This document shows positions 1-64,000 of a stretch of 64,000 nucleotides of DNA, in pieces; position 1 is the stretch's first letter; every line of letters starts with the position of its first letter. The DNA comes from Paenibacillus sp. UNC499MF (GTDB taxonomy: Bacteria; Bacillota; Bacilli; Paenibacillales; NBRC-103111). The notes under the pieces are model-generated. The model was not told the origin of the DNA, made no database searches, and saw only the letters and a list, made by a program, of their open reading frames with translations. The position numbers were made by a program, and so were the translations under genes. The stretch covers positions 124,001-188,000 of the forward strand of contig NZ_FNVF01000010.1 in NCBI RefSeq assembly GCF_900107975.1. The letters run 5' to 3'.

Positions 1-59
1 CATTTTAAAAAAATAAATAAGCCCCGATAATTGCACGCCGCCTGTCTGCACATCAAAAC

Positions 60-106
60 AATAAAAAATAAGCCCCTCCACTGCCCAAACAGCGGAGAAG
101 CTTATA
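60..106 (-). terminator. Intrinsic terminator of the nuo operon
   Basis: Just downstream of the nuoN stop. On the minus strand an imperfect stem pairs AAGC..CTCC.CTG with CAG.GGAG..GCTT around a TTTGGG loop and is followed by a T-rich run (TTATTTTTTATTG). It is placed where the 11-gene nuo transcript should end. Nothing else is visible in bases 1-117. Confidence 0.75.
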
Positions 107-117
107 TTATATCAAAT

Positions 118-1632
118 TTATGACAGGATTAGGAGGTCCCTAGTCAAACTGAATATCCGGTCGATATAAGCGAGCAGATATCCGGGAATAAGTCCAAGCA
201 ATACCGTCAGACCCGCACACAGCCAAAGGGTGATTCCCAGGGGAACCGGAACGCGTACGGGCCGGTCTTCAAGATCGGCGCGCATGAACATTTGCCGGAT
301 AATGCCGAAGTAGTAATAGAACGAAACGACGCTCGTAATCATCATAACGGCACCGAGCCAGTATAAATGCGCCTGCATCGCGCCGAACAGCAAATATAAT
401 TTCCCAAAAAATCCCGCGGAAACCGGAATCCCCGCCAATGACAGAAGCAGGAGAACAGCGGCCGCAGACGTCCAGGGAGCACGGTAGTAGAGTCCGGCAA
501 ACCCTTTAATCTCCTCGTCTCCGGTCGATTTTTCTATAATCTGAAGGACGGCGAAGGCTCCGATATTCATCAACATATAGGCGATCAGATAAAAGAAAAA
601 CTTGGAAAAGTTATCCACCTGCACCAGATTGATATGGACGGCCAAAGGCACGAGGAGATAACCCGCATTGGCGATACCGGAATAAGCCAGCAGCCGTTTG
701 GCGTTTTTTTGCCGCAGCGCGACCGTGTTGCCCCAGATCATCGCCGCTGCCGCCACTACTGACAGAGCCAGGAAAATATCCTTTTGAAGCCCTTCGTCTC
801 CGAACTGTCCCAATGCCAGAAGCACATAAAAGACCCGGAACAAGATGGCAAAAGCCGCCCCTTTGGATATAACGGCGAGAAAAGCGGTAACCGGCGTCGG
901 AGCTCCCTGGTAGACATCCGGCGCCCAGGAATGGAAAGGCGCGGCGGCTATTTTGAAACCGAACCCGGCTAAGAGCAGGAAAAAAGATACATACAGGAGC
1001 GGTTTGTAGCCCTCATAGCCGGCCACGATGGCCGCCTGTATCGCACCCATGTTCGTTGTTCCCGCCATCCCGTAAAGGAAGGACATGCCATACAAAATAA
1101 TGGCGGACGATATTCCGCCCAATATGACGTACTTGAACGCGCCCTCGTTGGACCGGGTGTTTTTCTTTTTCATGGCGACAAGCACGTAGGAAGTAATGCT
1201 AAGAAGCTCCAATCCGACGAATAGCGTGATGAGGTCGGCGGAGGAAGCCATCACCATGGCCCCGAGCACAGCCGGCAGCAGGAAATAATAATATTCCCCG
1301 ACGTGCGGTATTTCCCCGTCTTCCACGCTCCCGAGACTCATTAGAACGATAAGTGCGGTTCCGCCGAGGAATACCAGTTTCAGCAAGTTTCCGAAATCGT
1401 CTATACGGTAACTTTCGTTAAGGAGCACAATTGCCTGATCGGGATTAAGCTGGGCGATAACCAAGGCGATAGAGACCGCGATGCCGGCTAGAGAGAGCCA
1501 GCCGATCCATTTCCGGTTGACCGCCTTCGGCAAAAACAGATCGAGCACCGACAGCAGGATAGCCGTGATAACCAGTGTTATTTCCGGGAGCAGATGCGTT
1601 AAATCCTGTACATGAATTCGTATCGGTTCCAC
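118..1632 (-). CDS. nuoN: NADH-quinone oxidoreductase subunit N
   Basis: Antiporter-like membrane subunit of respiratory complex I, one of three proton-pumping subunits. The 504-residue protein is hydrophobic throughout with about 14 membrane helices. It carries the conserved glutamate of helix 5 (GLELLS, about residue 142) and the pumping lysine/histidine segment at residues 227-247 (FKIAAAPFHSWAPDVY). The GTG start at 1632 is supported by a G-rich ribosome binding site (GGGGGG) six bases upstream. It is the last gene of the nuo operon, three bases after nuoM, and is followed by a terminator. Length is normal for the family. Confidence 0.97.
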   Translation of the reverse strand: MEPIRIHVQDLTHLLPEITLVITAILLSVLDLFLPKAVNRKWIGWLSLAGIAVSIALVIAQLNPDQAIVLLNESYRIDDFGNLLKLVFLGGTALIVLMSLGSVEDGEIPHVGEYYYFLLPAVLGAMVMASSADLITLFVGLELLSITSYVLVAMKKKNTRSNEGAFKYVILGGISSAIILYGMSFLYGMAGTTNMGAIQAAIVAGYEGYKPLLYVSFFLLLAGFGFKIAAAPFHSWAPDVYQGAPTPVTAFLAVISKGAAFAILFRVFYVLLALGQFGDEGLQKDIFLALSVVAAAAMIWGNTVALRQKNAKRLLAYSGIANAGYLLVPLAVHINLVQVDNFSKFFFYLIAYMLMNIGAFAVLQIIEKSTGDEEIKGFAGLYYRAPWTSAAAVLLLLSLAGIPVSAGFFGKLYLLFGAMQAHLYWLGAVMMITSVVSFYYYFGIIRQMFMRADLEDRPVRVPVPLGITLWLCAGLTVLLGLIPGYLLAYIDRIFSLTRDLLILS

Positions 1633-1635
1633 GTT

Positions 1636-3264
1636 CTACCCCCCTATCTTCCCAGCTAAGCTGTGAATCGTCTGATGGAATCCGTTTACCGTCTGCTGCA
1701 GAGGCTCGCTCAGTATTCCCGGATATACACCGAGCAGAAGAATGAAAGCGACCAGCGCAATCATCGGCACCACTTCTACAAAACGGGCATCCGGCAGTTC
1801 CTTGAACCGTTCCGGCAGCGGGCCGTGAGTAATTTTCATAACCCCCCGCAGAACATAAGCGGCCGTCAGGATAATGCCGACTGCACCTATAATCGCCAGA
1901 ACCCGGGCCGTACCGAACAAGCCGATAAACGCCAGCAGTTCGCTCACGAAGCCCGAGAGCCCAGGCAGTCCAAGGGAAGCAAGCCCTCCCACAAGCAGAA
2001 TAGCGCTTAAAAACGGCATGGATTTTGCCAATCCGCCCAGCTTGCCAAGCTCCGTCGTGGAGGTCCGTTCGTAAATACTTCCGACGAGCAGGAACATGAG
2101 AGCAGAGATCAGGCCGTGAGAAACGAGCTGGAAAATCGCCCCCTGCATGCCGATCGGATTAAAGGCCGCCAAGCCCAGCAGGACAATGCCCATGTGGCTG
2201 ATACTGGAGTAAGCGAGCACTAGCCTGAACTCATTCTGGACAAAAGCCAGCAGGGCCCCGTACAAAATGTTGACGACTCCCAGCAGGGCAAGTACCCACG
2301 CCCACTCCTGCGCTTGGGCCGGAAAAAGCAGGATCCCGAAGCGGATGAGCCCGTAAGCGCCCATTTTCAGCAAAATACCCGAGTGAATCATCACCACGGG
2401 AGGCGGAGCCTCCGTATGCACCTTGAGCATCCAGGTGTGAAACGGAAAGATCGGCAGCTTGATGCCGAAAGCGACGAGCAGCATGATCAGCAGGACTGTT
2501 TTCATGCCCCCGCTCAGGAAAAACGGGTTTTCCGCTCGGGGATCAGGCGATGCCTGATTCACCAGGGCTGCCGGGTCCTGCAGCAGATTATGTACAATCG
2601 TCTGGATATCGCCGCTGTAGAAAACGGTCAACTGATTGCCTGCAATCTGCTGTGAAATTCCCGCCGTCGTGACGAGAATAACGAAGGCGATGAGCATGAT
2701 GGCCGAGCCGAGTCCGTTGTAAATCAGGAAGCGGCTGGCAGCCTTTTCGCGGTCCACGCCGCCCCAGATTCCGATCAGGAAAAACATCGGAACGAGGGTG
2801 ATTTCGAAAAAGAGGAAGAACAGGAACAGATCCTGGGACGTAAACACGCCGAAGACGCCGACTTCGAGCAGCAGCAGCCAGATCGAATAAGCCTTCCACC
2901 TTTTCTTGATATAAACCGAAGCCAAGGCGGCCATTGTGAACACTAACGCGGCAAGGAAAACGAGCGGCATCGACAATCCGTCAACGGCCAGATGATATTG
3001 AACGGTCCAGTAGAAGCTGGCGAGGCCTTCAACCCCTTCTTTGTTGAGGGGGATGCGGATCCAGTCCAGCTGCTCCTTGAACTGCATCCCCGCCGTCCCG
3101 TTGGAATAGGCCGCATACAGCCACACGCTGAGCAGAAGCGGGATTCCGGTCGCCGCCACGCATACGGCCTGGAGCGCCTTTCTGTTCTCCTTCGGCATAA
3201 AGAGGAGGACGAGCACGCCCAGCAGCGGGGAAAACACGATCAGACTAAGCAGGCTAGCCGACAT
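1636..3264 (-). CDS. nuoM: NADH-quinone oxidoreductase subunit M
   Basis: Second antiporter-like proton-pumping subunit of complex I, 542 residues, about 14 membrane helices. The family signature FPFHTWMLKVHTEAP lies near residues 275-290, and the conserved intramembrane glutamate lies in FFEITLVPMF near residue 153. The ATG start follows GGAGG and overlaps the end of nuoL by 11 bases, which implies translational coupling. Subunit M couples quinone reduction to proton transfer through its lysine/glutamate chain. Nothing unusual is visible. Confidence 0.97.
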   Translation of the reverse strand: MSASLLSLIVFSPLLGVLVLLFMPKENRKALQAVCVAATGIPLLLSVWLYAAYSNGTAGMQFKEQLDWIRIPLNKEGVEGLASFYWTVQYHLAVDGLSMPLVFLAALVFTMAALASVYIKKRWKAYSIWLLLLEVGVFGVFTSQDLFLFFLFFEITLVPMFFLIGIWGGVDREKAASRFLIYNGLGSAIMLIAFVILVTTAGISQQIAGNQLTVFYSGDIQTIVHNLLQDPAALVNQASPDPRAENPFFLSGGMKTVLLIMLLVAFGIKLPIFPFHTWMLKVHTEAPPPVVMIHSGILLKMGAYGLIRFGILLFPAQAQEWAWVLALLGVVNILYGALLAFVQNEFRLVLAYSSISHMGIVLLGLAAFNPIGMQGAIFQLVSHGLISALMFLLVGSIYERTSTTELGKLGGLAKSMPFLSAILLVGGLASLGLPGLSGFVSELLAFIGLFGTARVLAIIGAVGIILTAAYVLRGVMKITHGPLPERFKELPDARFVEVVPMIALVAFILLLGVYPGILSEPLQQTVNGFHQTIHSLAGKIGG

Positions 3265-5128
3265 GGATAAACCTCCTTCCGGCTATAGCAAGGATGAGAA
3301 CAAGCAGGCCGAGCAGGGTGATCAGGCCGTAGGTCTGAACTTGGCCGTTCTGCAGCCGCGAGCCCGTTCGGCCCAGTCCGACGGCGGCTGCGGTCGCGAG
3401 CCTGACGGCACCGCCCACGATAAACGTGTCTACGGCCTGCAGCAAATACCCGATTCCCCGCAGCGGAAGGACAATGACCGTCCGGTAAATTTCGTCGATA
3501 TAATATTTACGGCGCACGAGATTGTACAGCCATGGAAACTTTGCGGAGAACAGAGAGCTTTCCGGCTTCCTTGCATATAGCAGGTAACCCAGAACAAGGC
3601 CCAGAACGCCCGCTGCCGTGGAGAGAACCATCACGCCCGCGTGAACGGCGGGTTCTTCGGTTCTGCCTGTCAGCCAGTCGCCGAACCACCCGCTCCACGG
3701 GGTGTACAGAAAGCCTGCAAGAGCGGCAGGAACCGCCAGCAGAAGGAGCGGAACGGTCATAGAGGTGGGAGATTCGTGAGCCTCTTGACCGCTGCGCGAT
3801 TTGCCCCAGAATACCAGGAAAAAGAGCCGGGCCATATACAAGGCCGTAAAGAAAGCCCCGGCAATGCCGACCCAGAAGAGAAGCGAATTCGTCTCGTAGG
3901 CCTGGGACAGAATCGCATCCTTGGACCAGAAGCCGGAGAACGGTGGAATTCCGGACAAAGCCAGCGTTCCGATGGCGAACGTCCATGCCGTAATCTTCAT
4001 CTTTCCCCCGACTCCGCCCATCTTGGTAATATCCTGCGTATGTACGGCATGAATGACGCTGCCCGCGCCCAGAAACAGAAGAGCTTTGAAGAACGCGTGC
4101 GTAAACAAATGGAACATGCCGGCCGTATACGTGGCGCTCACTCCAAGCGCCATCATCATATACCCGAGCTGAGATACCGTCGAATACGCGAGAATCCGCT
4201 TGATATCGTTCTGCGCCGTTCCGATGGTCGCCGCGAAAATCGCCGTAAAACCGCCTACATAAGCGACGACCTGCATGGCCGTATCCGATGCAAGGAATAC
4301 ATCGAACGTGCGTGCGACCAAGTAGACCCCGGCAGCGACCATAGTCGCCGCATGAATAAGCGCACTGATCGGAGTAGGTCCTTCCATCGCATCTGGCAGC
4401 CAGGTGTGCAGAGGAAACTGTCCTGATTTACCCATGGCTCCCATAAAGAAAAGAAGCGCGATCCAAGTGGCGGCGGAGCTATCGACCTGACCGCTTGTAA
4501 ACGCATTTTGTACCGAATTAAAATCCAGCGCATGACCCGGCATGCTCCAAAACAGAAGCAGAATTCCGATAAACAGACCGAAATCGCCTATTCTGGTTAC
4601 GATAAACGCTTTTTTTGCGGCCGCCTTCGCTTCCGGTTTCGTATACCAGAATCCGATCAGCAGGAACGAACAGACCCCGACAAGCTCCCAGAACAGATAA
4701 AACTCCACCAGATTGACTGAAATCACCAGTCCCAGCATCGCAAAAGAAAAGAGCGATATGTAGCTGAAAAACACATGGACCCGTTCGTCTTCCTTCATAT
4801 AACCGATCGAATAAATATGGACGAGCAGCGAGACGAGAGTGACAATAATGAGCATGATCGCGTTTAAATTATTGACCTCGAAACCAAGGCTTACCGATAA
4901 ATCGCCGATCCGCAGCCACCGGAAACCGTCCCAGGTGTAATCCTGAACGCCCTTTCCGATTCTTTCGATGAAAATGAGAAGCGCCACGACAAACGAGACG
5001 AATATGGCGGCCGTGCTCAGATACAGTCCTGTTTTTCTTGCCGACCTGCCTGAAGCGGTTATCAGTACATAGGCCAGGAGCGGAAACAACGGGATGAGCC
5101 AGGCATATTGCGAATAAACGGAAATCAT
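3254..5128 (-). CDS. nuoL: NADH-quinone oxidoreductase subunit L
   Basis: Distal antiporter-like subunit of complex I, which carries the long lateral helix along the membrane arm. The ATG at 5128 is chosen because AAGGAGG sits directly before it; a longer frame to 5176 lacks such a site. This gives 624 residues, normal for NuoL. The diagnostic segment GKSGQFPLHTWLPDAMEGP is near residues 229-247 and MGGVGGKMKITA is in the second half. The hydrophobic C-terminal region after the antiporter domain corresponds to the lateral helix. It overlaps nuoM by 11 bases. Confidence 0.96.
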   Translation of the reverse strand: MISVYSQYAWLIPLFPLLAYVLITASGRSARKTGLYLSTAAIFVSFVVALLIFIERIGKGVQDYTWDGFRWLRIGDLSVSLGFEVNNLNAIMLIIVTLVSLLVHIYSIGYMKEDERVHVFFSYISLFSFAMLGLVISVNLVEFYLFWELVGVCSFLLIGFWYTKPEAKAAAKKAFIVTRIGDFGLFIGILLLFWSMPGHALDFNSVQNAFTSGQVDSSAATWIALLFFMGAMGKSGQFPLHTWLPDAMEGPTPISALIHAATMVAAGVYLVARTFDVFLASDTAMQVVAYVGGFTAIFAATIGTAQNDIKRILAYSTVSQLGYMMMALGVSATYTAGMFHLFTHAFFKALLFLGAGSVIHAVHTQDITKMGGVGGKMKITAWTFAIGTLALSGIPPFSGFWSKDAILSQAYETNSLLFWVGIAGAFFTALYMARLFFLVFWGKSRSGQEAHESPTSMTVPLLLLAVPAALAGFLYTPWSGWFGDWLTGRTEEPAVHAGVMVLSTAAGVLGLVLGYLLYARKPESSLFSAKFPWLYNLVRRKYYIDEIYRTVIVLPLRGIGYLLQAVDTFIVGGAVRLATAAAVGLGRTGSRLQNGQVQTYGLITLLGLLVLILAIAGRRFIHVG

Positions 5129-5210
5129 ATTATTCCTTTCCTCCTTCAAGGCCATGACGTTAAACAGCTCTGCCAATCAAAGATGAGGATAGAAGCCGGG
5201 CCTTTCGCCG

Positions 5211-5522
5211 CTAATGTTTCATGGAGTCCATTTCGTCCACGTTGCCGGTTCCTTTGTTGCGGTACAGGGCGATCAGGATCGCGACGCCTACAGCCGCTTC
5301 CGCCGCAGCGACCGTGATGGTGAACAAGGAAAAAATCTGACCGGTCAGCGCAGGCTGTGCGCCCATTTTGGCGAACGCGACCAGGTTCAGGTTCACGGCA
5401 TTGAGCATAAGTTCGATAGAGAGGAGGACGATGACGCCGTTCTTCTTGGACAAAGCCCCGTACAAACCGATGCAGAACAAAATGGCCGCCAGTGTCAGAT
5501 AAGGAGTCACTACACTCGTCAC
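5211..5522 (-). CDS. nuoK: NADH-quinone oxidoreductase subunit K
   Basis: Small membrane subunit of complex I with three helices and conserved glutamates in helices 2 and 3 ([33 protein letters not shown]). I place the start at the GTG at 5522, because GAGGAGG lies six bases upstream and the resulting 103 residues match the usual length. It begins one base after the nuoJ stop. Upstream in-frame ATG codons would overlap nuoJ and add a charged tail not typical of the family. Confidence 0.93.
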
Positions 5523-5523
5523 G

Positions 5524-6054
5524 TTAATCCTCCTCTCTTTTGGCAACGACAATCGCCCCGATAAAAGCTACCGTCAGCAGCACGGACATAATTTCGAACG
5601 GAATGACGTATTCGTTGTACAGCAGTTTTCCGATCTCAAGCGTATTGTCCTGTCCGGTTTGAAGAGAGCCCGAGGCCGAAGGAAAGGTCGTATTTTGAAT
5701 CGCGTAAAAGAGGATGCCGAAGAGTCCCAGCGACCCGATACCGAGCAGAATCTTCTGGACCGGACCGCTCTTGGCTCTCTCTTCCGCCCGGTGGTTGGTC
5801 ATCATAATCCCGAATATCATCAGGATCGAAATAGCACCGGCATAGATCAGAATTTGGACAAAACCGACAAACTCCGCTTCCAGCAGTACGTATAATCCGG
5901 CCAGACTCACGAAAGTGAAGGCAACGGACAGCACCATATGAACGACTTTGGTGAACGTGATCATATAGATGGCGCCCCCGATCGCACAGATGGCAAACAG
6001 AAGAAACCACCAGTTCTGGCCTTCCGACAAAAAGCTTCCCAGGCCGCTAAACAT
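5524..6054 (-). CDS. nuoJ: NADH-quinone oxidoreductase subunit J
   Basis: Membrane subunit of complex I, 176 residues with five hydrophobic segments. It includes the conserved glycine- and tyrosine-containing helix [19 protein letters not shown] that undergoes pi-bulge transitions in structurally known complexes. ATG at 6054 overlaps the nuoI stop by eight bases, with AAAGGAGG upstream inside nuoI. The C-terminal [18 protein letters not shown]-like end is typical of Bacillales NuoJ. It sits between nuoI and nuoK in the canonical order. Confidence 0.95.
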
Positions 6055-6499
6055 CTTTCTTCGCGCCTCCTTTGGGAAGAGCGGAATTGTTTTCTTTACG
6101 CACCAGCGTGTTGTTGTCCGTGAGCCATTTCATATCTTTAAACAGCTCGTCACGGCTGTAGGCGCTCAATTCAAAGTGGTTGGTCATCACAATCGCTTCG
6201 GTAGGACAAACTTCCGTACAGAGATCGCAAAGGATACAAATTTCAAAATTGATATCGTAGGTGTCGATAATTTTCCCTTTTTTATCGGGATCGGGATTCG
6301 GCTTCCCTGTCAGGGTTATACATTCCGTGGGACATACTTTCGCACACATATTGCAGACAATACATTTATCCGGTTCGAAATGCTGGATTCCCCGGAACCG
6401 GTCCGGCATTTGCAGGGGTACATCGGGATAAGCGTAAGTCACTTTTTTCTGGGTCATCGTTTTGAGCGTCACGCCTAATCCTTTGATAAGACCTTTCAC
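6047..6499 (-). CDS. nuoI: NADH-quinone oxidoreductase subunit I (2x 4Fe-4S)
   Basis: Ferredoxin-like subunit that carries the two tetranuclear clusters passing electrons to cluster N2 in NuoB. Two complete CxxCxxCxxxCP motifs are visible: Cys46/49/52/56 (CIVCNMCAKVCP) and Cys88/91/94/98 (CILCDLCTEVCP). Length is 150 residues. The GTG start at 6499 is preceded by AAAGGAGGAG. Because no nuoEFG genes are present here, NuoI is the most distal recognised iron-sulfur subunit in this operon and a plausible electron entry point. Confidence 0.97.
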   Translation of the reverse strand: MKGLIKGLGVTLKTMTQKKVTYAYPDVPLQMPDRFRGIQHFEPDKCIVCNMCAKVCPTECITLTGKPNPDPDKKGKIIDTYDINFEICILCDLCTEVCPTEAIVMTNHFELSAYSRDELFKDMKWLTDNNTLVRKENNSALPKGGAKKDV

Positions 6500-6545
6500 T
6501 GGTCCTCTCCTCCTTTTACGACTTCATAGAACGGCGGCAGCCGCC

Positions 6546-7553
6546 TTATCCGGTAAGCCCCATGTAAAGAGCCGTTATAAAAATATTGAGCAGCGCCAAA
6601 GGCAAAAGAACCTTCCAGCCGAGCCCCATCAGCTGATCGATCCGGATTCGGGGCAAAGTCGCTCTGATCCAGAAAAAGAAGAAAACGATGAACGAGAATT
6701 TAAGCAGGAACCAGACAATGCCCGGAATAAAGGTAAGAAAAGCAAAAGGAGCGTGCCAGCCGCCCAGGAAAAGAACGGTAGTCAAGGAAGCGATAGCGAA
6801 TACGTACACGTACTCCGCAAGCATGAAGAAAGCGAAACGGAATCCGCTGTATTCGACGTGATAGCCGGCTACAAGCTCCGATTCGGCTTCGGGCAGGTCA
6901 AACGGGGTGCGGTTGAGCTCGGACACGCCCGCAATGACGAAGACGATAAAACCGATGATCTGGGGGAGGAAGTTCCAGTTCCAGAAATTATCTCCCTGGG
7001 CTTCCACGATTTTATGAAGGTTCAAGGTGCCGGTCATCATGATGACCCCGATCACGGAAATGACGAGAGGAACTTCGTAACTGATCATTTGAGCGGCTGA
7101 CCGCATGCCCCCGAGCAGAGCATACTTATTGTTGGACGCCCAACCGCCGAGAATCATGCCCAGTGTTGAGATGCCGGACAGCGCCACGTAATAAAGGAGG
7201 CCGACATCAAGATCGGCATGAATGAGATTAGCCGTGAACGGAATCGTCGCCACAACGACGAAAGCCGGGACAAACGTAAGCACAGGCGCGAGAATGAACA
7301 GTTCCCGGTCCGCTTTGCGCGGAATGGTATCTTCCTTGATAAGCAGTTTGAACACGTCAGCGACCGTTTGAAGCAGTCCCAGAGGGCCTACCCGGTTAGG
7401 GCCGTATCTCCCCTGCATCCAGCCGATGACTTTACGCTCGAAGTAGATGGCATAGGTAACAAACCCCAGGATGATCAGAAGCAGCACAACGCCGTAGGCC
7501 GCGAAAATAAGCCCGGTCGTCCATGACAGCGGTTGTCCGACCAGATCCAGCAT
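6546..7553 (-). CDS. nuoH: NADH-quinone oxidoreductase subunit H
   Basis: Membrane subunit forming the quinone-binding chamber at the junction of the hydrophilic and membrane arms. The 335-residue protein has eight predicted helices. It includes the family-specific acidic loop NRTPFDLPEAESELVAGY and the N-terminal RKVIGWMQGRYGPNRVGP segment. The ATG at 7553 overlaps the nuoD stop by one base (TGATG) and follows GGGGAGG. Nothing is missing compared with the family. Confidence 0.97.
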   Translation of the reverse strand: MLDLVGQPLSWTTGLIFAAYGVVLLLIILGFVTYAIYFERKVIGWMQGRYGPNRVGPLGLLQTVADVFKLLIKEDTIPRKADRELFILAPVLTFVPAFVVVATIPFTANLIHADLDVGLLYYVALSGISTLGMILGGWASNNKYALLGGMRSAAQMISYEVPLVISVIGVIMMTGTLNLHKIVEAQGDNFWNWNFLPQIIGFIVFVIAGVSELNRTPFDLPEAESELVAGYHVEYSGFRFAFFMLAEYVYVFAIASLTTVLFLGGWHAPFAFLTFIPGIVWFLLKFSFIVFFFFWIRATLPRIRIDQLMGLGWKVLLPLALLNIFITALYMGLTG

Positions 7554-8650
7554 CAGCCGTCCACCTCCCCTACAACGATATCGATTCCGCCGAGAATAGT
7601 AATGAGGTTGGTCATGGTCTCCCCGACCAGCAGCTTAGGCAAAATTTGAAGATTAACGAAGGAGGGCCGCCGGAACTTCAGCCGGAACGGTTCAGGACGC
7701 CCTTTGGACATGATAAAACAGCCGATTTCCCCCCTCGGTGATTCGATCGGTGCATAAATATCGCCTTCGGGCGGCTTGATGACCCGGGGAGCTTTTCCCA
7801 TCGTTTCGCCTTCCGGAATCTGATCCAGCGCCTGTTCGATGATACGCAGAGATTGAACGATTTCTTCAAGCCGAAGGAGATAACGGTCATAACAGTCGCC
7901 GTTGGTTCCTACCGGCACATCAAAATCGAAGCGGTCATAAATACAGTAAGGCTGATCCTTACGCAAGTCCCATTTCACTCCGGTACAGCGCAGATTGGCC
8001 CCGCTTAATCCGTAAGCGATGGCCGTGTCGGCATCGTAGCGGCCTACGCCCTTGATCCGTGCCAGGAATATTTCATTGCCGCTGACAAGGCGGTCATACT
8101 CTTCCAGCTTACTCTTCATGTAAGGGATAAATGCCCGGATTTTGTCCAGCCAGCCTTCCGGAGCATCCCATTTGACGCCGCCGACACGCATGTAATTATA
8201 GGTGAGCCTGGCACCGCACAGCTCATTGAAAAAGTCGATAATCATTTCCCGGTCGCGGAACGCATAAAGAAACGGACTCATCGCCCCGATATCCAGCAAA
8301 TATGTTCCCCACCAGACAAGATGACTGGCAATCCGCTGAAGCTCCATAACCAGAATACGCAAATATTCGGCTCTTTCCGGTATCTGCAGACCCAGCATCC
8401 TTTCGACCGCGTTGACCAGCACATAATTGTTTGTCATGGCCGATACGTAGTCCATCCGGTCGGTATAAGGGATGATTTGAGTGTAATTGAGATTTTCCGC
8501 AAGCTTCTCGGTGCCGCGGTGAAGGTAGCCCATGACCGGAATCGCCTCTCGGATAATCTCTCCGTCCAGCTTCACGATAATCCGGAATACCCCGTGGGTA
8601 CTCGGATGCTGAGGCCCTACGTTAAGCAGCAGTTCTTCTGTCCGTAACAA
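7553..8650 (-). CDS. nuoD: NADH-quinone oxidoreductase subunit D
   Basis: 49-kDa subunit, related to the large subunit of NiFe hydrogenases and forming the quinone site with NuoB. It has 365 residues and begins LRTEELLLNVGPQHPSTHG, the canonical NuoD start. The start codon is TTG at 8650, supported by GGAGGTG eight bases upstream. The C-terminal GDIDIVVGEVDG-type end (here GGIDIVVGEVDG) is conserved. No fusion to NuoC is present, unlike the CD fusion of enterobacteria. Confidence 0.97.
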   Translation of the reverse strand: MLRTEELLLNVGPQHPSTHGVFRIIVKLDGEIIREAIPVMGYLHRGTEKLAENLNYTQIIPYTDRMDYVSAMTNNYVLVNAVERMLGLQIPERAEYLRILVMELQRIASHLVWWGTYLLDIGAMSPFLYAFRDREMIIDFFNELCGARLTYNYMRVGGVKWDAPEGWLDKIRAFIPYMKSKLEEYDRLVSGNEIFLARIKGVGRYDADTAIAYGLSGANLRCTGVKWDLRKDQPYCIYDRFDFDVPVGTNGDCYDRYLLRLEEIVQSLRIIEQALDQIPEGETMGKAPRVIKPPEGDIYAPIESPRGEIGCFIMSKGRPEPFRLKFRRPSFVNLQILPKLLVGETMTNLITILGGIDIVVGEVDG

Positions 8651-8654
8651 AACG

Positions 8655-9635
8655 CTACACCTCCGGGTCGTACGCTTCGTAATCTTTGCGCAGCGGGTGG
8701 CCTACCCACTCGTCCGGCATCATGATGCGCGTCAGGTTGGGATGGCCGGGAAATTCAATGCCCAGCAGGTCATAAATTTCCCGCTCGTTCCAGTCCGCGG
8801 TCGGCCATACGGAAGCTACGGAGGGAACCGACGGAGCTTCCCGCTCTGTGCGCACGCGGACTCCGTATTCTTGGCGCAGCGGGATAGAGAGCAGATGGTA
8901 AACCACTTCCAGCTGGTTTCCGAGATCGACGCCGCTTACGCTGCGCAGGTAGCCGCACTGCAGCTCCTCGTGCTGCAGAAAAACCTCCGCGGCACGCACC
9001 CAGTGCTCGCCGCGGATAACCACGAAGGGACGGTGACCGTCAATTTCGTTGATGAACGCTTCATCAACGGCATCCCCGGCCACCTCTCCCTTCAGGATCT
9101 CGACCAGCCGGTCCAGCAGCGGCTGGTTCGGGGACGGCGGCTTCGGCGGAGCATCCTCCGCCGGAGCCGCGGTTTTGGCGGCGCGGGCAGCCGCCCGGGC
9201 TGCGCGCGCTTCGGCGGCGGCTTTCGCTTTGTCGCCGCCGTCTACGGCTGCTGTCCCTTCCGTCGGGACAGCGGTGTTGGCCGCGGCGGCCGGAACGGTG
9301 CCGCCGGATTCATCGGCAGCGGCGCTTCGCGCTGCCGCACGGTTTGCGTCCGTGCGCTGCGCAGCACCGGACGCCGGGGTCTCCGGCGCCGGTCCGCCGG
9401 TGCCCTTTTCCGAGGCGCTCCGCTCGGACGAACGAGCCGGAGATGCAGTGTCGTTCCCCGCCGGTTTTACTTCCTCCGGAATCGTATGTAACTCCTTATT
9501 TTCCTCTTTCGACAAAATTCCTTGTTTTTCCTTATATTCAATTGTATTCGCTTCCAAGTTTTCGTCTGATTTTGTCGGTTTTGATTGAATATCGGCTTCC
9601 TGAGGGTCTTTCTTTTCCTTTTCCTTATCGGTCAC
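8655..9635 (-). CDS. nuoC: NADH-quinone oxidoreductase subunit C with long Ala/Pro/Glu-rich N-terminal extension
   Basis: 30-kDa subunit of the hydrophilic arm. Only the C-terminal half (about residues 170-326) is the NuoC fold. It contains [10 protein letters not shown], the conserved [16 protein letters not shown] segment and the final HPLRKDYE. Residues 1 to about 165 are low complexity, rich in Ala, Glu, Lys, Pro and Thr, and are probably disordered. Alanine-rich extensions on NuoC are known in other Bacillales. The GTG start at 9635 overlaps the nuoB stop (GTGA) and has AGGTGA upstream. The extension is in frame and lies behind the ribosome binding site, so it is translated. Confidence 0.94.
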
Positions 9636-10150
9636 AGGTTCGTCACCTGCTTTCCGGTTTTCGCCTCGTATCGGATTTTCTCCTGAAGCTTATTGATTCC
9701 ATAAATCAATGCCGCCGGGTTCGGTGGACAGCCCGGAATATACACATCGACGGGAACAACCTGATCGACACCTTTTACAACCGCATAAGATTTTACGTAC
9801 GGACCGCCTGCCGTAGCGCAGGAACCCATCGCGATAACCCACTTCGGTTCCGGCATCTGATCGTACAGACGACGCAGCAGCGGAGCCATTTTCTTGGTTA
9901 CCGTACCGGCCACGATCATCACATCGGATTGGCGGGGAGATGTTCTGAAAATGACGCCAAAACGGTCCAAATCATAATGCGACGCGCCCGTCCCCATCAT
10001 TTCGATGGCACAGCATGCAAGGCCGAAAGTGAGCGGCCACAAGGAGTTGCTCCTTGCCCAGGCTTTGACCTGCTCCAGAGTTGTCATAAACACGTTGCGA
10101 TCCAGTTCGGCACGATCCTCCGGAGTTATCGACTCTAAATTGAAGTCCAT
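9632..10150 (-). CDS. nuoB: NADH-quinone oxidoreductase subunit B (cluster N2)
   Basis: Subunit that ligates the terminal 4Fe-4S cluster N2, the electron donor to quinone. The four ligands are visible: adjacent Cys46 and Cys47 ([12 protein letters not shown]), Cys111 ([10 protein letters not shown]) and Cys141 (PGCPPNP). The start at the ATG at 10150 ([10 protein letters not shown]) is preferred because AAGGTG precedes it; an upstream frame to 10213 runs through the end of nuoA. It gives 172 residues and overlaps nuoA by 16 bases. Confidence 0.96.
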
Positions 10151-10500
10151 TGCAGCACCTTCTTCTTCCAAGCATAGAGTAACCCAACACCGAGAAGCAG
10201 GACGAAAATACACATTTCCACCAGTGCAAACAGCCCCAGCTTGTTATATGCCACGGCCCACGGATACAAAAATACGGTTTCCACATCAAAAATGACAAAC
10301 ATTAAGGCGAAAAGATAATACCGGATATTGAACCTGACCTGACCTTCCCCTACCGGCTCATTTCCGCTTTCGTAAGTGGTCGCTTTATCTTCGTTCGGCT
10401 TGTTGGGTCTAAGCCATCTGCCGATCGTAAGAGCTGCAACCGGAAGCAAGATGCCGAGTGCGACGAAAATGGCTACGATCACATACTTTACCGTGTACAT
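10135..10500 (-). CDS. nuoA: NADH-quinone oxidoreductase subunit A
   Basis: First gene of the nuo operon. It is a small three-helix membrane subunit near the quinone channel, 121 residues. The conserved acidic loop [15 protein letters not shown] and the helix [20 protein letters not shown] identify NuoA. ATG at 10500 follows GGAGGCGG. A promoter with an extended -10 box is seen about 75 bases upstream (10576-10605). It overlaps nuoB by 16 bases. Confidence 0.96.
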
Positions 10501-10575
10501 CTGATTGAAACCGCCTCCATTTTCATAAGAAATCTTGAATCATCTCATAAAATTTGGTAATGTAATGCCTTTCCA

Positions 10576-10605
10576 ATTATAGCATACGCTCAAAAAATGT
10601 GTCTA
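10576..10605 (-). promoter_or_regulatory. Sigma-A promoter of the nuo operon
   Basis: Reading the minus strand: TAGACA (-35, 5 of 6 consensus), an 18-base spacer and TATAAT (-10), with TG one base before the -10 box (extended -10). It lies about 75 bases before the nuoA start and downstream of the atpC terminator. This suggests nuo is transcribed independently of atp. Confidence 0.75.
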
Positions 10606-10639
10606 ATGAAAATGATTTTAGTTGTAAACGCATTCTTTG

Positions 10640-10683
10640 ACAAAAAATAAAAAACAGAAGACGCATTAAACGTCCTCTGTTTC
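10640..10683 (-). terminator. Intrinsic terminator of the atp operon
   Basis: Immediately after the atpC stop. On the minus strand AAACAGAGGACG pairs with CGTCTTCTGTTT (one G-T pair) around a TTTAATG loop, followed by TTTATTTTTTG. It is a strong rho-independent terminator that separates the atp and nuo operons. Confidence 0.88.
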
Positions 10684-10690
10684 TGCTTGC

Positions 10691-11101
10691 TTATTTTTGC
10701 TCGTAAACCCCGATCCGGTTCAACGCCCGTTTAAGAGAAAGCTCGGCGCGCTGGAAATCAGCTTCGTCTTTCTTACCCGTTAAACGTTTCTCGGCGCGTT
10801 CCTTCGCAGACTTCGCACGTTCGATGTCAATGTCGCCAGGCAGCTCCGCACTTTCCGCCAGGATGACAACCTTATCTTTGCGCACTTCCATGAAACCGCC
10901 GTTCAAAGCGACGATATCTTGTTTGCCATTCTCAAGCTTGATTGTGGCGGGTGCGATTTTCAAAGGTGTCACAAACGGAATGTGGTTCGGAAGAATGCCA
11001 AGTTGGCCTTCGATGCCGTCGACACTTACCATGTGAACATTCTGGGTATATACGATGCGCTCCGGAGTTACGATTTCCAAAAGGAAAGTACTCACGCTCA
11101 T
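10691..11101 (-). CDS. atpC: ATP synthase epsilon subunit
   Basis: Central-stalk F1 subunit that couples rotation and inhibits ATP hydrolysis. The 136-residue protein has the N-terminal beta-sandwich (TFLLEIVTPERIVYTQNV; GQLGILPNHIPFVTPL) and a C-terminal helical hairpin (residues about 90-135). It is the last gene of the atp operon. It is separated from atpD by 140 bases, unusually wide for this operon, and that gap carries three hairpins. ATG at 11101 follows GGGGAGGA. Confidence 0.96.
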   Translation of the reverse strand: MSVSTFLLEIVTPERIVYTQNVHMVSVDGIEGQLGILPNHIPFVTPLKIAPATIKLENGKQDIVALNGGFMEVRKDKVVILAESAELPGDIDIERAKSAKERAEKRLTGKKDEADFQRAELSLKRALNRIGVYEQK

Positions 11102-11111
11102 TCCTCCCCAG

Positions 11112-11228
11112 AACTTTCGCTAGAAAGTTCGTTCGCTTCGTAAGCTTTTCACCTTGTCCAAGAGAGGGCATCGTGAGAGTTCCTCTCTCCGACTCGGATC
11201 AAACCAGGGAAAGCAGGCAGACGCCTGC
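11112..11228 (-). other. Three consecutive stem-loops in the atpD-atpC gap
   Basis: The 140-base gap between atpD and atpC contains three inverted repeats. They are AACTTTC/GAAAGTT (11112-11129, four-base loop), AGAGAGG/CCTCTCT (11161-11188) and GCAGGC/GCCTGC (11213-11228, four-base loop). None is followed by a T-run, so they do not look like terminators. Placed between a high-demand gene and the last gene, they could act in mRNA processing or protection. That function is inferred. Confidence 0.5.
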
Positions 11229-11241
11229 ATGACCCGATTGC

Positions 11242-12669
<1,428 letters not shown>

Positions 12670-12695
12670 TCAAATGCTTAGTTCCGCACTGCGCA

Positions 12696-13559
12696 TTAAT
12701 TCAATGCGTTGGCACCAGCAACAATCTCCGAAATTTCCTGGGTAATTGCCGCCTGACGTGCACGGTTGTAGGAAAGTGTAAGCTCTGCAATCATCTTCGT
12801 CGCATTCTTCGTCGCGCTGCCCATAGCGGTCATACGCGCGCCGAATTCGCTCGCTTTGCTTTCCAGCACGGCGCTGAAAATGACCGTTTCCGCATACTTC
12901 GGAAGCAGTACTTCCAGAACGCCTTCGGCGGAGGGCTCATATTCGTAGGAAGAGACAGCGCTGCTGCCGGACTCCGGCTGCTCGAGCGGCAGCAGTTTTT
13001 TCTCAACCGGCGTTTGCGTAATTGCGTTATGGAACTGGTTGTAATAGACGTACAGCTCGTCGTAATTGCCGTCGATGAAGTTCTGCACAGCGGACGAAGC
13101 GAGCTGCTTGATATCGGCGAACGTCGGAGAATCGCTAAGGCCTGTGACTTCGTCAAAGACCGGGATGTTTCTCCGCTTGAAGAAATCCCTGCCTTTGCGG
13201 CCGACAACGAAAACCGCATATTCATCCGAAGATTTATGGCGTTCACGAATAGCGTTTAACGCCTTCCGAAGCACGTTGGCGTTAAAACCGCCAGCGAGTC
13301 CGCGGTCAGAAGTCAAAACCAGATATCCCGTACGTTTGACTTTACGAACCTGGAGCATCGGATGCTGAACGCCTTTCGAGCCCGCAGCCACACTAAACAC
13401 AACTTCGCGGATTTTGTCCGCATAAGGACGGGAAGCCTCCGCATTGGTTTGAGCGCGCTTCAGCTTGGAAGCCGCCACCATCTCCATTGCTTTAGTGATC
13501 TGCATTGAGCTCTGTTTGCTCTTAATCTGACGCTTAATCTCGCGTATACCCTTAGCCAT
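12696..13559 (-). CDS. atpG: ATP synthase gamma subunit
   Basis: Rotor shaft of F1, 287 residues, with the diagnostic N-terminal coiled coil ([19 protein letters not shown]) and the C-terminal [21 protein letters not shown]. The central Rossmann-like part contains [20 protein letters not shown] at 13559 follows GGGGG and lies downstream of atpA in the normal order. Nothing is unusual. Confidence 0.97.
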
Positions 13560-13607
13560 ACCGTTTCACCCCCTGCAGCTTGATTATGGAATCGCAAATT
13601 CTCATAA

Positions 13608-15128
<1,521 letters not shown>

Positions 15129-15138
15129 TCACCCCTAT

Positions 15139-15687
15139 CTACATTGCTTGAGCTTGTTTCAGCGATTTATCCAAACGTTCGAGTTTGCCAGCCAAACTGC
15201 CGTCGTATAGACGGTCACCGATCCGAACAGTAATGCCGCCAAGCAAGCTCGGGTCGACTACCGTCTGTACACGAATTTGTTTGCCGGTTATACGGCTAAA
15301 GTTGTCTGCAATTTCCTTGACTTGTACTTCAGACAGCGGCAGGGCTGTATGAATCGTTGCGTCTGCCTGGCCAAGCGACTCGTTGGAAATCTGAACAAAG
15401 TCGGACAGTACAATAGGAAGCAGGGATTGCCGTCTTCTATCGATCAGGAGTTTAATCGTATTCATAACGAGCGGAGAAATCCGATCCGCAAAGATGTTCG
15501 ACAATAGCTGACGTTTTGCAGGCACGTCGATATTCGGATGATCCAGAACGCTGCGCAGTTCCGCATGATCCTGGATCGTCTGAACAATCTCGGTCAGTTC
15601 AGTTTCAACTTGAGCGACCGTGTTCTGCTCCTTCGCAGCTTCAAAAAGTGCTTTCGCATATCTTTTCGCTACCACGATGTCACTCAT
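15139..15687 (-). CDS. atpH: ATP synthase delta subunit
   Basis: Peripheral-stalk F1 subunit (OSCP homologue) that connects alpha to subunit b, 182 residues. It begins VAKRYAKALFEAAKEQ and contains the C-terminal LLGGITVRIGDRLYDGSLAGKL segment, both diagnostic for the OSCP/delta family. The ATG overlaps the atpF stop by four bases (ATGA). It is in the canonical order B-E-F-H-A-G-D-C. Confidence 0.96.
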   Translation of the reverse strand: MSDIVVAKRYAKALFEAAKEQNTVAQVETELTEIVQTIQDHAELRSVLDHPNIDVPAKRQLLSNIFADRISPLVMNTIKLLIDRRRQSLLPIVLSDFVQISNESLGQADATIHTALPLSEVQVKEIADNFSRITGKQIRVQTVVDPSLLGGITVRIGDRLYDGSLAGKLERLDKSLKQAQAM

Positions 15688-16169
15688 TTAGATCCCCCTA
15701 CCTCATTCAGGTAATGGTTCACCAATTCTTCCTGTGACTTTTCGTCAACTTGCTTTTCAATAATTTTAGAAGCGATCATAACGGACATGGCGCTAACTTG
15801 ACCGCGCAGTGCTGCAACCGCTTTGTTTTTCTCGCTTTCGATCTCGCGTACCGCTTCTTCTTTCACGCGGTCCGCTTCGCTTTTCGCTTTATCGACGATT
15901 TCTTCGGCTTGCTTGGAGCTCGTCAATTTAGCTTGCTCAATCATTTGGTAAGCTTCTTTACGTGCCTCTTGAATTACCTGCTTCTGTTCTTCGAGCATTT
16001 GCTCGGCTTGAACACGACTTGCGTCAGCAGAGTTCATCTGGTCGGCAATCAGCTTTCTGCGCTCTTCCATCGTTGCGAGCAACGGACCGAAGGCGTATTT
16101 GCTGAGCAGCCAGTATAGAATTCCGAACGCGACAAGCGCGAATACGAACGATTCCCAATTCCAAGACAT
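15684..16169 (-). CDS. atpF: ATP synthase subunit b
   Basis: Peripheral-stalk Fo subunit with one N-terminal membrane helix (residues about 8-25, FVFALVAFGILYWLLSKYAF) and a long charged coiled coil. I use the ATG at 16169 (MSWNWESF) because GGAAAGGAG precedes it; a frame opening at 16214 would add a basic tail not seen in the family. This gives 161 residues. It overlaps atpH by four bases. Confidence 0.95.
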   Translation of the reverse strand: MSWNWESFVFALVAFGILYWLLSKYAFGPLLATMEERRKLIADQMNSADASRVQAEQMLEEQKQVIQEARKEAYQMIEQAKLTSSKQAEEIVDKAKSEADRVKEEAVREIESEKNKAVAALRGQVSAMSVMIASKIIEKQVDEKSQEELVNHYLNEVGGSK

Positions 16170-16279
16170 TCGAGTCACTCCTTTCCGTAACTGTGTGCTG
16201 GGGCGATTCTTCAAGAACCTAATTCATAGCGAAGGCGCGGATGGCTCAGGCCTTCCCCGCCCAACCGAGGCTATGCGAA

Positions 16280-16594
<315 letters not shown>

Positions 16595-16598
16595 TCAT

Positions 16599-17378
16599 TT
16601 AGTGATCTTCATGATGAACGGTAGCTTGGGAAATGTAAACCATGGTAAGGATGGTGAACAAGAATGCCTGGATGGCACCTACGAAGATACTGAAGCCCTG
16701 CCAAACGGCGAGCAGCGGTATTCCTACAACACCCAGCATCATAATGGTGGAGATCAGAACCTCACCCGCAAAGATGTTCGCGAACAAACGAAGAGCAAGC
16801 GTCAACGGCTTGGAAAGCTCTTTAATGATGTTCAGCGGCAGGAAGAACCAGAACGGCTCAAAGTAGTGCTTAAGATAATGCTTCGTGTTCTGTGTCAAAC
16901 CGAGTGTATTCGTCATAACAAACACCATCAGGGCGAGTGCGGACGTTACGGAAAGGTCGGCTGTCGGTGATTTCCACCAAGCCACAGAAGCATGCTTGCC
17001 TGCTTCCTCCAGCTCATGAATACGGGCATCCGTCAAGACTTGCTGACCGAATAGCGTAAATCCATGATGATGGTCGGTTACGATACCGAACGGAAGACCG
17101 AGAAGGTTGGAGACAAAGATGAACATGATTAATGTCAATCCTAACGAAATGTAGGACTTTGCCTTGCTGAGCGGCATCGTACTCGCAATGGTGTTATGAA
17201 CGAACTCAACGACCCATTCCATAAAGTTTTGCAATTTGGAAGGTTTGTCGACGGACAGGTTCCGTACGGACAGAAGAGCCAGGACTAACACAACCACGCA
17301 GGATACGATAATCGCCAAAAAGGTTGAAATGTCAATATCGATACCATTTTCGAAGTGTAGCACGGGAAACTCATGCAT
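16599..17378 (-). CDS. atpB: ATP synthase subunit a
   Basis: Stator channel subunit of Fo, 259 residues with five to six membrane helices. The essential arginine is in LTLALRLFANIFAGEVL (Arg near 196). The C-terminal helix contains GAIQAFLFTILTMVYIS with the conserved Gln. Upstream lies atpI. The insert around residues 85-115 (GFTLFGQQVLTDARIHELEEAG) resembles other Bacillales subunits a. Confidence 0.97.
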   Translation of the reverse strand: MHEFPVLHFENGIDIDISTFLAIIVSCVVVLVLALLSVRNLSVDKPSKLQNFMEWVVEFVHNTIASTMPLSKAKSYISLGLTLIMFIFVSNLLGLPFGIVTDHHHGFTLFGQQVLTDARIHELEEAGKHASVAWWKSPTADLSVTSALALMVFVMTNTLGLTQNTKHYLKHYFEPFWFFLPLNIIKELSKPLTLALRLFANIFAGEVLISTIMMLGVVGIPLLAVWQGFSIFVGAIQAFLFTILTMVYISQATVHHEDH

Positions 17379-17404
17379 TTTCCAATTTCACCCCTTTCCA
17401 TGCA

Positions 17405-17773
17405 TTACGGTTTGTGTGGACGACTCAAAATGCCGACTAGCAAAAGTATAAATGGAACCAAAAAGCAACCAATTATGGTTGAGGCGATATCAAGGTGTTG
17501 TGGAAATTTAAGCGCAATCATAACGGCAAGGAGCACTGTGGCCAGACGGCTTAAAAATCCGAGACTCATACGCTGTGCGCCCCGCTCCGCAACGGTTTTG
17601 CCGATCAAATCGACTCTGCGCTGAAGGAGCAAAGCATTGATGCCGCTTGCAACCGCACCCACTGATAATCCTGCAGCTACCGTACGTACGGAAGGGACAA
17701 GCGCCCAGACCAGTAAACATGCGGCTAGAAGCAGAAGTGCGATACGCATAGCTTTCTTGAGCAGGTCATTCAT
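17405..17773 (-). CDS. atpI: ATP synthase subunit I
   Basis: Small hydrophobic protein of 122 residues with four predicted membrane helices, in the classical position between atpZ and atpB. Subunit I proteins assist assembly of the c-ring in F1Fo enzymes. Sequence conservation in this family is low, so the call rests on position, size and topology. It overlaps the preceding atpZ gene by eight bases, which implies coupling. Confidence 0.85.
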   Translation of the reverse strand: MNDLLKKAMRIALLLLAACLLVWALVPSVRTVAAGLSVGAVASGINALLLQRRVDLIGKTVAERGAQRMSLGFLSRLATVLLAVMIALKFPQHLDIASTIIGCFLVPFILLLVGILSRPHKP

Positions 17774-17999
17774 CGGGTTCCTCCAGAAACTTCTTAAGCA
17801 GCATGATAACCGAAGCGATCCCCGCGAAGAGACCGAGCATCACGCCTGCTACTATCCAGCTTCTCGGACCGCCAAAACGCTGGACTGCGAAGTTCGCGGC
17901 GAAGTAGCCGAGCAGTGTACAGATAGCGATATCAAGCCCGAGAGCGCCTACAAGGCCGGCAGCCCTCCAAGGATTATCGCGGTTTCCTTTGTTTTTCAT
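17766..17999 (-). CDS. atpZ: AtpZ/AtpI-family membrane protein
   Basis: First gene of the atp operon, 77 residues with two membrane helices (about 14-36 and 47-67). The pattern LVGALGLDIAICTLLGYFA followed by a second helix is typical of AtpZ, thought to act with AtpI in c-ring assembly or Mg/Ca transport. The start is the ATG at 17999, with AGGGG eight bases upstream; the in-frame TTG at 18017 is too close to its own GAGG. The operon promoter lies 28 bases upstream. Confidence 0.85.
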   Translation of the reverse strand: MKNKGNRDNPWRAAGLVGALGLDIAICTLLGYFAANFAVQRFGGPRSWIVAGVMLGLFAGIASVIMLLKKFLEEPDE

Positions 18000-18026
18000 G
18001 GCTTTGACCCCTATCAATCCTCATAT

Positions 18027-18056
18027 ATTGTATCGGAGCAAAGTCTACTTTGTCAA
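18027..18056 (-). promoter_or_regulatory. Sigma-A promoter of the atp operon
   Basis: On the minus strand TTGACA (perfect -35), an 18-base spacer and TACAAT (-10, 5 of 6) lie 28 bases before the atpZ start. It is a strong housekeeping promoter for the ten-gene atp operon. Confidence 0.88.
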
Positions 18057-18093
18057 TTCGTATAAAATCAAACATTTCGTGAACAGTATTGCA

Positions 18094-18120
18094 GAAATCC
18101 CTTATATATCAAGGGATTTC
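18094..18120 (-). terminator. Stem-loop downstream of mnaA, possible terminator
   Basis: A perfect ten-base stem GAAATCCCTT/AAGGGATTTC with a seven-base loop lies between mnaA and the atp promoter. There is no T-run after it on the minus strand, so termination would be weak or factor-dependent. It could also insulate the atp promoter. Confidence 0.5.
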
Positions 18121-18196
18121 GGCATTTAAAACCAAACAGTGGAACTGTACAGTGTGACCTTTGTCATTGCATCGTCACAATGTCGAATGAGTTGAG

Positions 18197-19333
18197 CTAA
18201 AAAGAGTCCGGTTTTTCCGTTTTATAGCCGAAATGGTGAAGGATTCCCTGCACGATTCTGCGGGAAGCCTGCCCGTCTCCATAAGGGTTCGCAGCGTCTT
18301 TCATGCGATCATATGTTTGCGGATCGGTGAGCAAAGCGCGTGCGCGCTCGTAAACTTTCTGCCCGTCCGTACCGACCATCTCCAGGTTGCCGGTTTCCAC
18401 ACCTTCCGGACGCTCCGTAGTGTCACGAAGAACCAAAGTCGGAATCCCGAAAGACGGAGCTTCTTCCTGCATACCGCCGGAGTCTGTCAGAATCATGTAA
18501 GTGTGCGGATAAATATTGTGGAATTCGAACACGTCGAGCGGATCGATCAGCTTAATTCTCGGGTGGTTGCCCAGAATTTCATAAGCAGGTTCCTTAACAG
18601 CCGGGCTCGGATGGACCGGATATACGATCGCGACATCCTCAAATTCGTCCGCAATGCGCTTGACCGCGTTGAAGATCTGACGGTGCGGCTCTCCCTGCGC
18701 TTCCCTGCGGTGGGCCGTCATCAGGATGAGACGCTTGCCTTCCGCCCAGTCCAGAACCGGATGGTGGAAGTCCTTCTTCACGGTATACTGGAACACGTCC
18801 GTTACGGTGTTGCCGGTAACATAAATCGTGTCTTCCGATTTATTCTCTCTGCGCAGGTTGTCTGCCGACAAACCGGTTGGAGCAAAGTGCAGATCCGCGA
18901 GGACGCCTGTCAACTGACGGTTCATCTCTTCCGGATACGGCGACATCTTGTTCCAGGTTCTGAGGCCCGCTTCCACATGACCGACTTTGATCTGCTGCAG
19001 GAAGGCCGAATAGCTTGCCAGGAAAGTCGTCAGCGTATCGCCGTGCACCAGAATCAGGTCCGGCTTCGCTTCGCGGAAAACAGGTTCCAGCCCTTGAAGA
19101 ACCCGGATGGTGACTTCGTTGAGTGTTTGACGGTCCTTCATGACGTTGAGGTCAAAATCTGGCTGGATATTGAACAACTCAAGCACCTGATCCAGCATTT
19201 GACGATGCTGGGCCGTCACGGCAACGAGTGATTCAATCTGTTCCGGATGCTTCTGAAGCTCCAAAATAAGCGGAGCCATCTTGATGGCTTCCGGTCTTGT
19301 CCCGAAAATCGTAATGACTTTCAACCTTTTCAT
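18197..19333 (-). CDS. mnaA: UDP-N-acetylglucosamine 2-epimerase (non-hydrolysing)
   Basis: Interconverts UDP-GlcNAc and UDP-ManNAc in the cytoplasm, supplying ManNAc for teichoic acid linkage units or secondary cell wall polymers. Family signatures seen: FGTRPEAIKM at the N-terminus, HVEAGLRT near residue 110, and LTDSGGMQEEAPSFG with the UDP-binding glutamates. The ATG at 19333 is used because GGAGGG lies ten bases upstream; 378 residues, normal. In SLH-protein-bearing Bacillales, ManNAc polymers anchor the S-layer, which fits the SLH protein at 49.9-51.4 kb. Confidence 0.94.
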   Translation of the reverse strand: MKRLKVITIFGTRPEAIKMAPLILELQKHPEQIESLVAVTAQHRQMLDQVLELFNIQPDFDLNVMKDRQTLNEVTIRVLQGLEPVFREAKPDLILVHGDTLTTFLASYSAFLQQIKVGHVEAGLRTWNKMSPYPEEMNRQLTGVLADLHFAPTGLSADNLRRENKSEDTIYVTGNTVTDVFQYTVKKDFHHPVLDWAEGKRLILMTAHRREAQGEPHRQIFNAVKRIADEFEDVAIVYPVHPSPAVKEPAYEILGNHPRIKLIDPLDVFEFHNIYPHTYMILTDSGGMQEEAPSFGIPTLVLRDTTERPEGVETGNLEMVGTDGQKVYERARALLTDPQTYDRMKDAANPYGDGQASRRIVQGILHHFGYKTEKPDSF

Positions 19334-19356
19334 GAACGTACGTCCCTCCAAATTAC

Positions 19357-19986
19357 TTATTTCGTACCGAATAACCGGTCGCCCGCGTCTCCCAGACCGG
19401 GAATGATGTAACCGTGATCGTTCAAATAATCGTCGATAGCGGCCACATAGATGTCAATGTCCGGATGCTCTTTCTGGACGGCTTCGATACCTTCCGGAGC
19501 GGCGATCAGGCACATCAGCTTGATTTGCACGCATCCGCGGTTTTTCAAAGCGGTGATAGCCAGGTTGGCGGAACCGCCTGTCGCCAGCATCGGATCCACG
19601 ACGATCAATTCTCTTTCCTGTACATCTGTGGGTAATTTCACATAATACTCGACAGGTTGAAGCGTTTCGGGGTCACGATACAGCCCGATATGACCTACTT
19701 TCGCGGCCGGAATCAGATTCAGAATCCCGTCCACCATGCCTAGCCCTGCGCGAAGAATCGGGATAATGCCGAGCATGCGTCCGGAAATAATCCGGCAGTC
19801 CGCGGTCGCTACAGGCGTTTTGACCTGTATGTTCTCCAGCTGGATGTTACGCGTAATCTCGTACGCCATCAAAGTGGCGACTTCATCCACCAATTCACGG
19901 AAATCCTTGGTTTTCGTATTTACGTCTCTTATGTATGTGAGTTTGTGCTGAATCAAGGGGTGGTCGCAAATGAACACCTTACTCAT
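19357..19986 (-). CDS. upp: Uracil phosphoribosyltransferase
   Basis: Salvages uracil with PRPP to UMP. The 209-residue protein has the PRPP-binding loop [11 protein letters not shown] and the uracil-binding C-terminal [13 protein letters not shown]. The start at the ATG at 19986 ([16 protein letters not shown]) is the canonical N-terminus and is preceded by GGGAGGAA. A TATAAT box occurs at 20053-20058 on the minus strand, but no good -35 box is seen. The glyA-upp order matches B. subtilis. Confidence 0.97.
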
Positions 19987-20147
19987 AGTATTCCTCCCGA
20001 ATATCGATCTGGCTGATCTGGATGTCTTTCCAACTTTCCACAAACCTCGTCCATTATATCATATGTCTGTTTATATATCCTCCCCAAAAAGCACACTCTC
20101 TTATGACAAGAATCTGCTTTTGTATGAACAATCCGTCTACTTTTTTT

Positions 20148-20177
20148 CATAAAAAAAGGAACCCCCTGCGGGTTCCC
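20148..20177 (-). terminator. Intrinsic terminator after glyA
   Basis: On the minus strand GGAACCC/GGGTTCC with a five-base loop is followed by a run of seven T. It lies about 50 bases after the glyA stop and upstream of upp, so upp likely has its own promoter. Confidence 0.85.
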
Positions 20178-20226
20178 GGATTAACTAGCCGCCCGCTGAT
20201 AAAGCAGGCTATTTATAAGGAAAGAA

Positions 20227-21477
20227 TTAATATTCCAATCCCGTGTAAAGCGGGAATTTGGAGGTAACTTCTTTGACGAGTCCACGGGCTTGGTCGTGAA
20301 CGGCGGAATCGCTCGGATTTTTAAGCGTAAGGGCGATAATCTTGGCGATTTGCTTCATGGCTTCCGTATCCATTCCACGGGAAGTCGCGGCAGGCGTACC
20401 GATACGGATACCGCTCGTTACGAAAGGACTAGTCGGATCGAACGGAATCGCGTTCTTATTGACGGTTACGCCGACTTCGTCAAGCAGATGCTCGGCGTCT
20501 TTACCCGTGATGTTCAGGCTGCGCAGGTCGATCAAGATCAAGTGATTGTCCGTGCCGCCGGAAACGAGGTCGATTCCTTCGGCCGTCAAACCTTCCGCCA
20601 GCGCTTTGGCATTATCGATAACGTTCTTTCCGTACGTCTTGAAGTCGGCTTGCAGAGCTTCACCCAGCGCAACGGCTTTGGCGGCGATGATGTGCATGAG
20701 CGGTCCGCCCTGGGAACCCGGGAATACGGCCTTGTCGATGGCGGCGGCCCAAGGCTTGCGGCACAGGATCAAACCGCCGCGCGGTCCGCGGAGCGTTTTG
20801 TGAGTCGTCGTCGTGACAAAGTGAGCATGCGGAACCGGATTCGGGTGCAGACCTGCCGCAACAAGACCCGCGATGTGAGCCATGTCGACCATGAACAAGG
20901 CGCCCACTTCGTTCGCGATTTGGCCCAGCTTCTCGAAATCGATGATACGCGGGTAAGCACTTGCCCCTGCAACGATCAGGCGGGGTCTATGTTTGAACGC
21001 CGCTTTGCGGACATCATCGTAATCGATACGGGAATCCTTCTCGCTTACTCCGTAAGCTACGAAGTTATAGAGGATGCCGGACGCGTTGACGGGGCTGCCG
21101 TGTGTCAAGTGTCCGCCGTGCGCCAGGTTCATACCGAGAACGGTATCGCCCGGTTTCAGCGCGGCCAGGTAAACGGCCATATTCGCTTGAGCGCCGGAGT
21201 GAGGCTGTACATTGGCATGCTCGGCCCCGAAAAGTTCTTTCGCACGGTCACGCGCGATATCTTCGACGATATCGACGTACTCGCAGCCGCCGTAATAGCG
21301 CTTGGACGGATAGCCTTCCGCGTATTTGTTCGTCAGCACGGTGCCCATAGCTTCAAGAACCGCCTGGCTTACAAAGTTCTCGGAAGCGATCAGCTCGATT
21401 TTGTCGCGTTGACGGCCAAGCTCCAGGTTCATAGCCTCAACGATTTTCGGGTCCTGTTTGCGCAAAAATTCTACCAT
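20227..21477 (-). CDS. glyA: Serine hydroxymethyltransferase
   Basis: PLP enzyme converting serine and tetrahydrofolate to glycine and methylene-THF. The 416 residues include the PLP-lysine motif [15 protein letters not shown] (Lys near residue 226), the N-terminal ELIASENF-like segment (here [19 protein letters not shown]) and [18 protein letters not shown] at 21477 is preceded by GGGAGG. A perfect 15-bp stem-loop lies 52 bases upstream in the leader (21529-21570). Confidence 0.98.
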
Positions 21478-21528
21478 CTATAACAACCTCCCATGAATTT
21501 AAAATCACAACCAGTTTCGCTTTGTACG

Positions 21529-21570
21529 AGCCGCGATAAGCGGCGGTAAAATTCCCCGCTTATCGCGGCT
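21529..21570 (-). promoter_or_regulatory. Perfect 15-bp stem-loop in the ywlG-glyA interval
   Basis: AGCCGCGATAAGCGG and its exact complement flank a 12-base loop, between the ywlG stop (21580) and the glyA start (21477). There is no T-run on either side, so it is not a standard terminator. It could be a processing site, an mRNA stabiliser or part of a glyA leader regulator. It does not match the THF, glycine or purine riboswitch layouts that I know. Confidence 0.55.
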
Positions 21571-21579
21571 TAAGGTGCA

Positions 21580-22239
21580 TTACTCACAGGTGCCGCTGTC
21601 TTCAGCGCCTCCCGAAACCGTGCCGGCAGGCGCGCCGGCGCCGGCGAATACGGGAATGCCCGGACTTTCCGGCACGGCTTCGTACACGGCCCGCTGTCCG
21701 CCGATCAGCTTCGGACGCGTGTAGGCCATCGTCACGTGCGCCTCGCCCACCTGTTTCACGGGCGGACGCACAGGGACGGCAACCCGGCGGAGGTGCATGC
21801 CGATCAGGGTGTCGCCGATGTCGATGCCCGCATGGGCGGCGATCTCTTCCACGACGCATGCGCGTTCCAGGTGCCGGTAAGCATGGGCGGCCATCGAGCC
21901 GCCGGCTTTGGGCACCGGCACCACATTCACCGGCTCCAGCCGGGGGTCTTGCTCCAGCAGCGCTTCTTCGACGACAAGCGCGCGGTTTAAATGCTCGCAG
22001 CACTGGAAGGCGAGCCGCAGCCCGTGTTCTTCCGCCACCTGGACCGCGGCGGCAAAAATGCGCTCGGCCGCTTCCGGCGTGCCGGACGTGCCGATTCTCT
22101 GGCCCCGTACCTCACTCGTCGAGGTACCGAAAACGACGATCTGGCCGCGCTTCAAGCCGCCGGCTTCGATCAGCGCCCGGAAATTGGCCTCGACCGCAGG
22201 CCCTATTCCGTCCAGCCAAGCTTTCTCACCGTCATTCAT
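21580..22239 (-). CDS. ywlG: TIGR01440/UPF0340 family protein (YwlG-like)
   Basis: Conserved Bacillales protein of unknown biochemical function, located between glyA and rpiB exactly as ywlG in B. subtilis. The 219 residues contain the family segments [32 protein letters not shown] and [17 protein letters not shown]. The C-terminal 35 or so residues, rich in Gly/Ala/Pro, exceed the roughly 180-residue B. subtilis protein. GC content of the gene is visibly higher than that of its neighbours. No catalytic role is assigned. Confidence 0.85.
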
Positions 22240-22268
22240 ACGATCACCTCCATTTAAAATAGAGCTCC

Positions 22269-22727
22269 TTACGGATGAATCGTATTTTTCTCTTCGAGCA
22301 GCTTCACTTTGTTCAGGCGGTTCTCATGACGTTCCCCGTGCGAAAACTCCGTCTCGATCCAGATCTTGACGATTTCCTGCGCTACGCCGGGTCCGATTAC
22401 GCGTTCTCCCATAGCAAGCACATTCGTGTCGTTGTGCTCCCGGGTTGCCTTCGCGGAGAACATATCGTGCACAAGCGCGCAGCGGATGCCGGGCATTTTG
22501 TTGGCGGCAATGGTCATGCCGATGCCTGTACCGCAAATCAGAATGCCTTTATCCGCCTGTCCGTTAAGCACCATATCGCAAACGGGGACGGCATAATCCG
22601 GATAATCGACCGATTGTTCACAGTTGCAGCCGACATCCTTTACTTCGTGACCTAACGATTCCAGGTAAGGAACGATAACATCTTTAAGCCGGTATCCGGC
22701 GTGATCGGCGCCAATTGCAATTTTCAT
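22269..22727 (-). CDS. rpiB: Ribose 5-phosphate isomerase B
   Basis: Interconverts ribose 5-phosphate and ribulose 5-phosphate. The 152-residue protein begins [16 protein letters not shown] and contains the active-site cysteine in [10 protein letters not shown] (near residue 65) plus the [15 protein letters not shown] segment. The ATG at 22727 is chosen for GGAGGAGGG just upstream; the frame extends to 22871 but without family similarity. It corresponds to B. subtilis ywlF. It could act on other aldose phosphates of the RpiB/LacA family. Confidence 0.94.
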
Positions 22728-22852
22728 TGAAAAGCCCTCCTCGGGTGGGAATAAACTGCGTTTGGCTCTATTATAACCCAAACCGATCAGCCGGAGAAAA
22801 AAACCGCCAAATTCCGACTTTACCTGCACCTGTGAAACCGTTAAATGACAAT

Positions 22853-22900
22853 GAAAAAAAGAGCATGACACACGTGTAAATACGCATGTACTGCTCTTTT
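22853..22900 (-). terminator. Intrinsic terminator between ywlE and rpiB
   Basis: AAAAGAGCA and TGCTCTTTT form a nine-base stem around a 26-base loop that itself has ACATGCGT/ACACGTGT-like complementarity. TTTT follows on the minus strand. It lies 126 bases before the rpiB start and so may end transcripts from ywlE. Confidence 0.65.
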
Positions 22901-23077
22901 GCCCAGGCGACCGGCCGTATACCCCGATGCTCCACTGTGGTTACACCCACTCGTCGCCAGTTACACCGGGTCTTCTTTTATGCCCCTATCTTACCGTATT
23001 CCCGCAAAACTGTAAAGCCGCTAAAAAATGAAGATTTTGTTAGCCCGGCGAGCAGAAGCCCCGGCCATTGTGGCCAT

Positions 23078-23659
23078 TCATCGGCTATCCTTTATCTTTT
23101 GAACCAGTTTAACGAGCGCTTCCTCGATTTCTTCCGCCGTATGCCGGTAAAGCTCTAGCGAACCGCCGTAAGGATCGGAGATATCATAATCCGGAAACTT
23201 TTTTTCCAGATGTTTAAGCCGGGTTCTCTCTTCCAGCGTGATTTCTTGGGAAAGGGCCTGCTTCACCTGCAATTCGGCGATCAGCTTCTCCCACTCTGCG
23301 GCCGCTGCCGTGACCCCGGAATCGTCTTCTACAAATTCTTTCAATGTATGTGTTTTATCCGCCGCTTGCGGAAACCGCTGAATTACGGCGCGTTTATGAT
23401 CTTGTGTCATCGTTAAGATGAGTTCGGCCCAATCCACGTCTGCGGATCTGAGAAGACTGGAGCTGATAGAAGCTTCACAGCCTTTTTCACGCAAAACGGA
23501 AGAAGATTGCCGGGAAATCGGACTGCCGTCGGAAGCAAAAACCCCTGCAGAACGGATCTGGACTTCCAGGTTTTCCTCCCGGGCCATATGGCGCAGAATC
23601 CCTTCAGCCAGCGGGCTGCGGCATGTGTTTCCGGTACAGACAAAAAGGATCTGTTTCAC
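23078..23659 (-). CDS. ywlE: Low-molecular-weight protein phosphatase, YwlE-type arginine phosphatase
   Basis: The N-terminal P-loop FVCTGNTCRSPLAEG has the nucleophile Cys8 and Arg14 of low-Mr phosphatases. The threonine in CTGNTCRSP is the residue that in B. subtilis YwlE gives specificity for phosphoarginine (established for that enzyme). The general-acid aspartate is in DISDPYGGSLELY. The 193 residues are longer than YwlE (about 150), with a Glu/Lys-rich insert around residues 95-150. The position next to rpiB and mntP matches ywlF-ywlE-ywlD. It would reverse McsB-type protein arginine phosphorylation. Confidence 0.88.
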   Translation of the reverse strand: MKQILFVCTGNTCRSPLAEGILRHMAREENLEVQIRSAGVFASDGSPISRQSSSVLREKGCEASISSSLLRSADVDWAELILTMTQDHKRAVIQRFPQAADKTHTLKEFVEDDSGVTAAAAEWEKLIAELQVKQALSQEITLEERTRLKHLEKKFPDYDISDPYGGSLELYRHTAEEIEEALVKLVQKIKDSR

Positions 23660-23743
23660 GTTCCGTCTACCTCCCTACAGAGTATTCGAACGGGTTCATT
23701 CCGCTCTCTATTATTGTACCGCTTTTTTTCAAATCAGGAAAAC

Positions 23744-24316
23744 TTACAGCAAAAATTTCAGACCGAACAGCAGTAAAATCAGACCGCCCAGCGCTTCACC
23801 GTATTCACCGATCCAGCTTCCCACCCGGCGCCCGAGTAGAAGCCCCAGAATCGACATACCTCCGCCCAGAAGCCCGAAAAGCAGAACCGTCAAAACTACA
23901 TCCGTCGCGAAAATACCCAGCGAAACTCCGACCGAAAAAGAATCCACGCTCACGCTTAGCGCAAACAAAATCATTCCCCAAAAGGTACGATGATCGAAAG
24001 CGGGGGAATCTTCTCCCCGGAAGGAGCTGTAAATCATATGAGATCCGAGCAAAATGAGCAGACCGCCCCCGGCCGCCACGGCAACCTGTCCGAGCAAAGA
24101 GCCGAGATAATGGCCCGCATACATGCCGAGCAGAGGCATGAGGATATGGAAGAGACCGATGACGATGCTGATTTTAAGAATATGCAGCAGGCGTATTCCT
24201 CTCATTCCGATTCCGATTCCTAAAGAAAACGCGTCAAAACCCAGCGCAATGGCCATGATGAAGATCGTCAGCAGTTGGCCCCATACGAAAGGTGACACGC
24301 CCGCCAGTGCCGCCAT
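23744..24316 (-). CDS. mntP: MntP-family manganese efflux pump
   Basis: Membrane protein of 190 residues with six helices. The two pseudo-repeat motifs IALGFDAFSLGIGIG and SVSVDSFSVGVSLG contain the intramembrane aspartates that define the MntP/YebN family of Mn(II) exporters. The position between ywlE and ywlC corresponds to B. subtilis ywlD. ATG at 24316 follows GGGGGA. I looked for a yybP-ykoY manganese riboswitch in the 250 bases upstream and did not recognise one. Confidence 0.9.
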   Translation of the reverse strand: MAALAGVSPFVWGQLLTIFIMAIALGFDAFSLGIGIGMRGIRLLHILKISIVIGLFHILMPLLGMYAGHYLGSLLGQVAVAAGGGLLILLGSHMIYSSFRGEDSPAFDHRTFWGMILFALSVSVDSFSVGVSLGIFATDVVLTVLLFGLLGGGMSILGLLLGRRVGSWIGEYGEALGGLILLLFGLKFLL

Positions 24317-24564
24317 TGGTATTTCCCCCTGTCCGCTTTTTCTCTCTCAAGATATGCGGACAAACCGGGAAACATGCTATGGACTTGTACCTGACTCCAT
24401 GGGTAAAGGCTGCTAGCTTTCGTGATAAGTATTGTGTGGAAAAGGATACTGGCTTCCCGGAACTTTGGCGCCTTGCGGTGCACCGGAATACGGCATATTC
24501 CCGCTGCCTGTAGGAATCAAACAGTCTGAAGGCGTTCCGCGTGCAGCGATACCCCTTCCGCCGC

Positions 24565-25650
24565 TTAAACGCGGATAACTTCTTGACCCGCGGCTTTCAG
24601 CAGCCGGTTCATGACCGCACGGCCTATTCCCGTGTCCGGGCAGCCTTCCGCGAGAATATACGTCGCTCCCTCGCGGTCGAACTGCCGCAGCGCGGCATAC
24701 AGGCCGCGCGCGATCGTCTCCGGCTCTGCCAATGAGCCGGAGGAGACGACGGCGTCCGCGTGATGCAAACCGCGGCGCTCGTCATAGGTGAGCACCCCCG
24801 TGCGCTCACCGCGGGCCTTGGCGGCGTCAAGGTCACGCCGCATCCACTCGGCGACGGCCTGCGGATCGCCGCCCAGCACCACGCGCATGCTCCCCTTCGG
24901 GGCGTAATGCGCGTATTTCATGCCGGGAGCCCGCGGCGTCCCGGCCGGTTCTTCGGTGCGCATAGGCTCGCGCACCGGCACGTCCGGCAGCACCTCGCGC
25001 AGCTGCTCGGCCGTAACCCCGCCGGGGCGGAGGATGTAAACCGCCCCGGACGCCCACTCCACGACGGTCGACTCTACGCCGACGCCCGTCGGTCCGCCGT
25101 CGACGATGCCGCCGATTCGTCCGCCGAGATCCTCGGCGACGTGTTCCGCCATCGTCGGGCTGGGACGCCCCGAGCTGTTCGCGCTCGGGGCAGCCACCGG
25201 GCAGCCTGCGGCGCGCAGCAGCGCCAGGGCGACCGGGTGGTCGGGGATGCGGACCCCGACGGTAGACAGCCCCGCCGTCACCAGCGGGGATACCGCGCCC
25301 GCGCGGACCGGCACGATGACGGTCAGGGGCCCGGGCCAGAAGGCATCCATAAGCCGGAGCAGAGGCTCGGCGGGCACTCCCTCCACGAACGCGTCCATTT
25401 GAGAGCGTTCCGCGATGTGGACGATCAGGGGATTGTCCGACGGACGGCCCTTGGCCCGGTAAATGCCTTCGACCGCAGCGGAGTTGGTCGCATCCGCTCC
25501 CAAGCCGTATACCGTTTCGGTCGGGAACGCTACGGTTTCTCCCTGAACGAGAAGATAGGCCGCTGCGGCAATCGCCTCATCGGCGGTTTGTCCGGATCCG
25601 GTCTCCGCTCCCGCTTCATTGTAAATCTGCCATAGTTTAGTCGTTGTCAA
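24565..25650 (-). CDS. ywlC: Threonylcarbamoyl-AMP synthase, Sua5 type
   Basis: Makes threonylcarbamoyl-AMP from threonine, bicarbonate and ATP, the first step of t6A37 tRNA modification. It has 361 residues. The YrdC domain spans residues about 20-210, with KGRPSDNPLIVHI and PSANSSGRPSPTMAEHV. It is followed by a linker and the Sua5-specific C-terminal domain (about 240-355), so it is the long Sua5 form. GC content peaks here and produces long spurious frames on the other strand. The neighbour spoIIR lies upstream, as in B. subtilis. Confidence 0.95.
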   Translation of the reverse strand: MTTTKLWQIYNEAGAETGSGQTADEAIAAAAYLLVQGETVAFPTETVYGLGADATNSAAVEGIYRAKGRPSDNPLIVHIAERSQMDAFVEGVPAEPLLRLMDAFWPGPLTVIVPVRAGAVSPLVTAGLSTVGVRIPDHPVALALLRAAGCPVAAPSANSSGRPSPTMAEHVAEDLGGRIGGIVDGGPTGVGVESTVVEWASGAVYILRPGGVTAEQLREVLPDVPVREPMRTEEPAGTPRAPGMKYAHYAPKGSMRVVLGGDPQAVAEWMRRDLDAAKARGERTGVLTYDERRGLHHADAVVSSGSLAEPETIARGLYAALRQFDREGATYILAEGCPDTGIGRAVMNRLLKAAGQEVIRV

Positions 25651-25679
25651 AGCTGCTCACCCTTACTGGTTTCCGAAAT

Positions 25680-26396
25680 TTATCTGAACAGATTCAGAAA
25701 GAATCCGATGATACCTTGAAGCAGTTCCCACAGAAAAAATTTCACTTCCGTATCTCCGCTTGCGGCCGCATCGGCAGCCGATCCTTCGGCGGGAGTGTTC
25801 GCCGCTTTTTTCTGCGCGTCAGCCGTCTTAGCTTCACCGGCAGTTTTTGCTTCCCCGCCGTCTTCAGCAGGAGACGCCTGAGCCACAGCTTCACCTGATA
25901 CACCGTCTACAAAGCAAAGCGGCGGAAAAAGTACACACCACCAGTTCTGCCCTTTCCCTTCTCCGAGAGACACGCGCAGAGCTTCATAATTCCCGGCCGG
26001 ATAAACCCGGCTGCCGTACATTTTGGTCGGAAACGGAACCTGTCCGAGCTCTACTGTGTAAGGAATACCTCCAAGACCTCGGGACACAAGCGTGTCGCGG
26101 ACGACTTTTTCCAGAACCGGAAGGTTCCGCTGCACAATTTGCCTCGCCTCATCTATGGATTGCGGACCCGTAACCCATTCGTTCATCTGAGCGATTATGG
26201 CGTCCCGCACCTGCCGCTTGACAGCCTGATCCTCGGGCTTATCGGAGTTGGCCAGGATACGAAGACGGATCGACTGATCCGGGATAGCCCCTTCTGCCAG
26301 AGCTGCGTTCGAGCGCGTGCCTTCCCAGCTCATCATCATGATAGCAAGAGCGAAAAACGTATAAAATAAATGCTTGTATGATTTACGGATGACCAT
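25680..26396 (-). CDS. spoIIR: Stage II sporulation protein R
   Basis: Forespore-secreted signalling protein that triggers SpoIIGA-dependent processing of pro-sigma-E in the mother cell. The N-terminus has a signal/anchor helix (residues about 10-28). The conserved core RLRILANSDKPEDQAVKRQV and the NWWCVLFPPLCFVD motif are clear. After about residue 170 there is an Ala/Glu/Lys-rich low-complexity stretch ending in a hydrophobic ELLQGIIGFFLNLFR tail. A sigma-F-like promoter is visible at 26471-26499. 238 residues. Confidence 0.95.
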   Translation of the reverse strand: MVIRKSYKHLFYTFFALAIMMMSWEGTRSNAALAEGAIPDQSIRLRILANSDKPEDQAVKRQVRDAIIAQMNEWVTGPQSIDEARQIVQRNLPVLEKVVRDTLVSRGLGGIPYTVELGQVPFPTKMYGSRVYPAGNYEALRVSLGEGKGQNWWCVLFPPLCFVDGVSGEAVAQASPAEDGGEAKTAGEAKTADAQKKAANTPAEGSAADAAASGDTEVKFFLWELLQGIIGFFLNLFR

Positions 26397-26470
26397 AATG
26401 AATCCCTCCCGTTTGCCGGAAAAACAGCATCAGCCTCGAAGCCGTTTCTGTTTCTTCCTCTGTAACGGTT

Positions 26471-26499
26471 AGTATGGTCAAAAGGCAAATCTTTTAAAC
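26471..26499 (-). promoter_or_regulatory. Candidate sigma-F promoter of spoIIR
   Basis: On the minus strand GTTTA, a 15-base spacer and GACCATACT resemble the sigma-F consensus (GTATA, about 15 bases, GGNNANNNT) with one mismatch in each box. It lies 75 bases before the spoIIR start. spoIIR is a known sigma-F target in B. subtilis, which supports the match. Confidence 0.5.
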
Positions 26500-27012
26500 T
26501 AGCAATCTATGATTTTTTTCACGTGGAACAATTTTGATGTGTGGAACATATAAAACAGCCGGAAAAGCGGCCGCCTAACAAAGCTGCAACCATAGCGGCC
26601 TCGGATTTTCCGGAGTTGGCGAGCGTGAGTACCGAACATGCTGATAGGTTTTAAAATCGGCCCTTGCTAGATGCTAGGTTTATAGATTGCCTGTTCGGGG
26701 AAGGGTAATAGCAAAACCTGTTTCGGAGCCATCAAAAGTTAACTTTTACCCATTCGGGCCTGCTAGACCAACCGCCCTAGTTCCGACAAAAGCCACACAT
26801 GAGTATCGGCAGTCGCTTTACATGTGTTGTATGCGATTTTTTTAAAAGGATAGTCACAGCCCTTTCCATGGGCAGCAGCAGCTCTCTTGTCAGGCCCGGC
26901 CCAGATTCTATAAAGCCTCGGGCTTTCTGGTTGAATCAGCAGCCTCATCAGCCGTGCAGCCTTTTCCGCTTTGCGAGACCCCAATCACTCGTTAGAGCCG
27001 GCCTTCCGGCGG
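26500..27012. other. Intergenic region between prmC and spoIIR, no confident gene
   Basis: About 500 bases without a supported gene. It contains a long imperfect hairpin at 26559-26613: arms CCGGAAAA and TTTTCCGG enclose GGCCGC/GCGGCC. A 73-codon open frame on the minus strand (26763-26984) with a TTG start and only a weak GAG ribosome binding site encodes a peptide containing RLMRLLIQPESPRLYRIW. I do not recognise it and leave it uncalled. No tRNA or riboswitch pattern was seen. Confidence 0.5.
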
Positions 27013-27906
27013 TCAATCGTTGTTTATGGCTATGACATGCCGGTCGATGCCGGCCAAGTCTTTCACGAAGCGGATCTCGCTCCACTCTCCCGCTGCGCGC
27101 AGCAGCTCTGCTACAGCCTCCGCCTGGTGGATACCGACTTCCAGTCCGACCAGTCTCGGCTGTTTCGGCAACAGCGGGATCTGGCCGGCCAGCCGCCGGT
27201 ACAGATCCAGTCCGTCCTCGCCCCCGAACAGCGCGAGGTGCGGCTCATAGTCGCGCACCTCCGGCTGCAGCGACGGCGAATCCCCCGCCGGAATGTACGG
27301 CGGGTTCGAAACCAGGATGTCGACGGGCAGCTCCCGTTCGATGCAGGGCAGGAGCAGATCGCCCTCGTAGAAGGCGATCCGCTCCCCTACGCCGCACCGT
27401 CCGGCGTTGCCCTTGGCGACCTCCAGCGCCTCCGGCGAGAGGTCGCATGCCGCGGCGCGCCAATCGGGGCGCGCATGCAGCAGACTCACCGGGATAGCTC
27501 CGCTCCCGGTGCCGATATCCGCAAGGAGCGGAGCGCCTTGCGGAAACAAGCGCGAGCCCTCGCGGAGGATTTCCTCCACGAGGAGCTCGGTTTCGGGACG
27601 CGGGATGAGTACCGCGTCCGTGACCCGGAGCGTCAGGCCGTAAAACTCCTGCTCGCCGGTAATGTACTGTACCGGCTCCCCGGCGGCCTTACGCTCCACG
27701 ACCTCGCCCCACTGCTCCGCATGCGCAGCGGGAAACGGCTCTTCCAGCCGGAAGAAGAATTCCGTCCGGCTCAGACCCAGCACGTGCTGAAGCAGAATCT
27801 CCGCACAGATAGCCGCGTCCTGGATTTGCCGCTCTTTGAAAAAAGAAGAAGCCTGGGAATAGGCTTCTCGGATTGACATGCCGGCTTGATAAATAAGCCT
27901 GTTCAT
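27013..27906 (-). CDS. prmC: Peptide chain release factor N5-glutamine methyltransferase
   Basis: Methylates the GGQ glutamine of release factors RF1/RF2 using S-adenosylmethionine. The SAM-binding motif I is LLADIGTGSGAIPVSLL and the catalytic motif is ILVSNPPYIP. The substrate-binding N-terminal helical domain covers residues about 1-90. The start is taken as the ATG at 27906, eight bases after the prfA stop, with GGGGAG at the end of prfA; an in-frame ATG at 27933 within prfA is possible. It pairs with its substrate gene prfA, as usual. Confidence 0.94.
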   Translation of the reverse strand: MNRLIYQAGMSIREAYSQASSFFKERQIQDAAICAEILLQHVLGLSRTEFFFRLEEPFPAAHAEQWGEVVERKAAGEPVQYITGEQEFYGLTLRVTDAVLIPRPETELLVEEILREGSRLFPQGAPLLADIGTGSGAIPVSLLHARPDWRAAACDLSPEALEVAKGNAGRCGVGERIAFYEGDLLLPCIERELPVDILVSNPPYIPAGDSPSLQPEVRDYEPHLALFGGEDGLDLYRRLAGQIPLLPKQPRLVGLEVGIHQAEAVAELLRAAGEWSEIRFVKDLAGIDRHVIAINND

Positions 27907-27913
27907 GATGATT

Positions 27914-28984
27914 TTATTGCTCCCCTTTTTCAAGAAGCTCGGCCTGCGCCGTCATAGTCAGAGCATTGACGATTTCATCCATGTCTCCGTTCAAAATGGT
28001 GTCCAGCTTGTGAAGCGTAAGACCGATGCGGTGGTCCGTTACGCGGCTTTGCGGGAAGTTGTAGGTCCGGATGCGCTCGCTGCGGTCACCCGTGCCGACC
28101 TTGCTCTTACGCTCCCCGGCATACTTCGCTTCTTCTTCCTGACGTTTTACATCGTAAATGCGCGCGCGCAGAACCTGCAGCGCCTTCGCCTTGTTATCGT
28201 TCTGGGACTTGCCGTCCTGACAGGTCGCCATAATGCCTGTCGGCACGTGCAGAACCCGGACCGCGGACTTCGTCGTGTTAACGGACTGACCGCCCGCTCC
28301 GCTGGAGCAGAACGTATCGACCCGGATATCGCTGTCCTTGATCTCGATATCGATCTCTTCCATTTCGGGCATAACGCCTACCGTGGAAGTGGACGTATGA
28401 ATACGGCCGCCCGATTCCGTTACCGGAATCCGCTGAACGCGGTGCGCGCCGCTTTCGTATTTCATTTTGCTGTAAGCGCCCTTGCCGTTGATCATGAAAA
28501 TAATCTCTTTAAAACCGCCAAGGTCGTTCAGGTTCGCTTCCAGCACTTCGGTCTTCCAGCCTTGAGCATCCGCGAACTTGGAGTACATGCGGTACAGGTC
28601 TCCCGCAAACAGGGCTGCCTCGTCGCCGCCGGCCGCGCCGCGGATTTCCACGATCACGTTCTTGTCATCGTTAGGATCTTTAGGCAGCATAAGCACAGTC
28701 AGGCGTTCTTCCAGCTCATTTTTGCGGCCGGACAGCTCCTCGATCTCCATTTTCACGAGATCGCGCATTTCGTCATCGAGCTTCTCGGCCTGCATGGCTT
28801 TCGCCGCATCGAGCTGTTCCAGCACGTCTTTGTATTCTACATAAGCATCGTAGGCTTCTTGTAGGTCGGATTGTTCTTTGGAGAATTCCCGGAGCTTCTT
28901 CGTGTCGCTCGTTACATCCGGGTCACAGAGCAGCTCGCTCAGTTTCTCATAGCGATCCGCCAGAGCCTGCAAACGATCCAGCAT
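27914..28984 (-). CDS. prfA: Peptide chain release factor 1
   Basis: Recognises UAA/UAG stop codons and triggers peptide release. The 356 residues include the catalytic GGQ in [10 protein letters not shown] (near residues 229-233). The PAT-type anticodon loop is not read out here, but the [16 protein letters not shown] segment is conserved. The ATG at 28984 follows AAGGAG with eight-base spacing. It is followed by prmC, and both are probably co-transcribed. Confidence 0.97.
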
Positions 28985-29043
28985 TTGGACCACTCCTTAC
29001 CATAATGTCAAAATAATCAGAGCTTTGCGCCGTTTTTGCAAAC

Positions 29044-29123
29044 AGCCTAAACCTCGAACGTTTCCTTCGGCAGTCGCCAGGATAGTTTACGTAAGTGAAC
29101 GATTAACCGTTCGAGGGCTTTTT
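29044..29123. other. Inverted repeat between ychF and prfA
   Basis: CCTCGAACG and CGTTCGAGG form a nine-base stem separated by about 55 bases. A T6 run follows on the plus strand, and only TTTAGGCTGTTT follows on the minus strand. Since both flanking genes are on the minus strand, this may be a weak ychF terminator. No gene lies in the interval. Confidence 0.4.
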
Positions 29124-29198
29124 TACCGCCGAGCGTTGTATATCCTTATTTTCTATATAACACCGTAACAAGCTAAGGAAACGTCTAATAGCTGATCC

Positions 29199-30299
29199 CT
29201 AAACGTTGAAACGGAAGTGCATGACGTCGCCGTCCTGCACGATATATTCTTTGCCTTCCAGACGAAGCTGGCCTTTTTCTTTAGCCCCGTTCATCGAACC
29301 TGTTGCGGTCAAGTCTTCATAAGATACCACTTCCGCCCGGATAAAACCGCGCTCGAAGTCCGTATGAATGACGGCAGCCGCCTGAGGAGCTTTCGTTCCT
29401 TTGCGGATGGTCCAAGCTCTTACTTCCTGGACGCCGGCCGTGAAGTAGGTATAGAGACCGAGCAGCTTGTAAGCCGCTTTGATCAGACGGTCAAGACCCG
29501 ACTCCTGCAAACCGAGCTCTTCCAGGAACATTTCTTTGTCTTCGCCTTCAAGCTCGGCGATTTCGGACTCAACCTTCGCGCTGATAGCCACAACCTCCGC
29601 GCCTTCTTGAGCCGCAAACTCGCGGACCTTCTGCACGTAAGGGTTGTTGTCGCCGTCCGCCACTTCCGCTTCGCTCACGTTAGCGGCATAAAGAACAGGC
29701 TTCATCGTCAGCAGATGAAGGTCGCGCACAAGCAGACGCTCCTCGTCCGTCAGCTCTACGCTGCGGGCCGGCTGGTCGTTGTACAGGGCTTCCTTGATTT
29801 TCTCGAAGCATTCCACTTCTGCGGCATACTGCTTGTTGCCGCCTTTCATATTTTTGCGCGAACGGTCAATGCGCTTCTCCACGGAATCCAGGTCCGCCAG
29901 AATGAGCTCCAGGTTAATCGTCTCGATATCGGAGATCGGATCGACTTTGCCGGACACGTGGGTAATGTTCTCGTCCACAAAACAGCGGACTACGTGCACA
30001 ATTGCATCCACTTCACGAATGTTTGCCAAAAATTTATTGCCAAGGCCTTCGCCTTTGCTCGCGCCTTTAACCAGACCTGCAATATCCACGAATTCAAACG
30101 CAGTCGGCACGATGCGGTTCGGATTCACAATATCGGCCAGTTTCTGCAATCTTTCGTCAGGCACCTCAACTACACCGACGTTCGGATCAATCGTGCAGAA
30201 AGGATAGTTTGCGGATTCGGCACCCGCCTGTGTAATCGCGTTAAATAGCGTCGATTTTCCTACGTTCGGCAACCCGACGATTCCTGCTTTCAAAGCCAT
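29199..30299 (-). CDS. ychF: Redox-regulated ATPase YchF (Obg-related)
   Basis: P-loop protein of the Obg family that binds ribosomes. The 366 residues have the P-loop GLPNVGKST at residues 8-16, and the G3 region [17 protein letters not shown]. In place of the GTP-specific NKxD there is [10 protein letters not shown] (NxxE type), the feature that gives YchF its preference for ATP. The C-terminal TGS-like domain ends [17 protein letters not shown] well-spaced promoter lies 49 bases upstream. Confidence 0.96.
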
Positions 30300-30347
30300 G
30301 TATGTGACACTCCTTGGTTCTCAAATTAAAAAAATGCACCATATTCT

Positions 30348-30376
30348 ATTATAAACCATTCGTCAAGGGGTTACAA
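30348..30376 (-). promoter_or_regulatory. Sigma-A promoter of ychF
   Basis: On the minus strand TTGTAA (-35), a 17-base spacer and TATAAT (perfect -10), 49 bases before the ychF start. An alternative TTGACG box occurs inside the spacer. Confidence 0.7.
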
Positions 30377-30556
30377 TTTGCCTGTTTGGGCGGAATTTAA
30401 CCAGGGGGGGGCGGCATAACCCGAAGGAATAATCCAACCGATAGACATGGGAAAACATCCTAACCCCCTCAATCAGGAAAAAGGCAGGATGGTCATTTAG
30501 CCTGCTTGCGGTTTTCAACCTCTATATAAATGAAACCAGCAATTCAGGGACATTTT

Positions 30557-31093
30557 TTATTCATTAATAATTAGTTCCCGGACAGCTCTTAATTCCTCGA
30601 ATTCCTTTGTTAATTGGTCGATGGGCTTGCTCCCGTCTTTTAACTGATGCTCGATTTCTGCAAGCGTCTTTATCTTTTCATTCAGAATTCGGGCAGCTCT
30701 TTCATACGCCTTCCCATTTACGGGGTCATTCTTCTTAGTCTCGTAGTAACCGTTGATTTCCAATGTATTCTTCAGCAATCTTATATTTTCTTCAAGTACT
30801 GCCTTAGTGTCAGGCGGGTATAATTCATCCTGCAAAGTCCCCGCTTCAATTCCGATTTTCTTGACCAATCTCTCGTCTTGCTCACGTTGTAATTTTTCGG
30901 CCGTTGTTTCGGAAGCCCCGGACTGTCTGGAATCGAGTATAGCTCTTAATCGCTGTTCTTCCTTCTTTAAAGTTTCCAGCCTCTCTTTCTTATCAAAACC
31001 ATTTGCCTGACTGGAACCGTTACATCCCGATCCGACTATGATAAGAGCGGTTGCCGAGCAAACACCGACTATCCATGTTTTTTTAATATTCAT
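30557..31093 (-). CDS. Hypothetical secreted/lipoprotein-like protein
   Basis: I do not recognise this protein. The 178 residues start with a Lys-containing N-terminus, a hydrophobic stretch (residues about 8-22) and a cysteine in IIVGSGCNGSSQ. This suggests a lipoprotein signal, although Gly at -3 is not the ideal lipobox. The rest is highly charged and helical (KKEERLETLKKEEQRLRAIL and later segments), compatible with coiled coil. AAGGAGG lies ten bases before the ATG; a TTG one codon earlier is also possible. It lies alone between ychF and a membrane protein. Confidence 0.7.
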   Translation of the reverse strand: MNIKKTWIVGVCSATALIIVGSGCNGSSQANGFDKKERLETLKKEEQRLRAILDSRQSGASETTAEKLQREQDERLVKKIGIEAGTLQDELYPPDTKAVLEENIRLLKNTLEINGYYETKKNDPVNGKAYERAARILNEKIKTLAEIEHQLKDGSKPIDQLTKEFEELRAVRELIINE

Positions 31094-31229
31094 CAACGAG
31101 CCGCCTCCTTAATTGCCTAGTTCTGAGCAATGGTTGCGGAGTAACATGCCGTCGGGTAAGTGTATCAAAGCCATTGTCGGTGAACCTTTGGAATTTTAAA
31201 CCTTTTAAGTTATGTATGATTCCACGCAG

Positions 31230-31685
31230 TTATTTATTTTTCAAGCTTTTGAGCAGCCCCGCCGCACACAATCCGACAAACAGAGCCGTGCCGTGCAGTA
31301 GGATCGGGAGCCAGGCGGCGGCATCTACCGGAAGCACCATGCCCCATAGGAAAACGGGCGGAAGCTGAATCAGCACAAGTACGACCGCAATCCCGGCCAG
31401 GACGTTACAGCTGAGCCCGCATGCTTTCCCGGGCCGGATCAATCCGACCAAACCGGTCAGCAGGATGGCCCCCAGACCGATGGAAAGATAAGCCCAAAGC
31501 TTTAGTCCGCGGGGTTCGGCCACAATTTCGTGAGCTATAAACTGAATGGAGAATGCCGTTTCTCCGCCCCAAATCGGGGTATATAAAATACCCAGCAGCA
31601 AGCTGAGCAGACAAGTTCCAAGAATGAACAGAAAATGACCTTTGGCGAATTGCTTTTGTCCCATTGCTTCACGGTTGGCTGACAA
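31230..31685 (-). CDS. Hypothetical four-helix membrane protein
   Basis: Unrecognised integral membrane protein of 151 residues. After a short polar N-terminus (about 16 residues) there are four hydrophobic segments (roughly 17-36, 57-78, 86-106 and 120-143). The start is TTG at 31685, supported by AGGAGGGGG a few bases upstream. No catalytic motif is visible. The layout may suggest a small integral sensor or assembly factor, but no function is assigned. Confidence 0.65.
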   Translation of the reverse strand: MSANREAMGQKQFAKGHFLFILGTCLLSLLLGILYTPIWGGETAFSIQFIAHEIVAEPRGLKLWAYLSIGLGAILLTGLVGLIRPGKACGLSCNVLAGIAVVLVLIQLPPVFLWGMVLPVDAAAWLPILLHGTALFVGLCAAGLLKSLKNK

Positions 31686-31791
31686 CCTGACCCCCTCCTG
31701 AAAATGCTCTTAGTTTAATAACGACTGGGAGTCCCTAAAAGTTCCAGTCCCACCTTCTAATAACAAGAGTTTTTCATAAATTTTTCTGGGA

Positions 31792-31840
31792 ATAAAAAAA
31801 GGCAAGTCCGGACTCCGTTTAGGAATCCGTCCTTACCTTT
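31792..31840 (-). terminator. Intrinsic terminator after the amino acid permease
   Basis: On the minus strand AAAGGTAAGGACGGA and TCCGGACTTGCCTTT form an imperfect stem followed by a T-rich run. It starts about 30 bases after the permease stop. Confidence 0.75.
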
Positions 31841-31869
31841 TTAAACGTTATGTTCATTCAAGAACCGGT

Positions 31870-33297
31870 TTACAGCTCAGATTGAGGATTAATGCTGATT
31901 CCTGAGCTATCGGAGTTTTTTTCGGGAAGCGCGTTCTTCCGGTGGAAACCCTTACTGTAGTAAACGACAACGAGAGCGATCAGCCAGATCGGCCCGACAA
32001 TCAGCGCGACACGTGTGTCCTCGGAGAAGCCGAGTAGGACAATGACGAGCACGAGGAACGCCAGAGAGATATAGGAAGTATAAGGCGCCAGCGGCATCTT
32101 GTACTTAAGATTGCGAACTTGATCCGGGCTTAATTTCTTGCGGTATCTCATTTGAGAAATAAGAATCATGCCCCATGTCCATACAGCTCCGAAAGTAGCA
32201 ATACTTGTTACCCAGGCAAACACTTTTTCCGGAACGATATAATTGAGAATAACACCGATAAGAAGAGCGATAGCCGAAACGACGATGGCTTTGCCCGGAA
32301 CGCCGCTTTTGGAAACCTTACGGAAGGAATCCGGCGCCTCGCCCTGCTGAGCCAGGTTGAAAAGCATACGGCCCGTACTGAAAATACCGGAGTTGCAGGA
32401 AGACAGCGCTGCCGTCAGAACGACGAAGTTGATAATTCCCGCGGCTCCCGGAATTCCGATTTTCTCGAACGTCATTACGAACGGGCTGCCGGCCTTGCCG
32501 ATTTCATCCCACGGATAGATGGACATGATGACAACAAGTGCGCCGATATAGAAAATAAGGATGCGCCAGAAGACGGTATCGATGGCTTTCGCCAAGGTTT
32601 TCTCTGGGTTTTGGGCTTCACCCGCCGTTACCCCGATCATCTCAACGCCCAGATAAGCGAACATAACCATCTGGAAGGAGAGCAAGAGACCTGTTACCCC
32701 GTTAGGGAGGAATCCTCCATGGCTCCAAAGGTTGCTGAATCCGACCGCGATGCCTTCGTTGCCGAGTCCGAAGAAAATCATCCCGGCTCCGATAACTATC
32801 ATGCCGATAATCGTGACGATTTTAATCAAGGCGAACCAGAATTCGAATTCCCCGTACGCTTTAACGGCGATCAGGTTAATGCCGCTCATGAGTACAAGCG
32901 CACCTAGTGCCCAGAGCCAGCGCGGAGTTCCCGGGAACCAGTACTCCATATAAATGCCGACGGCCGTAATTTCGGCCATACAAGTGATAATCCAGAGGAA
33001 CCAATAGTTCCAGCCTGTCAAATATCCGAAAAGCGGTGAAATATGATTTCTCGCATACCGGCTGAATGAACCGGCTACGGGATTTTCAATGGCCATTTCC
33101 CCGAGCGCTCTCATAATGAAGAAAATGATGAGGCCTCCAAGCGCGTATGCCAGCAGAATGCCGGGACCGGCAAGTTTGATTGCGGATGCGGAGCCGAGAA
33201 ACAGGCCTACACCAATGGCGGCACCAAGCGACATCAAGGTGATATGTCGTTGTTCCAATCCTCTTTGCAGTTCATGAGTCTGAGTTTTTTTGGACAT
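31870..33297 (-). CDS. Amino acid permease (APC superfamily), probably alanine or proline related
   Basis: Proton-coupled amino acid importer of 475 residues with 12 predicted helices. The N-terminal signature SLGAAIGVGLFLGSASAIKL and the later NPVAGSFSRYARNHI are typical of the AAT family (CycA, AlaP, GabP, RocE group). The ATG at 33297 is chosen because AGGAGG sits five bases upstream; the frame continues into a non-homologous region up to 33522. Its divergent neighbour is a PucR-type regulator followed by alanine dehydrogenase and racemase, so alanine is the most likely substrate. A TATAAT box overlaps a palindrome (CCCTCTTGAGGG) in its promoter region. Confidence 0.9.
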   Translation of the reverse strand: MSKKTQTHELQRGLEQRHITLMSLGAAIGVGLFLGSASAIKLAGPGILLAYALGGLIIFFIMRALGEMAIENPVAGSFSRYARNHISPLFGYLTGWNYWFLWIITCMAEITAVGIYMEYWFPGTPRWLWALGALVLMSGINLIAVKAYGEFEFWFALIKIVTIIGMIVIGAGMIFFGLGNEGIAVGFSNLWSHGGFLPNGVTGLLLSFQMVMFAYLGVEMIGVTAGEAQNPEKTLAKAIDTVFWRILIFYIGALVVIMSIYPWDEIGKAGSPFVMTFEKIGIPGAAGIINFVVLTAALSSCNSGIFSTGRMLFNLAQQGEAPDSFRKVSKSGVPGKAIVVSAIALLIGVILNYIVPEKVFAWVTSIATFGAVWTWGMILISQMRYRKKLSPDQVRNLKYKMPLAPYTSYISLAFLVLVIVLLGFSEDTRVALIVGPIWLIALVVVYYSKGFHRKNALPEKNSDSSGISINPQSEL

Positions 33298-33333
33298 AGG
33301 TACCTCCTGAAGATTCGTCTTAAACGTGTTCTG

Positions 33334-33351
33334 ATTATACCCTCTTGAGGG
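33334..33351 (-). promoter_or_regulatory. -10 box and adjacent palindrome before the permease
   Basis: A TATAAT box (minus strand, 33334-33339) lies 37 bases before the permease ATG and abuts the perfect palindrome CCCTCTTGAGGG at 33340-33351. No good -35 box is visible at the right distance, so the promoter may depend on an activator or be controlled through the palindrome. Confidence 0.45.
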
Positions 33352-33420
33352 CTTGAAGTCTGTCCACCAAAAGTAGCTAATTTCTGTAAAAGTAAGCGTT
33401 ATCAACTGTTTTATGTTTAT

Positions 33421-33434
33421 TGAAAGCGCTTCAT
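33421..33434. promoter_or_regulatory. Candidate CcpA catabolite-responsive element
   Basis: TGAAAGCGCTTCAT matches the cre consensus TGWAARCGYTWNCW at 13 of 14 positions. It lies between the divergent permease and regulator genes. Carbon catabolite control of amino acid use would make sense, but the match is by sequence only. Confidence 0.4.
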
Positions 33435-33505
33435 TTACAAAAAGAAGTGTAGCATATTTGTGTGTGATCTGTTTTTGTGTGATTATGAGAATGTTTCCCC
33501 CGCGA

Positions 33506-33523
33506 TTTGTGCAAATACACAAA
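33506..33523. promoter_or_regulatory. Palindromic operator site 1 (TTTGTG-N6-CACAAA)
   Basis: Perfect six-base arms TTTGTG and CACAAA separated by CAAATA, 126 bases before the PucR-type regulator gene. The same arms and spacing recur before ald at 34901-34918. Two further TTTGTG half sites occur at 33457 and 33474, 17 bases apart. This is the likely binding site of the locus regulator (inference). Confidence 0.6.
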
Positions 33524-33648
33524 CCGTCGCGTTCCGTCTATGGCTTTTCGCACAATCGTTTTATAATAAAAGTACTGACTTTAAATGAACCTTACTTATA
33601 TAAAATAAACCCGCTTCGCAAGCCAAAGGAAATGGAGTCAAGACCTGC

Positions 33649-34875
33649 ATGAGCAATGAATTAAATCCGTTCGACCGAAGTTTTGAAAGTTTGGAAGCAT
33701 TGGCGGATACCATCAGCGAGGTGCTCGGCTGCGCCATCACCATTGAAGACGCCAACCACCGTCTTATCGCCTACAGCACGCATGAAGCGCAGACGGATCC
33801 CGTACGGATCGCCACGATAGTCGGCCGCCGCGTGCCCGAGAAGGTTATCGCCAGCCTGTGGCGTGAGGGATTTATTCAACGGCTGATGAACAGCGAGGAC
33901 CCCGTGCCGATCAAAGCGCTGGACGATGTGAAGCTCGGACGCCGCATTGCCATTTCGATCCGCAACAACCGCGAAGTGCTCGGCTACATTTGGGTACTGG
34001 AAGACGCCCGGCAATTGGAAGAAGCGGATTTCCTTCAGCTTAAGCACGCCTCCCGCGCGGCCAAAACCAAGCTGCTGCAGCTTCAGCAGCAGAAACGCAA
34101 GGAGCAGGAAGGCTTTGAGGATTTTTTCTGGCAGCTGCTGACCGGCCATATTTCCTCAGGCGACGCCGTCCGGCAGAAGTCCGACAAGCTCGGCATTCCT
34201 CTCATGGACTGCTTCCAGGTCATGGTCGTCGAATTCGATTCGGACATCAGCGAGCAGAGGGCCCAGCAGATTCGTTATCTTATCAGCACGACTCAGCGGA
34301 TTCGCATCGCCCTTCATATTGTCGACCGCACCCAGCTTGTGCTGCTTGGGACCTCTTCTTCCCGCAATCAGTTTGCGGCGGATTCCTCGGAGTTTCTGCG
34401 CCTCTTTGCCCAGCAGATGAAGGATCGGTTCGGCGTCTCCCCCGGGCAAACCGCTATCGGCAATATTTATGAAGACTATGGCCTAGTCGAGAAAAGCTAC
34501 AGGGAGGCTCTCTCCGTTCTTCAGGTAAAGCGGCAGTTTCCCCAGGAAACGAAACGGTTTATCCATTACAGGGATCTGGGTTTCTATCGCTTTCTTCCTC
34601 TTATGGCCGAGGAAAATCGTATTCACGCCCACACCAATCCGTCCCTGCTTAAACTGCGGCAGTACGACCGGGAGCATAACGGCAATCTTCTGCATACACT
34701 GGAAGTATTTCTTCTGCAGGACAGCAACGTCAAAGACGCGGCCGATGCTCTCCACGTTCACACCAACACCCTGAACTACCGGCTGAAACGGATTTCCGAA
34801 ATCGGGGATATCGACCTGAAAGATATGGACCAGAAGGTGAGCCTGTATCTCGATTTGAAAAGCGAAAAATTGTAG
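33649..34875 (+). CDS. PucR/CdaR-family transcriptional regulator (AdeR-like)
   Basis: Likely controls alanine use. The 408-residue protein has an N-terminal GAF-like sensing region (residues about 1-150) and a middle GGDEF-related PucR domain. The C-terminal PucR helix-turn-helix is FLLQDSNVKDAADALHVHTN and TLNYRLKRISEIG. B. subtilis AdeR, of the same family, activates the alanine dehydrogenase gene ald, and here ald is the next gene. The start at 33649 (MSNELNPFD) has no strong Shine-Dalgarno beyond AAAGGAAATGGAG about 12 bases upstream. It ends with a hairpin terminator. Identical palindromes flank it. Confidence 0.85.
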   Translation: MSNELNPFDRSFESLEALADTISEVLGCAITIEDANHRLIAYSTHEAQTDPVRIATIVGRRVPEKVIASLWREGFIQRLMNSEDPVPIKALDDVKLGRRIAISIRNNREVLGYIWVLEDARQLEEADFLQLKHASRAAKTKLLQLQQQKRKEQEGFEDFFWQLLTGHISSGDAVRQKSDKLGIPLMDCFQVMVVEFDSDISEQRAQQIRYLISTTQRIRIALHIVDRTQLVLLGTSSSRNQFAADSSEFLRLFAQQMKDRFGVSPGQTAIGNIYEDYGLVEKSYREALSVLQVKRQFPQETKRFIHYRDLGFYRFLPLMAEENRIHAHTNPSLLKLRQYDREHNGNLLHTLEVFLLQDSNVKDAADALHVHTNTLNYRLKRISEIGDIDLKDMDQKVSLYLDLKSEKL

Positions 34876-34900
34876 CGTCATTCGGCATTCTATGGCAAGC

Positions 34901-34918
34901 TTTGTGGATTTACACAAA
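34901..34918. promoter_or_regulatory. Palindromic operator site 2 (TTTGTG-N6-CACAAA)
   Basis: Same arms and spacing as the site at 33506-33523, with spacer GATTTA, 95 bases before the ald start. A TATACT box (34972-34977) lies downstream without a good -35, as expected for an activator-dependent promoter. Confidence 0.6.
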
Positions 34919-34936
34919 AAGCGGGCGCTTTTTTCT
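34916..34936 (+). terminator. Terminator after the PucR-type regulator
   Basis: AAAAAGC and GCTTTTT form a seven-base stem with a GGGC loop, followed by TT and C. It overlaps the last bases of the operator palindrome. It is short but T-rich and lies 40 bases after the regulator stop. Confidence 0.6.
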
Positions 34937-34979
34937 CGAAAGTGCACGAAGCAAAAAAGCGTTTTCAAAACTATACTAG

Positions 34980-35004
34980 CCTTAGATTTCCTAATCTAAG
35001 GAGG
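34980..35004 (+). promoter_or_regulatory. Hairpin that includes the ald ribosome binding site
   Basis: CCTTAGATT and AATCTAAGG form a perfect nine-base stem with a TCCT loop. The 3' arm contains the first four bases of the AAGGAGG ribosome binding site of ald (ATG at 35013). Folding would reduce access to the site, so translational control is possible. Confidence 0.5.
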
Positions 35005-35012
35005 CAGTTTTT

Positions 35013-36146
35013 ATGCGGATAGGTGTTCCTAAAGAAATTAAAAATAACGAAAATCGCGTCGCCGTAACTCCTTCGGGTGTTGTGGCTTTTGTAAAAGCAG
35101 GTCATGAAGTACTTGTTGAGAAAAATGCCGGAATCGGCAGCGGCTTTACGAACGAAGAATACTTGACGGCAGGAGCTTCCCTTCTTGATCAGGCGGCAGA
35201 TGTATGGGCCGGAGCGGACATGATTATGAAAGTGAAAGAACCGCTCGCATCCGAGTACGACTACTTCCGCGAAGGTCTCATTCTCTTCACCTACCTTCAC
35301 CTTGCGGCAGAGCCCGAGCTGGCTAAAGCACTTACGGCAAAAGGCGTAACGGCTATCGCTTACGAAACGGTCGAAGTAAACCGTACGCTTCCGCTGCTGA
35401 CTCCGATGAGCGAAGTGGCCGGACGCATGTCCGCTCAAATCGGCGCTCAGTTCCTGGAGAAGCCGCACGGCGGCAAAGGAATCCTGCTTGCGGGCGTTCC
35501 GGGCGTACAGCGCGGTAAAGTAACCGTTATCGGTGGTGGTGTCGTAGGCACGAACGCAGCGAAGCTTGCGGTCGGTCTGGGCGCGGACGTAACGATTATC
35601 GACCTTAGCCCTGAGCGCCTTCGCCAGCTGGACGACCTGTTCGGCAACCAAGTGAACACGCTGATGTCCAACCCGCTGAACATTGCGGAAGCGGTTGCGG
35701 CTTCTGATCTCGTGATCGGCGCCGTTCTTATTCCGGGTGCCAAAGCGCCTAAACTGGTTTCCGAGGCGATGATCGCTTCCATGAAACCGGGTTCCGTAGT
35801 CGTTGACGTGGCTGTCGACCAAGGCGGTATCATCGAAACCGTCGACAAAATCACGACGCACGACAATCCGACTTATGTGAAGCATGGAGTCGTTCACTAT
35901 GCGGTTGCGAACATGCCGGGTGCGGTTCCGCGTACATCTACCCTTGCGCTGACCAACGTTACGCTCCCTTATGCCTTGCAAATCGCAGGCAAAGGCGTGC
36001 TTCAAGCCGTAAAAGACAACGCCGCTCTTCAGCTTGGCGTCAACGTGGCCGGCGGCTCCGTTACGTATGAAGCGGTTGCCCGCGATCTTGGCTACGAATA
36101 CGTCCCGGTCGGGAAAGCACTGGACAAAATCTCGGTTTCTTCCTAA
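35013..36146 (+). CDS. ald: Alanine dehydrogenase
   Basis: NAD-dependent enzyme interconverting L-alanine with pyruvate and ammonia. It has 377 residues. The N-terminus [17 protein letters not shown] is canonical. The substrate lysine lies in [14 protein letters not shown], the catalytic histidine in [13 protein letters not shown], and the dinucleotide-binding loop is [22 protein letters not shown] precedes the ATG but is partly inside a hairpin. Together with the permease and racemase it forms an alanine uptake and catabolism set; in sporulating bacilli ald supports sporulation and spore germination physiology. Confidence 0.97.
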
Positions 36147-36201
36147 AATCAGATCTGTCCCGGACTATCCACCGCACTGAATTACACTATATGAAAAAAC
36201 A

Positions 36202-36220
36202 CCGCGGTTTCCGCGGCTTT
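36202..36220 (+). terminator. Hairpin after ald
   Basis: CCGCGG/CCGCGG with a TTT loop is followed by CTTT. A second imperfect hairpin (CCCCTCGAAGC/GCTTCGGGG, about 36224-36245) follows. The T-run is short, so partial read-through to alr is likely. Confidence 0.5.
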
Positions 36221-36299
36221 CATCCCCTCGAAGCTGCTTCGGGGGGATTACCTCTTTTCGGGTAACCTATCGTTAAAATGTTTTGGAGGCGAATTCTGC

Positions 36300-37502
36300 A
36301 TGCATCCTGCCAGTTACCGCGATACTTGGGCGGAAATTTCGCTAGACGCGATCGAACACAATGCACATACGTTCAAAAAAAATCTGCGGCGCGGCTGCAA
36401 GCTTATGGCGGTCGTCAAAGCCGACGGTTACGGCCACGGAGCGTACGAAACAGCACGTGCCGCTCTGCGTGCGGGCGCGGAGTACCTCGGTGTCGCTCTG
36501 CTGGACGAGGCGCTGGAGCTGCGTGCGGCCGGTATCACGGAACCCGTGCTTGTACTGGGCTATACGCCTCCCCGTTCGGTCAAGAAAGCCGTTGAAGCAG
36601 ACATAACGCTCACCGTCTTTACGACCGACGTGCTGGAGGCTGCCGGAGCCGCCGCGATGTCGTCCCAAATGCCTGCGCGCATCCATCTCAAAGTGGATAC
36701 CGGCATGACCCGGATCGGCGTGAGAACGAAGGAAGAAGCTTTAAGCCTCGCCCGTCAAGCCATCCAGACGCCGGGTGTGGCACTCGAGGGGATTTTTACT
36801 CACTTCGCGACGGCCGACAGCGAAGACGATACGTTCACCCGGGAGCAGTTCCGGCGTTTTATGAACATCGTCGATCACCTGTCCGATGCAGGTATCGGCA
36901 TCCAATTGCGCCACTGCTGCAACAGCGCCGCCGCGATGCAGTATCCCGACATGCACCTGGACATGGTCCGTGTCGGGATCAGCTTGTACGGCTTGTTGCC
37001 TTCCACGCCCGCCGCGCGTGACACTCACTCTCTTCAGCCGGCGATGCAGTTCAAAACCCGGCTCGTTCAGGTTAAAGATATCGAGGTCGGAACACCGGTC
37101 AGCTACGGCAGCACCTTCGTCGCCAAACGGCCGACACGCATCGGCACTATACCCGCCGGTTATGCAGACGGTCTCTCGAGGCTGCTTTCCAACCGCGGAG
37201 ATATGCTCCTTCACGGAAAACGTGTCAGAATCGCCGGAAGGGTCTGCATGGACCAGACGATGCTGGATATAACGGATGTAAAGAATGCCAAGGAAGGCGA
37301 TCCTGTGACGATTTTCGGTCAGTCCGAGGATGCGTTTCTGCCTGTTGACGAACTCGCCGGACTGATGGGTACCATCAATTACGAGGTCGTTTGCCTGATC
37401 GGAAAACGGGTTCCCAGAGTTTATCTGCACCATGAGAAGCCGGTGGCATCCGTCAACAAGTTGATCGGAGAACTCGCTGCCGAGGGTCTTTCATCCCGAT
37501 AG
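36300..37502 (+). CDS. alr: Alanine racemase
   Basis: PLP enzyme making D-alanine for peptidoglycan. The 400-residue protein has the PLP-binding lysine Lys40 in MAVVKADGYGHGAYE. The catalytic tyrosine lies in PVSYGSTF, and TIPAGYADGLSR is also conserved. ATG at 36300 lies ten bases after GGAGG. It follows ald, so the same locus can deaminate or racemise alanine. It ends in a strong terminator at 37614-37648. It could be the catabolic (DadX-like) copy if another alr exists elsewhere, which cannot be judged from this window. Confidence 0.97.
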   Translation: MHPASYRDTWAEISLDAIEHNAHTFKKNLRRGCKLMAVVKADGYGHGAYETARAALRAGAEYLGVALLDEALELRAAGITEPVLVLGYTPPRSVKKAVEADITLTVFTTDVLEAAGAAAMSSQMPARIHLKVDTGMTRIGVRTKEEALSLARQAIQTPGVALEGIFTHFATADSEDDTFTREQFRRFMNIVDHLSDAGIGIQLRHCCNSAAAMQYPDMHLDMVRVGISLYGLLPSTPAARDTHSLQPAMQFKTRLVQVKDIEVGTPVSYGSTFVAKRPTRIGTIPAGYADGLSRLLSNRGDMLLHGKRVRIAGRVCMDQTMLDITDVKNAKEGDPVTIFGQSEDAFLPVDELAGLMGTINYEVVCLIGKRVPRVYLHHEKPVASVNKLIGELAAEGLSSR

Positions 37503-37521
37503 ATATGAAAATACAAACCGG

Positions 37522-37566
37522 ATGCCGCTTATCACGAAGCAGACGAGCCCCGATAGCGCCGACGCT
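37522..37566 (+). pseudogene. Relic related to the 3' end of the downstream aldolase gene
   Basis: These 45 bases match 40412-40456, inside the aldolase gene at 39605, at 38 of 45 positions without gaps. Read in the same frame they encode MPLITKQTSPDSADA, against MPLIAKQTEPDSAAA in the gene. Similarity stops sharply on both sides, and no ribosome binding site or start gives a real gene here. I read it as the degenerate tail of a former copy; function is unlikely. Confidence 0.55.
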
Positions 37567-37613
37567 TCCTTCCCCGCTTTTCCGGGGCCCGGTTATACTC
37601 CCGTCGTAAAAAT

Positions 37614-37648
37614 CCGTTCCCGGCACTTAAGGGAACGGGTTCTTTTTT
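37614..37648 (+). terminator. Intrinsic terminator after alr
   Basis: CCGTTCCC and GGGAACGG pair with a nine-base loop and are followed by GTTCTTTTTTTC. It is a strong terminator about 110 bases after the alr stop, placed beyond the aldolase relic. Confidence 0.88.
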
Positions 37649-37720
37649 TCGTGATCCAGCCATGGTATATTCAATAGGTTAGTCACAAAATATCCACAGA
37701 ATTATCACTTGTCAACATTG

Positions 37721-37743
37721 TTATCCACAAGTTGTTAACAAAG
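37721..37743 (+). repeat. Copy 1 of a 23-bp direct repeat containing a DnaA box
   Basis: TTATCCACAA, then GT, then TGTTAACAAAG. Copy 2 at 38042-38064 has CA in place of GT and is otherwise identical (21 of 23). The repeat combines a DnaA box with the palindrome-like GTTAAC. Confidence 0.75.
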
Positions 37744-38041
37744 ATTTACCGAAAAACGTTATCCACTTGTGGGTAACGTTTGATAATTTCTGTTCTTCCT
37801 AACCAGAAGAAAATCGCTCTTTTGGTTTATGTTCGAATTTTCCGAATTTTACGACTAAACTGAATTTTCCTCAGTATTCATGCGGGTTTGCACTTGTTTC
37901 TTCTCTCTTCTTTTATTAGGTATCTCTGACGCTTCCTGCTTATTTATTTTTTTCATAAATGTGAATCATTTGCTTACTATATCTATTTTGGATAGACTAA
38001 GGTACACTACTCAGGTAAAATGAGTAGAGTTATCCACAATT

Positions 38042-38064
38042 TTATCCACAACATGTTAACAAAG
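38042..38064 (+). repeat. Copy 2 of the 23-bp direct repeat containing a DnaA box
   Basis: TTATCCACAA, then CA, then TGTTAACAAAG; see the copy at 37721-37743. It ends about 80 bases before the tadA start and is preceded three bases earlier by another perfect DnaA box. A CTACTCA/TGAGTAG inverted repeat (38007-38027) lies just upstream. Confidence 0.75.
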
Positions 38065-38146
38065 GAATAAACGTTCGGGGCATAACCTTATTTTTTGGGG
38101 CTGATCTTTATGCGTAATACGCCGGACAAGGAGCAGAAACAACATT

Positions 38147-38680
38147 ATGGAAACCTTACAATTTGACCATGAACCTCACGATCCTATACAAGCCGAACAC
38201 GAAAAGTGGATGCGCGAAGCCATGCTGGAAGCGGACAAAGCAAAAGCGCTGATGGAGGTTCCCATCGGGGCCGTTGTTGTCCACGGCGGCGAGATCATCG
38301 GACGCGGCCACAATCTGCGCGAAACCTCGCTCGATCCTACCGCTCATGCGGAAATTATCGCGATACGCGAAGCCAGCGAAAAGCTGGGTGCCTGGCGGCT
38401 TCTCGACTGCAGGCTCTACGTTACGCTGGAACCGTGTCCGATGTGCGCGGGCGCCATCGTCCAGTCACGCGTTCCGCAGGTGATTTACGGCACGCCCGAT
38501 CCCAAAGCGGGCTGCGCCGGAACGCTGATGAACCTGCTGCAGGAAGAACGCTTCAACCACTGTGTTGACGTGATCAGCGGAGTGCTGCAGCCCGAGTGCG
38601 CTTCCCAGCTGACCGACTTCTTCCGGGAACTGCGCCGCCGGGCCAAAGAAGCGAAAAAGGCGCTGGCGGCAGAGGAGTAA
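38147..38680 (+). CDS. tadA: tRNA-specific adenosine deaminase
   Basis: Converts A34 to inosine in tRNA-Arg(ACG), essential for decoding CGN codons. The 177 residues contain the zinc site His67-x-Glu69 (PTAHAEII) and Cys97/Cys100 (PCPMCAGA). ATG at 38147 is preceded by AAGGAG at a longish 13-base spacing. An 18-codon out-of-frame peptide (ATG at 38110) overlaps the start. It is directly followed by tRNA-Arg(CCU) and downstream of a DnaA-box cluster. Usual Bacillales neighbours such as dnaX are absent. Confidence 0.96.
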   Translation: METLQFDHEPHDPIQAEHEKWMREAMLEADKAKALMEVPIGAVVVHGGEIIGRGHNLRETSLDPTAHAEIIAIREASEKLGAWRLLDCRLYVTLEPCPMCAGAIVQSRVPQVIYGTPDPKAGCAGTLMNLLQEERFNHCVDVISGVLQPECASQLTDFFRELRRRAKEAKKALAAEE

Positions 38681-38764
38681 CCGGACATCCTCCAAGGTTT
38701 TAACCTGGAGATTCTTCCTCCCTCAAACCATTCTGTGGTATACTAAATAACGGAATTTGTATAT

Positions 38765-38838
38765 GCGCCCGTAGCTCAGCAGGATAGAGCGACAGTTTCC
38801 TAAACTGCAGGCCGGAGGTTCGAATCCTCTCGGGCGCG
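38765..38838 (+). tRNA. tRNA-Arg(CCU)
   Basis: Complete cloverleaf of 74 nt: acceptor arms GCGCCCG/CGGGCGC, a D-arm with GCTC..GAGC, anticodon loop TTCCTAA (anticodon CCT) and a T-arm GGAGG-TTCGAAT-CCTCT. No encoded CCA. It is followed by an intrinsic terminator. It marks the left end of the accessory region. Confidence 0.95.
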
Positions 38839-38854
38839 TTCCATATCGACTCGC

Positions 38855-38885
38855 AAACCCTTGTGCCGCAAGGGTTTTTTCTTTT
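38855..38885 (+). terminator. Intrinsic terminator after tRNA-Arg
   Basis: AAACCCTTG/CAAGGGTTT with a five-base loop (TGCCG), followed by TTTCTTTTT. It is a textbook rho-independent terminator 17 bases after the tRNA. Confidence 0.9.
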
Positions 38886-39604
38886 TGGTTCGCGAACTTA
38901 ATGCAGAAACATACTTGTTTTTGCCTAAATAAACATCCGTCTGCCTTACCGGAGTGAAAATTATATCGGGCATCCACCGGTCTCCGATATTGCGTCTCGT
39001 CATTCCCGTGGCTTCTTTCCTCTAACCGACAAATTATTTTTACAATTTATTACAAATTTTAACCGAGATTAAAAATATATCTCCATTCGCCTTTATCCTC
39101 TCTACCCTCACATGAAGTGGAATTGACCCTTGATTAGCGTTTTTTCTCCCTTCCACCCCTTACTCCAATCAGGGTTTCCGAACTCATGCTTCATCCCGCT
39201 TATCTTCCTTCCCCGCCAAAAAGACAAACCGTGGTGGATTAAATACTAAAACTTAATTTAAAAGTTTTTGAGCAATTTAACCAAATTTTAATTTACTTTT
39301 TTTGTCTAAAAAAGTAAAATCATAGTTGAAGAGATCGTTATGGATGTTAAGGGATCTATTTACATTTAATCCATTTCACGTCTACTGGCCTATTTCCTCT
39401 TTTCGCCCCTATCTTCCGAATTATTCGTACTGTGACGAAAGAACGAATTTTAAGATCCTCGCTTCTAGAAATGTCCACAATAATTAGCGGCAATCGGTAC
39501 TGGTTTTGCGCTTTTAGCCTGTTCGGTATCACTTCTATTTTCGTGCGGTTCTGAAAATGGGGTTCTTTCTTATTTTGCATTTACATCGGAAAGGAGATCT
39601 ATGT
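38886..39604. other. Long AT-rich intergenic region before the five-gene biosynthetic operon
   Basis: About 700 bases, clearly AT-richer than the flanking genes, with no supported gene. A 74-codon frame on the minus strand (39356-39580) lacks a ribosome binding site and is rejected. The only strong structure is the 11-base inverted repeat at 39292-39318. The promoter of the operon must lie here, but no convincing -35/-10 pair was found. Low GC next to a biosynthetic operon is compatible with insertion into a foreign or regulatory spacer. Confidence 0.6.
39292..39318. promoter_or_regulatory. Perfect 11-bp inverted repeat, candidate operator
   Basis: TTTACTTTTTT and AAAAAAGTAAA flank TGTCT. 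It lies about 290 bases upstream of the first gene of the 39.6-45.2 kb operon in an otherwise featureless spacer. It could be an operator or, less likely, a weak bidirectional terminator. Confidence 0.45.
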
Positions 39605-40486
39605 ATGAGTAAATTGCTGCGTCTTTCAAAGATTTTTCATCCGAAATCCGGCCGCTCTTTCATGCTTCCGGTAGATCACGGCACCACCTACGGACCACTT
39701 AACGGTATCTCCTCCATGCCTGACTTGCTGCGTATGGCCAACCGTTTCCGTCTGCAGGCAATCATTGCTCATAAGGGGGCCATCCGCCGTGCCCTTGAAA
39801 GCAGCGAATCGCCATGGGGAACCGAATTCATCCTTCATCTCTCGGCTTCTACTCAAATGTCACCGGATATGTCCCGCAAGCAAATCGTATCGACCGTCCG
39901 TCACGGCCTGCAAATCGGAGCTATCGGCCTTTCCGTACATATTAATCTGGGAGTTCCCCAGGAACATGAAATGCTGCGCGATCTCGGCCTTATCTGTGAT
40001 GAGGCTTATGCCTGGGGTCTTCCCGTCCTGGCTATGATGAACGTCCCCGATGAAGATCTTTCGGACCGGGCGGCGACCAACAAAATAGCTCATGCGGTCC
40101 GGATCGCCGGGGAACTTGGCGCGGACCTCGTTAAAGTTCAAACGCCGGCTACTCCGCAGAGAGCGGCTGAAGCCGTAGCTGCTTTTACCATCCCCGTTCT
40201 GATGGCCGGAGGAAGCTCCGTAGGCGACAAGCTCGCTTTTTTCCGGGGAGTCAGGGATATGCTCGATGCCGGCGGTAAAGGCCTTTGCATAGGCCGGAAT
40301 CTTTTCGAAGATTCCCGCCCCGATGATATGTGCCGCGCACTCGGAGATCTCGTTCATAGGGACTGCAGCGCGGAGGAAGCCTACGAGACTTATTTGGCCG
40401 CCGCCTCCCGTATGCCGCTTATCGCGAAACAGACGGAACCCGACAGCGCCGCCGCTCAATTTGACACTTGGGAGGAATACGCATGA
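39605..40486 (+). CDS. DhnA/GriI-type class I aldolase (2-amino-3,7-dideoxyheptulosonate or aminodihydroxy-oxoheptanoate phosphate synthase-like)
   Basis: A TIM-barrel class I aldolase of 293 residues. The N-terminal SGRSFMLPVDHGTTYGP resembles the PMDHG motif (Asp24-His25) of archaeal ADH synthase. HKGAIRRAL and MAGGSSVGDK follow, and the Schiff-base lysine is Lys177 in GADLVKVQTPAT. The family condenses a C3 or C4 aldehyde with a sugar phosphate. Its GriI member joins aspartate semialdehyde and dihydroxyacetone phosphate on the way to 3-amino-4-hydroxybenzoate. The GriH-like partner two genes downstream makes that role the best guess. AAGGAG lies eight bases before the ATG. It overlaps the next gene by ATGA. 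Confidence 0.85.
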   Translation: MSKLLRLSKIFHPKSGRSFMLPVDHGTTYGPLNGISSMPDLLRMANRFRLQAIIAHKGAIRRALESSESPWGTEFILHLSASTQMSPDMSRKQIVSTVRHGLQIGAIGLSVHINLGVPQEHEMLRDLGLICDEAYAWGLPVLAMMNVPDEDLSDRAATNKIAHAVRIAGELGADLVKVQTPATPQRAAEAVAAFTIPVLMAGGSSVGDKLAFFRGVRDMLDAGGKGLCIGRNLFEDSRPDDMCRALGDLVHRDCSAEEAYETYLAAASRMPLIAKQTEPDSAAAQFDTWEEYA

Positions 40487-41244
40487 TCATTGACAGCCAC
40501 GCCCACATATCGAGGCAGGATTACAGCAGCCCTGAACGTCTGCTGGACGATATGAAGACGGCGGGTATAGACAAGGCCGTCCTGGTGCCGGGCGGCATGC
40601 TGGACGTTAGACGAATGACCCGGTACGTCACCGGAGAGGAAAAGCCGATCCTGACGGCTCCTCCCAACGACACCGTACTGGAGATTATCCGTGAATACCC
40701 GGATAAATTTTACGGAATCTGCTGTATTAATCCGAACGACGGGGCTCCGGCCGCTCTGGCTTCTTTGGAGAAGGCATGCCGGGACGGATTCAAGGGACTC
40801 AAAATGTCGCCTCTTGTCCATGAGGTTACTCTTATGGGAGACGTTGTTAAAGAACTTGCCGCCCTGTGCGGAGATTATGGGATCCCCTTCTATACGCACC
40901 TAGTTATCCAAGCAAGAGCGAATACGGCCGCACTGGGTTCGCTTGCCGAAGCTTTTCCGGGTACTAATTTCGTTATCGGCCATATGGGTTTCGGCCCGCT
41001 AGACATAGACGCCATAGAATTAGCCGCCCGTAGGGAAAATGTTTACCTGGAAACGTCTACCGGCAATCCGCTGTCCATTCAGACGGCGGTTAAACTGGCG
41101 GGTCCCGACAAGCTTATGTTCGGTTCCGAGTTTCCCTTGTCGGACCCATTCGTGGAGAAGGTCAAAATCGACCGTCTCCCTATCTCCGATGCGGATAAAG
41201 AAACGATTTTGCATCATACGATTTCACGCTTGCTTGGACTATAA
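40483..41244 (+). CDS. Amidohydrolase-family (TIM-barrel) protein, candidate heterocycle-forming cyclase or decarboxylase
   Basis: A compact amidohydrolase_2 fold of 253 residues. Metal ligands seen are His6 and His8 (DSHAHIS), His139 (FYTHLV) and His167 (VIGHMGFG). The usual aspartate of GSDxP is replaced by Glu216 in MFGSEFPLSDP, with Asp221 nearby. This family includes ring decarboxylases such as ACMSD, and the amidohydrolase-like cyclase reported for nataxazole-type benzoxazole formation. The ATG overlaps the aldolase stop (ATGA) with GGGAGGA upstream. In this operon it may close an oxazole ring or decarboxylate the aromatic product; sequence alone does not decide. Confidence 0.75.
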   Translation: MIIDSHAHISRQDYSSPERLLDDMKTAGIDKAVLVPGGMLDVRRMTRYVTGEEKPILTAPPNDTVLEIIREYPDKFYGICCINPNDGAPAALASLEKACRDGFKGLKMSPLVHEVTLMGDVVKELAALCGDYGIPFYTHLVIQARANTAALGSLAEAFPGTNFVIGHMGFGPLDIDAIELAARRENVYLETSTGNPLSIQTAVKLAGPDKLMFGSEFPLSDPFVEKVKIDRLPISDADKETILHHTISRLLGL

Positions 41245-41271
41245 TATTCGCCGTATAAGGAGGGAAAGCAC

Positions 41272-42621
41272 GTGGCCGTAACAGCAAGAAGCCAAATGGA
41301 ATTGATGTCCGGGCAAAAAGCGGGGGACCGGTTCGAGCCGCACGTCCGGTGGCTTAACAGCCTGACCGAACGCGGAACGTCGGTAGAGAACCTGAGTCAG
41401 GCGGAAGTGGATGCTTATCACCGGAGAGCCTTACGCAGCTTGCTTCAATTTGTGTATGAAACCAATGAATTTTACAAACAGCGTATGGATATGGCCGGCC
41501 TGACTCCGGAAGAGGCTTCCACTCCCGCTTTATTTGCCAAACTGCCTTTCCTGACTAAGGAGGATTTGCGCAGCGATCCCCGCTGCATCATTTGCTCGCC
41601 TGATCTGGCTCATATTCATACTTCGACCGGTACAACCGGAGGCAAGCCGATCTTTATCGGCCATACTTTGAATGATCTTTACCGGCTGGATACGGCTCCC
41701 CGCTACCCATCCCTTATGCAGAATACGCGAAATACCGTAGTCGGCAACGCCTTACCCTATGAAATGAGTTCTTCCGGACTCTCATTCCACCGGGTGTTTC
41801 AATATATGCAGAACTGCTGTGTACTGCCTGTCGGTAAAGGGGGAGCATACTCCCAACCCGATAAGGCTCTCGAGTGCATGCTGGCCTGGGATATGCAAAC
41901 CTTGATTATTGCTCCTTCTTACGCCGTTACCCTGGCTGAACATGCGCAAAAATTAGGAATCGATCTTCATCGCGATTTCAATTTGCAGCATTTGTTTTTG
42001 ACTGGTGAAGGCGCTTCAACCGCTCTCCGGGAACGGGTCGAACGGATCTGGAACTCACCGGTGACAACCTGGTACGGTTCGCTTGAAGTAGGTCTGATCG
42101 GGATCGAATGCCTGGAGCACCAAGGCTACCATTTGGCCGAAGGCCATACTTATACCGAAATCATTCATCCTGTTACGGGAGAGCCCCAAGCTCCCGGCAT
42201 CGTCGGCGAAGTCGTTCTCACTACCCTGATGCGCGACGGCATGCCCGTAATCCGGTACAAAACGGGAGACCTCGGCTACATTGAGGAAGGTCCCTGCCCT
42301 TGCGGCTGCCGTCTGCGCCGTTTGCAGCTGAGAGGACGTATGGGTGATCAGCTCGCCCTCAACAGCGGGGATTTTTCTCCCCTGTATCTTGAACAGCAGC
42401 TCCTGCAAATCAGCGGCACAGGCAATTGGTATCAATTTATCGTTGAAAACGGGGAGCTTTCCGTACTCGTCGAAACTTGCGACTCCAGTGTAGACCGGGC
42501 GGGGCTTTTAAAGGAGATAAAACTGCGTATCGAAGCGAGTATCCGGCAATCCTGCGACGTTCAAATCGTCGATTACGTAGAACGCGACGCGGGGAAAGCC
42601 CGCCGGGTTATTCGACTATAA
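41272..42621 (+). CDS. PaaK-like adenylate-forming ligase, copy 1
   Basis: Related to phenylacetate-CoA ligases and to stand-alone aryl-acid adenylating enzymes. The 449 residues show the nucleotide-binding loop TSTGTTGGKP (117-126), WYGSLEVGLIG, and VIRYKTGDLG. They also show a Cys pair in CPCGC and the C-terminal catalytic lysine context DAGKARRVIRL (Lys442). The GTG start at 41272 follows AAGGAGG. Within the operon it most likely activates a hydroxylated (amino)benzoate as the acyl-AMP. Whether it then uses CoA or a direct acceptor is unknown. Confidence 0.85.
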   Translation: MAVTARSQMELMSGQKAGDRFEPHVRWLNSLTERGTSVENLSQAEVDAYHRRALRSLLQFVYETNEFYKQRMDMAGLTPEEASTPALFAKLPFLTKEDLRSDPRCIICSPDLAHIHTSTGTTGGKPIFIGHTLNDLYRLDTAPRYPSLMQNTRNTVVGNALPYEMSSSGLSFHRVFQYMQNCCVLPVGKGGAYSQPDKALECMLAWDMQTLIIAPSYAVTLAEHAQKLGIDLHRDFNLQHLFLTGEGASTALRERVERIWNSPVTTWYGSLEVGLIGIECLEHQGYHLAEGHTYTEIIHPVTGEPQAPGIVGEVVLTTLMRDGMPVIRYKTGDLGYIEEGPCPCGCRLRRLQLRGRMGDQLALNSGDFSPLYLEQQLLQISGTGNWYQFIVENGELSVLVETCDSSVDRAGLLKEIKLRIEASIRQSCDVQIVDYVERDAGKARRVIRL

Positions 42622-42639
42622 CAAGAGGAGATCTGCGAA

Positions 42640-43926
42640 ATGAGCAAAGTGCTGAAAGAAACGCCTGAAATCGATCCGAAAGCATCCGATAATTCCAATC
42701 GTCCGACCGAAAAACCTGCTGAAGCGAAAACAAGCGGCGCAGCCGTTCCCGTTTCCAGCCTCAATCAGGCCAAAACTAAACCTATCGCGTCCGTACGCAG
42801 CAAGTACGCGTGGTTCGATATCAGTACTTTGACCGCACCGGAGCAATGGGGCGCCATCGTACAAGCTATGCCCCACCAGAAATTTACCGGTGTCGTGGCC
42901 AATGAGCAGCAGGTGAAGCAGCTTCCTCCGAATTTGGATAAAATCACCTATGTCCAAGGCACTCCTTCTCCCGATAAGCTGACGGCTTTAAACGAAGCCT
43001 ACGATATTCTGGTTTTGGAACCGTCGGTGATCAGCAGCAGCTGGTTCAGACGCAACCGTGAAACCATCACCTGTAAAATAGGAACCAGTGTAAATGTAAC
43101 GGACCCTGAGACTCTACAGCTCGCTGTAGCGATGACGCACGAAGTGTCCCTGCTAATCGTTGAATTTCGCGACGACACCAAAATTCCACTTGAAATCGTT
43201 CTGGCGGACGCCCAGAATTTCGGCACCGAGGTAGTCATGAAAGTACGTGACGATGTCGAGGCGAAAGTCGTGTTCGGCGTACTCGAATGCGGGGCAGACG
43301 GAGTCCTGATCGCATCTGGCGATCTAGGCCAAGTATATGCGGTAGGCGAAGTCATCACTTCAACGGGACAAAAAGGCGGCCAGCCGCTCCAGAAGCTGAC
43401 CATTACACGGACGGAGCACGTCGGCATGGGCGACCGCGCCTGCATCGACCTGACAAGCTATCTCGGCCTCGATGAAGGAGTGCTGCTTGGCTCTTTTTCC
43501 TGCGGTGGCATTCTTGCCTGCAGCGAGACCCATCCGCTTCCCTACATGCCGACAAGACCTTTCCGCATCAATGCGGGCAGTCTTCACACCTACGTGCTGG
43601 CACCGGATAACCGGACCTGGTACTTGTCCGACCTGCGATCGGGTATGGAAGTCCTCGTCGTCAGCACATCAGGCAAAGCGAGACGCGTATCGGTCGGCCG
43701 CGTGAAAATCGAGCGGCGTCCCCTGCTCTATATCGAAGCCCAGGCGGAAGACGGGACAATTCTCAACGTCATTATGCAGGAGGACTGGCACGTGCGCGTA
43801 TTCGGCACGGGGGGACAGCCGATCAACATTACAACATTGAAGCCGGGCGATCAGGTGCTGGGCTATACGATGGACCCCGGCAGGCATGTCGGTGTGAAGG
43901 TCGATGAGCTGATTATCGAGCAGTAA
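42640..43926 (+). CDS. GriH-type/3-dehydroquinate synthase II homologue (3-amino-4-hydroxybenzoate synthase-like)
   Basis: The 428-residue protein has a disordered, Lys/Pro/Ser-rich N-terminal tail (about residues 1-55) and then the full DHQ synthase II fold. Diagnostic blocks are LECGADGVLIAS, HVGMGDRACIDL, GVLLGSFSCGGILAC, RPFRINAGSLHTYVLAP and VGRVKIERRPLLYIEA. Archaeal members make dehydroquinate by NAD-dependent oxidative deamination. Streptomyces GriH uses the GriI product to make 3-amino-4-hydroxybenzoate. Because it is next to a GriI-like aldolase and to acid-activating enzymes, the second activity is favoured. GAGGAG precedes the ATG. Confidence 0.85.
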   Translation: MSKVLKETPEIDPKASDNSNRPTEKPAEAKTSGAAVPVSSLNQAKTKPIASVRSKYAWFDISTLTAPEQWGAIVQAMPHQKFTGVVANEQQVKQLPPNLDKITYVQGTPSPDKLTALNEAYDILVLEPSVISSSWFRRNRETITCKIGTSVNVTDPETLQLAVAMTHEVSLLIVEFRDDTKIPLEIVLADAQNFGTEVVMKVRDDVEAKVVFGVLECGADGVLIASGDLGQVYAVGEVITSTGQKGGQPLQKLTITRTEHVGMGDRACIDLTSYLGLDEGVLLGSFSCGGILACSETHPLPYMPTRPFRINAGSLHTYVLAPDNRTWYLSDLRSGMEVLVVSTSGKARRVSVGRVKIERRPLLYIEAQAEDGTILNVIMQEDWHVRVFGTGGQPINITTLKPGDQVLGYTMDPGRHVGVKVDELIIEQ

Positions 43927-43935
43927 CGCATTCTT

Positions 43936-43957
43936 CAGGTCTAAATTTTTCGACCTG
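43936..43957 (+). other. Small inverted repeat before the second ligase gene
   Basis: CAGGTC and GACCTG flank a ten-base AT-rich loop in the 65-base gap between the GriH-like gene and the second ligase gene. There is no T-run, so read-through is expected; it may be an RNA processing site. Confidence 0.35.
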
Positions 43958-43991
43958 CACGATCCCATACCCATTTAAGGGGGAACATCCT

Positions 43992-45221
43992 GTGTCCGAG
44001 AAATTTACCGCCCTTATGGAGCGATTGGAACAATCACCTTTCTATAGACAGCATCTTTCCCCGGACGATCGGGAAATCAGAGATATTTCCCGGATCGGGG
44101 AATTGCCGCTGACGACCAAAGACCAGCTTCGCGAAGCCGGTCCCTGGAATCTGCTGGCGGTGCCGCCGGAGGAAGTCTGCCAATACTTCGAAACGTTCGG
44201 GACGACCGGACTGCCGGCCTCGGCCTGGTACACAGTCCGGGACCTGGAAGCGGGCGGCCGTCAGATCAACGACTCCGGCTTGCGCCTTAAACCCGGGGAC
44301 CGGCTGCTTAACCGGTTCCCGTACGCACTGTCCCTTCCGGCTCACCTGGTTCAGCAGGCCGCGCGGCAGGCGGGCGCATGCGTGCTTCCGGCCAGCAGCC
44401 GGAATACGATGACGCCTTATCCGCGCATCATCGAGCTGCTGCGCAAGCTGAACGTGACGGTGATGACGGGTCTTCCCCGCGAGATGGAAATACTGGCGGA
44501 AACCGCGCGGCTGCATGGATTCAGCTGCCGGGAAGACTTCCCGTATCTTCGGGCCATCGGCGTCGCGGGGGAACTTCTTGCCGAGCCGCGCCGCAAGAAT
44601 ATTGAAGAGTTATGGGGCGTGCCAGTTTACAACCTCTACGGCTCTACAGAAACGGCCAACATAGCGGCGATGTGCGAACACGGCGTCCTGCACGTGGCCG
44701 AAAAAGATTTCTTCGTCGAAGTGCTTCAGGAAGACCTGTCGGCTGCGGTTGAGCCCGGCGGAGGCAAAGGTCTTGCCGTGATCACAACGTTGACCCACGA
44801 GGGCTCTCCCCTTCTCCGTTACTTAAACGGGGACGTGATTTCCCTCGAAGAAGTCAACTGTCCGTGTGGAAGAAACGGACACAGACTGACCCATTACGGA
44901 CGGCAGCATGACAGGCTGGAGGTATCCGGACGGATATTGGAACCGGCGGACATTCATAACGCCGTGTATTCGCTGCCGGATCTGCCGGATGCCTGGAAAG
45001 TATCGCCCGTGCAGGACGGTCTCCATTTTACGTTCGAATGGCAGGGGAAAGACGCCGGGGTGCTCCCGCATTTTGCGTCAATTCTCAGCGAACAGCTTCA
45101 GCTTCCGGTTGCTGTGGAACCGAGCGAACCGGGAACCCTGTTCGACCGCCGCCTGCTGCTTGAGCGCCAGGTCAGCACCAAGCCGCTTTATATCGTAAAG
45201 CCGGCAGAAGTTGTGCTTTAA
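43992..45221 (+). CDS. PaaK-like adenylate-forming ligase, copy 2 (divergent)
   Basis: Shorter paralogue (409 residues) of the ligase at 41272. It keeps NLYGSTETANIA and the CPCG segment. The nucleotide-binding loop is degenerate (ETFGTTGLPAS instead of SSGTTGKP) and the YxTGD motif reads RYLNGDVI. The C-terminal lysine motif of copy 1 is not obvious. It may adenylate a different acid or have become an acyl-transfer/condensing partner. The GTG start at 43992 follows GGGGGA. Last gene of the operon, followed by a hairpin. Confidence 0.8.
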   Translation: MSEKFTALMERLEQSPFYRQHLSPDDREIRDISRIGELPLTTKDQLREAGPWNLLAVPPEEVCQYFETFGTTGLPASAWYTVRDLEAGGRQINDSGLRLKPGDRLLNRFPYALSLPAHLVQQAARQAGACVLPASSRNTMTPYPRIIELLRKLNVTVMTGLPREMEILAETARLHGFSCREDFPYLRAIGVAGELLAEPRRKNIEELWGVPVYNLYGSTETANIAAMCEHGVLHVAEKDFFVEVLQEDLSAAVEPGGGKGLAVITTLTHEGSPLLRYLNGDVISLEEVNCPCGRNGHRLTHYGRQHDRLEVSGRILEPADIHNAVYSLPDLPDAWKVSPVQDGLHFTFEWQGKDAGVLPHFASILSEQLQLPVAVEPSEPGTLFDRRLLLERQVSTKPLYIVKPAEVVL

Positions 45222-45260
45222 ACCGCCACACGTTCGGCGTTTATATCAATAGGATCAAGC

Positions 45261-45290
45261 AAACCCCCGTGCCTTCTTGGCCGGGGGTTT
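45261..45290. terminator. Hairpin between the convergent operon and GGDEF/EAL gene
   Basis: AAACCCCCG and CGGGGGTTT form a nine-base GC-rich stem with a 12-base loop. The downstream T-run on the plus strand is short (GTTGGTCTTTG). It likely ends both the plus-strand biosynthetic operon and the minus-strand gene at 45313. Confidence 0.65.
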
Positions 45291-45312
45291 GTTGGTCTTT
45301 GTAGAAAAGCCG

Positions 45313-47469
45313 TCAGACTTGAACGAACGGCTGCCTTCTGCTTAAAAGCTCTCCAGCCTTCTCGCTGGACAAAGGCGGGCTGATAAAGAAGCCTTGACCG
45401 ATCGTGCATTGGTGTTCCTGAAGAAAATGAATCTGTCTCTCATGCTCGATGCCTTCTCCGATAAGCTGGAAATTTAAATGCCGGCCCATATCGATGATCG
45501 TTCGGACAATAGCTTCCGTGTTGGCATTGAACGTAATTTCTTCTATAAAGGTGCGGTCGATTTTAATATGGTCGATAGGCAGTTTGTCCAATAAGAAGAG
45601 GGAAGAATAGCCGGTTCCGAAATCATCGATCGAAATCTTGACTCCGATCTTCTTCAATGCGGTCAAGATCACAAGAGACTGGTCCAGATTCTGCATAATG
45701 CTCTCGGTAATTTCAAGCTCCAGATGCCCGGGGTCCATATCGAATTCTTCGAGGACGCTTTGGATCGTTGAGACGAGCTGCTTATCCTTGAATTGTCTTA
45801 CGGAGATGTTGACGGCCAGACGGATTTCAGGCAGTCCCGCTTCTCTCCACTGCTTGTACTGGTAACAGGCTGTGTGGAGCACCCACTTGCCGATAGGCAC
45901 GATAAGCCCTGTCTCCTCGGCGATCGGAATGAACTCTCCGGGCGTGACGACACCGAGTTCCGGATCCATCCAGCGGATCAAGGCTTCCATCCCTACGATC
46001 TCACCGCTGGCCAGGTTAATTTGCGGCTGATAGTGAAGAGTGAACAGCTGCTTCTCAAGCGCTCTGCGCAGCCCATTCTCCAGCTTTAGCTTGCGGGCCA
46101 GCCGGTTGTTGTGTACGCGGTAAAACTGGTAATTGTTTTTCCCGTTTTCTTTGGACAGATACATCGCCATATCCGCATGTTTAATCAGTACGTCACGGTC
46201 CATACCGTCCTGAGGGTAAATACTGATCCCGATGCTTGTCGTCGTATAGACCTCATGCCCGTGCAGCTGGAAAGGCTGTTTAAACTGATCCAGCACCGCC
46301 TGCGCCTGGACACAGACCCCGTCTTCCGTCACTCCTTCAAGCAAAATGACGAATTCGTCTCCGCTGTGCCTGAATACGGTATCGGACGGACCCAGACATG
46401 CCTGCAGCCGTTCGGCCACCTGTCTAAGCAGCAGATCTCCGTATATATGGCCGACGGTATCGTTAATATTTTTAAACCGGTCCAGATCCAGAAAAAGCAC
46501 GGCCAATTGCGATCCCGTCTGTCCCGCTCTCTCGATCGCCATATATAGACACTCGTTGAGGTAACTGCGGTTGGGCAGTCCCGTTAAGGTATCATGGTAA
46601 GCCATATGATTTATCTTTTCCTCGGCCTTCTTGCGCTCCGTAATGTCTTTGCCGATGCTCATGCACGCCGGCTTGCCCCCGTAATTGGTTGCCACGAGTA
46701 CCAGTTCGCAGCTTCTTACCTGTCCGTCCAGACGGACATACCTCTGCTCCATGCGGGCGGAGACCCCTTTTTCCAAAACTTCGTTCACATGCTCCAGAGC
46801 ATTCTTGCGGGATTCCGGATGGAGAAACCTCAAGGCCGACCGCCCTAAAAGCTTGTTCACGTCTTCCGCGCCCAGTGATTGGACGGCAGCCGGATTGGCA
46901 TAGACGAGCTTGCCCTTCTGCTGAACCACAATCGGCTCCGGACATATCTCGATCAGACTCCGGTAGCGGTTCTCGCTTTCTTTAAGCCGGTCGCGTTCTA
47001 TGATCATTTGCCTGAAAAAATAGCTTAAAGCGGCATAAACGACCGTGTTAAATACGACACCGACAAGATTGGCCCGGAGATAGTCGAACTGGACCGTGCT
47101 TGAATAGGTGAGCAAAAAAAGCAGAAAGCCCGCTCCGACAATGGTCGGCACCCACAAACCGGGAAGCAGGAAAGCATAAAGCAGCAGCAGAGTGTACATG
47201 ATGGAAGGAAGTTTGAAATAATCGATGTTGTGAAGCAGAGTAAACAAGGTAATATAGGCTATCGAAGCGAGGATGTGCTGCAGCACAACTGATTTTCTCA
47301 GGAATACGGCGGATAGAATAGTCGTCAGGAACACAAACACTTTAATCATATGATCCTGTCCGACCGAGAACAAGTTGTTCACGATAGTGAGTACGAGAAG
47401 CGTTAATAAATAAGCCTTGCCATTTCGCATAATGTGCCGATATACGGGACTAGACCGCAGCTGCCTCAT
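45313..47469 (-). CDS. Membrane-bound PAS-GGDEF-EAL cyclic-di-GMP signalling protein
   Basis: The 718 residues form, in order, about six N-terminal membrane helices (1-155), a PAS domain (about 165-285) and a GGDEF domain with RHSGDEF near 370-375. An EAL domain follows (about 470-715) with GMEALIRW, LEITESIM, IDDFGTGYSSL, IKIDRTFI and GEGIEHERQI. The EAL metal and catalytic residues look complete, so phosphodiesterase activity is likely. SGDEF is a functional variant in many cyclases. It would tune c-di-GMP in response to a PAS-bound cue. It is a single gene with a convergent neighbour. Confidence 0.93.
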   Translation of the reverse strand: MRQLRSSPVYRHIMRNGKAYLLTLLVLTIVNNLFSVGQDHMIKVFVFLTTILSAVFLRKSVVLQHILASIAYITLFTLLHNIDYFKLPSIMYTLLLLYAFLLPGLWVPTIVGAGFLLFLLTYSSTVQFDYLRANLVGVVFNTVVYAALSYFFRQMIIERDRLKESENRYRSLIEICPEPIVVQQKGKLVYANPAAVQSLGAEDVNKLLGRSALRFLHPESRKNALEHVNEVLEKGVSARMEQRYVRLDGQVRSCELVLVATNYGGKPACMSIGKDITERKKAEEKINHMAYHDTLTGLPNRSYLNECLYMAIERAGQTGSQLAVLFLDLDRFKNINDTVGHIYGDLLLRQVAERLQACLGPSDTVFRHSGDEFVILLEGVTEDGVCVQAQAVLDQFKQPFQLHGHEVYTTTSIGISIYPQDGMDRDVLIKHADMAMYLSKENGKNNYQFYRVHNNRLARKLKLENGLRRALEKQLFTLHYQPQINLASGEIVGMEALIRWMDPELGVVTPGEFIPIAEETGLIVPIGKWVLHTACYQYKQWREAGLPEIRLAVNISVRQFKDKQLVSTIQSVLEEFDMDPGHLELEITESIMQNLDQSLVILTALKKIGVKISIDDFGTGYSSLFLLDKLPIDHIKIDRTFIEEITFNANTEAIVRTIIDMGRHLNFQLIGEGIEHERQIHFLQEHQCTIGQGFFISPPLSSEKAGELLSRRQPFVQV

Positions 47470-47589
47470 TCAAGTGCTCACTTTCTTATGGAATTATAAT
47501 CTTCATACATTTACCAATTATTATCATTATAGCAGATATCTACTAGACTAAAGGGATACATTTCTCTTGTTTTAGTATAAATTTATTTT

Positions 47590-47627
47590 TGTAAAAGAAT
47601 AAAACCGGCCGCACAAGACGACCGGTT
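47590..47627 (-). terminator. Intrinsic terminator after the FAD oxidoreductase gene
   Basis: On the minus strand AACCGG/CCGGTT with a 13-base loop is followed by TTATTCTTTT. It lies 38 bases after the stop at 47665. Confidence 0.75.
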
Positions 47628-47664
47628 CCGAATAAGGCTCATTTCGTTTTCGCCGCGCTTTCCA

Positions 47665-49653
47665 CTACCGGTAAACGACCCCGGCCTGTGCTTTAAGCAC
47701 ATCGCGCAGCAGCATATAAGCATCCCCGTTGGTCAGCTTCGATTTGTTCCCGATACCTTCGTAAGTAGCGGGCTCGATCAGCTTCTGTTCCAGCACATAA
47801 GCGGCCGACTCGCTCCGTCTTACTTTTGCCCCTACCGCTTGGGAGATGGTCCAGGCCGCCTGATCCCACGTCAAGGCAATATCGCCGGGTTTGGTCAATC
47901 CTTTGACCGCCGCATCGGCACTGCCGTTTATGGCTTTGGGATAGGTCCGGCCGAGCACCGTCTTCATCGTGTTAAAATGGTTTGCGAACCGCCGAGGGTT
48001 GGACGGTTCGTCTAACTGGAACTCGTTCTTCTCGCCCCCGGCGGCGATGCCGAGACTCACTGCCGCCTTCAAGCCTTCATAAGCTTTGTGCTTCGTATAC
48101 GATGGCGCCGCGAATTTATAAGGCTCCAGCCGCACTCCCTGCTTCACCAAGGTCTCCTGCAGCTCGGTGACCATCGGCTTCGACAAAGACAGCTCACGGA
48201 AGCTGACCTTGTTCTTGGCCGCTACCGCAGCCGCCGCACCCGCCGCTTGGCCCGATGCCATTCCGACCGGAACGGTCCGGGCAGACCCGTGGGGCAGCGA
48301 ATCGAAGCTCGCCGAGCGTCCGACCACCAGCAGCCCGTTTATTTTCTGAGGGACCAGCGCCCGGAAAGGAACGGCATACTGGATCGGCTTCAAAACGATA
48401 TCTCCGCGATACTTGGCGTCCGTGCTTTGGATATCGATGTTGTAGGAGCCGTAGGCAATCTTGTCCCACTGGTCGCGGTTATCCAGCGCATCTGCCATGG
48501 TAAGCCGGTATTCGCCGATCATATGGCGCGTTTCCCGGACGTACAGTTCTGGAGCCGAGCCGTCCAGTTTGAGAGGCCCGAATTCCGGAAATTCTTTTTT
48601 CATGTAATCCAGAACATGCGGAAGCTCGGCACGGCCGATTTCCATTCCTTCTTTGACGGAAACGGGGTCAAGCGGATTCACCCCGAATATTTGCAGCGCA
48701 TTGATCAGAATCGAGCCGTCGTTCTGGCGGCCGATATTCAAGCCGCGCATGCGAACCCGTTCGGGGTTCGTCGATTTGTAGTCCCACATGGCCGAGTACC
48801 CCCAGCCGCTCATCGCATCGGCACCCATGCCCCGGAGCAGATGCGGGTCGTTCTCGCCGTTCTTTTTCATCTGCTGCCAGATTTCTTCCGTCATTCCTTT
48901 CAATCGGAAAACGAGCGTAACAGCCATGAGCGATTTGTCATCCCCGAGGTCCTGCCGTCCGATTGTAAAAGGCGCGCCGGCAGCCGCTGCCACATCTCCG
49001 TCCTGAGTGGCGTCGATGACGGACCGGGCGCTCACTTTGTGTTCTTTGCCGTCGGCCGTCGTGATGCTCAGTCCCGTTACGGTCTGCGAACCGTCCACCG
49101 TTGGCGTAAAGCTTTTCGCCTGCATCAGGAGGTCGATTTTCTTCTCCTTCCGCACCAGATCGTAGAATGCGTTGGCTGCCGTTGTGATGTCAAAGGAAGT
49201 CCCTTCGACTTTCTTGCGCCATTCCAGGAAAATTCCCTCGTTCAGAAACTTGGAAGCGTCGGATTTTCCTTCTCCGTCAGGCGCAAAGCTGTTGTCCAGG
49301 CTGTTGAGCCAGCCTTCGGTGAATAAGCCGCCCAGAACATTCCGGCTGCGGTTCTCCACGAGAAGCGTCTTCTGTCCGTTGCGTGCCGCCGATACGGCCG
49401 CGGCAATGCCTTCCGGGTCCGTACCCGCCACGATCACGTCGTATTCGGAATCGGGCGCTTTAACCGAGGCCACTTTCTTGACGGCCTGGGACTGACCGGG
49501 ATTGACCGTATCCGTTCCTTTCCAGGCCGACCAGGCCCACCAGCTTAAGCTGATCAGCAGCAGAAAAGAAAAAGCGCTTATTAATCCCATTCCCTTACGG
49601 GGATAAGTGCGTGGCTGACTCTCTTTTTTTCTCGAATCCGTCGTTTGCGTCAT
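47665..49653 (-). CDS. Membrane-anchored FAD-dependent oxidoreductase
   Basis: The 662-residue protein has a basic N-terminus, one membrane helix (about residues 24-42, rich in Trp and Leu) and then a GG-reductase-like FAD_oxidored domain outside the membrane. The dinucleotide fold reads YDVIVAGTDPEGIAAAVSAA, a variant of GxGxxG, followed by NVLGGLFTEG and later GQAAGAAAAVA. The C-terminal 150 residues (from about 505) resemble no catalytic domain I know and may be S-layer-homology-like. The start at the ATG at 49653 has GAGG six bases upstream. Its substrate is unknown. The next gene upstream is an SLH-CAP protein, so both may act at the cell surface. Confidence 0.8.
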   Translation of the reverse strand: MTQTTDSRKKESQPRTYPRKGMGLISAFSFLLLISLSWWAWSAWKGTDTVNPGQSQAVKKVASVKAPDSEYDVIVAGTDPEGIAAAVSAARNGQKTLLVENRSRNVLGGLFTEGWLNSLDNSFAPDGEGKSDASKFLNEGIFLEWRKKVEGTSFDITTAANAFYDLVRKEKKIDLLMQAKSFTPTVDGSQTVTGLSITTADGKEHKVSARSVIDATQDGDVAAAAGAPFTIGRQDLGDDKSLMAVTLVFRLKGMTEEIWQQMKKNGENDPHLLRGMGADAMSGWGYSAMWDYKSTNPERVRMRGLNIGRQNDGSILINALQIFGVNPLDPVSVKEGMEIGRAELPHVLDYMKKEFPEFGPLKLDGSAPELYVRETRHMIGEYRLTMADALDNRDQWDKIAYGSYNIDIQSTDAKYRGDIVLKPIQYAVPFRALVPQKINGLLVVGRSASFDSLPHGSARTVPVGMASGQAAGAAAAVAAKNKVSFRELSLSKPMVTELQETLVKQGVRLEPYKFAAPSYTKHKAYEGLKAAVSLGIAAGGEKNEFQLDEPSNPRRFANHFNTMKTVLGRTYPKAINGSADAAVKGLTKPGDIALTWDQAAWTISQAVGAKVRRSESAAYVLEQKLIEPATYEGIGNKSKLTNGDAYMLLRDVLKAQAGVVYR

Positions 49654-49818
49654 CTTCAACCTCATCCTTCTGCGAAATAGGTTCCCCTCTGTTTCCAAGC
49701 AAACAATCCGTCGATAAATCTCTTATTTAGACGAAGTTTGGCGGGGATAGGTTTCATTTGGCAGGGCCCCGAGCGAAGCGCCCGTTGTGCCGGCCCCAGG
49801 CGCAGCATGCCCCATCCG

Positions 49819-49848
49819 CAAAAAACGGGCTCCCTCCCAGGAACCCGT
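49819..49848 (-). terminator. Intrinsic terminator after the SLH-CAP gene
   Basis: On the minus strand ACGGGTTCC and GGAGCCCGT pair (one G-T) and are followed by TTTTTT. About 45 bases after the gene stop. Confidence 0.8.
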
Positions 49849-49890
49849 CGCTCCACGGGTTTTCCCGAAGGAGATGAGATGCACATTACG

Positions 49891-51396
49891 TTATCTCGGT
49901 GTATAAAAGTTTTGTGTGTAATATACGTTCATGGAGCCGCCGAAGTAAACTCCGACGCCCAAGCGGGTTGTATCGCCCATTATGTTTTTGCGGTGTCCCG
50001 AGGAATTCATCCAGCCGTTCACCACTTCAATCGGTCCCGAGTATCCGGCCGCGATGTTCTCCGCCGCACTCCGGAACTTCAGCCCGTCCTTCTCCATCCT
50101 GTCGAAAGGAGAAAGTCCCTGCTTATTTGTATGATCGAAATACCCGTTCACGGCCATATCTTCGCTGTGCTTGCGGGCCGTCGAGGCGATGGACTCGTCC
50201 CAAACGAACGGCGACTTGCCGTAACGGACACGAATCGCGTTCGTAAGGTCGAACGTCTGTTTCTCGTAGGCGGTCCGCTGATCGGCACTACGCGTGGATA
50301 AGGTGCCCGAGCTGCTTTTTGCGGCAGATAGGGACGTATCCTGGACGAGCATGCCGATCAGTTTCCCGCTATCGTTCGCATCGAAGTAGAAGCTGACATT
50401 CAACCCGTCAGACTCGAACGAGACCGTTCCCTTCTCCGAGCCGCTAACGGCTTTGGCACCCGCCATTTTCTGGCGGACCGCTTCCTCGTTCATAGCCGGC
50501 GTAATTCCGTTCGCTTCCGTCCAATTTCCGGTAACCGTATACAACGCGGCAACTTGGCCGTCCTTGATACCGGCCTGCAGATAATGCTGATAGTCTTTGT
50601 TGTTGTAGATGTACCAGGTCAGTCCGCCGCCTCCCGTATCTTTACGGACGGGCTCACCCAGCCGTTTGATGAGATCGGCTTCCGTGTCGCCAACGGCGGC
50701 ACCCTCGATCGCAAAATGCCGATCCGCCAGGCTGCCCGTATTTGTAGTGCCGGCATTGCCGGCACCGTCTGAATTATTAGGGTTTGGGGTATAAGCAACC
50801 GCAACGAGGTCACTCTGCACACCCAGCAGATTTTGGAGGAACTTCAGCGCCTCCGCGCGGGTTAAAGCGTCGTCGGGACGGAAACCGTTTTCGCTTCCGT
50901 CCGTTTTGCCTTGAGACAACCCTTGATCCAGCAAACGCTGAACCGCCTCTTTGGTCGAAAGCAGATTGCCCTGCGTAGCCGCAATCAATCTGGCGGCATC
51001 GCCCCGCAAATATGGGGACGTTGTATTTTTAAGCACGGGCCATGAATAAACAGCGGCTTTGGTATAATAAGGATCGAACCATTGCGAGCCTGCCGGCGTT
51101 CCGGATCCCACTTTGTTATAGGCGCGCAGCAGAAGGGCCAGAAACTCCGGTTCGGTAACGGCCTTGTCCGGCCGGAACGTACCGTCGGCATAGCCGTCCG
51201 TCATCTTGTGCTCATACGCCCAGCGGATCGTTTCTTCAGCCCAGTGCCCCTTGGTGTCCTTAAAAGCCGCTTTATAGGAAGGGGCCGCCGTTTGAGACGC
51301 CGCAGCAGCCTTGTGGCTGTTACCGCCCAATCCTGAAGCCAGCAGAGCTGCCGTCAAAAAACCGCCGATCAATATTTTGCCTGTTCTAGTTCTCAT
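49891..51396 (-). CDS. SLH-domain protein with CAP (SCP/PR1) domain
   Basis: Secreted surface protein of 501 residues. It has a signal peptide (about 1-32), then SLH repeats beginning FKDTKGHWAEETIRWAYEH with DGYADGTFRPDKAVTEPE, a third copy being NGFRPDDALTRAEALKFL. A CAP-associated segment follows (about 230-300, IEGAAVGDTEADLIKRLGEP). The C-terminal CAP domain (about 380-500) has RKHSEDMA, the ENIAAGY box and SSGHRKNIM. SLH repeats bind pyruvylated secondary cell wall polymers, which fits the presence of mnaA. CAP domain function in bacteria is unsettled. ATG at 51396. Confidence 0.92.
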   Translation of the reverse strand: MRTRTGKILIGGFLTAALLASGLGGNSHKAAAASQTAAPSYKAAFKDTKGHWAEETIRWAYEHKMTDGYADGTFRPDKAVTEPEFLALLLRAYNKVGSGTPAGSQWFDPYYTKAAVYSWPVLKNTTSPYLRGDAARLIAATQGNLLSTKEAVQRLLDQGLSQGKTDGSENGFRPDDALTRAEALKFLQNLLGVQSDLVAVAYTPNPNNSDGAGNAGTTNTGSLADRHFAIEGAAVGDTEADLIKRLGEPVRKDTGGGGLTWYIYNNKDYQHYLQAGIKDGQVAALYTVTGNWTEANGITPAMNEEAVRQKMAGAKAVSGSEKGTVSFESDGLNVSFYFDANDSGKLIGMLVQDTSLSAAKSSSGTLSTRSADQRTAYEKQTFDLTNAIRVRYGKSPFVWDESIASTARKHSEDMAVNGYFDHTNKQGLSPFDRMEKDGLKFRSAAENIAAGYSGPIEVVNGWMNSSGHRKNIMGDTTRLGVGVYFGGSMNVYYTQNFYTPR

Positions 51397-51540
51397 ACCC
51401 TCACTCCTTGATCGGAATTATGATGCCGCTCTTCTATTCTAGCGAATGATGGGGGCGGGGTAAATTGATAATTTGATAGATTTTGGCGATTGAAGAAGTT
51501 TTTTCTTCGTGAGACGGGCCGGCAGACCTTTCCCGGCATA

Positions 51541-51566
51541 CTAAAAAGACCGCCTCTCGGCGGTCT
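51541..51566 (-). terminator. Intrinsic terminator after tRNA-Pro
   Basis: AGACCGCC/GGCGGTCT with a four-base loop, followed on the minus strand by TTTTTAG. It lies 49 bases downstream of the tRNA. Confidence 0.85.
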
Positions 51567-51614
51567 GTTATGTATATATAGCGGAAAATGAGACTGATCA
51601 GGGGAATAAACGGA

Positions 51615-51691
51615 TGGTCGAGACGACAGGATTTGAACCTGCGACCTCTTGCTCCCGAAGCAAGCGCTCTACCAAGCTGAGCCACGTCTCG
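51615..51691 (-). tRNA. tRNA-Pro(CGG)
   Basis: Complete cloverleaf on the minus strand: acceptor CGAGACG/CGTCTCG, D-arm GCTC..GAGC, anticodon loop TTCGGGA (anticodon CGG), T-arm GCAGG-TTCAAAT-CCTGT, and an encoded CCA end. 77 nt including CCA. A terminator follows. Confidence 0.95.
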
Positions 51692-51804
51692 ATTACTCGG
51701 AAATAGATCAATTCGATACTAAATATTATAGCACACCGGCAAGGGAGATCAATACTTCTCTTTCGTAAAATACTCCGTTAAAAGCCGGCAATCGATCAAC
51801 CGCC

Positions 51805-51831
51805 CAAAACTATTTTACCTCTCTTATCGTT
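51805..51831 (+). promoter_or_regulatory. Candidate ECF-type promoter of the ABC/ECF locus
   Basis: CCAAAAC, a 17-base spacer and CGTT resemble ECF sigma promoters (AAC, 16-17 bases, CGT). It lies 50 bases before the first ABC gene, and an ECF sigma factor is encoded in the same operon. The match is weaker than that at 58076. Confidence 0.35.
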
Positions 51832-51881
51832 GAAAGAGTACATACGCGTAAAGTAAACCACCTTCACAAAGGAAGATCCGC

Positions 51882-52751
51882 ATGATCGAGATCCGTAACT
51901 TATCTAAAAAATATAAAAACCAGCCGGCTCTCACCGGGGTTAATCTTGAGATCGGGCAGGAAATGTTCGGCCTGCTCGGGCCGAACGGAGCCGGCAAAAC
52001 GACGCTCATGCGTATTTTGTCCACGCTTCTTGAGCCCACGGAGGGTACTGTGCGCGTGGGAGGATTGCACCTGCTGTCGGATGCCGAGCATATCCGCAAA
52101 ATCACGGGCTATCTCCCCCAGTATTTTCACCTGTACCCGCAGCTCACAGCCTACGAATTTCTGGACTATGTGGCCGTCATGAAAGGCATCAAAAGCGCCC
52201 GCGAGCGCAAATCCCAGATCGGCGAAATTCTGGGTCAGGTCAATCTGACCGAGAAGGCGGGCGCCAGGATCAAAACCTTTTCCGGCGGCATGAAACAGCG
52301 GCTGGGGATTGCGCAGGCTCTCCTCGGGGACCCCAAGGTGCTCATCGTGGATGAGCCCACGGCGGGGCTCGATCCCGAGGAGAGAGTCCGCCTCCGCAAT
52401 CTCCTGAACCGCTCCAGCCTGACCCGGACGGTGCTGCTGTCCACGCATATCGTCGCGGACATCGAGAGCAGCTGCAGCCGGGTAGCGGTGCTGCACCGGG
52501 GCCGCGTCGCCTTCGCGGGCAGTCTCTCCGGCCTGCAGGAGTGCGCCGAGGGCATGGTCTGGGAAGCGGAGCTGAGCGAACGGGAATTTGCGGCCTATGA
52601 GCCGCATCAGGTCGTAACCGCCCGCCGGACCGGCCACGGCATGCTCTGCCGCATCGTGTCCGCAGCCCCGCCAGCGGGCAATCCCGCTCCCGTGAAGCCT
52701 ACGCTGGAGGACGGCTACCTCGCACTGATCGGAGGTGGCCGGCGTGAATAG
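51882..52751 (+). CDS. ABC transporter ATP-binding protein
   Basis: Nucleotide-binding subunit of a type II (ABC-2) exporter, 289 residues. Walker A GPNGAGKT lies at 33-40, the ABC signature is FSGGMKQRLGIAQALL, and Walker B is VLIVDEPTAGLDPEE. The C-terminal 70 residues form the regulatory extension common in BcrA/NatA-like exporters. AAAGGA lies before the ATG. It overlaps the following permease gene by eight bases, so the two subunits are coupled. Confidence 0.93.
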   Translation: MIEIRNLSKKYKNQPALTGVNLEIGQEMFGLLGPNGAGKTTLMRILSTLLEPTEGTVRVGGLHLLSDAEHIRKITGYLPQYFHLYPQLTAYEFLDYVAVMKGIKSARERKSQIGEILGQVNLTEKAGARIKTFSGGMKQRLGIAQALLGDPKVLIVDEPTAGLDPEERVRLRNLLNRSSLTRTVLLSTHIVADIESSCSRVAVLHRGRVAFAGSLSGLQECAEGMVWEAELSEREFAAYEPHQVVTARRTGHGMLCRIVSAAPPAGNPAPVKPTLEDGYLALIGGGRRE

Positions 52752-54954
52752 ATGGCTGCGCGCTTTCTCGCTGGAACTGCGGCTGCTGCGCAGCAATCCC
52801 GTTCTTCTGGTCCTCCCGCTCCTGTTCGGAGCCTGGATGGTCTACTCTCTCGCGGGCATCGCTCCGCCCGTATCTCAGGATCTTTATTTGTATGTCTATG
52901 ACTTTCATAAGGTCAAGCACACGCTGACTTTGGGGGCGGCCATGCTGCTCGGTATTCTGCTTATCCGCAGGGATACCGCCAAAACCGCCTACGAGTGGAC
53001 GGCCGGCCTTCCCGTCTCTCCCGCGGTTCTTTTCAGCGTAAAGTATGCGGCCGGGCTTCTCTATCTTTCCTTGTTTACCGCGGCCATGGCGGTCGTTTAC
53101 GTATACTTTGCCCTTCGCTACGGAATCAGCAGACCTGTCATGGTTCAGGAGCTTACGTTTTTTGCAATCCAGTACGAGTGGTCTTATATGGTGACTCTTG
53201 CCCTGGCCATGCTTCTGGCCATCAGCATCCGCAACCGGATCGTATATCTGATCGGCTTCTGCGCCTGGGTTTTCGGCACGTTTTTTATCGATCAATTTAT
53301 TATCGAACGCCTCGGAATTCTGGAACTGCGGGTACTGAAGCCGTTTCATCTCAGCGGAATGACGCTGGATTCCTTCTATGGCAATGAGGCATGGGGACCC
53401 TGGATAAAAGAACGGGAAACATGGCTGGCCAGATGGTTTGTGCTCAGCTTCACCCTGGTTCTGCTTACCGTTTGCGTTACCATACTGAAATGGGTCCGTC
53501 CGAGCGGAACACGCGGGAGATGGGCGGCGGCCCTGATCCTTTTTACCGTCCTGTCCGCGAGCTCTTACTACACCTATATAAAATTCTGGACTCCGCATTT
53601 TGCGGCTTATCGGGATCAGCTCGGCAATGCTCCGACAGAATCGGTCTATAATCAGCGCACGATTACCCAGTTTGCCGTTAATTCTTACAAAATGGAGCTG
53701 GCTCCTGTTTCTCCGGATGGGCTCCAAGCCACTGTAGAAGTGTCGCTCCATCCTGCCGATTTACCGCAAGGCGACGTTTCCTTTACCCTGCACGATTATT
53801 TTCACGTGGAACAATTGTTGCTTGATAATCAGCCTGTGCCGTTTAAGCGCGGCGGCAATTTGGTTTCCGTCGAGAGCCGTTATTTTGATTCTTCCAAAAG
53901 CAGCCAAATTCTTACCTTCTCTTATAAAAGTAAAGGCTTGAACTGGACATACGGGCCGCGGCAGGGGGAGCAGATTATCTCATTCGTAAAGGACCCTTAT
54001 TTGTACCTGCCCCACTCGGCCGCCTGGTATCCTTTACCCAATAACGGACCGCTCTACCTTACCGATGAACACAATAAGGAACTGTTCTACGGCGGACCCC
54101 AGCCTTTGGCGCAGCCGGCCGATTTCGATGTCACTTTTAAAGGGTTTTCTACCCCCATATACGGTTCTATTACGGAGAAACAAGGTTCCGCGAGCATCCA
54201 GCATTTTGAGCAGAAGGGTATAAAGCATCTGACCTTCCTAGCAGGAAACCTTATTCAGTTCAGTGACGCCAAGGGCAGCCTCAAACTGCAGACAACTCCG
54301 GGCAACCGGTTGGAAGCCGACCTATTCTGGAAAGATATCCTGAGGATGAAAGCCTATTATGAAGCTGTTCTGAAAACAAATCTAAGCGCCGTGCGTAACA
54401 TCGTGTATCTGTCTTACGGGAATCTAATTTCTCCGGACAGCCATCAATCGGCGGTTGCGGGAAGCAGCTATTATATCAACGAATCGAAAAATCATAACCT
54501 GGACGATTATCAGCGCATTCGGACCACTTATGCTCTCCTTTTCGGGGATGATGTCTACCAGGTCAGCTACGCTGAAGTTTCCAGAGATGCGAACGGCAGC
54601 ATGGACGAGTCCGTCAAACCTTCCATTTTTATGGAAATCCGCTCTGCGTTCTTATACCTGTACTATAGGGACGGGCTCCAGCTTACGGAGGAGCAAATCA
54701 GAAGCGTTCAATTCTCGGACCAGTTTCTTCCGAAGGATAGGATGCCCGGAGGCCGGGGCCTCGGCCAGCAGATCAAGAACTCGATTCTCCTTCAAGTCCG
54801 GGAAGCACTGGATACGGGAAAAGCGGAAGAAGTGAAGAGAGTGCTTGCCTATTTCTACAAAAAGGGCCTCAGCGCTCCCGACGCTCCTTTCCGATACCCG
54901 GTAGTCACGCTCGATGATTGGAACAGGGAGTGGGCAAAGGTGTTCGGCTCATGA
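52744..54954 (+). CDS. Large ABC-2 type permease with extracytoplasmic domain
   Basis: The 736-residue membrane protein is encoded directly after its ATPase. Residues about 1-270 contain six to seven helices including the ABC-2 core. Residues about 275-736 are mostly hydrophilic and rich in beta-strand-like segments, presumably outside the cell. The GTG at 52744 is chosen because GGAGG lies eight bases upstream; another GTG at 52735 is too close to it. The large external domain is unusual for simple exporters and may bind substrate or lipid. I do not recognise a peptidase motif such as HEXXH in it. Confidence 0.8.
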   Translation: MNRWLRAFSLELRLLRSNPVLLVLPLLFGAWMVYSLAGIAPPVSQDLYLYVYDFHKVKHTLTLGAAMLLGILLIRRDTAKTAYEWTAGLPVSPAVLFSVKYAAGLLYLSLFTAAMAVVYVYFALRYGISRPVMVQELTFFAIQYEWSYMVTLALAMLLAISIRNRIVYLIGFCAWVFGTFFIDQFIIERLGILELRVLKPFHLSGMTLDSFYGNEAWGPWIKERETWLARWFVLSFTLVLLTVCVTILKWVRPSGTRGRWAAALILFTVLSASSYYTYIKFWTPHFAAYRDQLGNAPTESVYNQRTITQFAVNSYKMELAPVSPDGLQATVEVSLHPADLPQGDVSFTLHDYFHVEQLLLDNQPVPFKRGGNLVSVESRYFDSSKSSQILTFSYKSKGLNWTYGPRQGEQIISFVKDPYLYLPHSAAWYPLPNNGPLYLTDEHNKELFYGGPQPLAQPADFDVTFKGFSTPIYGSITEKQGSASIQHFEQKGIKHLTFLAGNLIQFSDAKGSLKLQTTPGNRLEADLFWKDILRMKAYYEAVLKTNLSAVRNIVYLSYGNLISPDSHQSAVAGSSYYINESKNHNLDDYQRIRTTYALLFGDDVYQVSYAEVSRDANGSMDESVKPSIFMEIRSAFLYLYYRDGLQLTEEQIRSVQFSDQFLPKDRMPGGRGLGQQIKNSILLQVREALDTGKAEEVKRVLAYFYKKGLSAPDAPFRYPVVTLDDWNREWAKVFGS

Positions 54955-55667
54955 GCCTTTGGCTGCAGGACCTCAAAGGGTTTAAAAGTATATGGGGCTT
55001 GTTCCCTCTCCTTTACGTGCTTATGCTGGGATTCGCTATGTGGAACTCGGATCCGGAGCAGCCGGGCAATGCGTTATTTTATGGAGAGCTTGCCTTCTAT
55101 CCGCTGGTTGTCATGCTTTGTGCCGCGCTTTTTCATCGCGAGCTTGACGGGCCCATGGAAATTTACGCGGCCTTTCCCTTGTCCCTGGCTTGGATGCCGA
55201 TGCGTAAAGGGCTGATCCTGCTTGCCGTCTGCGCAGGCTATCAAGCCTCATGGTTTGCAGCCTATCAGGCAAAATTCGGGGCCGTAACGACGCTGATGTT
55301 TCCCTATGGCTCTGACGGTCAGCCTCACATGCGTACGTTAAACGGCTTTATGCCGCTTCTGATGCAGATGCTACCAGCTCTGCTGTTTGTTTCCGCACTT
55401 ACCGTTACGGTCATGCTGGCGGTCAAGAAGCTGTATGCCGGGCTGTTTGCGGGGCTTGCCTTCTGGATGCTCGATATCCTTTCACATGGAAGCTGGTTTC
55501 CTTACTTCACCATTTATACGGTCCATCTTCAGGAGCAGGCTAAAGAGATCCCGGATCTTTTTCTTCCGAACCGGCTTGCGCTGCTGTGTGCTGCGCTGAT
55601 TTTATCCGTGTTCATGATTTATACGGCTCGGAAACGCAGCCGCTGGATTGTCTCCGAAGAAGAATAA
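54951..55667 (+). CDS. ABC-2-like membrane subunit
   Basis: The 238-residue protein has six hydrophobic segments and no obvious soluble domain. Its ATG overlaps the stop of the large permease (ATGA), so it is probably a second membrane component of the same transporter. The LFPLLYVLMLGFAMWNSDPE start and the helical hairpins resemble ABC-2 permeases of lantibiotic-immunity type, but similarity is weak. It could also be an accessory protein. Confidence 0.75.
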   Translation: MSLWLQDLKGFKSIWGLFPLLYVLMLGFAMWNSDPEQPGNALFYGELAFYPLVVMLCAALFHRELDGPMEIYAAFPLSLAWMPMRKGLILLAVCAGYQASWFAAYQAKFGAVTTLMFPYGSDGQPHMRTLNGFMPLLMQMLPALLFVSALTVTVMLAVKKLYAGLFAGLAFWMLDILSHGSWFPYFTIYTVHLQEQAKEIPDLFLPNRLALLCAALILSVFMIYTARKRSRWIVSEEE

Positions 55668-55713
55668 TACAGCCGGCCGCCGCATAAGCGGGACCGGAGA
55701 AAGGAGGAGAGCC

Positions 55714-56331
55714 ATGCTTACGGATGAAGAGCTGGTCCAAGCTATGGCCCGGGGCGATCAGGCCGCATTCGAGGCTTTTGTGCACCGCTATCATGCCCCG
55801 CTTCAGCATTATCTCGAACGGACCCTGCACGATCCCCGCAAAGCGGAGGATATGGTCCAGGAAGTATTCGTGCGTCTGCTCAAACAACTGCAGAAACAAA
55901 TCATCCCCGATCACATCCGACCCTGGATGTACCGGGTAGCCTTAAATCTATGCCGGGATTATTGGAAGAGCCTTGCTTACAAAAACGAGCAGCAATTAAC
56001 GGCCGAACCGCCCGAAGCGCAGGATTTTCAGCCTTCCGTTGTAGAAATCTACGAGCGGCAGGAAGCACGCAAAGAAATTATCGGAGCCCTTGGCTCCCTT
56101 CCCGAAGTTCAGAAGGAAATCGTCATACTCCGTTTCTTTCATGATCTGAAGCTTCAAGAGATTACAGAGGTTCTGCAAATCCCGCTGAGTACGACGAAAA
56201 CCCACCTTTACAGCGGCCTTCGTAAGCTCAAAGCTCTACTCGGCTCCAAAGCCGGAAGCTTAACGGACACCGCCGGCGGGCAAAAAGAAAATCACGGCAA
56301 ATCGACCAAGGAGGGAACCCCTTATGTATGA
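55714..56331 (+). CDS. ECF-family RNA polymerase sigma factor (first copy)
   Basis: The 205-residue protein has sigma region 2 (residues about 10-80) with HDPRKAEDMVQEVFVRLLK, and region 4 (about 120-180) with LGSLPEVQKEIVILRFFHDL and LQEITEVLQIPLSTTKTHLY. The start at the ATG at 55714 is supported by AAAGGAGGAG. The stop overlaps the next membrane-protein gene by eight bases. The position inside an ABC transporter operon suggests it controls that operon. Confidence 0.92.
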   Translation: MLTDEELVQAMARGDQAAFEAFVHRYHAPLQHYLERTLHDPRKAEDMVQEVFVRLLKQLQKQIIPDHIRPWMYRVALNLCRDYWKSLAYKNEQQLTAEPPEAQDFQPSVVEIYERQEARKEIIGALGSLPEVQKEIVILRFFHDLKLQEITEVLQIPLSTTKTHLYSGLRKLKALLGSKAGSLTDTAGGQKENHGKSTKEGTPYV

Positions 56332-57160
56332 ACCTGACGATAAAGAGCTTGACCGGTTGGAGAAAGATGTAGCCTCCCTGCTGAACGGATACCTGGTTAA
56401 GACGCCTGATCGTATAGACACTGCCCGCCTGCTCGGCAGGCTTCAAAGCCACTTTGATGCCATTCGCGAGAGCAGTACGGGTGCAGCCGCGCCTGAATAT
56501 TCTGCCGACCTGCGGCCGTCTTTGTGGAAGCTTTGCCGCCATCAGCTTTTTATGTACAACAAGTGGTTCTGGCTGCTTAGTCTGCTGCTCTTTGCCATGC
56601 TGCTGCTGCTTAACTCGCCCTACACCATAGCAGGCTCCCTGCCGGGCCGCTCGTCTTATTCGCTGGCTTTCCCGCTTCTGCTCGTTTGCGGCTTTCTGTA
56701 CCAGTACCGAAGCTGGAACGAAGGGATGCGCATGATCGAGAGCGTTACGCCCTATCCCCCCGCGCTTCTCATGTTCAGCCGTCTAATCGTTCTGCTCATA
56801 ACGAATGCGGTACTGGGCCTCATTGGCTCTCTCTATACGTTTGCAACGATGAGCTACTCAAGATCATGGATAACGGTTCCTTTTCTTTTCGATTGGATTG
56901 CACCGCTTCTGCTCGTAACGGGCTTAACCGCCTATTTTATGATGAAGCGAGGCATGTTATCGGCCATAATGGCCGCTCTTATAGGCTGGGGGGTAGAACT
57001 GTTCATGGAAGAGTGGCTACGCCGGGAACTAACCGGACCGGTCTGGAACTGGGCGCTGATTCTTCAGGCGGTGCTTATCGCGGCGGGTGTCCTTCTTCTT
57101 CTGTCGGCCTACCGGAAAAGCCTGCGTCTCTCAAATGTGCAGGGATGGCGGTCCGCATGA
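56324..57160 (+). CDS. Membrane protein with cytosolic N-terminal domain, possible anti-sigma or transporter subunit
   Basis: The 278 residues start with about 85 hydrophilic residues (YEPDDKELDRLEKDVASLLN) followed by six hydrophobic segments. Directly following an ECF sigma gene with an eight-base overlap is the usual position of its anti-sigma factor. Six helices and the following ATPase gene instead suggest an ABC-2 membrane subunit. The N-terminal part has no HxxxCxxC zinc motif. Both roles remain open. Confidence 0.65.
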   Translation: MYEPDDKELDRLEKDVASLLNGYLVKTPDRIDTARLLGRLQSHFDAIRESSTGAAAPEYSADLRPSLWKLCRHQLFMYNKWFWLLSLLLFAMLLLLNSPYTIAGSLPGRSSYSLAFPLLLVCGFLYQYRSWNEGMRMIESVTPYPPALLMFSRLIVLLITNAVLGLIGSLYTFATMSYSRSWITVPFLFDWIAPLLLVTGLTAYFMMKRGMLSAIMAALIGWGVELFMEEWLRRELTGPVWNWALILQAVLIAAGVLLLLSAYRKSLRLSNVQGWRSA

Positions 57161-57999
57161 TCCGCGTTAATCAGCTCGTCCGTCTCTACGAAGGCCATAT
57201 CCGGCTTCATATAGACCGGCTGACACTTGATCCGGGACTGATCCTGCTCGTCGGAAAGAACGGAGCCGGCAAGTCCACGCTGCTCCGTCTGCTGGCTACC
57301 GCTGATTTTCCCGACGGAGGGGAGATCAGTTATACGGAGGGGACCGTCAAAGAGCAGCTTCCCCAGATCCGCAGCCGGATCGGTTATGTGCCGACGGATG
57401 TGGAACTTCATGAAGATATGACGCCCATCCGGCTGATGAATTACATGTGCCTCCTTAAAGGAGCCGACCCTGCTCAAGGAGAACAACTGCTGCGTGAGCT
57501 GCATCTGGAAGACGTCAAACGGAAGAGGATCGGATCGCTTTCTCAAGGAATGAAGCAGCGCCTGGCAATCGGCCAGGCGCTGCTCGGATCTCCGCGCTAT
57601 CTGCTGCTGGATGAGCCTCTTAACTATCTCGATTCCATCGAGCGCAAAACGGTCATCCGCATCTTGTACCGGCATGCCCGCAGCAGTGTCGTGCTAATCG
57701 CGGCTCATGAGTTGAACGAATGGCAGGAAGCCGATCAGCTTCTGTGGCTGAACGCCGGCAAGCCGGAATTTTACGGAACGCCGGAAACGTGGAGGCAAGT
57801 ACCTCTCGGAGTTTGGCAGGGAACTCTTCCTCATGCAGACATCTGCCCCTTCGACGAGGCTTGCGTAATGATCCGAAAGCTCGCTGGGGAACATATCGAG
57901 TGGCGGGTATTCAGCCCCGAATGTCCCGCGGCGGGGTTTGTCCAAGTCCCGCTGACAACCGAGGACGCGTATTTTATCCGCTCCCGGCGCTTGCTTTGA
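57157..57999 (+). CDS. ABC transporter ATP-binding protein (second copy)
   Basis: The 280-residue ATPase has Walker A VGKNGAGKST (32-41), a signature loop LSQGMKQRLAIGQALL, and Walker B YLLLDEPLNYLD. The ATG at 57157 overlaps the stop of the preceding membrane protein (ATGA); an ATG four codons earlier is possible. An apparent longer frame from 56686 lies in the wrong reading frame of the membrane protein gene and is not real. It probably energises the membrane protein encoded just upstream. A terminator follows. Confidence 0.9.
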   Translation: MIRVNQLVRLYEGHIRLHIDRLTLDPGLILLVGKNGAGKSTLLRLLATADFPDGGEISYTEGTVKEQLPQIRSRIGYVPTDVELHEDMTPIRLMNYMCLLKGADPAQGEQLLRELHLEDVKRKRIGSLSQGMKQRLAIGQALLGSPRYLLLDEPLNYLDSIERKTVIRILYRHARSSVVLIAAHELNEWQEADQLLWLNAGKPEFYGTPETWRQVPLGVWQGTLPHADICPFDEACVMIRKLAGEHIEWRVFSPECPAAGFVQVPLTTEDAYFIRSRRLL

Positions 58000-58012
58000 A
58001 TCTTAATCAATT

Positions 58013-58047
58013 CCGCCTTTGGCTTGCCCGGCTGGCGGTTTTTTTGT
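58013..58047 (+). terminator. Intrinsic terminator of the ABC/ECF operon
   Basis: CCGCC and GGCGG enclose a 16-base loop with further GGC/GCC pairing and are followed by seven T. It starts 14 bases after the last ABC gene and separates it from the next sigma factor operon. Confidence 0.8.
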
Positions 58048-58075
58048 GCCTGGAAAAATATTTTTACCGGAAGTG

Positions 58076-58101
58076 CAGAACTCGAATGAAATCGCTTCGT
58101 C
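58076..58101 (+). promoter_or_regulatory. ECF-type promoter before the second sigma gene
   Basis: CAGAAC (-35), exactly 16 bases, then CGTC (-10) and TATA. This is the sigma-W/M/X type layout. The start codon at 58132 lies about 30 bases downstream. It is probably autoregulated by the encoded sigma factor. Confidence 0.7.
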
Positions 58102-58131
58102 TATAGTGATGGAGAGGGGAGGGAGAAAGAC

Positions 58132-58692
58132 ATTTTAACGCAGCAAGAGGAACTGCTTGTCCAAGGCATGCTTGCCGGAGATGAGGAAGCCTTTCGAGAG
58201 GTTGTCCGGACTTACCGGAATTACGTGTTTCAAATAGTGTTTTCGGTCGTGCGGCATCCCAAAGATGCGGAAGACGTCATGCAGGAAGTCTTTCTCAAGA
58301 TGTATACCTCCCTCCCCCAAACCGAGGTAAAAGGCTTGAAAGCTTGGATTTCCCGCGTGGCCGTCAACAAAGCGATCGATTACAAACGCAAAGCTTACCG
58401 CCAGCGGGAAGCGGCGACCGACGGTATGGAAGAAGCAATGCCCCCTCCCTCCCTGAGCGGGTCCGATACCGAAGATCCCCTGCTAAGCAAAGAGCTTCAG
58501 GCGCTTGTTATGCGCAAACTGGAGGAGCTTCCCGAAAACTATAGAGAAGTCATTATCGCTTTCTATTACGAAGATAAATCGTACCAGCAAATTGCCGATG
58601 AGCAGGAAGTTACCGTGCAAACCATCAAATCCAAACTATACCGGGCAAAACAGTGGATTAAGCAGCACTGGAAGGAGGAAGAGTTCGAATGA
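58132..58692 (+). CDS. ECF-family RNA polymerase sigma factor (second copy), probable ATT start
   Basis: The 186-residue protein has region 2 with HPKDAEDVMQEVFLKMYTSL and region 4 with ELPENYREVIIAFYYEDKSY and QQIADEQEVTVQTIKSKLYR. The first in-frame ATG is at 58168, but it would remove the N-terminal helix and has no ribosome binding site. GGGGAGGG lies eight bases before an in-frame ATT at 58132, which restores the standard ECF N-terminus (LTQQEELLVQGMLAGDEEAF). No ATG, GTG or TTG lies between. ATT is therefore the likely start. It is followed by its anti-sigma gene with ATGA overlap. Confidence 0.85.
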   Translation: MLTQQEELLVQGMLAGDEEAFREVVRTYRNYVFQIVFSVVRHPKDAEDVMQEVFLKMYTSLPQTEVKGLKAWISRVAVNKAIDYKRKAYRQREAATDGMEEAMPPPSLSGSDTEDPLLSKELQALVMRKLEELPENYREVIIAFYYEDKSYQQIADEQEVTVQTIKSKLYRAKQWIKQHWKEEEFE

Positions 58693-59237
58693 GTCATAGA
58701 AGCCGGGATGAATGGAAGCTTTACATTGCCGGAGAAATTACGGATGATCGTCAGAGAGGCCTTTGGGAGGATCACTTGTATGAATGTGATCTTTGTCTGG
58801 AGATGTATACGGAATGCCTGGAATTCTTGTCTCCGACTCTTCCTCTTCCGGACGAGGCCGACACAGAGCGCATGATCGACCAAATTCTATCCCGAAGCCG
58901 CAGCCTGCCGATTCTGCAGGAAGCGGTCCCGATAGCTGTACAGAAGCGGGAAGATACCGAAGGTGCACCGGACCGGACGGAAGCGAAAAAACGCCGGAAA
59001 GCCCGCTCTCCGAGACGTACGGCGTTTACTCATTACGCCATCGCGGCAGCGGCTACGTTCCTGCTTATGACTACCGGCGTGTTCGGCAAAATGACGGACC
59101 AGTTCTCCGTAGTCCGAGCCGAACAGAAGAAACCGCTCAGCACGCCGGTGTCCGATCATCTGATGGAGCAAACTTTCGCTTTCTTCGATTCTCTGCATGC
59201 CCAGAAACCAAAAGGAGGACATCCCCTTGAACCCTAG
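58689..59237 (+). CDS. Zinc-binding anti-sigma factor
   Basis: The 182-residue protein has an N-terminal ZAS domain with His29-x3-Cys33-x2-Cys36 (HLYECDLC), a basic linker (residues about 95-112) and a single membrane helix (about 115-132). A short extracytoplasmic tail follows. It overlaps the sigma gene (ATGA), the standard pairing for ECF sigma and anti-sigma. It should hold the sigma factor at the membrane until a signal releases it. It overlaps the next gene, whose ribosome binding site lies within it. Confidence 0.9.
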   Translation: MSHRSRDEWKLYIAGEITDDRQRGLWEDHLYECDLCLEMYTECLEFLSPTLPLPDEADTERMIDQILSRSRSLPILQEAVPIAVQKREDTEGAPDRTEAKKRRKARSPRRTAFTHYAIAAAATFLLMTTGVFGKMTDQFSVVRAEQKKPLSTPVSDHLMEQTFAFFDSLHAQKPKGGHPLEP

Positions 59238-60366
59238 ATCCAACACCGTCGCTCTGCTGCTCTCGTTTATACCCGGACTCGGGCATTTGTACTTGAAGCG
59301 TATTTTCAGGGCCTTTCTGTATGGAGCCGGTTTCTTCGGTCCGGTCGCTTTGGCCTTTCTCATCGTTGTCGAGGGGCATGGCGGTAAAGACTTCGCCCTC
59401 ATTCTCCTGCTTTTTGCGGCCGCCTGCTGGGTCGTTAACATGATCGATATGTTTATCACCCTCGGCAGCACGCCGTCATACCCGCCACCCGGCTATCATG
59501 ACTACGGAATCCCGGGCCACGACAATCTGGGTCATGGTCACGGACCGGGTCCCGGCTCCGTTCCGGAATTCAATCCCGCCGTCTACGAATGGCAGCGCAG
59601 GGAAGAACGCCGGAAGATCATCCTGGCGTCCTTCATTCCCGGCCTGGGCCATTACATGCTGGGCATGATGTACCGCGGGCTCTCCGCCATGACCTTCTTT
59701 ATCGGAGGAGCGATTGTGATTTTCTTCGGAGCATCGCTCACCCATACGGCGGAATTTCTCTTCTTCCTGCTCGCGCTGCCCGTGCTTTGGATTTACATTC
59801 TTTTTGATGCCATCCGGCAGCTGGAGAAGAAACAGGCCGGCTTGGAGCTGACGGACCGGACGTTCTTCGACGACTTCAGCGAAAGCCGTCAAGAAGGCAG
59901 ACGGAGCAAGACAATCGCTACCGTTCTGGCCGTATTTCCCGGTGCCGCCCACCTGTATCTCGGGCTTCAAATGAGAGGGCTTCAGATCATGGCAGGCTTC
60001 CTGTTTTCCATTTACATTATGGATGTGCTCCGCCTGTCGCTCTTCCTGTTCCTGATCCCGATCTTCTGGTTTTACAGCTTCTTCGATGCCCTGCAGCTGA
60101 TTTCCCGGCAGGAATTCGGATATGTCGAAGACAAACCGATTTTTAAAGGAATCAAGCGGCACCAGCGTAAGATCGGCTTTCTCATTATTCTGGTCGGCTT
60201 GTATTACCTTACGAATGAAGTACTGCTCGACGTATTGCGGAGATATTATCCGGATTGGCACTGGCCGTATTCGATCTCTGCCTACTTCCAAACCTTTATC
60301 GTCGCCTTGGTTCTGATCGGAGGCGGGTTAACCCTGCTGCTCAATCCGCCGAACCGGAAGTCTTAA
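59227..60366 (+). CDS. Multi-helix membrane protein with three PGxGHxYL repeats
   Basis: The 379-residue integral membrane protein has about ten helices. Three internal copies of a helix-turn unit are visible: FIPGLGHLYLKRIFRAF (about 14-30), FIPGLGHYMLGMMYRGL (about 137-153) and VFPGAAHLYLGLQMRGL (about 237-253). The pattern resembles TM2-type domains. The start is TTG at 59227, backed by AAGGAGG eight bases upstream inside the anti-sigma gene. Co-expression with a sigma/anti-sigma pair suggests it is the effector or sensor of that system. No enzyme motif is seen. Confidence 0.8.
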   Translation: MNPRSNTVALLLSFIPGLGHLYLKRIFRAFLYGAGFFGPVALAFLIVVEGHGGKDFALILLLFAAACWVVNMIDMFITLGSTPSYPPPGYHDYGIPGHDNLGHGHGPGPGSVPEFNPAVYEWQRREERRKIILASFIPGLGHYMLGMMYRGLSAMTFFIGGAIVIFFGASLTHTAEFLFFLLALPVLWIYILFDAIRQLEKKQAGLELTDRTFFDDFSESRQEGRRSKTIATVLAVFPGAAHLYLGLQMRGLQIMAGFLFSIYIMDVLRLSLFLFLIPIFWFYSFFDALQLISRQEFGYVEDKPIFKGIKRHQRKIGFLIILVGLYYLTNEVLLDVLRRYYPDWHWPYSISAYFQTFIVALVLIGGGLTLLLNPPNRKS

Positions 60367-60383
60367 AAATCTCCATGCCAAGC

Positions 60384-60415
60384 TCCGCAGAGCATGACGC
60401 CCTGCGGATTTTTTC
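60384..60415 (+). terminator. Intrinsic terminator of the second ECF operon
   Basis: TCCGCAG/CTGCGGA with an 11-base loop and a T6 run. 18 bases after the stop of the membrane protein gene. Confidence 0.85.
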
Positions 60416-60466
60416 TATGCAACGGGAAATGCGCACTTTCCTCGCTGTTAAACATGATGCAATCGT

Positions 60467-61048
60467 TCAGACCAGATCGCAGGCTTCCTCGGGCATCCAG
60501 TGCTTGTCACGGCCCTCCCATTTGACGTTGCAGCCGATCGGGTTTGTGACAGGGGTAGGAACAGGTCTACCCGCTGTAATCGCCTCCAAGGCCTCCTGGA
60601 GGTTGTTAACGGTGATGTTAGCGGTTTCCTTCGGATTGTCGACTCCACGACCTGTGTAGACAAGCTTACGTTTGTCATTAAACACGAAGAAATGAGGCGT
60701 ACGGAGAGCACCGTATGCAAGAGCAACTTCTTGACTTTTGTCGTGTAGATAGACCCAGGGAAATTTCTTCTCTTCCATGCGTTCTACCATTTTTTCAAAA
60801 GAATCTTCCGGATTGGTCTGGGAACTGTTGCTGTTGATCGCCACGAAAGCGACCCCTTGTTCCGTAAACTGCTCCGCCGTCTGCCGTGTGATTTCTTCTG
60901 AACCCAGGACATACGGACAATGATTGCATGCAAAGAAAACAACCAAAGCTTTGGCATGCCGGAAACTGTCCAATGTGTAAATATCGCCGTCCGTACCTTG
61001 TAAACGAAAATCCCTAGCCCGGTCTCCAATTCCTAACGTAAATCCCAT
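60467..61048 (-). CDS. Redoxin/thioredoxin-fold protein
   Basis: Cytoplasmic thioredoxin-like protein of 193 residues in the AhpC/TSA-redoxin group. It begins [17 protein letters not shown] and has the active-site pair Cys41-x2-Cys44 in [12 protein letters not shown]. The [17 protein letters not shown] strand contains the cis-proline. No signal peptide or membrane anchor is present. The family often acts as peroxiredoxin-like or resolves thiols; the precise substrate is unknown. ATG at 61048 follows GGAGGG. Confidence 0.88.
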
Positions 61049-61151
61049 GATTCATCCCTCCTTGACTATAAACTATACCTTATCAGTACCTCTTATGACG
61101 AAGTTAGAATCGTTTGTTACCAAATTGTAAGAAATTTCATGCATATTAAAA

Positions 61152-61180
61152 TGAAAAAGGAACCCCTAAGGGTTCCCTTT
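61152..61180 (-). terminator. Intrinsic terminator of the sspP operon
   Basis: GGAACCC/GGGTTCC with a four-base loop (CTAA or its complement) followed on the minus strand by TTTTTCATTTT. It lies downstream of the small minus-strand genes at 61.2-62.2 kb. Confidence 0.75.
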
Positions 61181-61246
61181 TGTCGGTGATTACTGGGATG
61201 ATCTTCAACATCTTGCTGTTCACAAACCTTCACAGTGAAACGGCTT

Positions 61247-61405
61247 TTAGAACACGTCCCGGTGTCTTTGGCACATCTCCTCCAGTTTGGCTTTACAAGC
61301 TCGAATGACCTTCAGATGATTGTTCTGCTGACTTTTCCAACGGAACCACACCTCTCTGTGTTCACCGACAATTCTAGTATGTCCTGGTTCAAAGCTGCTA
61401 TGCAC
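61247..61405 (-). CDS. Possible small basic protein downstream of sspP
   Basis: An open frame with a GTG at 61405 and stop at 61247 gives 52 residues beginning VHSSFEPGHTRIVGEHRE and ending CQRHRDVF. The peptide is charged and plausible, and it lies between sspP and a terminator in the same orientation. However, no ribosome binding site precedes the GTG, and the opposite strand is also open. I do not recognise it. Low confidence. Confidence 0.3.
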   Translation of the reverse strand: MHSSFEPGHTRIVGEHREVWFRWKSQQNNHLKVIRACKAKLEEMCQRHRDVF

Positions 61406-61434
61406 GTGCGTGTAAAAATTTTTTCGGGCTGTTC

Positions 61435-61584
61435 TTAGCTTCCTTCTCCCTGATTTTGACGGGAATGATTCCGGTTTTTCACTTTCTTCGAGCCCGATAG
61501 AGGCTCATTGGCAGGAGTGTTGTATCTTTCCCGCTCCTCATGAGTTACGCTCTCTCCCACAGGCTGCGTCTTTGGTTTGGACAT
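61435..61584 (-). CDS. sspP: Small acid-soluble spore protein P
   Basis: The 49-residue protein ends with EPLSGSKKVKNRNHSRQNQG, which matches the conserved tail of SspP (CotL) family minor spore proteins. The N-terminal half (SKPKTQPVGESVTHEERERY) is variable in the family. ATG at 61584 is preceded by GGGGGTG. It lies downstream of two other small genes on the same strand, probably co-transcribed in the forespore, though no clear sigma-G promoter was found. Confidence 0.85.
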   Translation of the reverse strand: MSKPKTQPVGESVTHEERERYNTPANEPLSGSKKVKNRNHSRQNQGEGS

Positions 61585-61626
61585 CTTTTTCACCCCCAAA
61601 CGGTCCGTTTTCGAAATTTTTAGCTT

Positions 61627-61773
61627 CTATTCTTCGTGGTTCAAGGCATCCTGATGACGGCGGTCATTGGTCTGCTGCTGAATTTGCTGAGCATCATGAC
61701 TGTTTACCGCCGATTTTTTCAAATCCTTGGCCACATTTTGCAGGTTCTTATCCCGGGTTCTTTGTCGGGTCAT
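61627..61773 (-). CDS. Small hydrophilic protein upstream of sspP
   Basis: The 48-residue, highly charged protein (TRQRTRDKNLQNVAKDLKKS; QQIQQQTNDRRHQDALNHEE) has no membrane segment. The ATG at 61773 follows GGGGGGTGG at a good distance. Composition and neighbourhood (sspP 42 bases downstream) suggest another minor spore protein, but I cannot place it in a named family. Confidence 0.65.
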   Translation of the reverse strand: MTRQRTRDKNLQNVAKDLKKSAVNSHDAQQIQQQTNDRRHQDALNHEE

Positions 61774-61806
61774 GATCGTTCCACCCCCCATTTCGGCTAA
61801 AAGCAG

Positions 61807-62154
61807 TTACGCATGCGTGAGCTCTTGCAGCACTTGAGCACATTCGTGAATATGACGGACATAATCCTTAACCAGTCCTTGGATAACTTCACTCGTCTCA
61901 TCCACGTGCACGTCATCACGCTCTACATCCACCAACTCGACCTTCACTTCACGCGAGTCTACGTAAGTGCATTTAAAGTCGAACGTGTAATGCGTTCTGC
62001 CCGCGTTCGTGATATGAATCCGGACTGCCTGCGGATCGGCCTCGTCGGGCCATACGCGCGCATGATCGGACTCGGGAAGCGTGTTGGGCAGCTGCTCCAT
62101 CCAGGCTTTGGCCAACTGCTCTCTTTCCACAGACGGCTTTTCCGTCTTGATCAT
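61807..62154 (-). CDS. Hypothetical protein, first gene of the small spore-protein operon
   Basis: The 115-residue acidic soluble protein contains DPQAVRIHITNAGRTHYTFD and many Val/Asp/Glu repeats around residues 65-90, followed by a helical C-terminus. The ATG at 62154 follows AGGGGGTGG. An upstream in-frame ATG at 62187 has no binding site. It is 33 bases upstream of the 48-residue gene, so it probably shares its transcript with sspP. I do not recognise the family. Confidence 0.65.
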   Translation of the reverse strand: MIKTEKPSVEREQLAKAWMEQLPNTLPESDHARVWPDEADPQAVRIHITNAGRTHYTFDFKCTYVDSREVKVELVDVERDDVHVDETSEVIQGLVKDYVRHIHECAQVLQELTHA

Positions 62155-62310
62155 CCTAAACCACCCCCTACCGTTAACATGCGTCAAGGCGTGGTCTGCC
62201 TATTCCCCTTCCCTTACAGTAAAAGCTGGGTAGTTTCAAGCTGAGCCGAACCTCCAACCTCCATAGAACAGCCCAAGCAAATCTCATTCGTTTAAAAAGC
62301 CATAAATGCA

Positions 62311-62340
62311 AAAAAACTGCGGCACTTAAGCCCGCAGTTT
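62311..62340 (-). terminator. Intrinsic terminator after tRNA-Ser
   Basis: On the minus strand AAACTGCGG/CCGCAGTTT with a nine-base loop and TTT. It lies 29 bases after the tRNA. Confidence 0.85.
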
Positions 62341-62368
62341 GTAAACTCTTGTTTTTTAAAATATGGAA

Positions 62369-62458
<90 letters not shown>

Positions 62459-62540
62459 AGAAAGCTACCGGCTTCCGATCACAGAAGTCAGTAACTGTAA
62501 CAGAGAAATTTTATCACATTCAAAGTTCCATTTACAAGTG

Positions 62541-63824
62541 TTAATTTTTACGCAAGACCGTAACGCCATTCATGTAAGGAACCAGCACTTCCGGAACCGT
62601 AACCGAACCGTCTTCCTGCTGGTAATTTTCAAGGATAGCCGCTACCGTCCGTCCGATGGCAAGCCCCGAGCCGTTCAGCGTATGTACGAACTCCGGCTTC
62701 GCTTTGGCATCTCTGCGGAAACGGATATTGGCACGGCGCGCCTGGAAGTCCTCGAAATTGCTGCACGAGGAAATTTCCCGGTAGGCTTCCGAGCTTGGCA
62801 GCCATACCTCAAGATCGTACGTCTTAGCCGATGTGAAGCCGATATCGCCTGTACAGAGCGTCAGAACGCGATAAGGCAGCTTCAGAAGCTGAAGCACGCG
62901 CTCCGCGTTCTGAGTGAGCTCCTCAAGCTCCTGGTAGGAGTCTTCAGGCTTGACGAGCTTAACCAGCTCCACTTTGTTAAACTGGTGCTGGCGGATCAGG
63001 CCGCGGGTATCTCTTCCGGCAGCTCCGGCTTCGGAACGGAAGCATGCGCTGAACGCGACGAATTTACGCGGAAGCTGCTCCGCGGCAAGAATGTCATCCC
63101 GGTGGTAATTGGTCACCGGTACTTCCGCCGTCGGAATCAGGAAGTATTCCGAATTCTCGATATGGAACACATCTTCCTCAAACTTCGGAAGCTGTCCGGT
63201 TCCCGTCAGGCTGTCCCGGTTTACGATATACGGAGGAAGCATTTCCTCGTAACCGTGTTCCGTACTGTGCAGGTCCATCATAAAGTTCATCAAGGCGCGC
63301 TCCAGACGGGCACCCAAACCTTTATAGAATACAAAACGCGAGCCCGTTACCTTACCGGCCGCTTCAAAGTCGAGGATTCCCAAGTCCGTAGCCAAATCCC
63401 AGTGGGCTTTCGCTTCGAAGCCGAATGCGGGCACTTCCCCGTTGCGGCGGACTTCAATGTTGTCCTCTTCCGAAGCCCCTACCGGCACGCTTTCATGAGG
63501 AACATTCGGTATAGAAAGAAGCAGGTGATTCAGCTCGACTTCCAGTGTCCGGAGCTCCTCATCCAGTTCTTTAATGCGGTCACCCACGCCTTTCATTTCG
63601 GCAATCAGATCGTCCGCGTCCTCTTTCGCCTTCTTGCGCATCGCCACTTCCTGCGATACCGTATTCCGGCGGTTCTTCAGCTGTTCCACTTCCTGCAGCA
63701 GCTCTCTGCGCTTTACATCGAGCTCCGCAATGCGCGTAACTTCTTCGAGCTGCTTGCCTCCGCGGTTTTTCATAGCGGTTTGAACCGTTTCTATGTCGGT
63801 ACGGATTAATTTAATATCAAACAA
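62541..63824 (-). CDS. serS: Seryl-tRNA synthetase
   Basis: Charges tRNA-Ser. The 427 residues have the N-terminal coiled-coil arm (about 25-105) that clamps the long variable arm, and class II motifs 2 and 3 ([33 protein letters not shown]). The TTG at 63824 is the start: AGGAGGAGG lies five bases upstream and the resulting LFDIKLIR is the family N-terminus. A frame reaching 63887 has no support. I checked for a serine T-box leader and saw none. Confidence 0.97.
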
Positions 63825-63861
63825 GGAGACTCCTCCTCCTAAAGTTGTATAAATGGAACAA

Positions 63862-63898
63862 AAGCACCCTTCTCTCGTATGGAGCAAAAGAGGTGCTT
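63862..63898 (-). terminator. Hairpin between pdxT and serS
   Basis: On the minus strand AAGCACC/GGTGCTT forms a seven-base stem with a 23-base loop and is followed by TTGTT. Probable pdxT terminator; an attenuator role for serS cannot be excluded. Confidence 0.55.
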
Positions 63899-63913
63899 CT
63901 GCTTTTGTTTCGA

Positions 63914-64000
63914 TTAACGGGTTTCCCGAATCATATCCAGAAAATAAGCGTGCATGCTTGAATCATCCGTCAGTTCGGGATGGAACGAAGCCGCAAGCAG
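63914..64000 (-). CDS. pdxT: Pyridoxal 5'-phosphate synthase glutaminase subunit, 3' end
   Basis: Only the last 28 residues are in the window. They read [20 protein letters not shown] before DMIRETR, and they contain the catalytic His/Glu pair of the class I glutaminase triad (FHPEL). PdxT feeds ammonia to PdxS for PLP synthesis. Its place upstream of serS is typical of Bacillales. The gene continues beyond the window. Confidence 0.85.

Follow-up and report, generated by a model that had tools for sequence, protein, structure and literature searches.

A five-gene operon in a Paenibacillus group and its probable role in closoxazole-type benzoxazole biosynthesis

What would an aldolase, a DHQS-II homologue, an amidohydrolase-fold cyclase and two PaaK-like ligases build when encoded together in one small operon? 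The initial annotation of this DNA read them as a route from 3,4-AHBA to a benzoxazole, and by analogy with characterised homologues that reading holds as the best inference. Its hint at AHBA-derived benzoxazoles was well aimed; the exact precedent, at which it only hinted, is the closoxazole cluster, reportedly described by Horch et al. in 2022 as clxA-E of Clostridium cavendishii DSM 21758. According to a later report, the closoxazole pathway is encoded by clxA-E in C. cavendishii and by pfxA-E in Pyxidicoccus fallax, and the pfx ligases and cyclase have been reconstituted in vitro (PMC12118335).

The operon contains all five gene types of the closoxazole clusters, namely an aldolase, an AHBA synthase, two PaaK-like ligases and a small amidohydrolase. 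It has these in common with clxA-E, the same five functions occur in pfxA-E, and each protein has a counterpart in both, which for ClxB-E and PfxA-E was judged by family, role and operon content. From sequence and by analogy, we consider it probable that the operon encodes a closoxazole-type biosynthetic pathway of the clx side, with closoxazole A or a close analogue as product. This would point to benzoxazole biosynthesis in a Paenibacillus group, by way of an operon small enough that it could be transferred whole. What is observed here is the gene content, the homologies, the conserved positions, the mixed ancestry and the occurrence in all five genomes of the genus.

Layout of the operon and predicted pathway

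The 64-kb window (the whole stretch of DNA analysed) has five intact ORFs on the plus strand, where the initial annotation had placed them:

39605-40486, plus strand: G1, DhnA/ADH-synthase-like class I aldolase in the ClxE/PfxE role, Tyr-to-Asn form (Asp24, Asn146, Lys177, Cys228)
40483-41244, plus strand: G2, amidohydrolase-fold cyclase in the ClxD/PfxB role (His6, His8, His139, His167, Glu216)
41272-42621, plus strand: G3, PaaK-like AMP ligase of the ClxC/PfxA kind, predicted to add the third building block
42640-43926, plus strand: G4, DHQS-II homologue, probable 3,4-AHBA synthase (ClxB/PfxD/GriH role) of a BagC/FevH-like lineage
43992-45221, plus strand: G5, ClxA/PfxC-type ligase, predicted to dimerise 3,4-AHBA

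The starts of G1 and G2 were set at ATGs downstream of clear ribosome-binding sites. G1 and G2 share an ATGA overlap and the remaining gaps, taken from the coordinates, are 27, 18 and 65 nt, so the one-strand operon with an overlap and short gaps was correctly described. Profile searches agree with the gene families proposed for it: Pfam identifies G1 as a DeoC/LacD aldolase (3e-31), G2 as Amidohydro_2 (6.7e-34), G4 as DHQS (PF01959; 1.9e-99) and G5 as AMP-binding (6.2e-17). G3 narrowly misses the thresholds of Pfam (24.9 of 25 and 20.1 of 29.9 bits), and the PaaK model matches it at 1.8e-56, itself below that model's cut-off. As had been noted, the operon includes neither a transporter nor a regulatory gene; the lack of an exporter of its own counts against the closoxazole reading.

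All five ORFs are likewise intact at loci L002 and L004. Values of dN/dS against L002 range from 0.05 to 0.12 across the five genes; against L004 there is a value for G1 only (0.12), the other four genes being saturated. Recent horizontal arrival, judged by composition, was rejected because the G+C content of the operon (55.1%, against 52.9% for the window) gives no signal, and no donor could be placed from the samples searched.

In the predicted pathway, whose reactions, step order and product are modelled on published homologues, G1 would join L-aspartate-4-semialdehyde to a C3 phosphate via a Schiff base at Lys177, and G4 would cyclise and aromatise the product to 3,4-AHBA. G5 would adenylate 3,4-AHBA and couple a second molecule via its 4-OH, giving an unstable ester, or via its amine. 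G2, as a zinc cyclase, would close the ring with loss of water to give a 2-arylbenzoxazole carboxylic acid, and G3 would attach a third aryl unit to the carboxylate, yielding closoxazole A or a closely related compound. The masses published for the dimer, the benzoxazole and closoxazole A are m/z 289.08, 271.07 and 406.10.

The ligases and the cyclase

G5 matches entry 9s3l at 246.8 bits (3.4e-72), with AjiA1 and NatL2 ranking behind. We took 9s3l to be ClxA because its residue numbering fits the nine residues named for that enzyme: Ser118, Pro120, Lys140, Met198, Tyr219, Thr222, Asn226, Asp281 and His301 (PMC12519233). In ClxA, AMP and 3,4-AHBA are contacted by Tyr219, Thr222, Asn226, Asp281 and the C-terminal Lys393, and Asn226 touches the para-OH of 3,4-AHBA (PMC12519233). 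Across 325 aligned residues G5 and ClxA share 37% identity, and G5 keeps the counterparts of Ser118, Pro120, Tyr219, Thr222, Asn226, Asp281 and the C-terminal Lys, and so most of the contacts published for ClxA. The Lys393 counterpart was read from the K-P tail of G5 aligned to the Lys of AjiA1, because that part of 9s3l stayed unaligned. Asn226 is no general mark of these cassettes, being found in seven of 17 cassette rows.

G5 departs from ClxA at Met198 (Leu), Lys140 (Ser) and His301 (in a gap). Ser at the Lys140 position is found in the genus, and only one of 17 cassette rows has Lys there. Lys140 of ClxA is modelled to bind the acceptor carboxylate; this role derives from docking and the mutant stays active, so the residue was not treated as defining. 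The exchange nevertheless suits a closoxazole-like scaffold with another third unit or coupling, in which G3 adds a different acid or amine (closoxazole B, with 4-aminobenzoate, is an example) or the coupling by G5 gives an amine-linked isomer (closoxazole C). So does the divergence of G3, which shares no more than 34-50% identity with the homologues found outside the genus, and so do PfxA and PfxC, whose regioselectivities are not the same and which also take other aryl acids (PMC12118335). Yet the operon has no gene for a second aryl acid, and G5 keeps the contact to the para-OH of 3,4-AHBA; we regard such a variant as possible, if on the unlikely side. Closoxazole A or a close analogue is the preferred product.

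A comparable pairing occurs in the nataxazole pathway, where NatL2, like AjiA1, is a PaaK-like ligase that couples aryl acids and NatAM adds an amidohydrolase cyclase; the substrate there is 3-hydroxyanthranilate rather than 3,4-AHBA. NatAM has His residues in its metal site and Asp345 at the last metal position (PMC7204872). G2 shares the amidohydrolase fold, in a predicted structure of moderate confidence (mean pLDDT 71.9), and keeps four His like those of NatAM. At the last position it has Glu216, and Glu is found in all 19 cassette cyclases on both sides of the family, against Asp in NatAM and in nine of nine comparison amidohydrolases. From its sequence, the Glu216 enzyme could possibly work like NatAM.

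Alternatively, the ring might never be closed and the product be a linear, bagremycin-like ester or amide of AHBA. G5 does also match the BagE/FevW model, at 204.4 bits against a cut-off of 800, but a cyclase with the same four His is kept in the five genus genomes and at 14 outside loci, and we judge a linear product very unlikely. If G2 closes a benzoxazole ring, as we favour, the operon adds a further test case to ClxD and PfxB for whether the ring is closed from an amide or an ester, a matter on which the published work conflicts, since ClxD accepts an amide and PfxB only an ester. The Glu, a hallmark of the cassette cyclases examined, may have a bearing on reverse hydrolysis and is a testable point.

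The aldolase and the AHBA synthase

GriI/GriH, BagB/BagC and FevI/FevH are the Streptomyces makers of 3,4-AHBA, and each is, like G1 and G4, an aldolase paired with a DHQS-II protein. G1 keeps Lys177 and Asp24; Asn146 stands where the ADH synthase of M. jannaschii has a Tyr, Tyr153, as proton donor to the Schiff base. G1 is a relative of MJ0400, in which the Asp and the Lys are Asp33 and Lys184 (PMC4162585), and the signature of ADH-synthase or GriI-type aldolases is a Schiff-base Lys, an Asp base and a Tyr proton donor (PMC2728841). G1 was initially described as GriI/DhnA-like; it is DhnA/ADH-synthase-like by family, but the GriI/DhnA likeness is not a plain one, since it lacks the Tyr and scores 212.1 of the 299.45 bits required by the ADH-synthase equivalog model TIGR01949, a cut-off also missed by seven of nine other scored rows. 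Its distance from BagB/FevI is likewise large: it scores 152.7 bits, where the two Streptomyces rows reach 275.6 and 298.3.

The exchange is systematic: the clx-side aldolases, where known, have Asn in seven of seven rows, and all 27 other rows have Tyr. A search of the genome (95.8% complete) for a second, Tyr-bearing aldolase found none at E up to 0.1, the matches at 0.18 and 0.21 being at chance level. With the Tyr absent and G1 the sole homologue found, the precursor might not be 3,4-AHBA, and the Asn146 aldolase and its DHQS-II partner would then feed a new benzoxazole; two loci outside the genus with an Asn aldolase do have extra ligases and an ABC exporter. We hold this to be unlikely, however, since G1 keeps the Schiff-base Lys and the Asp base, G4 belongs to a BagC/FevH-like lineage, G5 keeps ClxA Asn226, and the ligase tree puts ClxA, from a pathway that uses 3,4-AHBA, on the same side. 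More probably, the Asn146 aldolase still makes the AHBA precursor, with the proton supplied by water or by a different residue, for which Cys228 is a candidate. That an aldolase should naturally lack Tyr in a pathway expected to need it is open to direct test.

G4 carries an N-terminal extension of approximately 54 aa. Among the NCBIfam models it clears the cut-off of the subfamily PRK02290.1-3 (385.7 over 375); BagC/FevH ranks second at 319.8, well short of the 750 which that model demands, and the equivalog models for DHQ synthase II do not accept it. This places it within the DHQS-II family and nearer to the AHBA synthases. In the tree it groups with two Streptomyces plasmid homologues, whose best model after the subfamily is again BagC/FevH (449.7 and 364.6 bits). 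Within the clx side, this lineage of AHBA synthase is limited to the genus. A long-branch artefact was rejected as the cause of this odd placement: the split persists when the tree is rebuilt without L054 and L055 (AU p 9.1e-08), and when the two Streptomyces rows and G953 are also removed it appears in 96% of bootstrap trees, where no strongly supported branch forces it. Judged from these trees, the split is therefore likely and the donor lineage less sure; the natural swap of AHBA synthase is itself testable.

Relatedness of G1 to MJ0400 and of G4 to DHQS-II would also fit an alternative, archaeal-type entry to the shikimate pathway, with the ligases unrelated; the initial annotation had named placement with archaeal-type shikimate enzymes as the outcome that would overturn its reading. 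The G4 tree holds no archaeal rows, so the archaeal side was judged through the family models, and neither bears the placement out. A classical aroB is present in the genome (373.6 bits over a cut-off of 305), so there is no missing aroB to replace and a shikimate role for G1 and G4 is unnecessary. This bypass was rejected on aroB and the G4 model scores; moreover, the pair is joined with ligases and cyclase in the five genus members and occurs in only five of 104 family genomes, leaving it a negligible probability.

Distribution, gene order and flanking elements

All five genomes of the genus, which lies near Paenibacillus chitinolyticus, have the operon with intact ORFs, and none of the remaining 99 family genomes has it. 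The copy in P. chitinolyticus NBRC 15660 shows 91-94% protein identity. Complete cassettes were found at 12 of 21 wider Bacillota loci outside the genus. No relative was found in the viral contigs searched. A plasmid search returned 13 records at 31-43% identity, and in the four examined with five queries only G1- and G4-like genes were found. The two loci outside the genus whose cyclase, aldolase and G3 homologues stand closest (L006 and L036) carry a third and a fourth ligase and an ABC exporter, which indicates that a related operon can make something else.

Gene order in the genus is E-D-C-B-A in clx letters and occurs in none of the 12 outside cassettes. Locus tags and homologies give pfxA-E the order C-D-A-B-E, an arrangement shared by six Bacillota loci outside the genus. 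Cyclase and ligase trees split the cassettes into two sides, and in the ligase tree ClxA groups with the seven clx-side ligases, G5 among them, apart from nine others (100/99). Gene order and the Asn aldolase were considered as departures from clx and rejected as such: the order is the clx letters backwards, and so may equal the clx map order, and with ClxA on this side of the tree both features may be shared with clx.

Tentatively, and with considerable doubt, two closoxazole branches can be proposed. A clx branch, including this operon, would combine a Tyr-less aldolase (Asn, with Cys228 as possible replacement) with a cyclase that has fixed residues of its own; the other, where pfx is expected, would keep Tyr; and in the genus the aldolase would further have acquired a new partner, an AHBA synthase from a different lineage. 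If true, the cyclase split would explain why ClxD takes an amide and PfxB an ester, and the operon could settle that conflict. The split in the closoxazole family is new, and the operon itself joins a published, widespread kind.

The elements flanking the operon are as follows:

38764..38839, plus strand: tRNA-Arg (CCT), called by ARAGORN, which flanks the operon upstream in the genus
38855..38877, plus strand: terminator-like hairpin in the tRNA-to-operon interval, from a pattern scan
39292..39318, plus strand: palindrome TTTACTTTTTT-N5-AAAAAAGTAAA, perfect 11-bp arms, 5-nt spacer
39292-39320, plus strand: sigma-A-like promoter TTTACT, 17 nt, TAAAAT, overlapped by the palindrome
45260..45291, plus strand: inverted repeat AAACCCCCG...CGGGGGTTT at the operon end, read from the sequence

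In two family outgroups, a tRNA-Pro lies 16 and 111 nt from the tRNA-Arg. Terminator-like sites in the region do not exceed shuffles (10, against a mean of 7.7, sd 3.5). The leader gave no sign of a structured RNA (z-score 0.70) and no Rfam match at the gathering threshold. The inverted repeat, overlapped by a weaker hairpin from the pattern scan (45271-45288), is a probable operon terminator. The promoter-like site matches at only 9 of 12 positions, and the region has six such sites against 4.7 in shuffles. The palindrome that overlaps it, which the initial annotation did not mention, is a probable operator: it has one exact copy in the genome and two further places with three mismatches, and its block is kept across five aligned genus loci while the flanks diverge.

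A compact operon of the closoxazole kind

Open reading frames place five genes at 39605-45221 on the plus strand of the window, listed here in order with the letters of the corresponding roles in the closoxazole cluster (clxA-E) of Clostridium cavendishii.

G1 (+), aldolase, role E
G2 (+), amidohydrolase (cyclase), role D
G3 (+), PaaK-like ligase, role C
G4 (+), DHQS-II homologue, role B
G5 (+), PaaK-like ligase, role A

G1 and G2 overlap by ATGA, the remaining intergenic gaps are 18-65 nt, and the block has a hairpin on one side and an inverted repeat rich in G+C on the other. The initial annotation had the coordinates, the single strand and the ATGA overlap or short gaps right, and Pfam and NCBIfam bear out its gene families. 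Its overall interpretation, a pathway to a 3-amino-4-hydroxybenzoate (3,4-AHBA)-derived metabolite, possibly a benzoxazole, is correct in substance; operons of this kind are already published and widespread. In the published pathway, ClxE and ClxB make 3,4-AHBA, ClxA couples two units, ClxD closes the benzoxazole and ClxC then adds a third unit; ClxD homologues are reported from several phyla, Bacillota among them (PMC12118335). Among the papers listed by literature searches, none describes a closoxazole-like locus from Paenibacillus; one may be mentioned in the first closoxazole publication.

Among 21 outside loci with wider flanks (L006, L036-L051, L064-L067; several truncated at contig ends, and G4 matches with only 1.5 kb flanks uncounted), all five gene types occur in 12 (L006, L036-L042, L044, L051, L065, L066) and a partial set in L043 and L047. 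None of the 12 shares the E-D-C-B-A order of the genus (the host and L002-L005, near Paenibacillus chitinolyticus). Six (L037, L039-L041, L065, L066) have an uninterrupted C-D-A-B-E, the order that locus tags indicate for pfxA-E of Pyxidicoccus fallax. E-D-C-B-A reverses the clx letters and, judged by those letters rather than by a map of the cluster, may be the clx gene order.

Larger relatives of the operon in Mesobacillus foraminis (L006, 6198-19020) and genome G139 (L036, 1266-13342) encode three PaaK-like ligases, an ABC-2 exporter pair, TPR proteins and one further AMP ligase. DHQS-II and aldolase pairs on plasmids of Sinorhizobium medicae (L054) and Klebsiella michiganensis (L055) lie near adenylation-domain or adenylate-forming genes and apparently belong to other AHBA-type pathways. 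In the Bacillota cassette L041, the ClxA-type ligase is split into two reading frames (3643-4492), reflecting a broken gene or an assembly error.

Cyclase and ligase

His6, His8, His139 and His167 of G2 match the amidohydrolase metal site. NatAM uses His75, His77, His253, His290 and Asp345 (PMC7204872), whereas the last metal position, Asp345 in NatAM, is Glu in all 19 cassette cyclases (Glu216 in G2). The 30 Amidohydro_2 loci comprised the five genus cyclases, nine alignable others and 16 that failed the search and are uncounted; all nine alignable others have Asp at this position, three of them being one gene in three species. Foldseek places the G2 model (mean pLDDT 71.9) nearest to LigY, an uncharacterised amidohydrolase and ACMSD-like decarboxylases; none of the 50 matches listed is labelled as NatAM.

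The cyclase tree divides the five genus loci, L006 and L036 ('the seven') from twelve others (100/100), with fixed differences such as Asp221 in 7/7 versus His in 11/12. The best solved structure match of G5 is 9s3l (246.8 bits), identified as ClxA because its numbering fits residues named in PMC12519233, whose main text, in the part seen, does not carry the PDB code. By alignment G5 retains Ser118, Pro120, Tyr219, Thr222, Asn226 and Asp281 (9s3l numbering), but has Ser for Lys140, Leu for Met198 and a gap at His301; Asn226 is present in 7 of 17 cassette ligases. An unrooted tree of 17 ligase rows, including the ClxA fragment, sets the seven and ClxA against nine others (100/99), so clx is probably on the same side as this operon, although ClxA's own neighbour, L006, is a weak long-branch join (76/61). 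This position slightly lowers the probability of a precursor other than 3,4-AHBA, which is unlikely. Its gene order would put pfx on the opposite side. The amide is reported to be a substrate of ClxD but not of PfxB (PMC12118335), and the split may bear on this difference.

Mixed ancestry of the genes

In the G1, G2 and G3 trees the genus groups with L006 and L036, for G3 (99/97) with one of the two copies in each; for G5 the genus joins L036 weakly (90/72). G4 instead groups with two Streptomyces plasmid homologues and outside genome G953 (100/99), away from L006 and L036. A G4 tree constrained to keep the seven as one group is rejected (AU p 9.1e-08, two longest rows left out). When the Streptomyces and G953 rows are dropped, 96% of bootstrap trees still show the split, though strong branches do not compel it. 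NCBIfam BagC_FevH scores agree with separating G4 from L006 and L036 (G4 319.8 bits, G953 285.2, L006 and L036 212 and 218, four other Bacillota rows 242-250). The simplest reading is that the AHBA synthase was replaced in the genus ancestor; the same split could possibly reflect replacement in L006 and L036 instead.

G1 is nearest in fold and sequence to the Methanocaldococcus jannaschii ADH synthase. There, as in Thermoproteus tenax FBP aldolase, a tyrosine is assigned as the proton donor in Schiff-base formation, and LsrF is without it, with Asp251 possibly in its place (PMC2728841). Among 34 aligned aldolases, Lys and Asp are retained throughout, and the tyrosine position holds Tyr in 27 and Asn in the seven, which form one clade (95/91). 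The Asp251 position, assigned by eye from alignments, is Cys in 7/7 Asn rows, and Ala (18), Ser (7) or Cys (2) in Tyr rows. Directly behind the alanine racemase gene, the 49 bp at 37518-37566 repeat the 3′ end of the aldolase gene (40408-40456) with 84% identity; on the plus strand of L002-L005, allowing up to 14 mismatches, the aldolase gene itself was the sole match (L002, L003).

Genomic setting and expression signals

The host genome is 5.84 Mb; among named organisms, Paenibacillus sp. HGH0039 and P. chitinolyticus NBRC 15660 came out as its closest relatives (cyclase identity 95 and 94%). A G4 probe matched 5/5 genus genomes and 5/104 of the family (71 of the 104 reach 90% completeness with no more than 5% contamination), hence 0/99 beyond the genus; the order gave the identical five (5/296), a class sample 9/398 and a phylum sample 19/398, own genome included in each. 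The order of G139 gave 31/299, 27 being short matches of about 165-195 residues.

Gene-by-gene comparison places the operon between tadA/tRNA-Arg and a GGDEF/EAL gene in L002 and L004, and nucleotide alignment shows corresponding flanks in L003 and L005. G1-G5 are absent from seven tadA loci (L122-L128, 6 to 16.5 kb each) of seven other family genera. Two of these, but not the other five, show the tRNA-Arg/tRNA-Pro pair, 16 nt apart in L124 and 111 nt in L122 (there 9 kb from tadA), versus 12.8 kb apart, including the operon, in the window; for this reason the block was probably inserted at a tRNA site, or moved there by rearrangement, in the genus ancestor.

A palindrome at 39292-39318, 286 nt upstream of the start codon, overlaps TTTACT-17-TAAAAT and is conserved across the five genus loci while surrounding sequence diverges. 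It has one exact copy genome-wide. We infer a trans-acting regulator. The only three exact DnaA boxes of the window (TTATCCACA; 0.25 expected) all lie at 37700-38064, within an AT-rich gap before tadA that aligns in part to L004 and L005; the looser TTWTNCACA has four matches in the window, not above chance. Elsewhere, the window contains a ZMP/ZTP riboswitch (22894-22974, minus strand) and, at 51882-57975, two ABC ATPase-like stretches, a sigma-70 family factor and membrane-like proteins of 739 and 249 aa without Pfam match.
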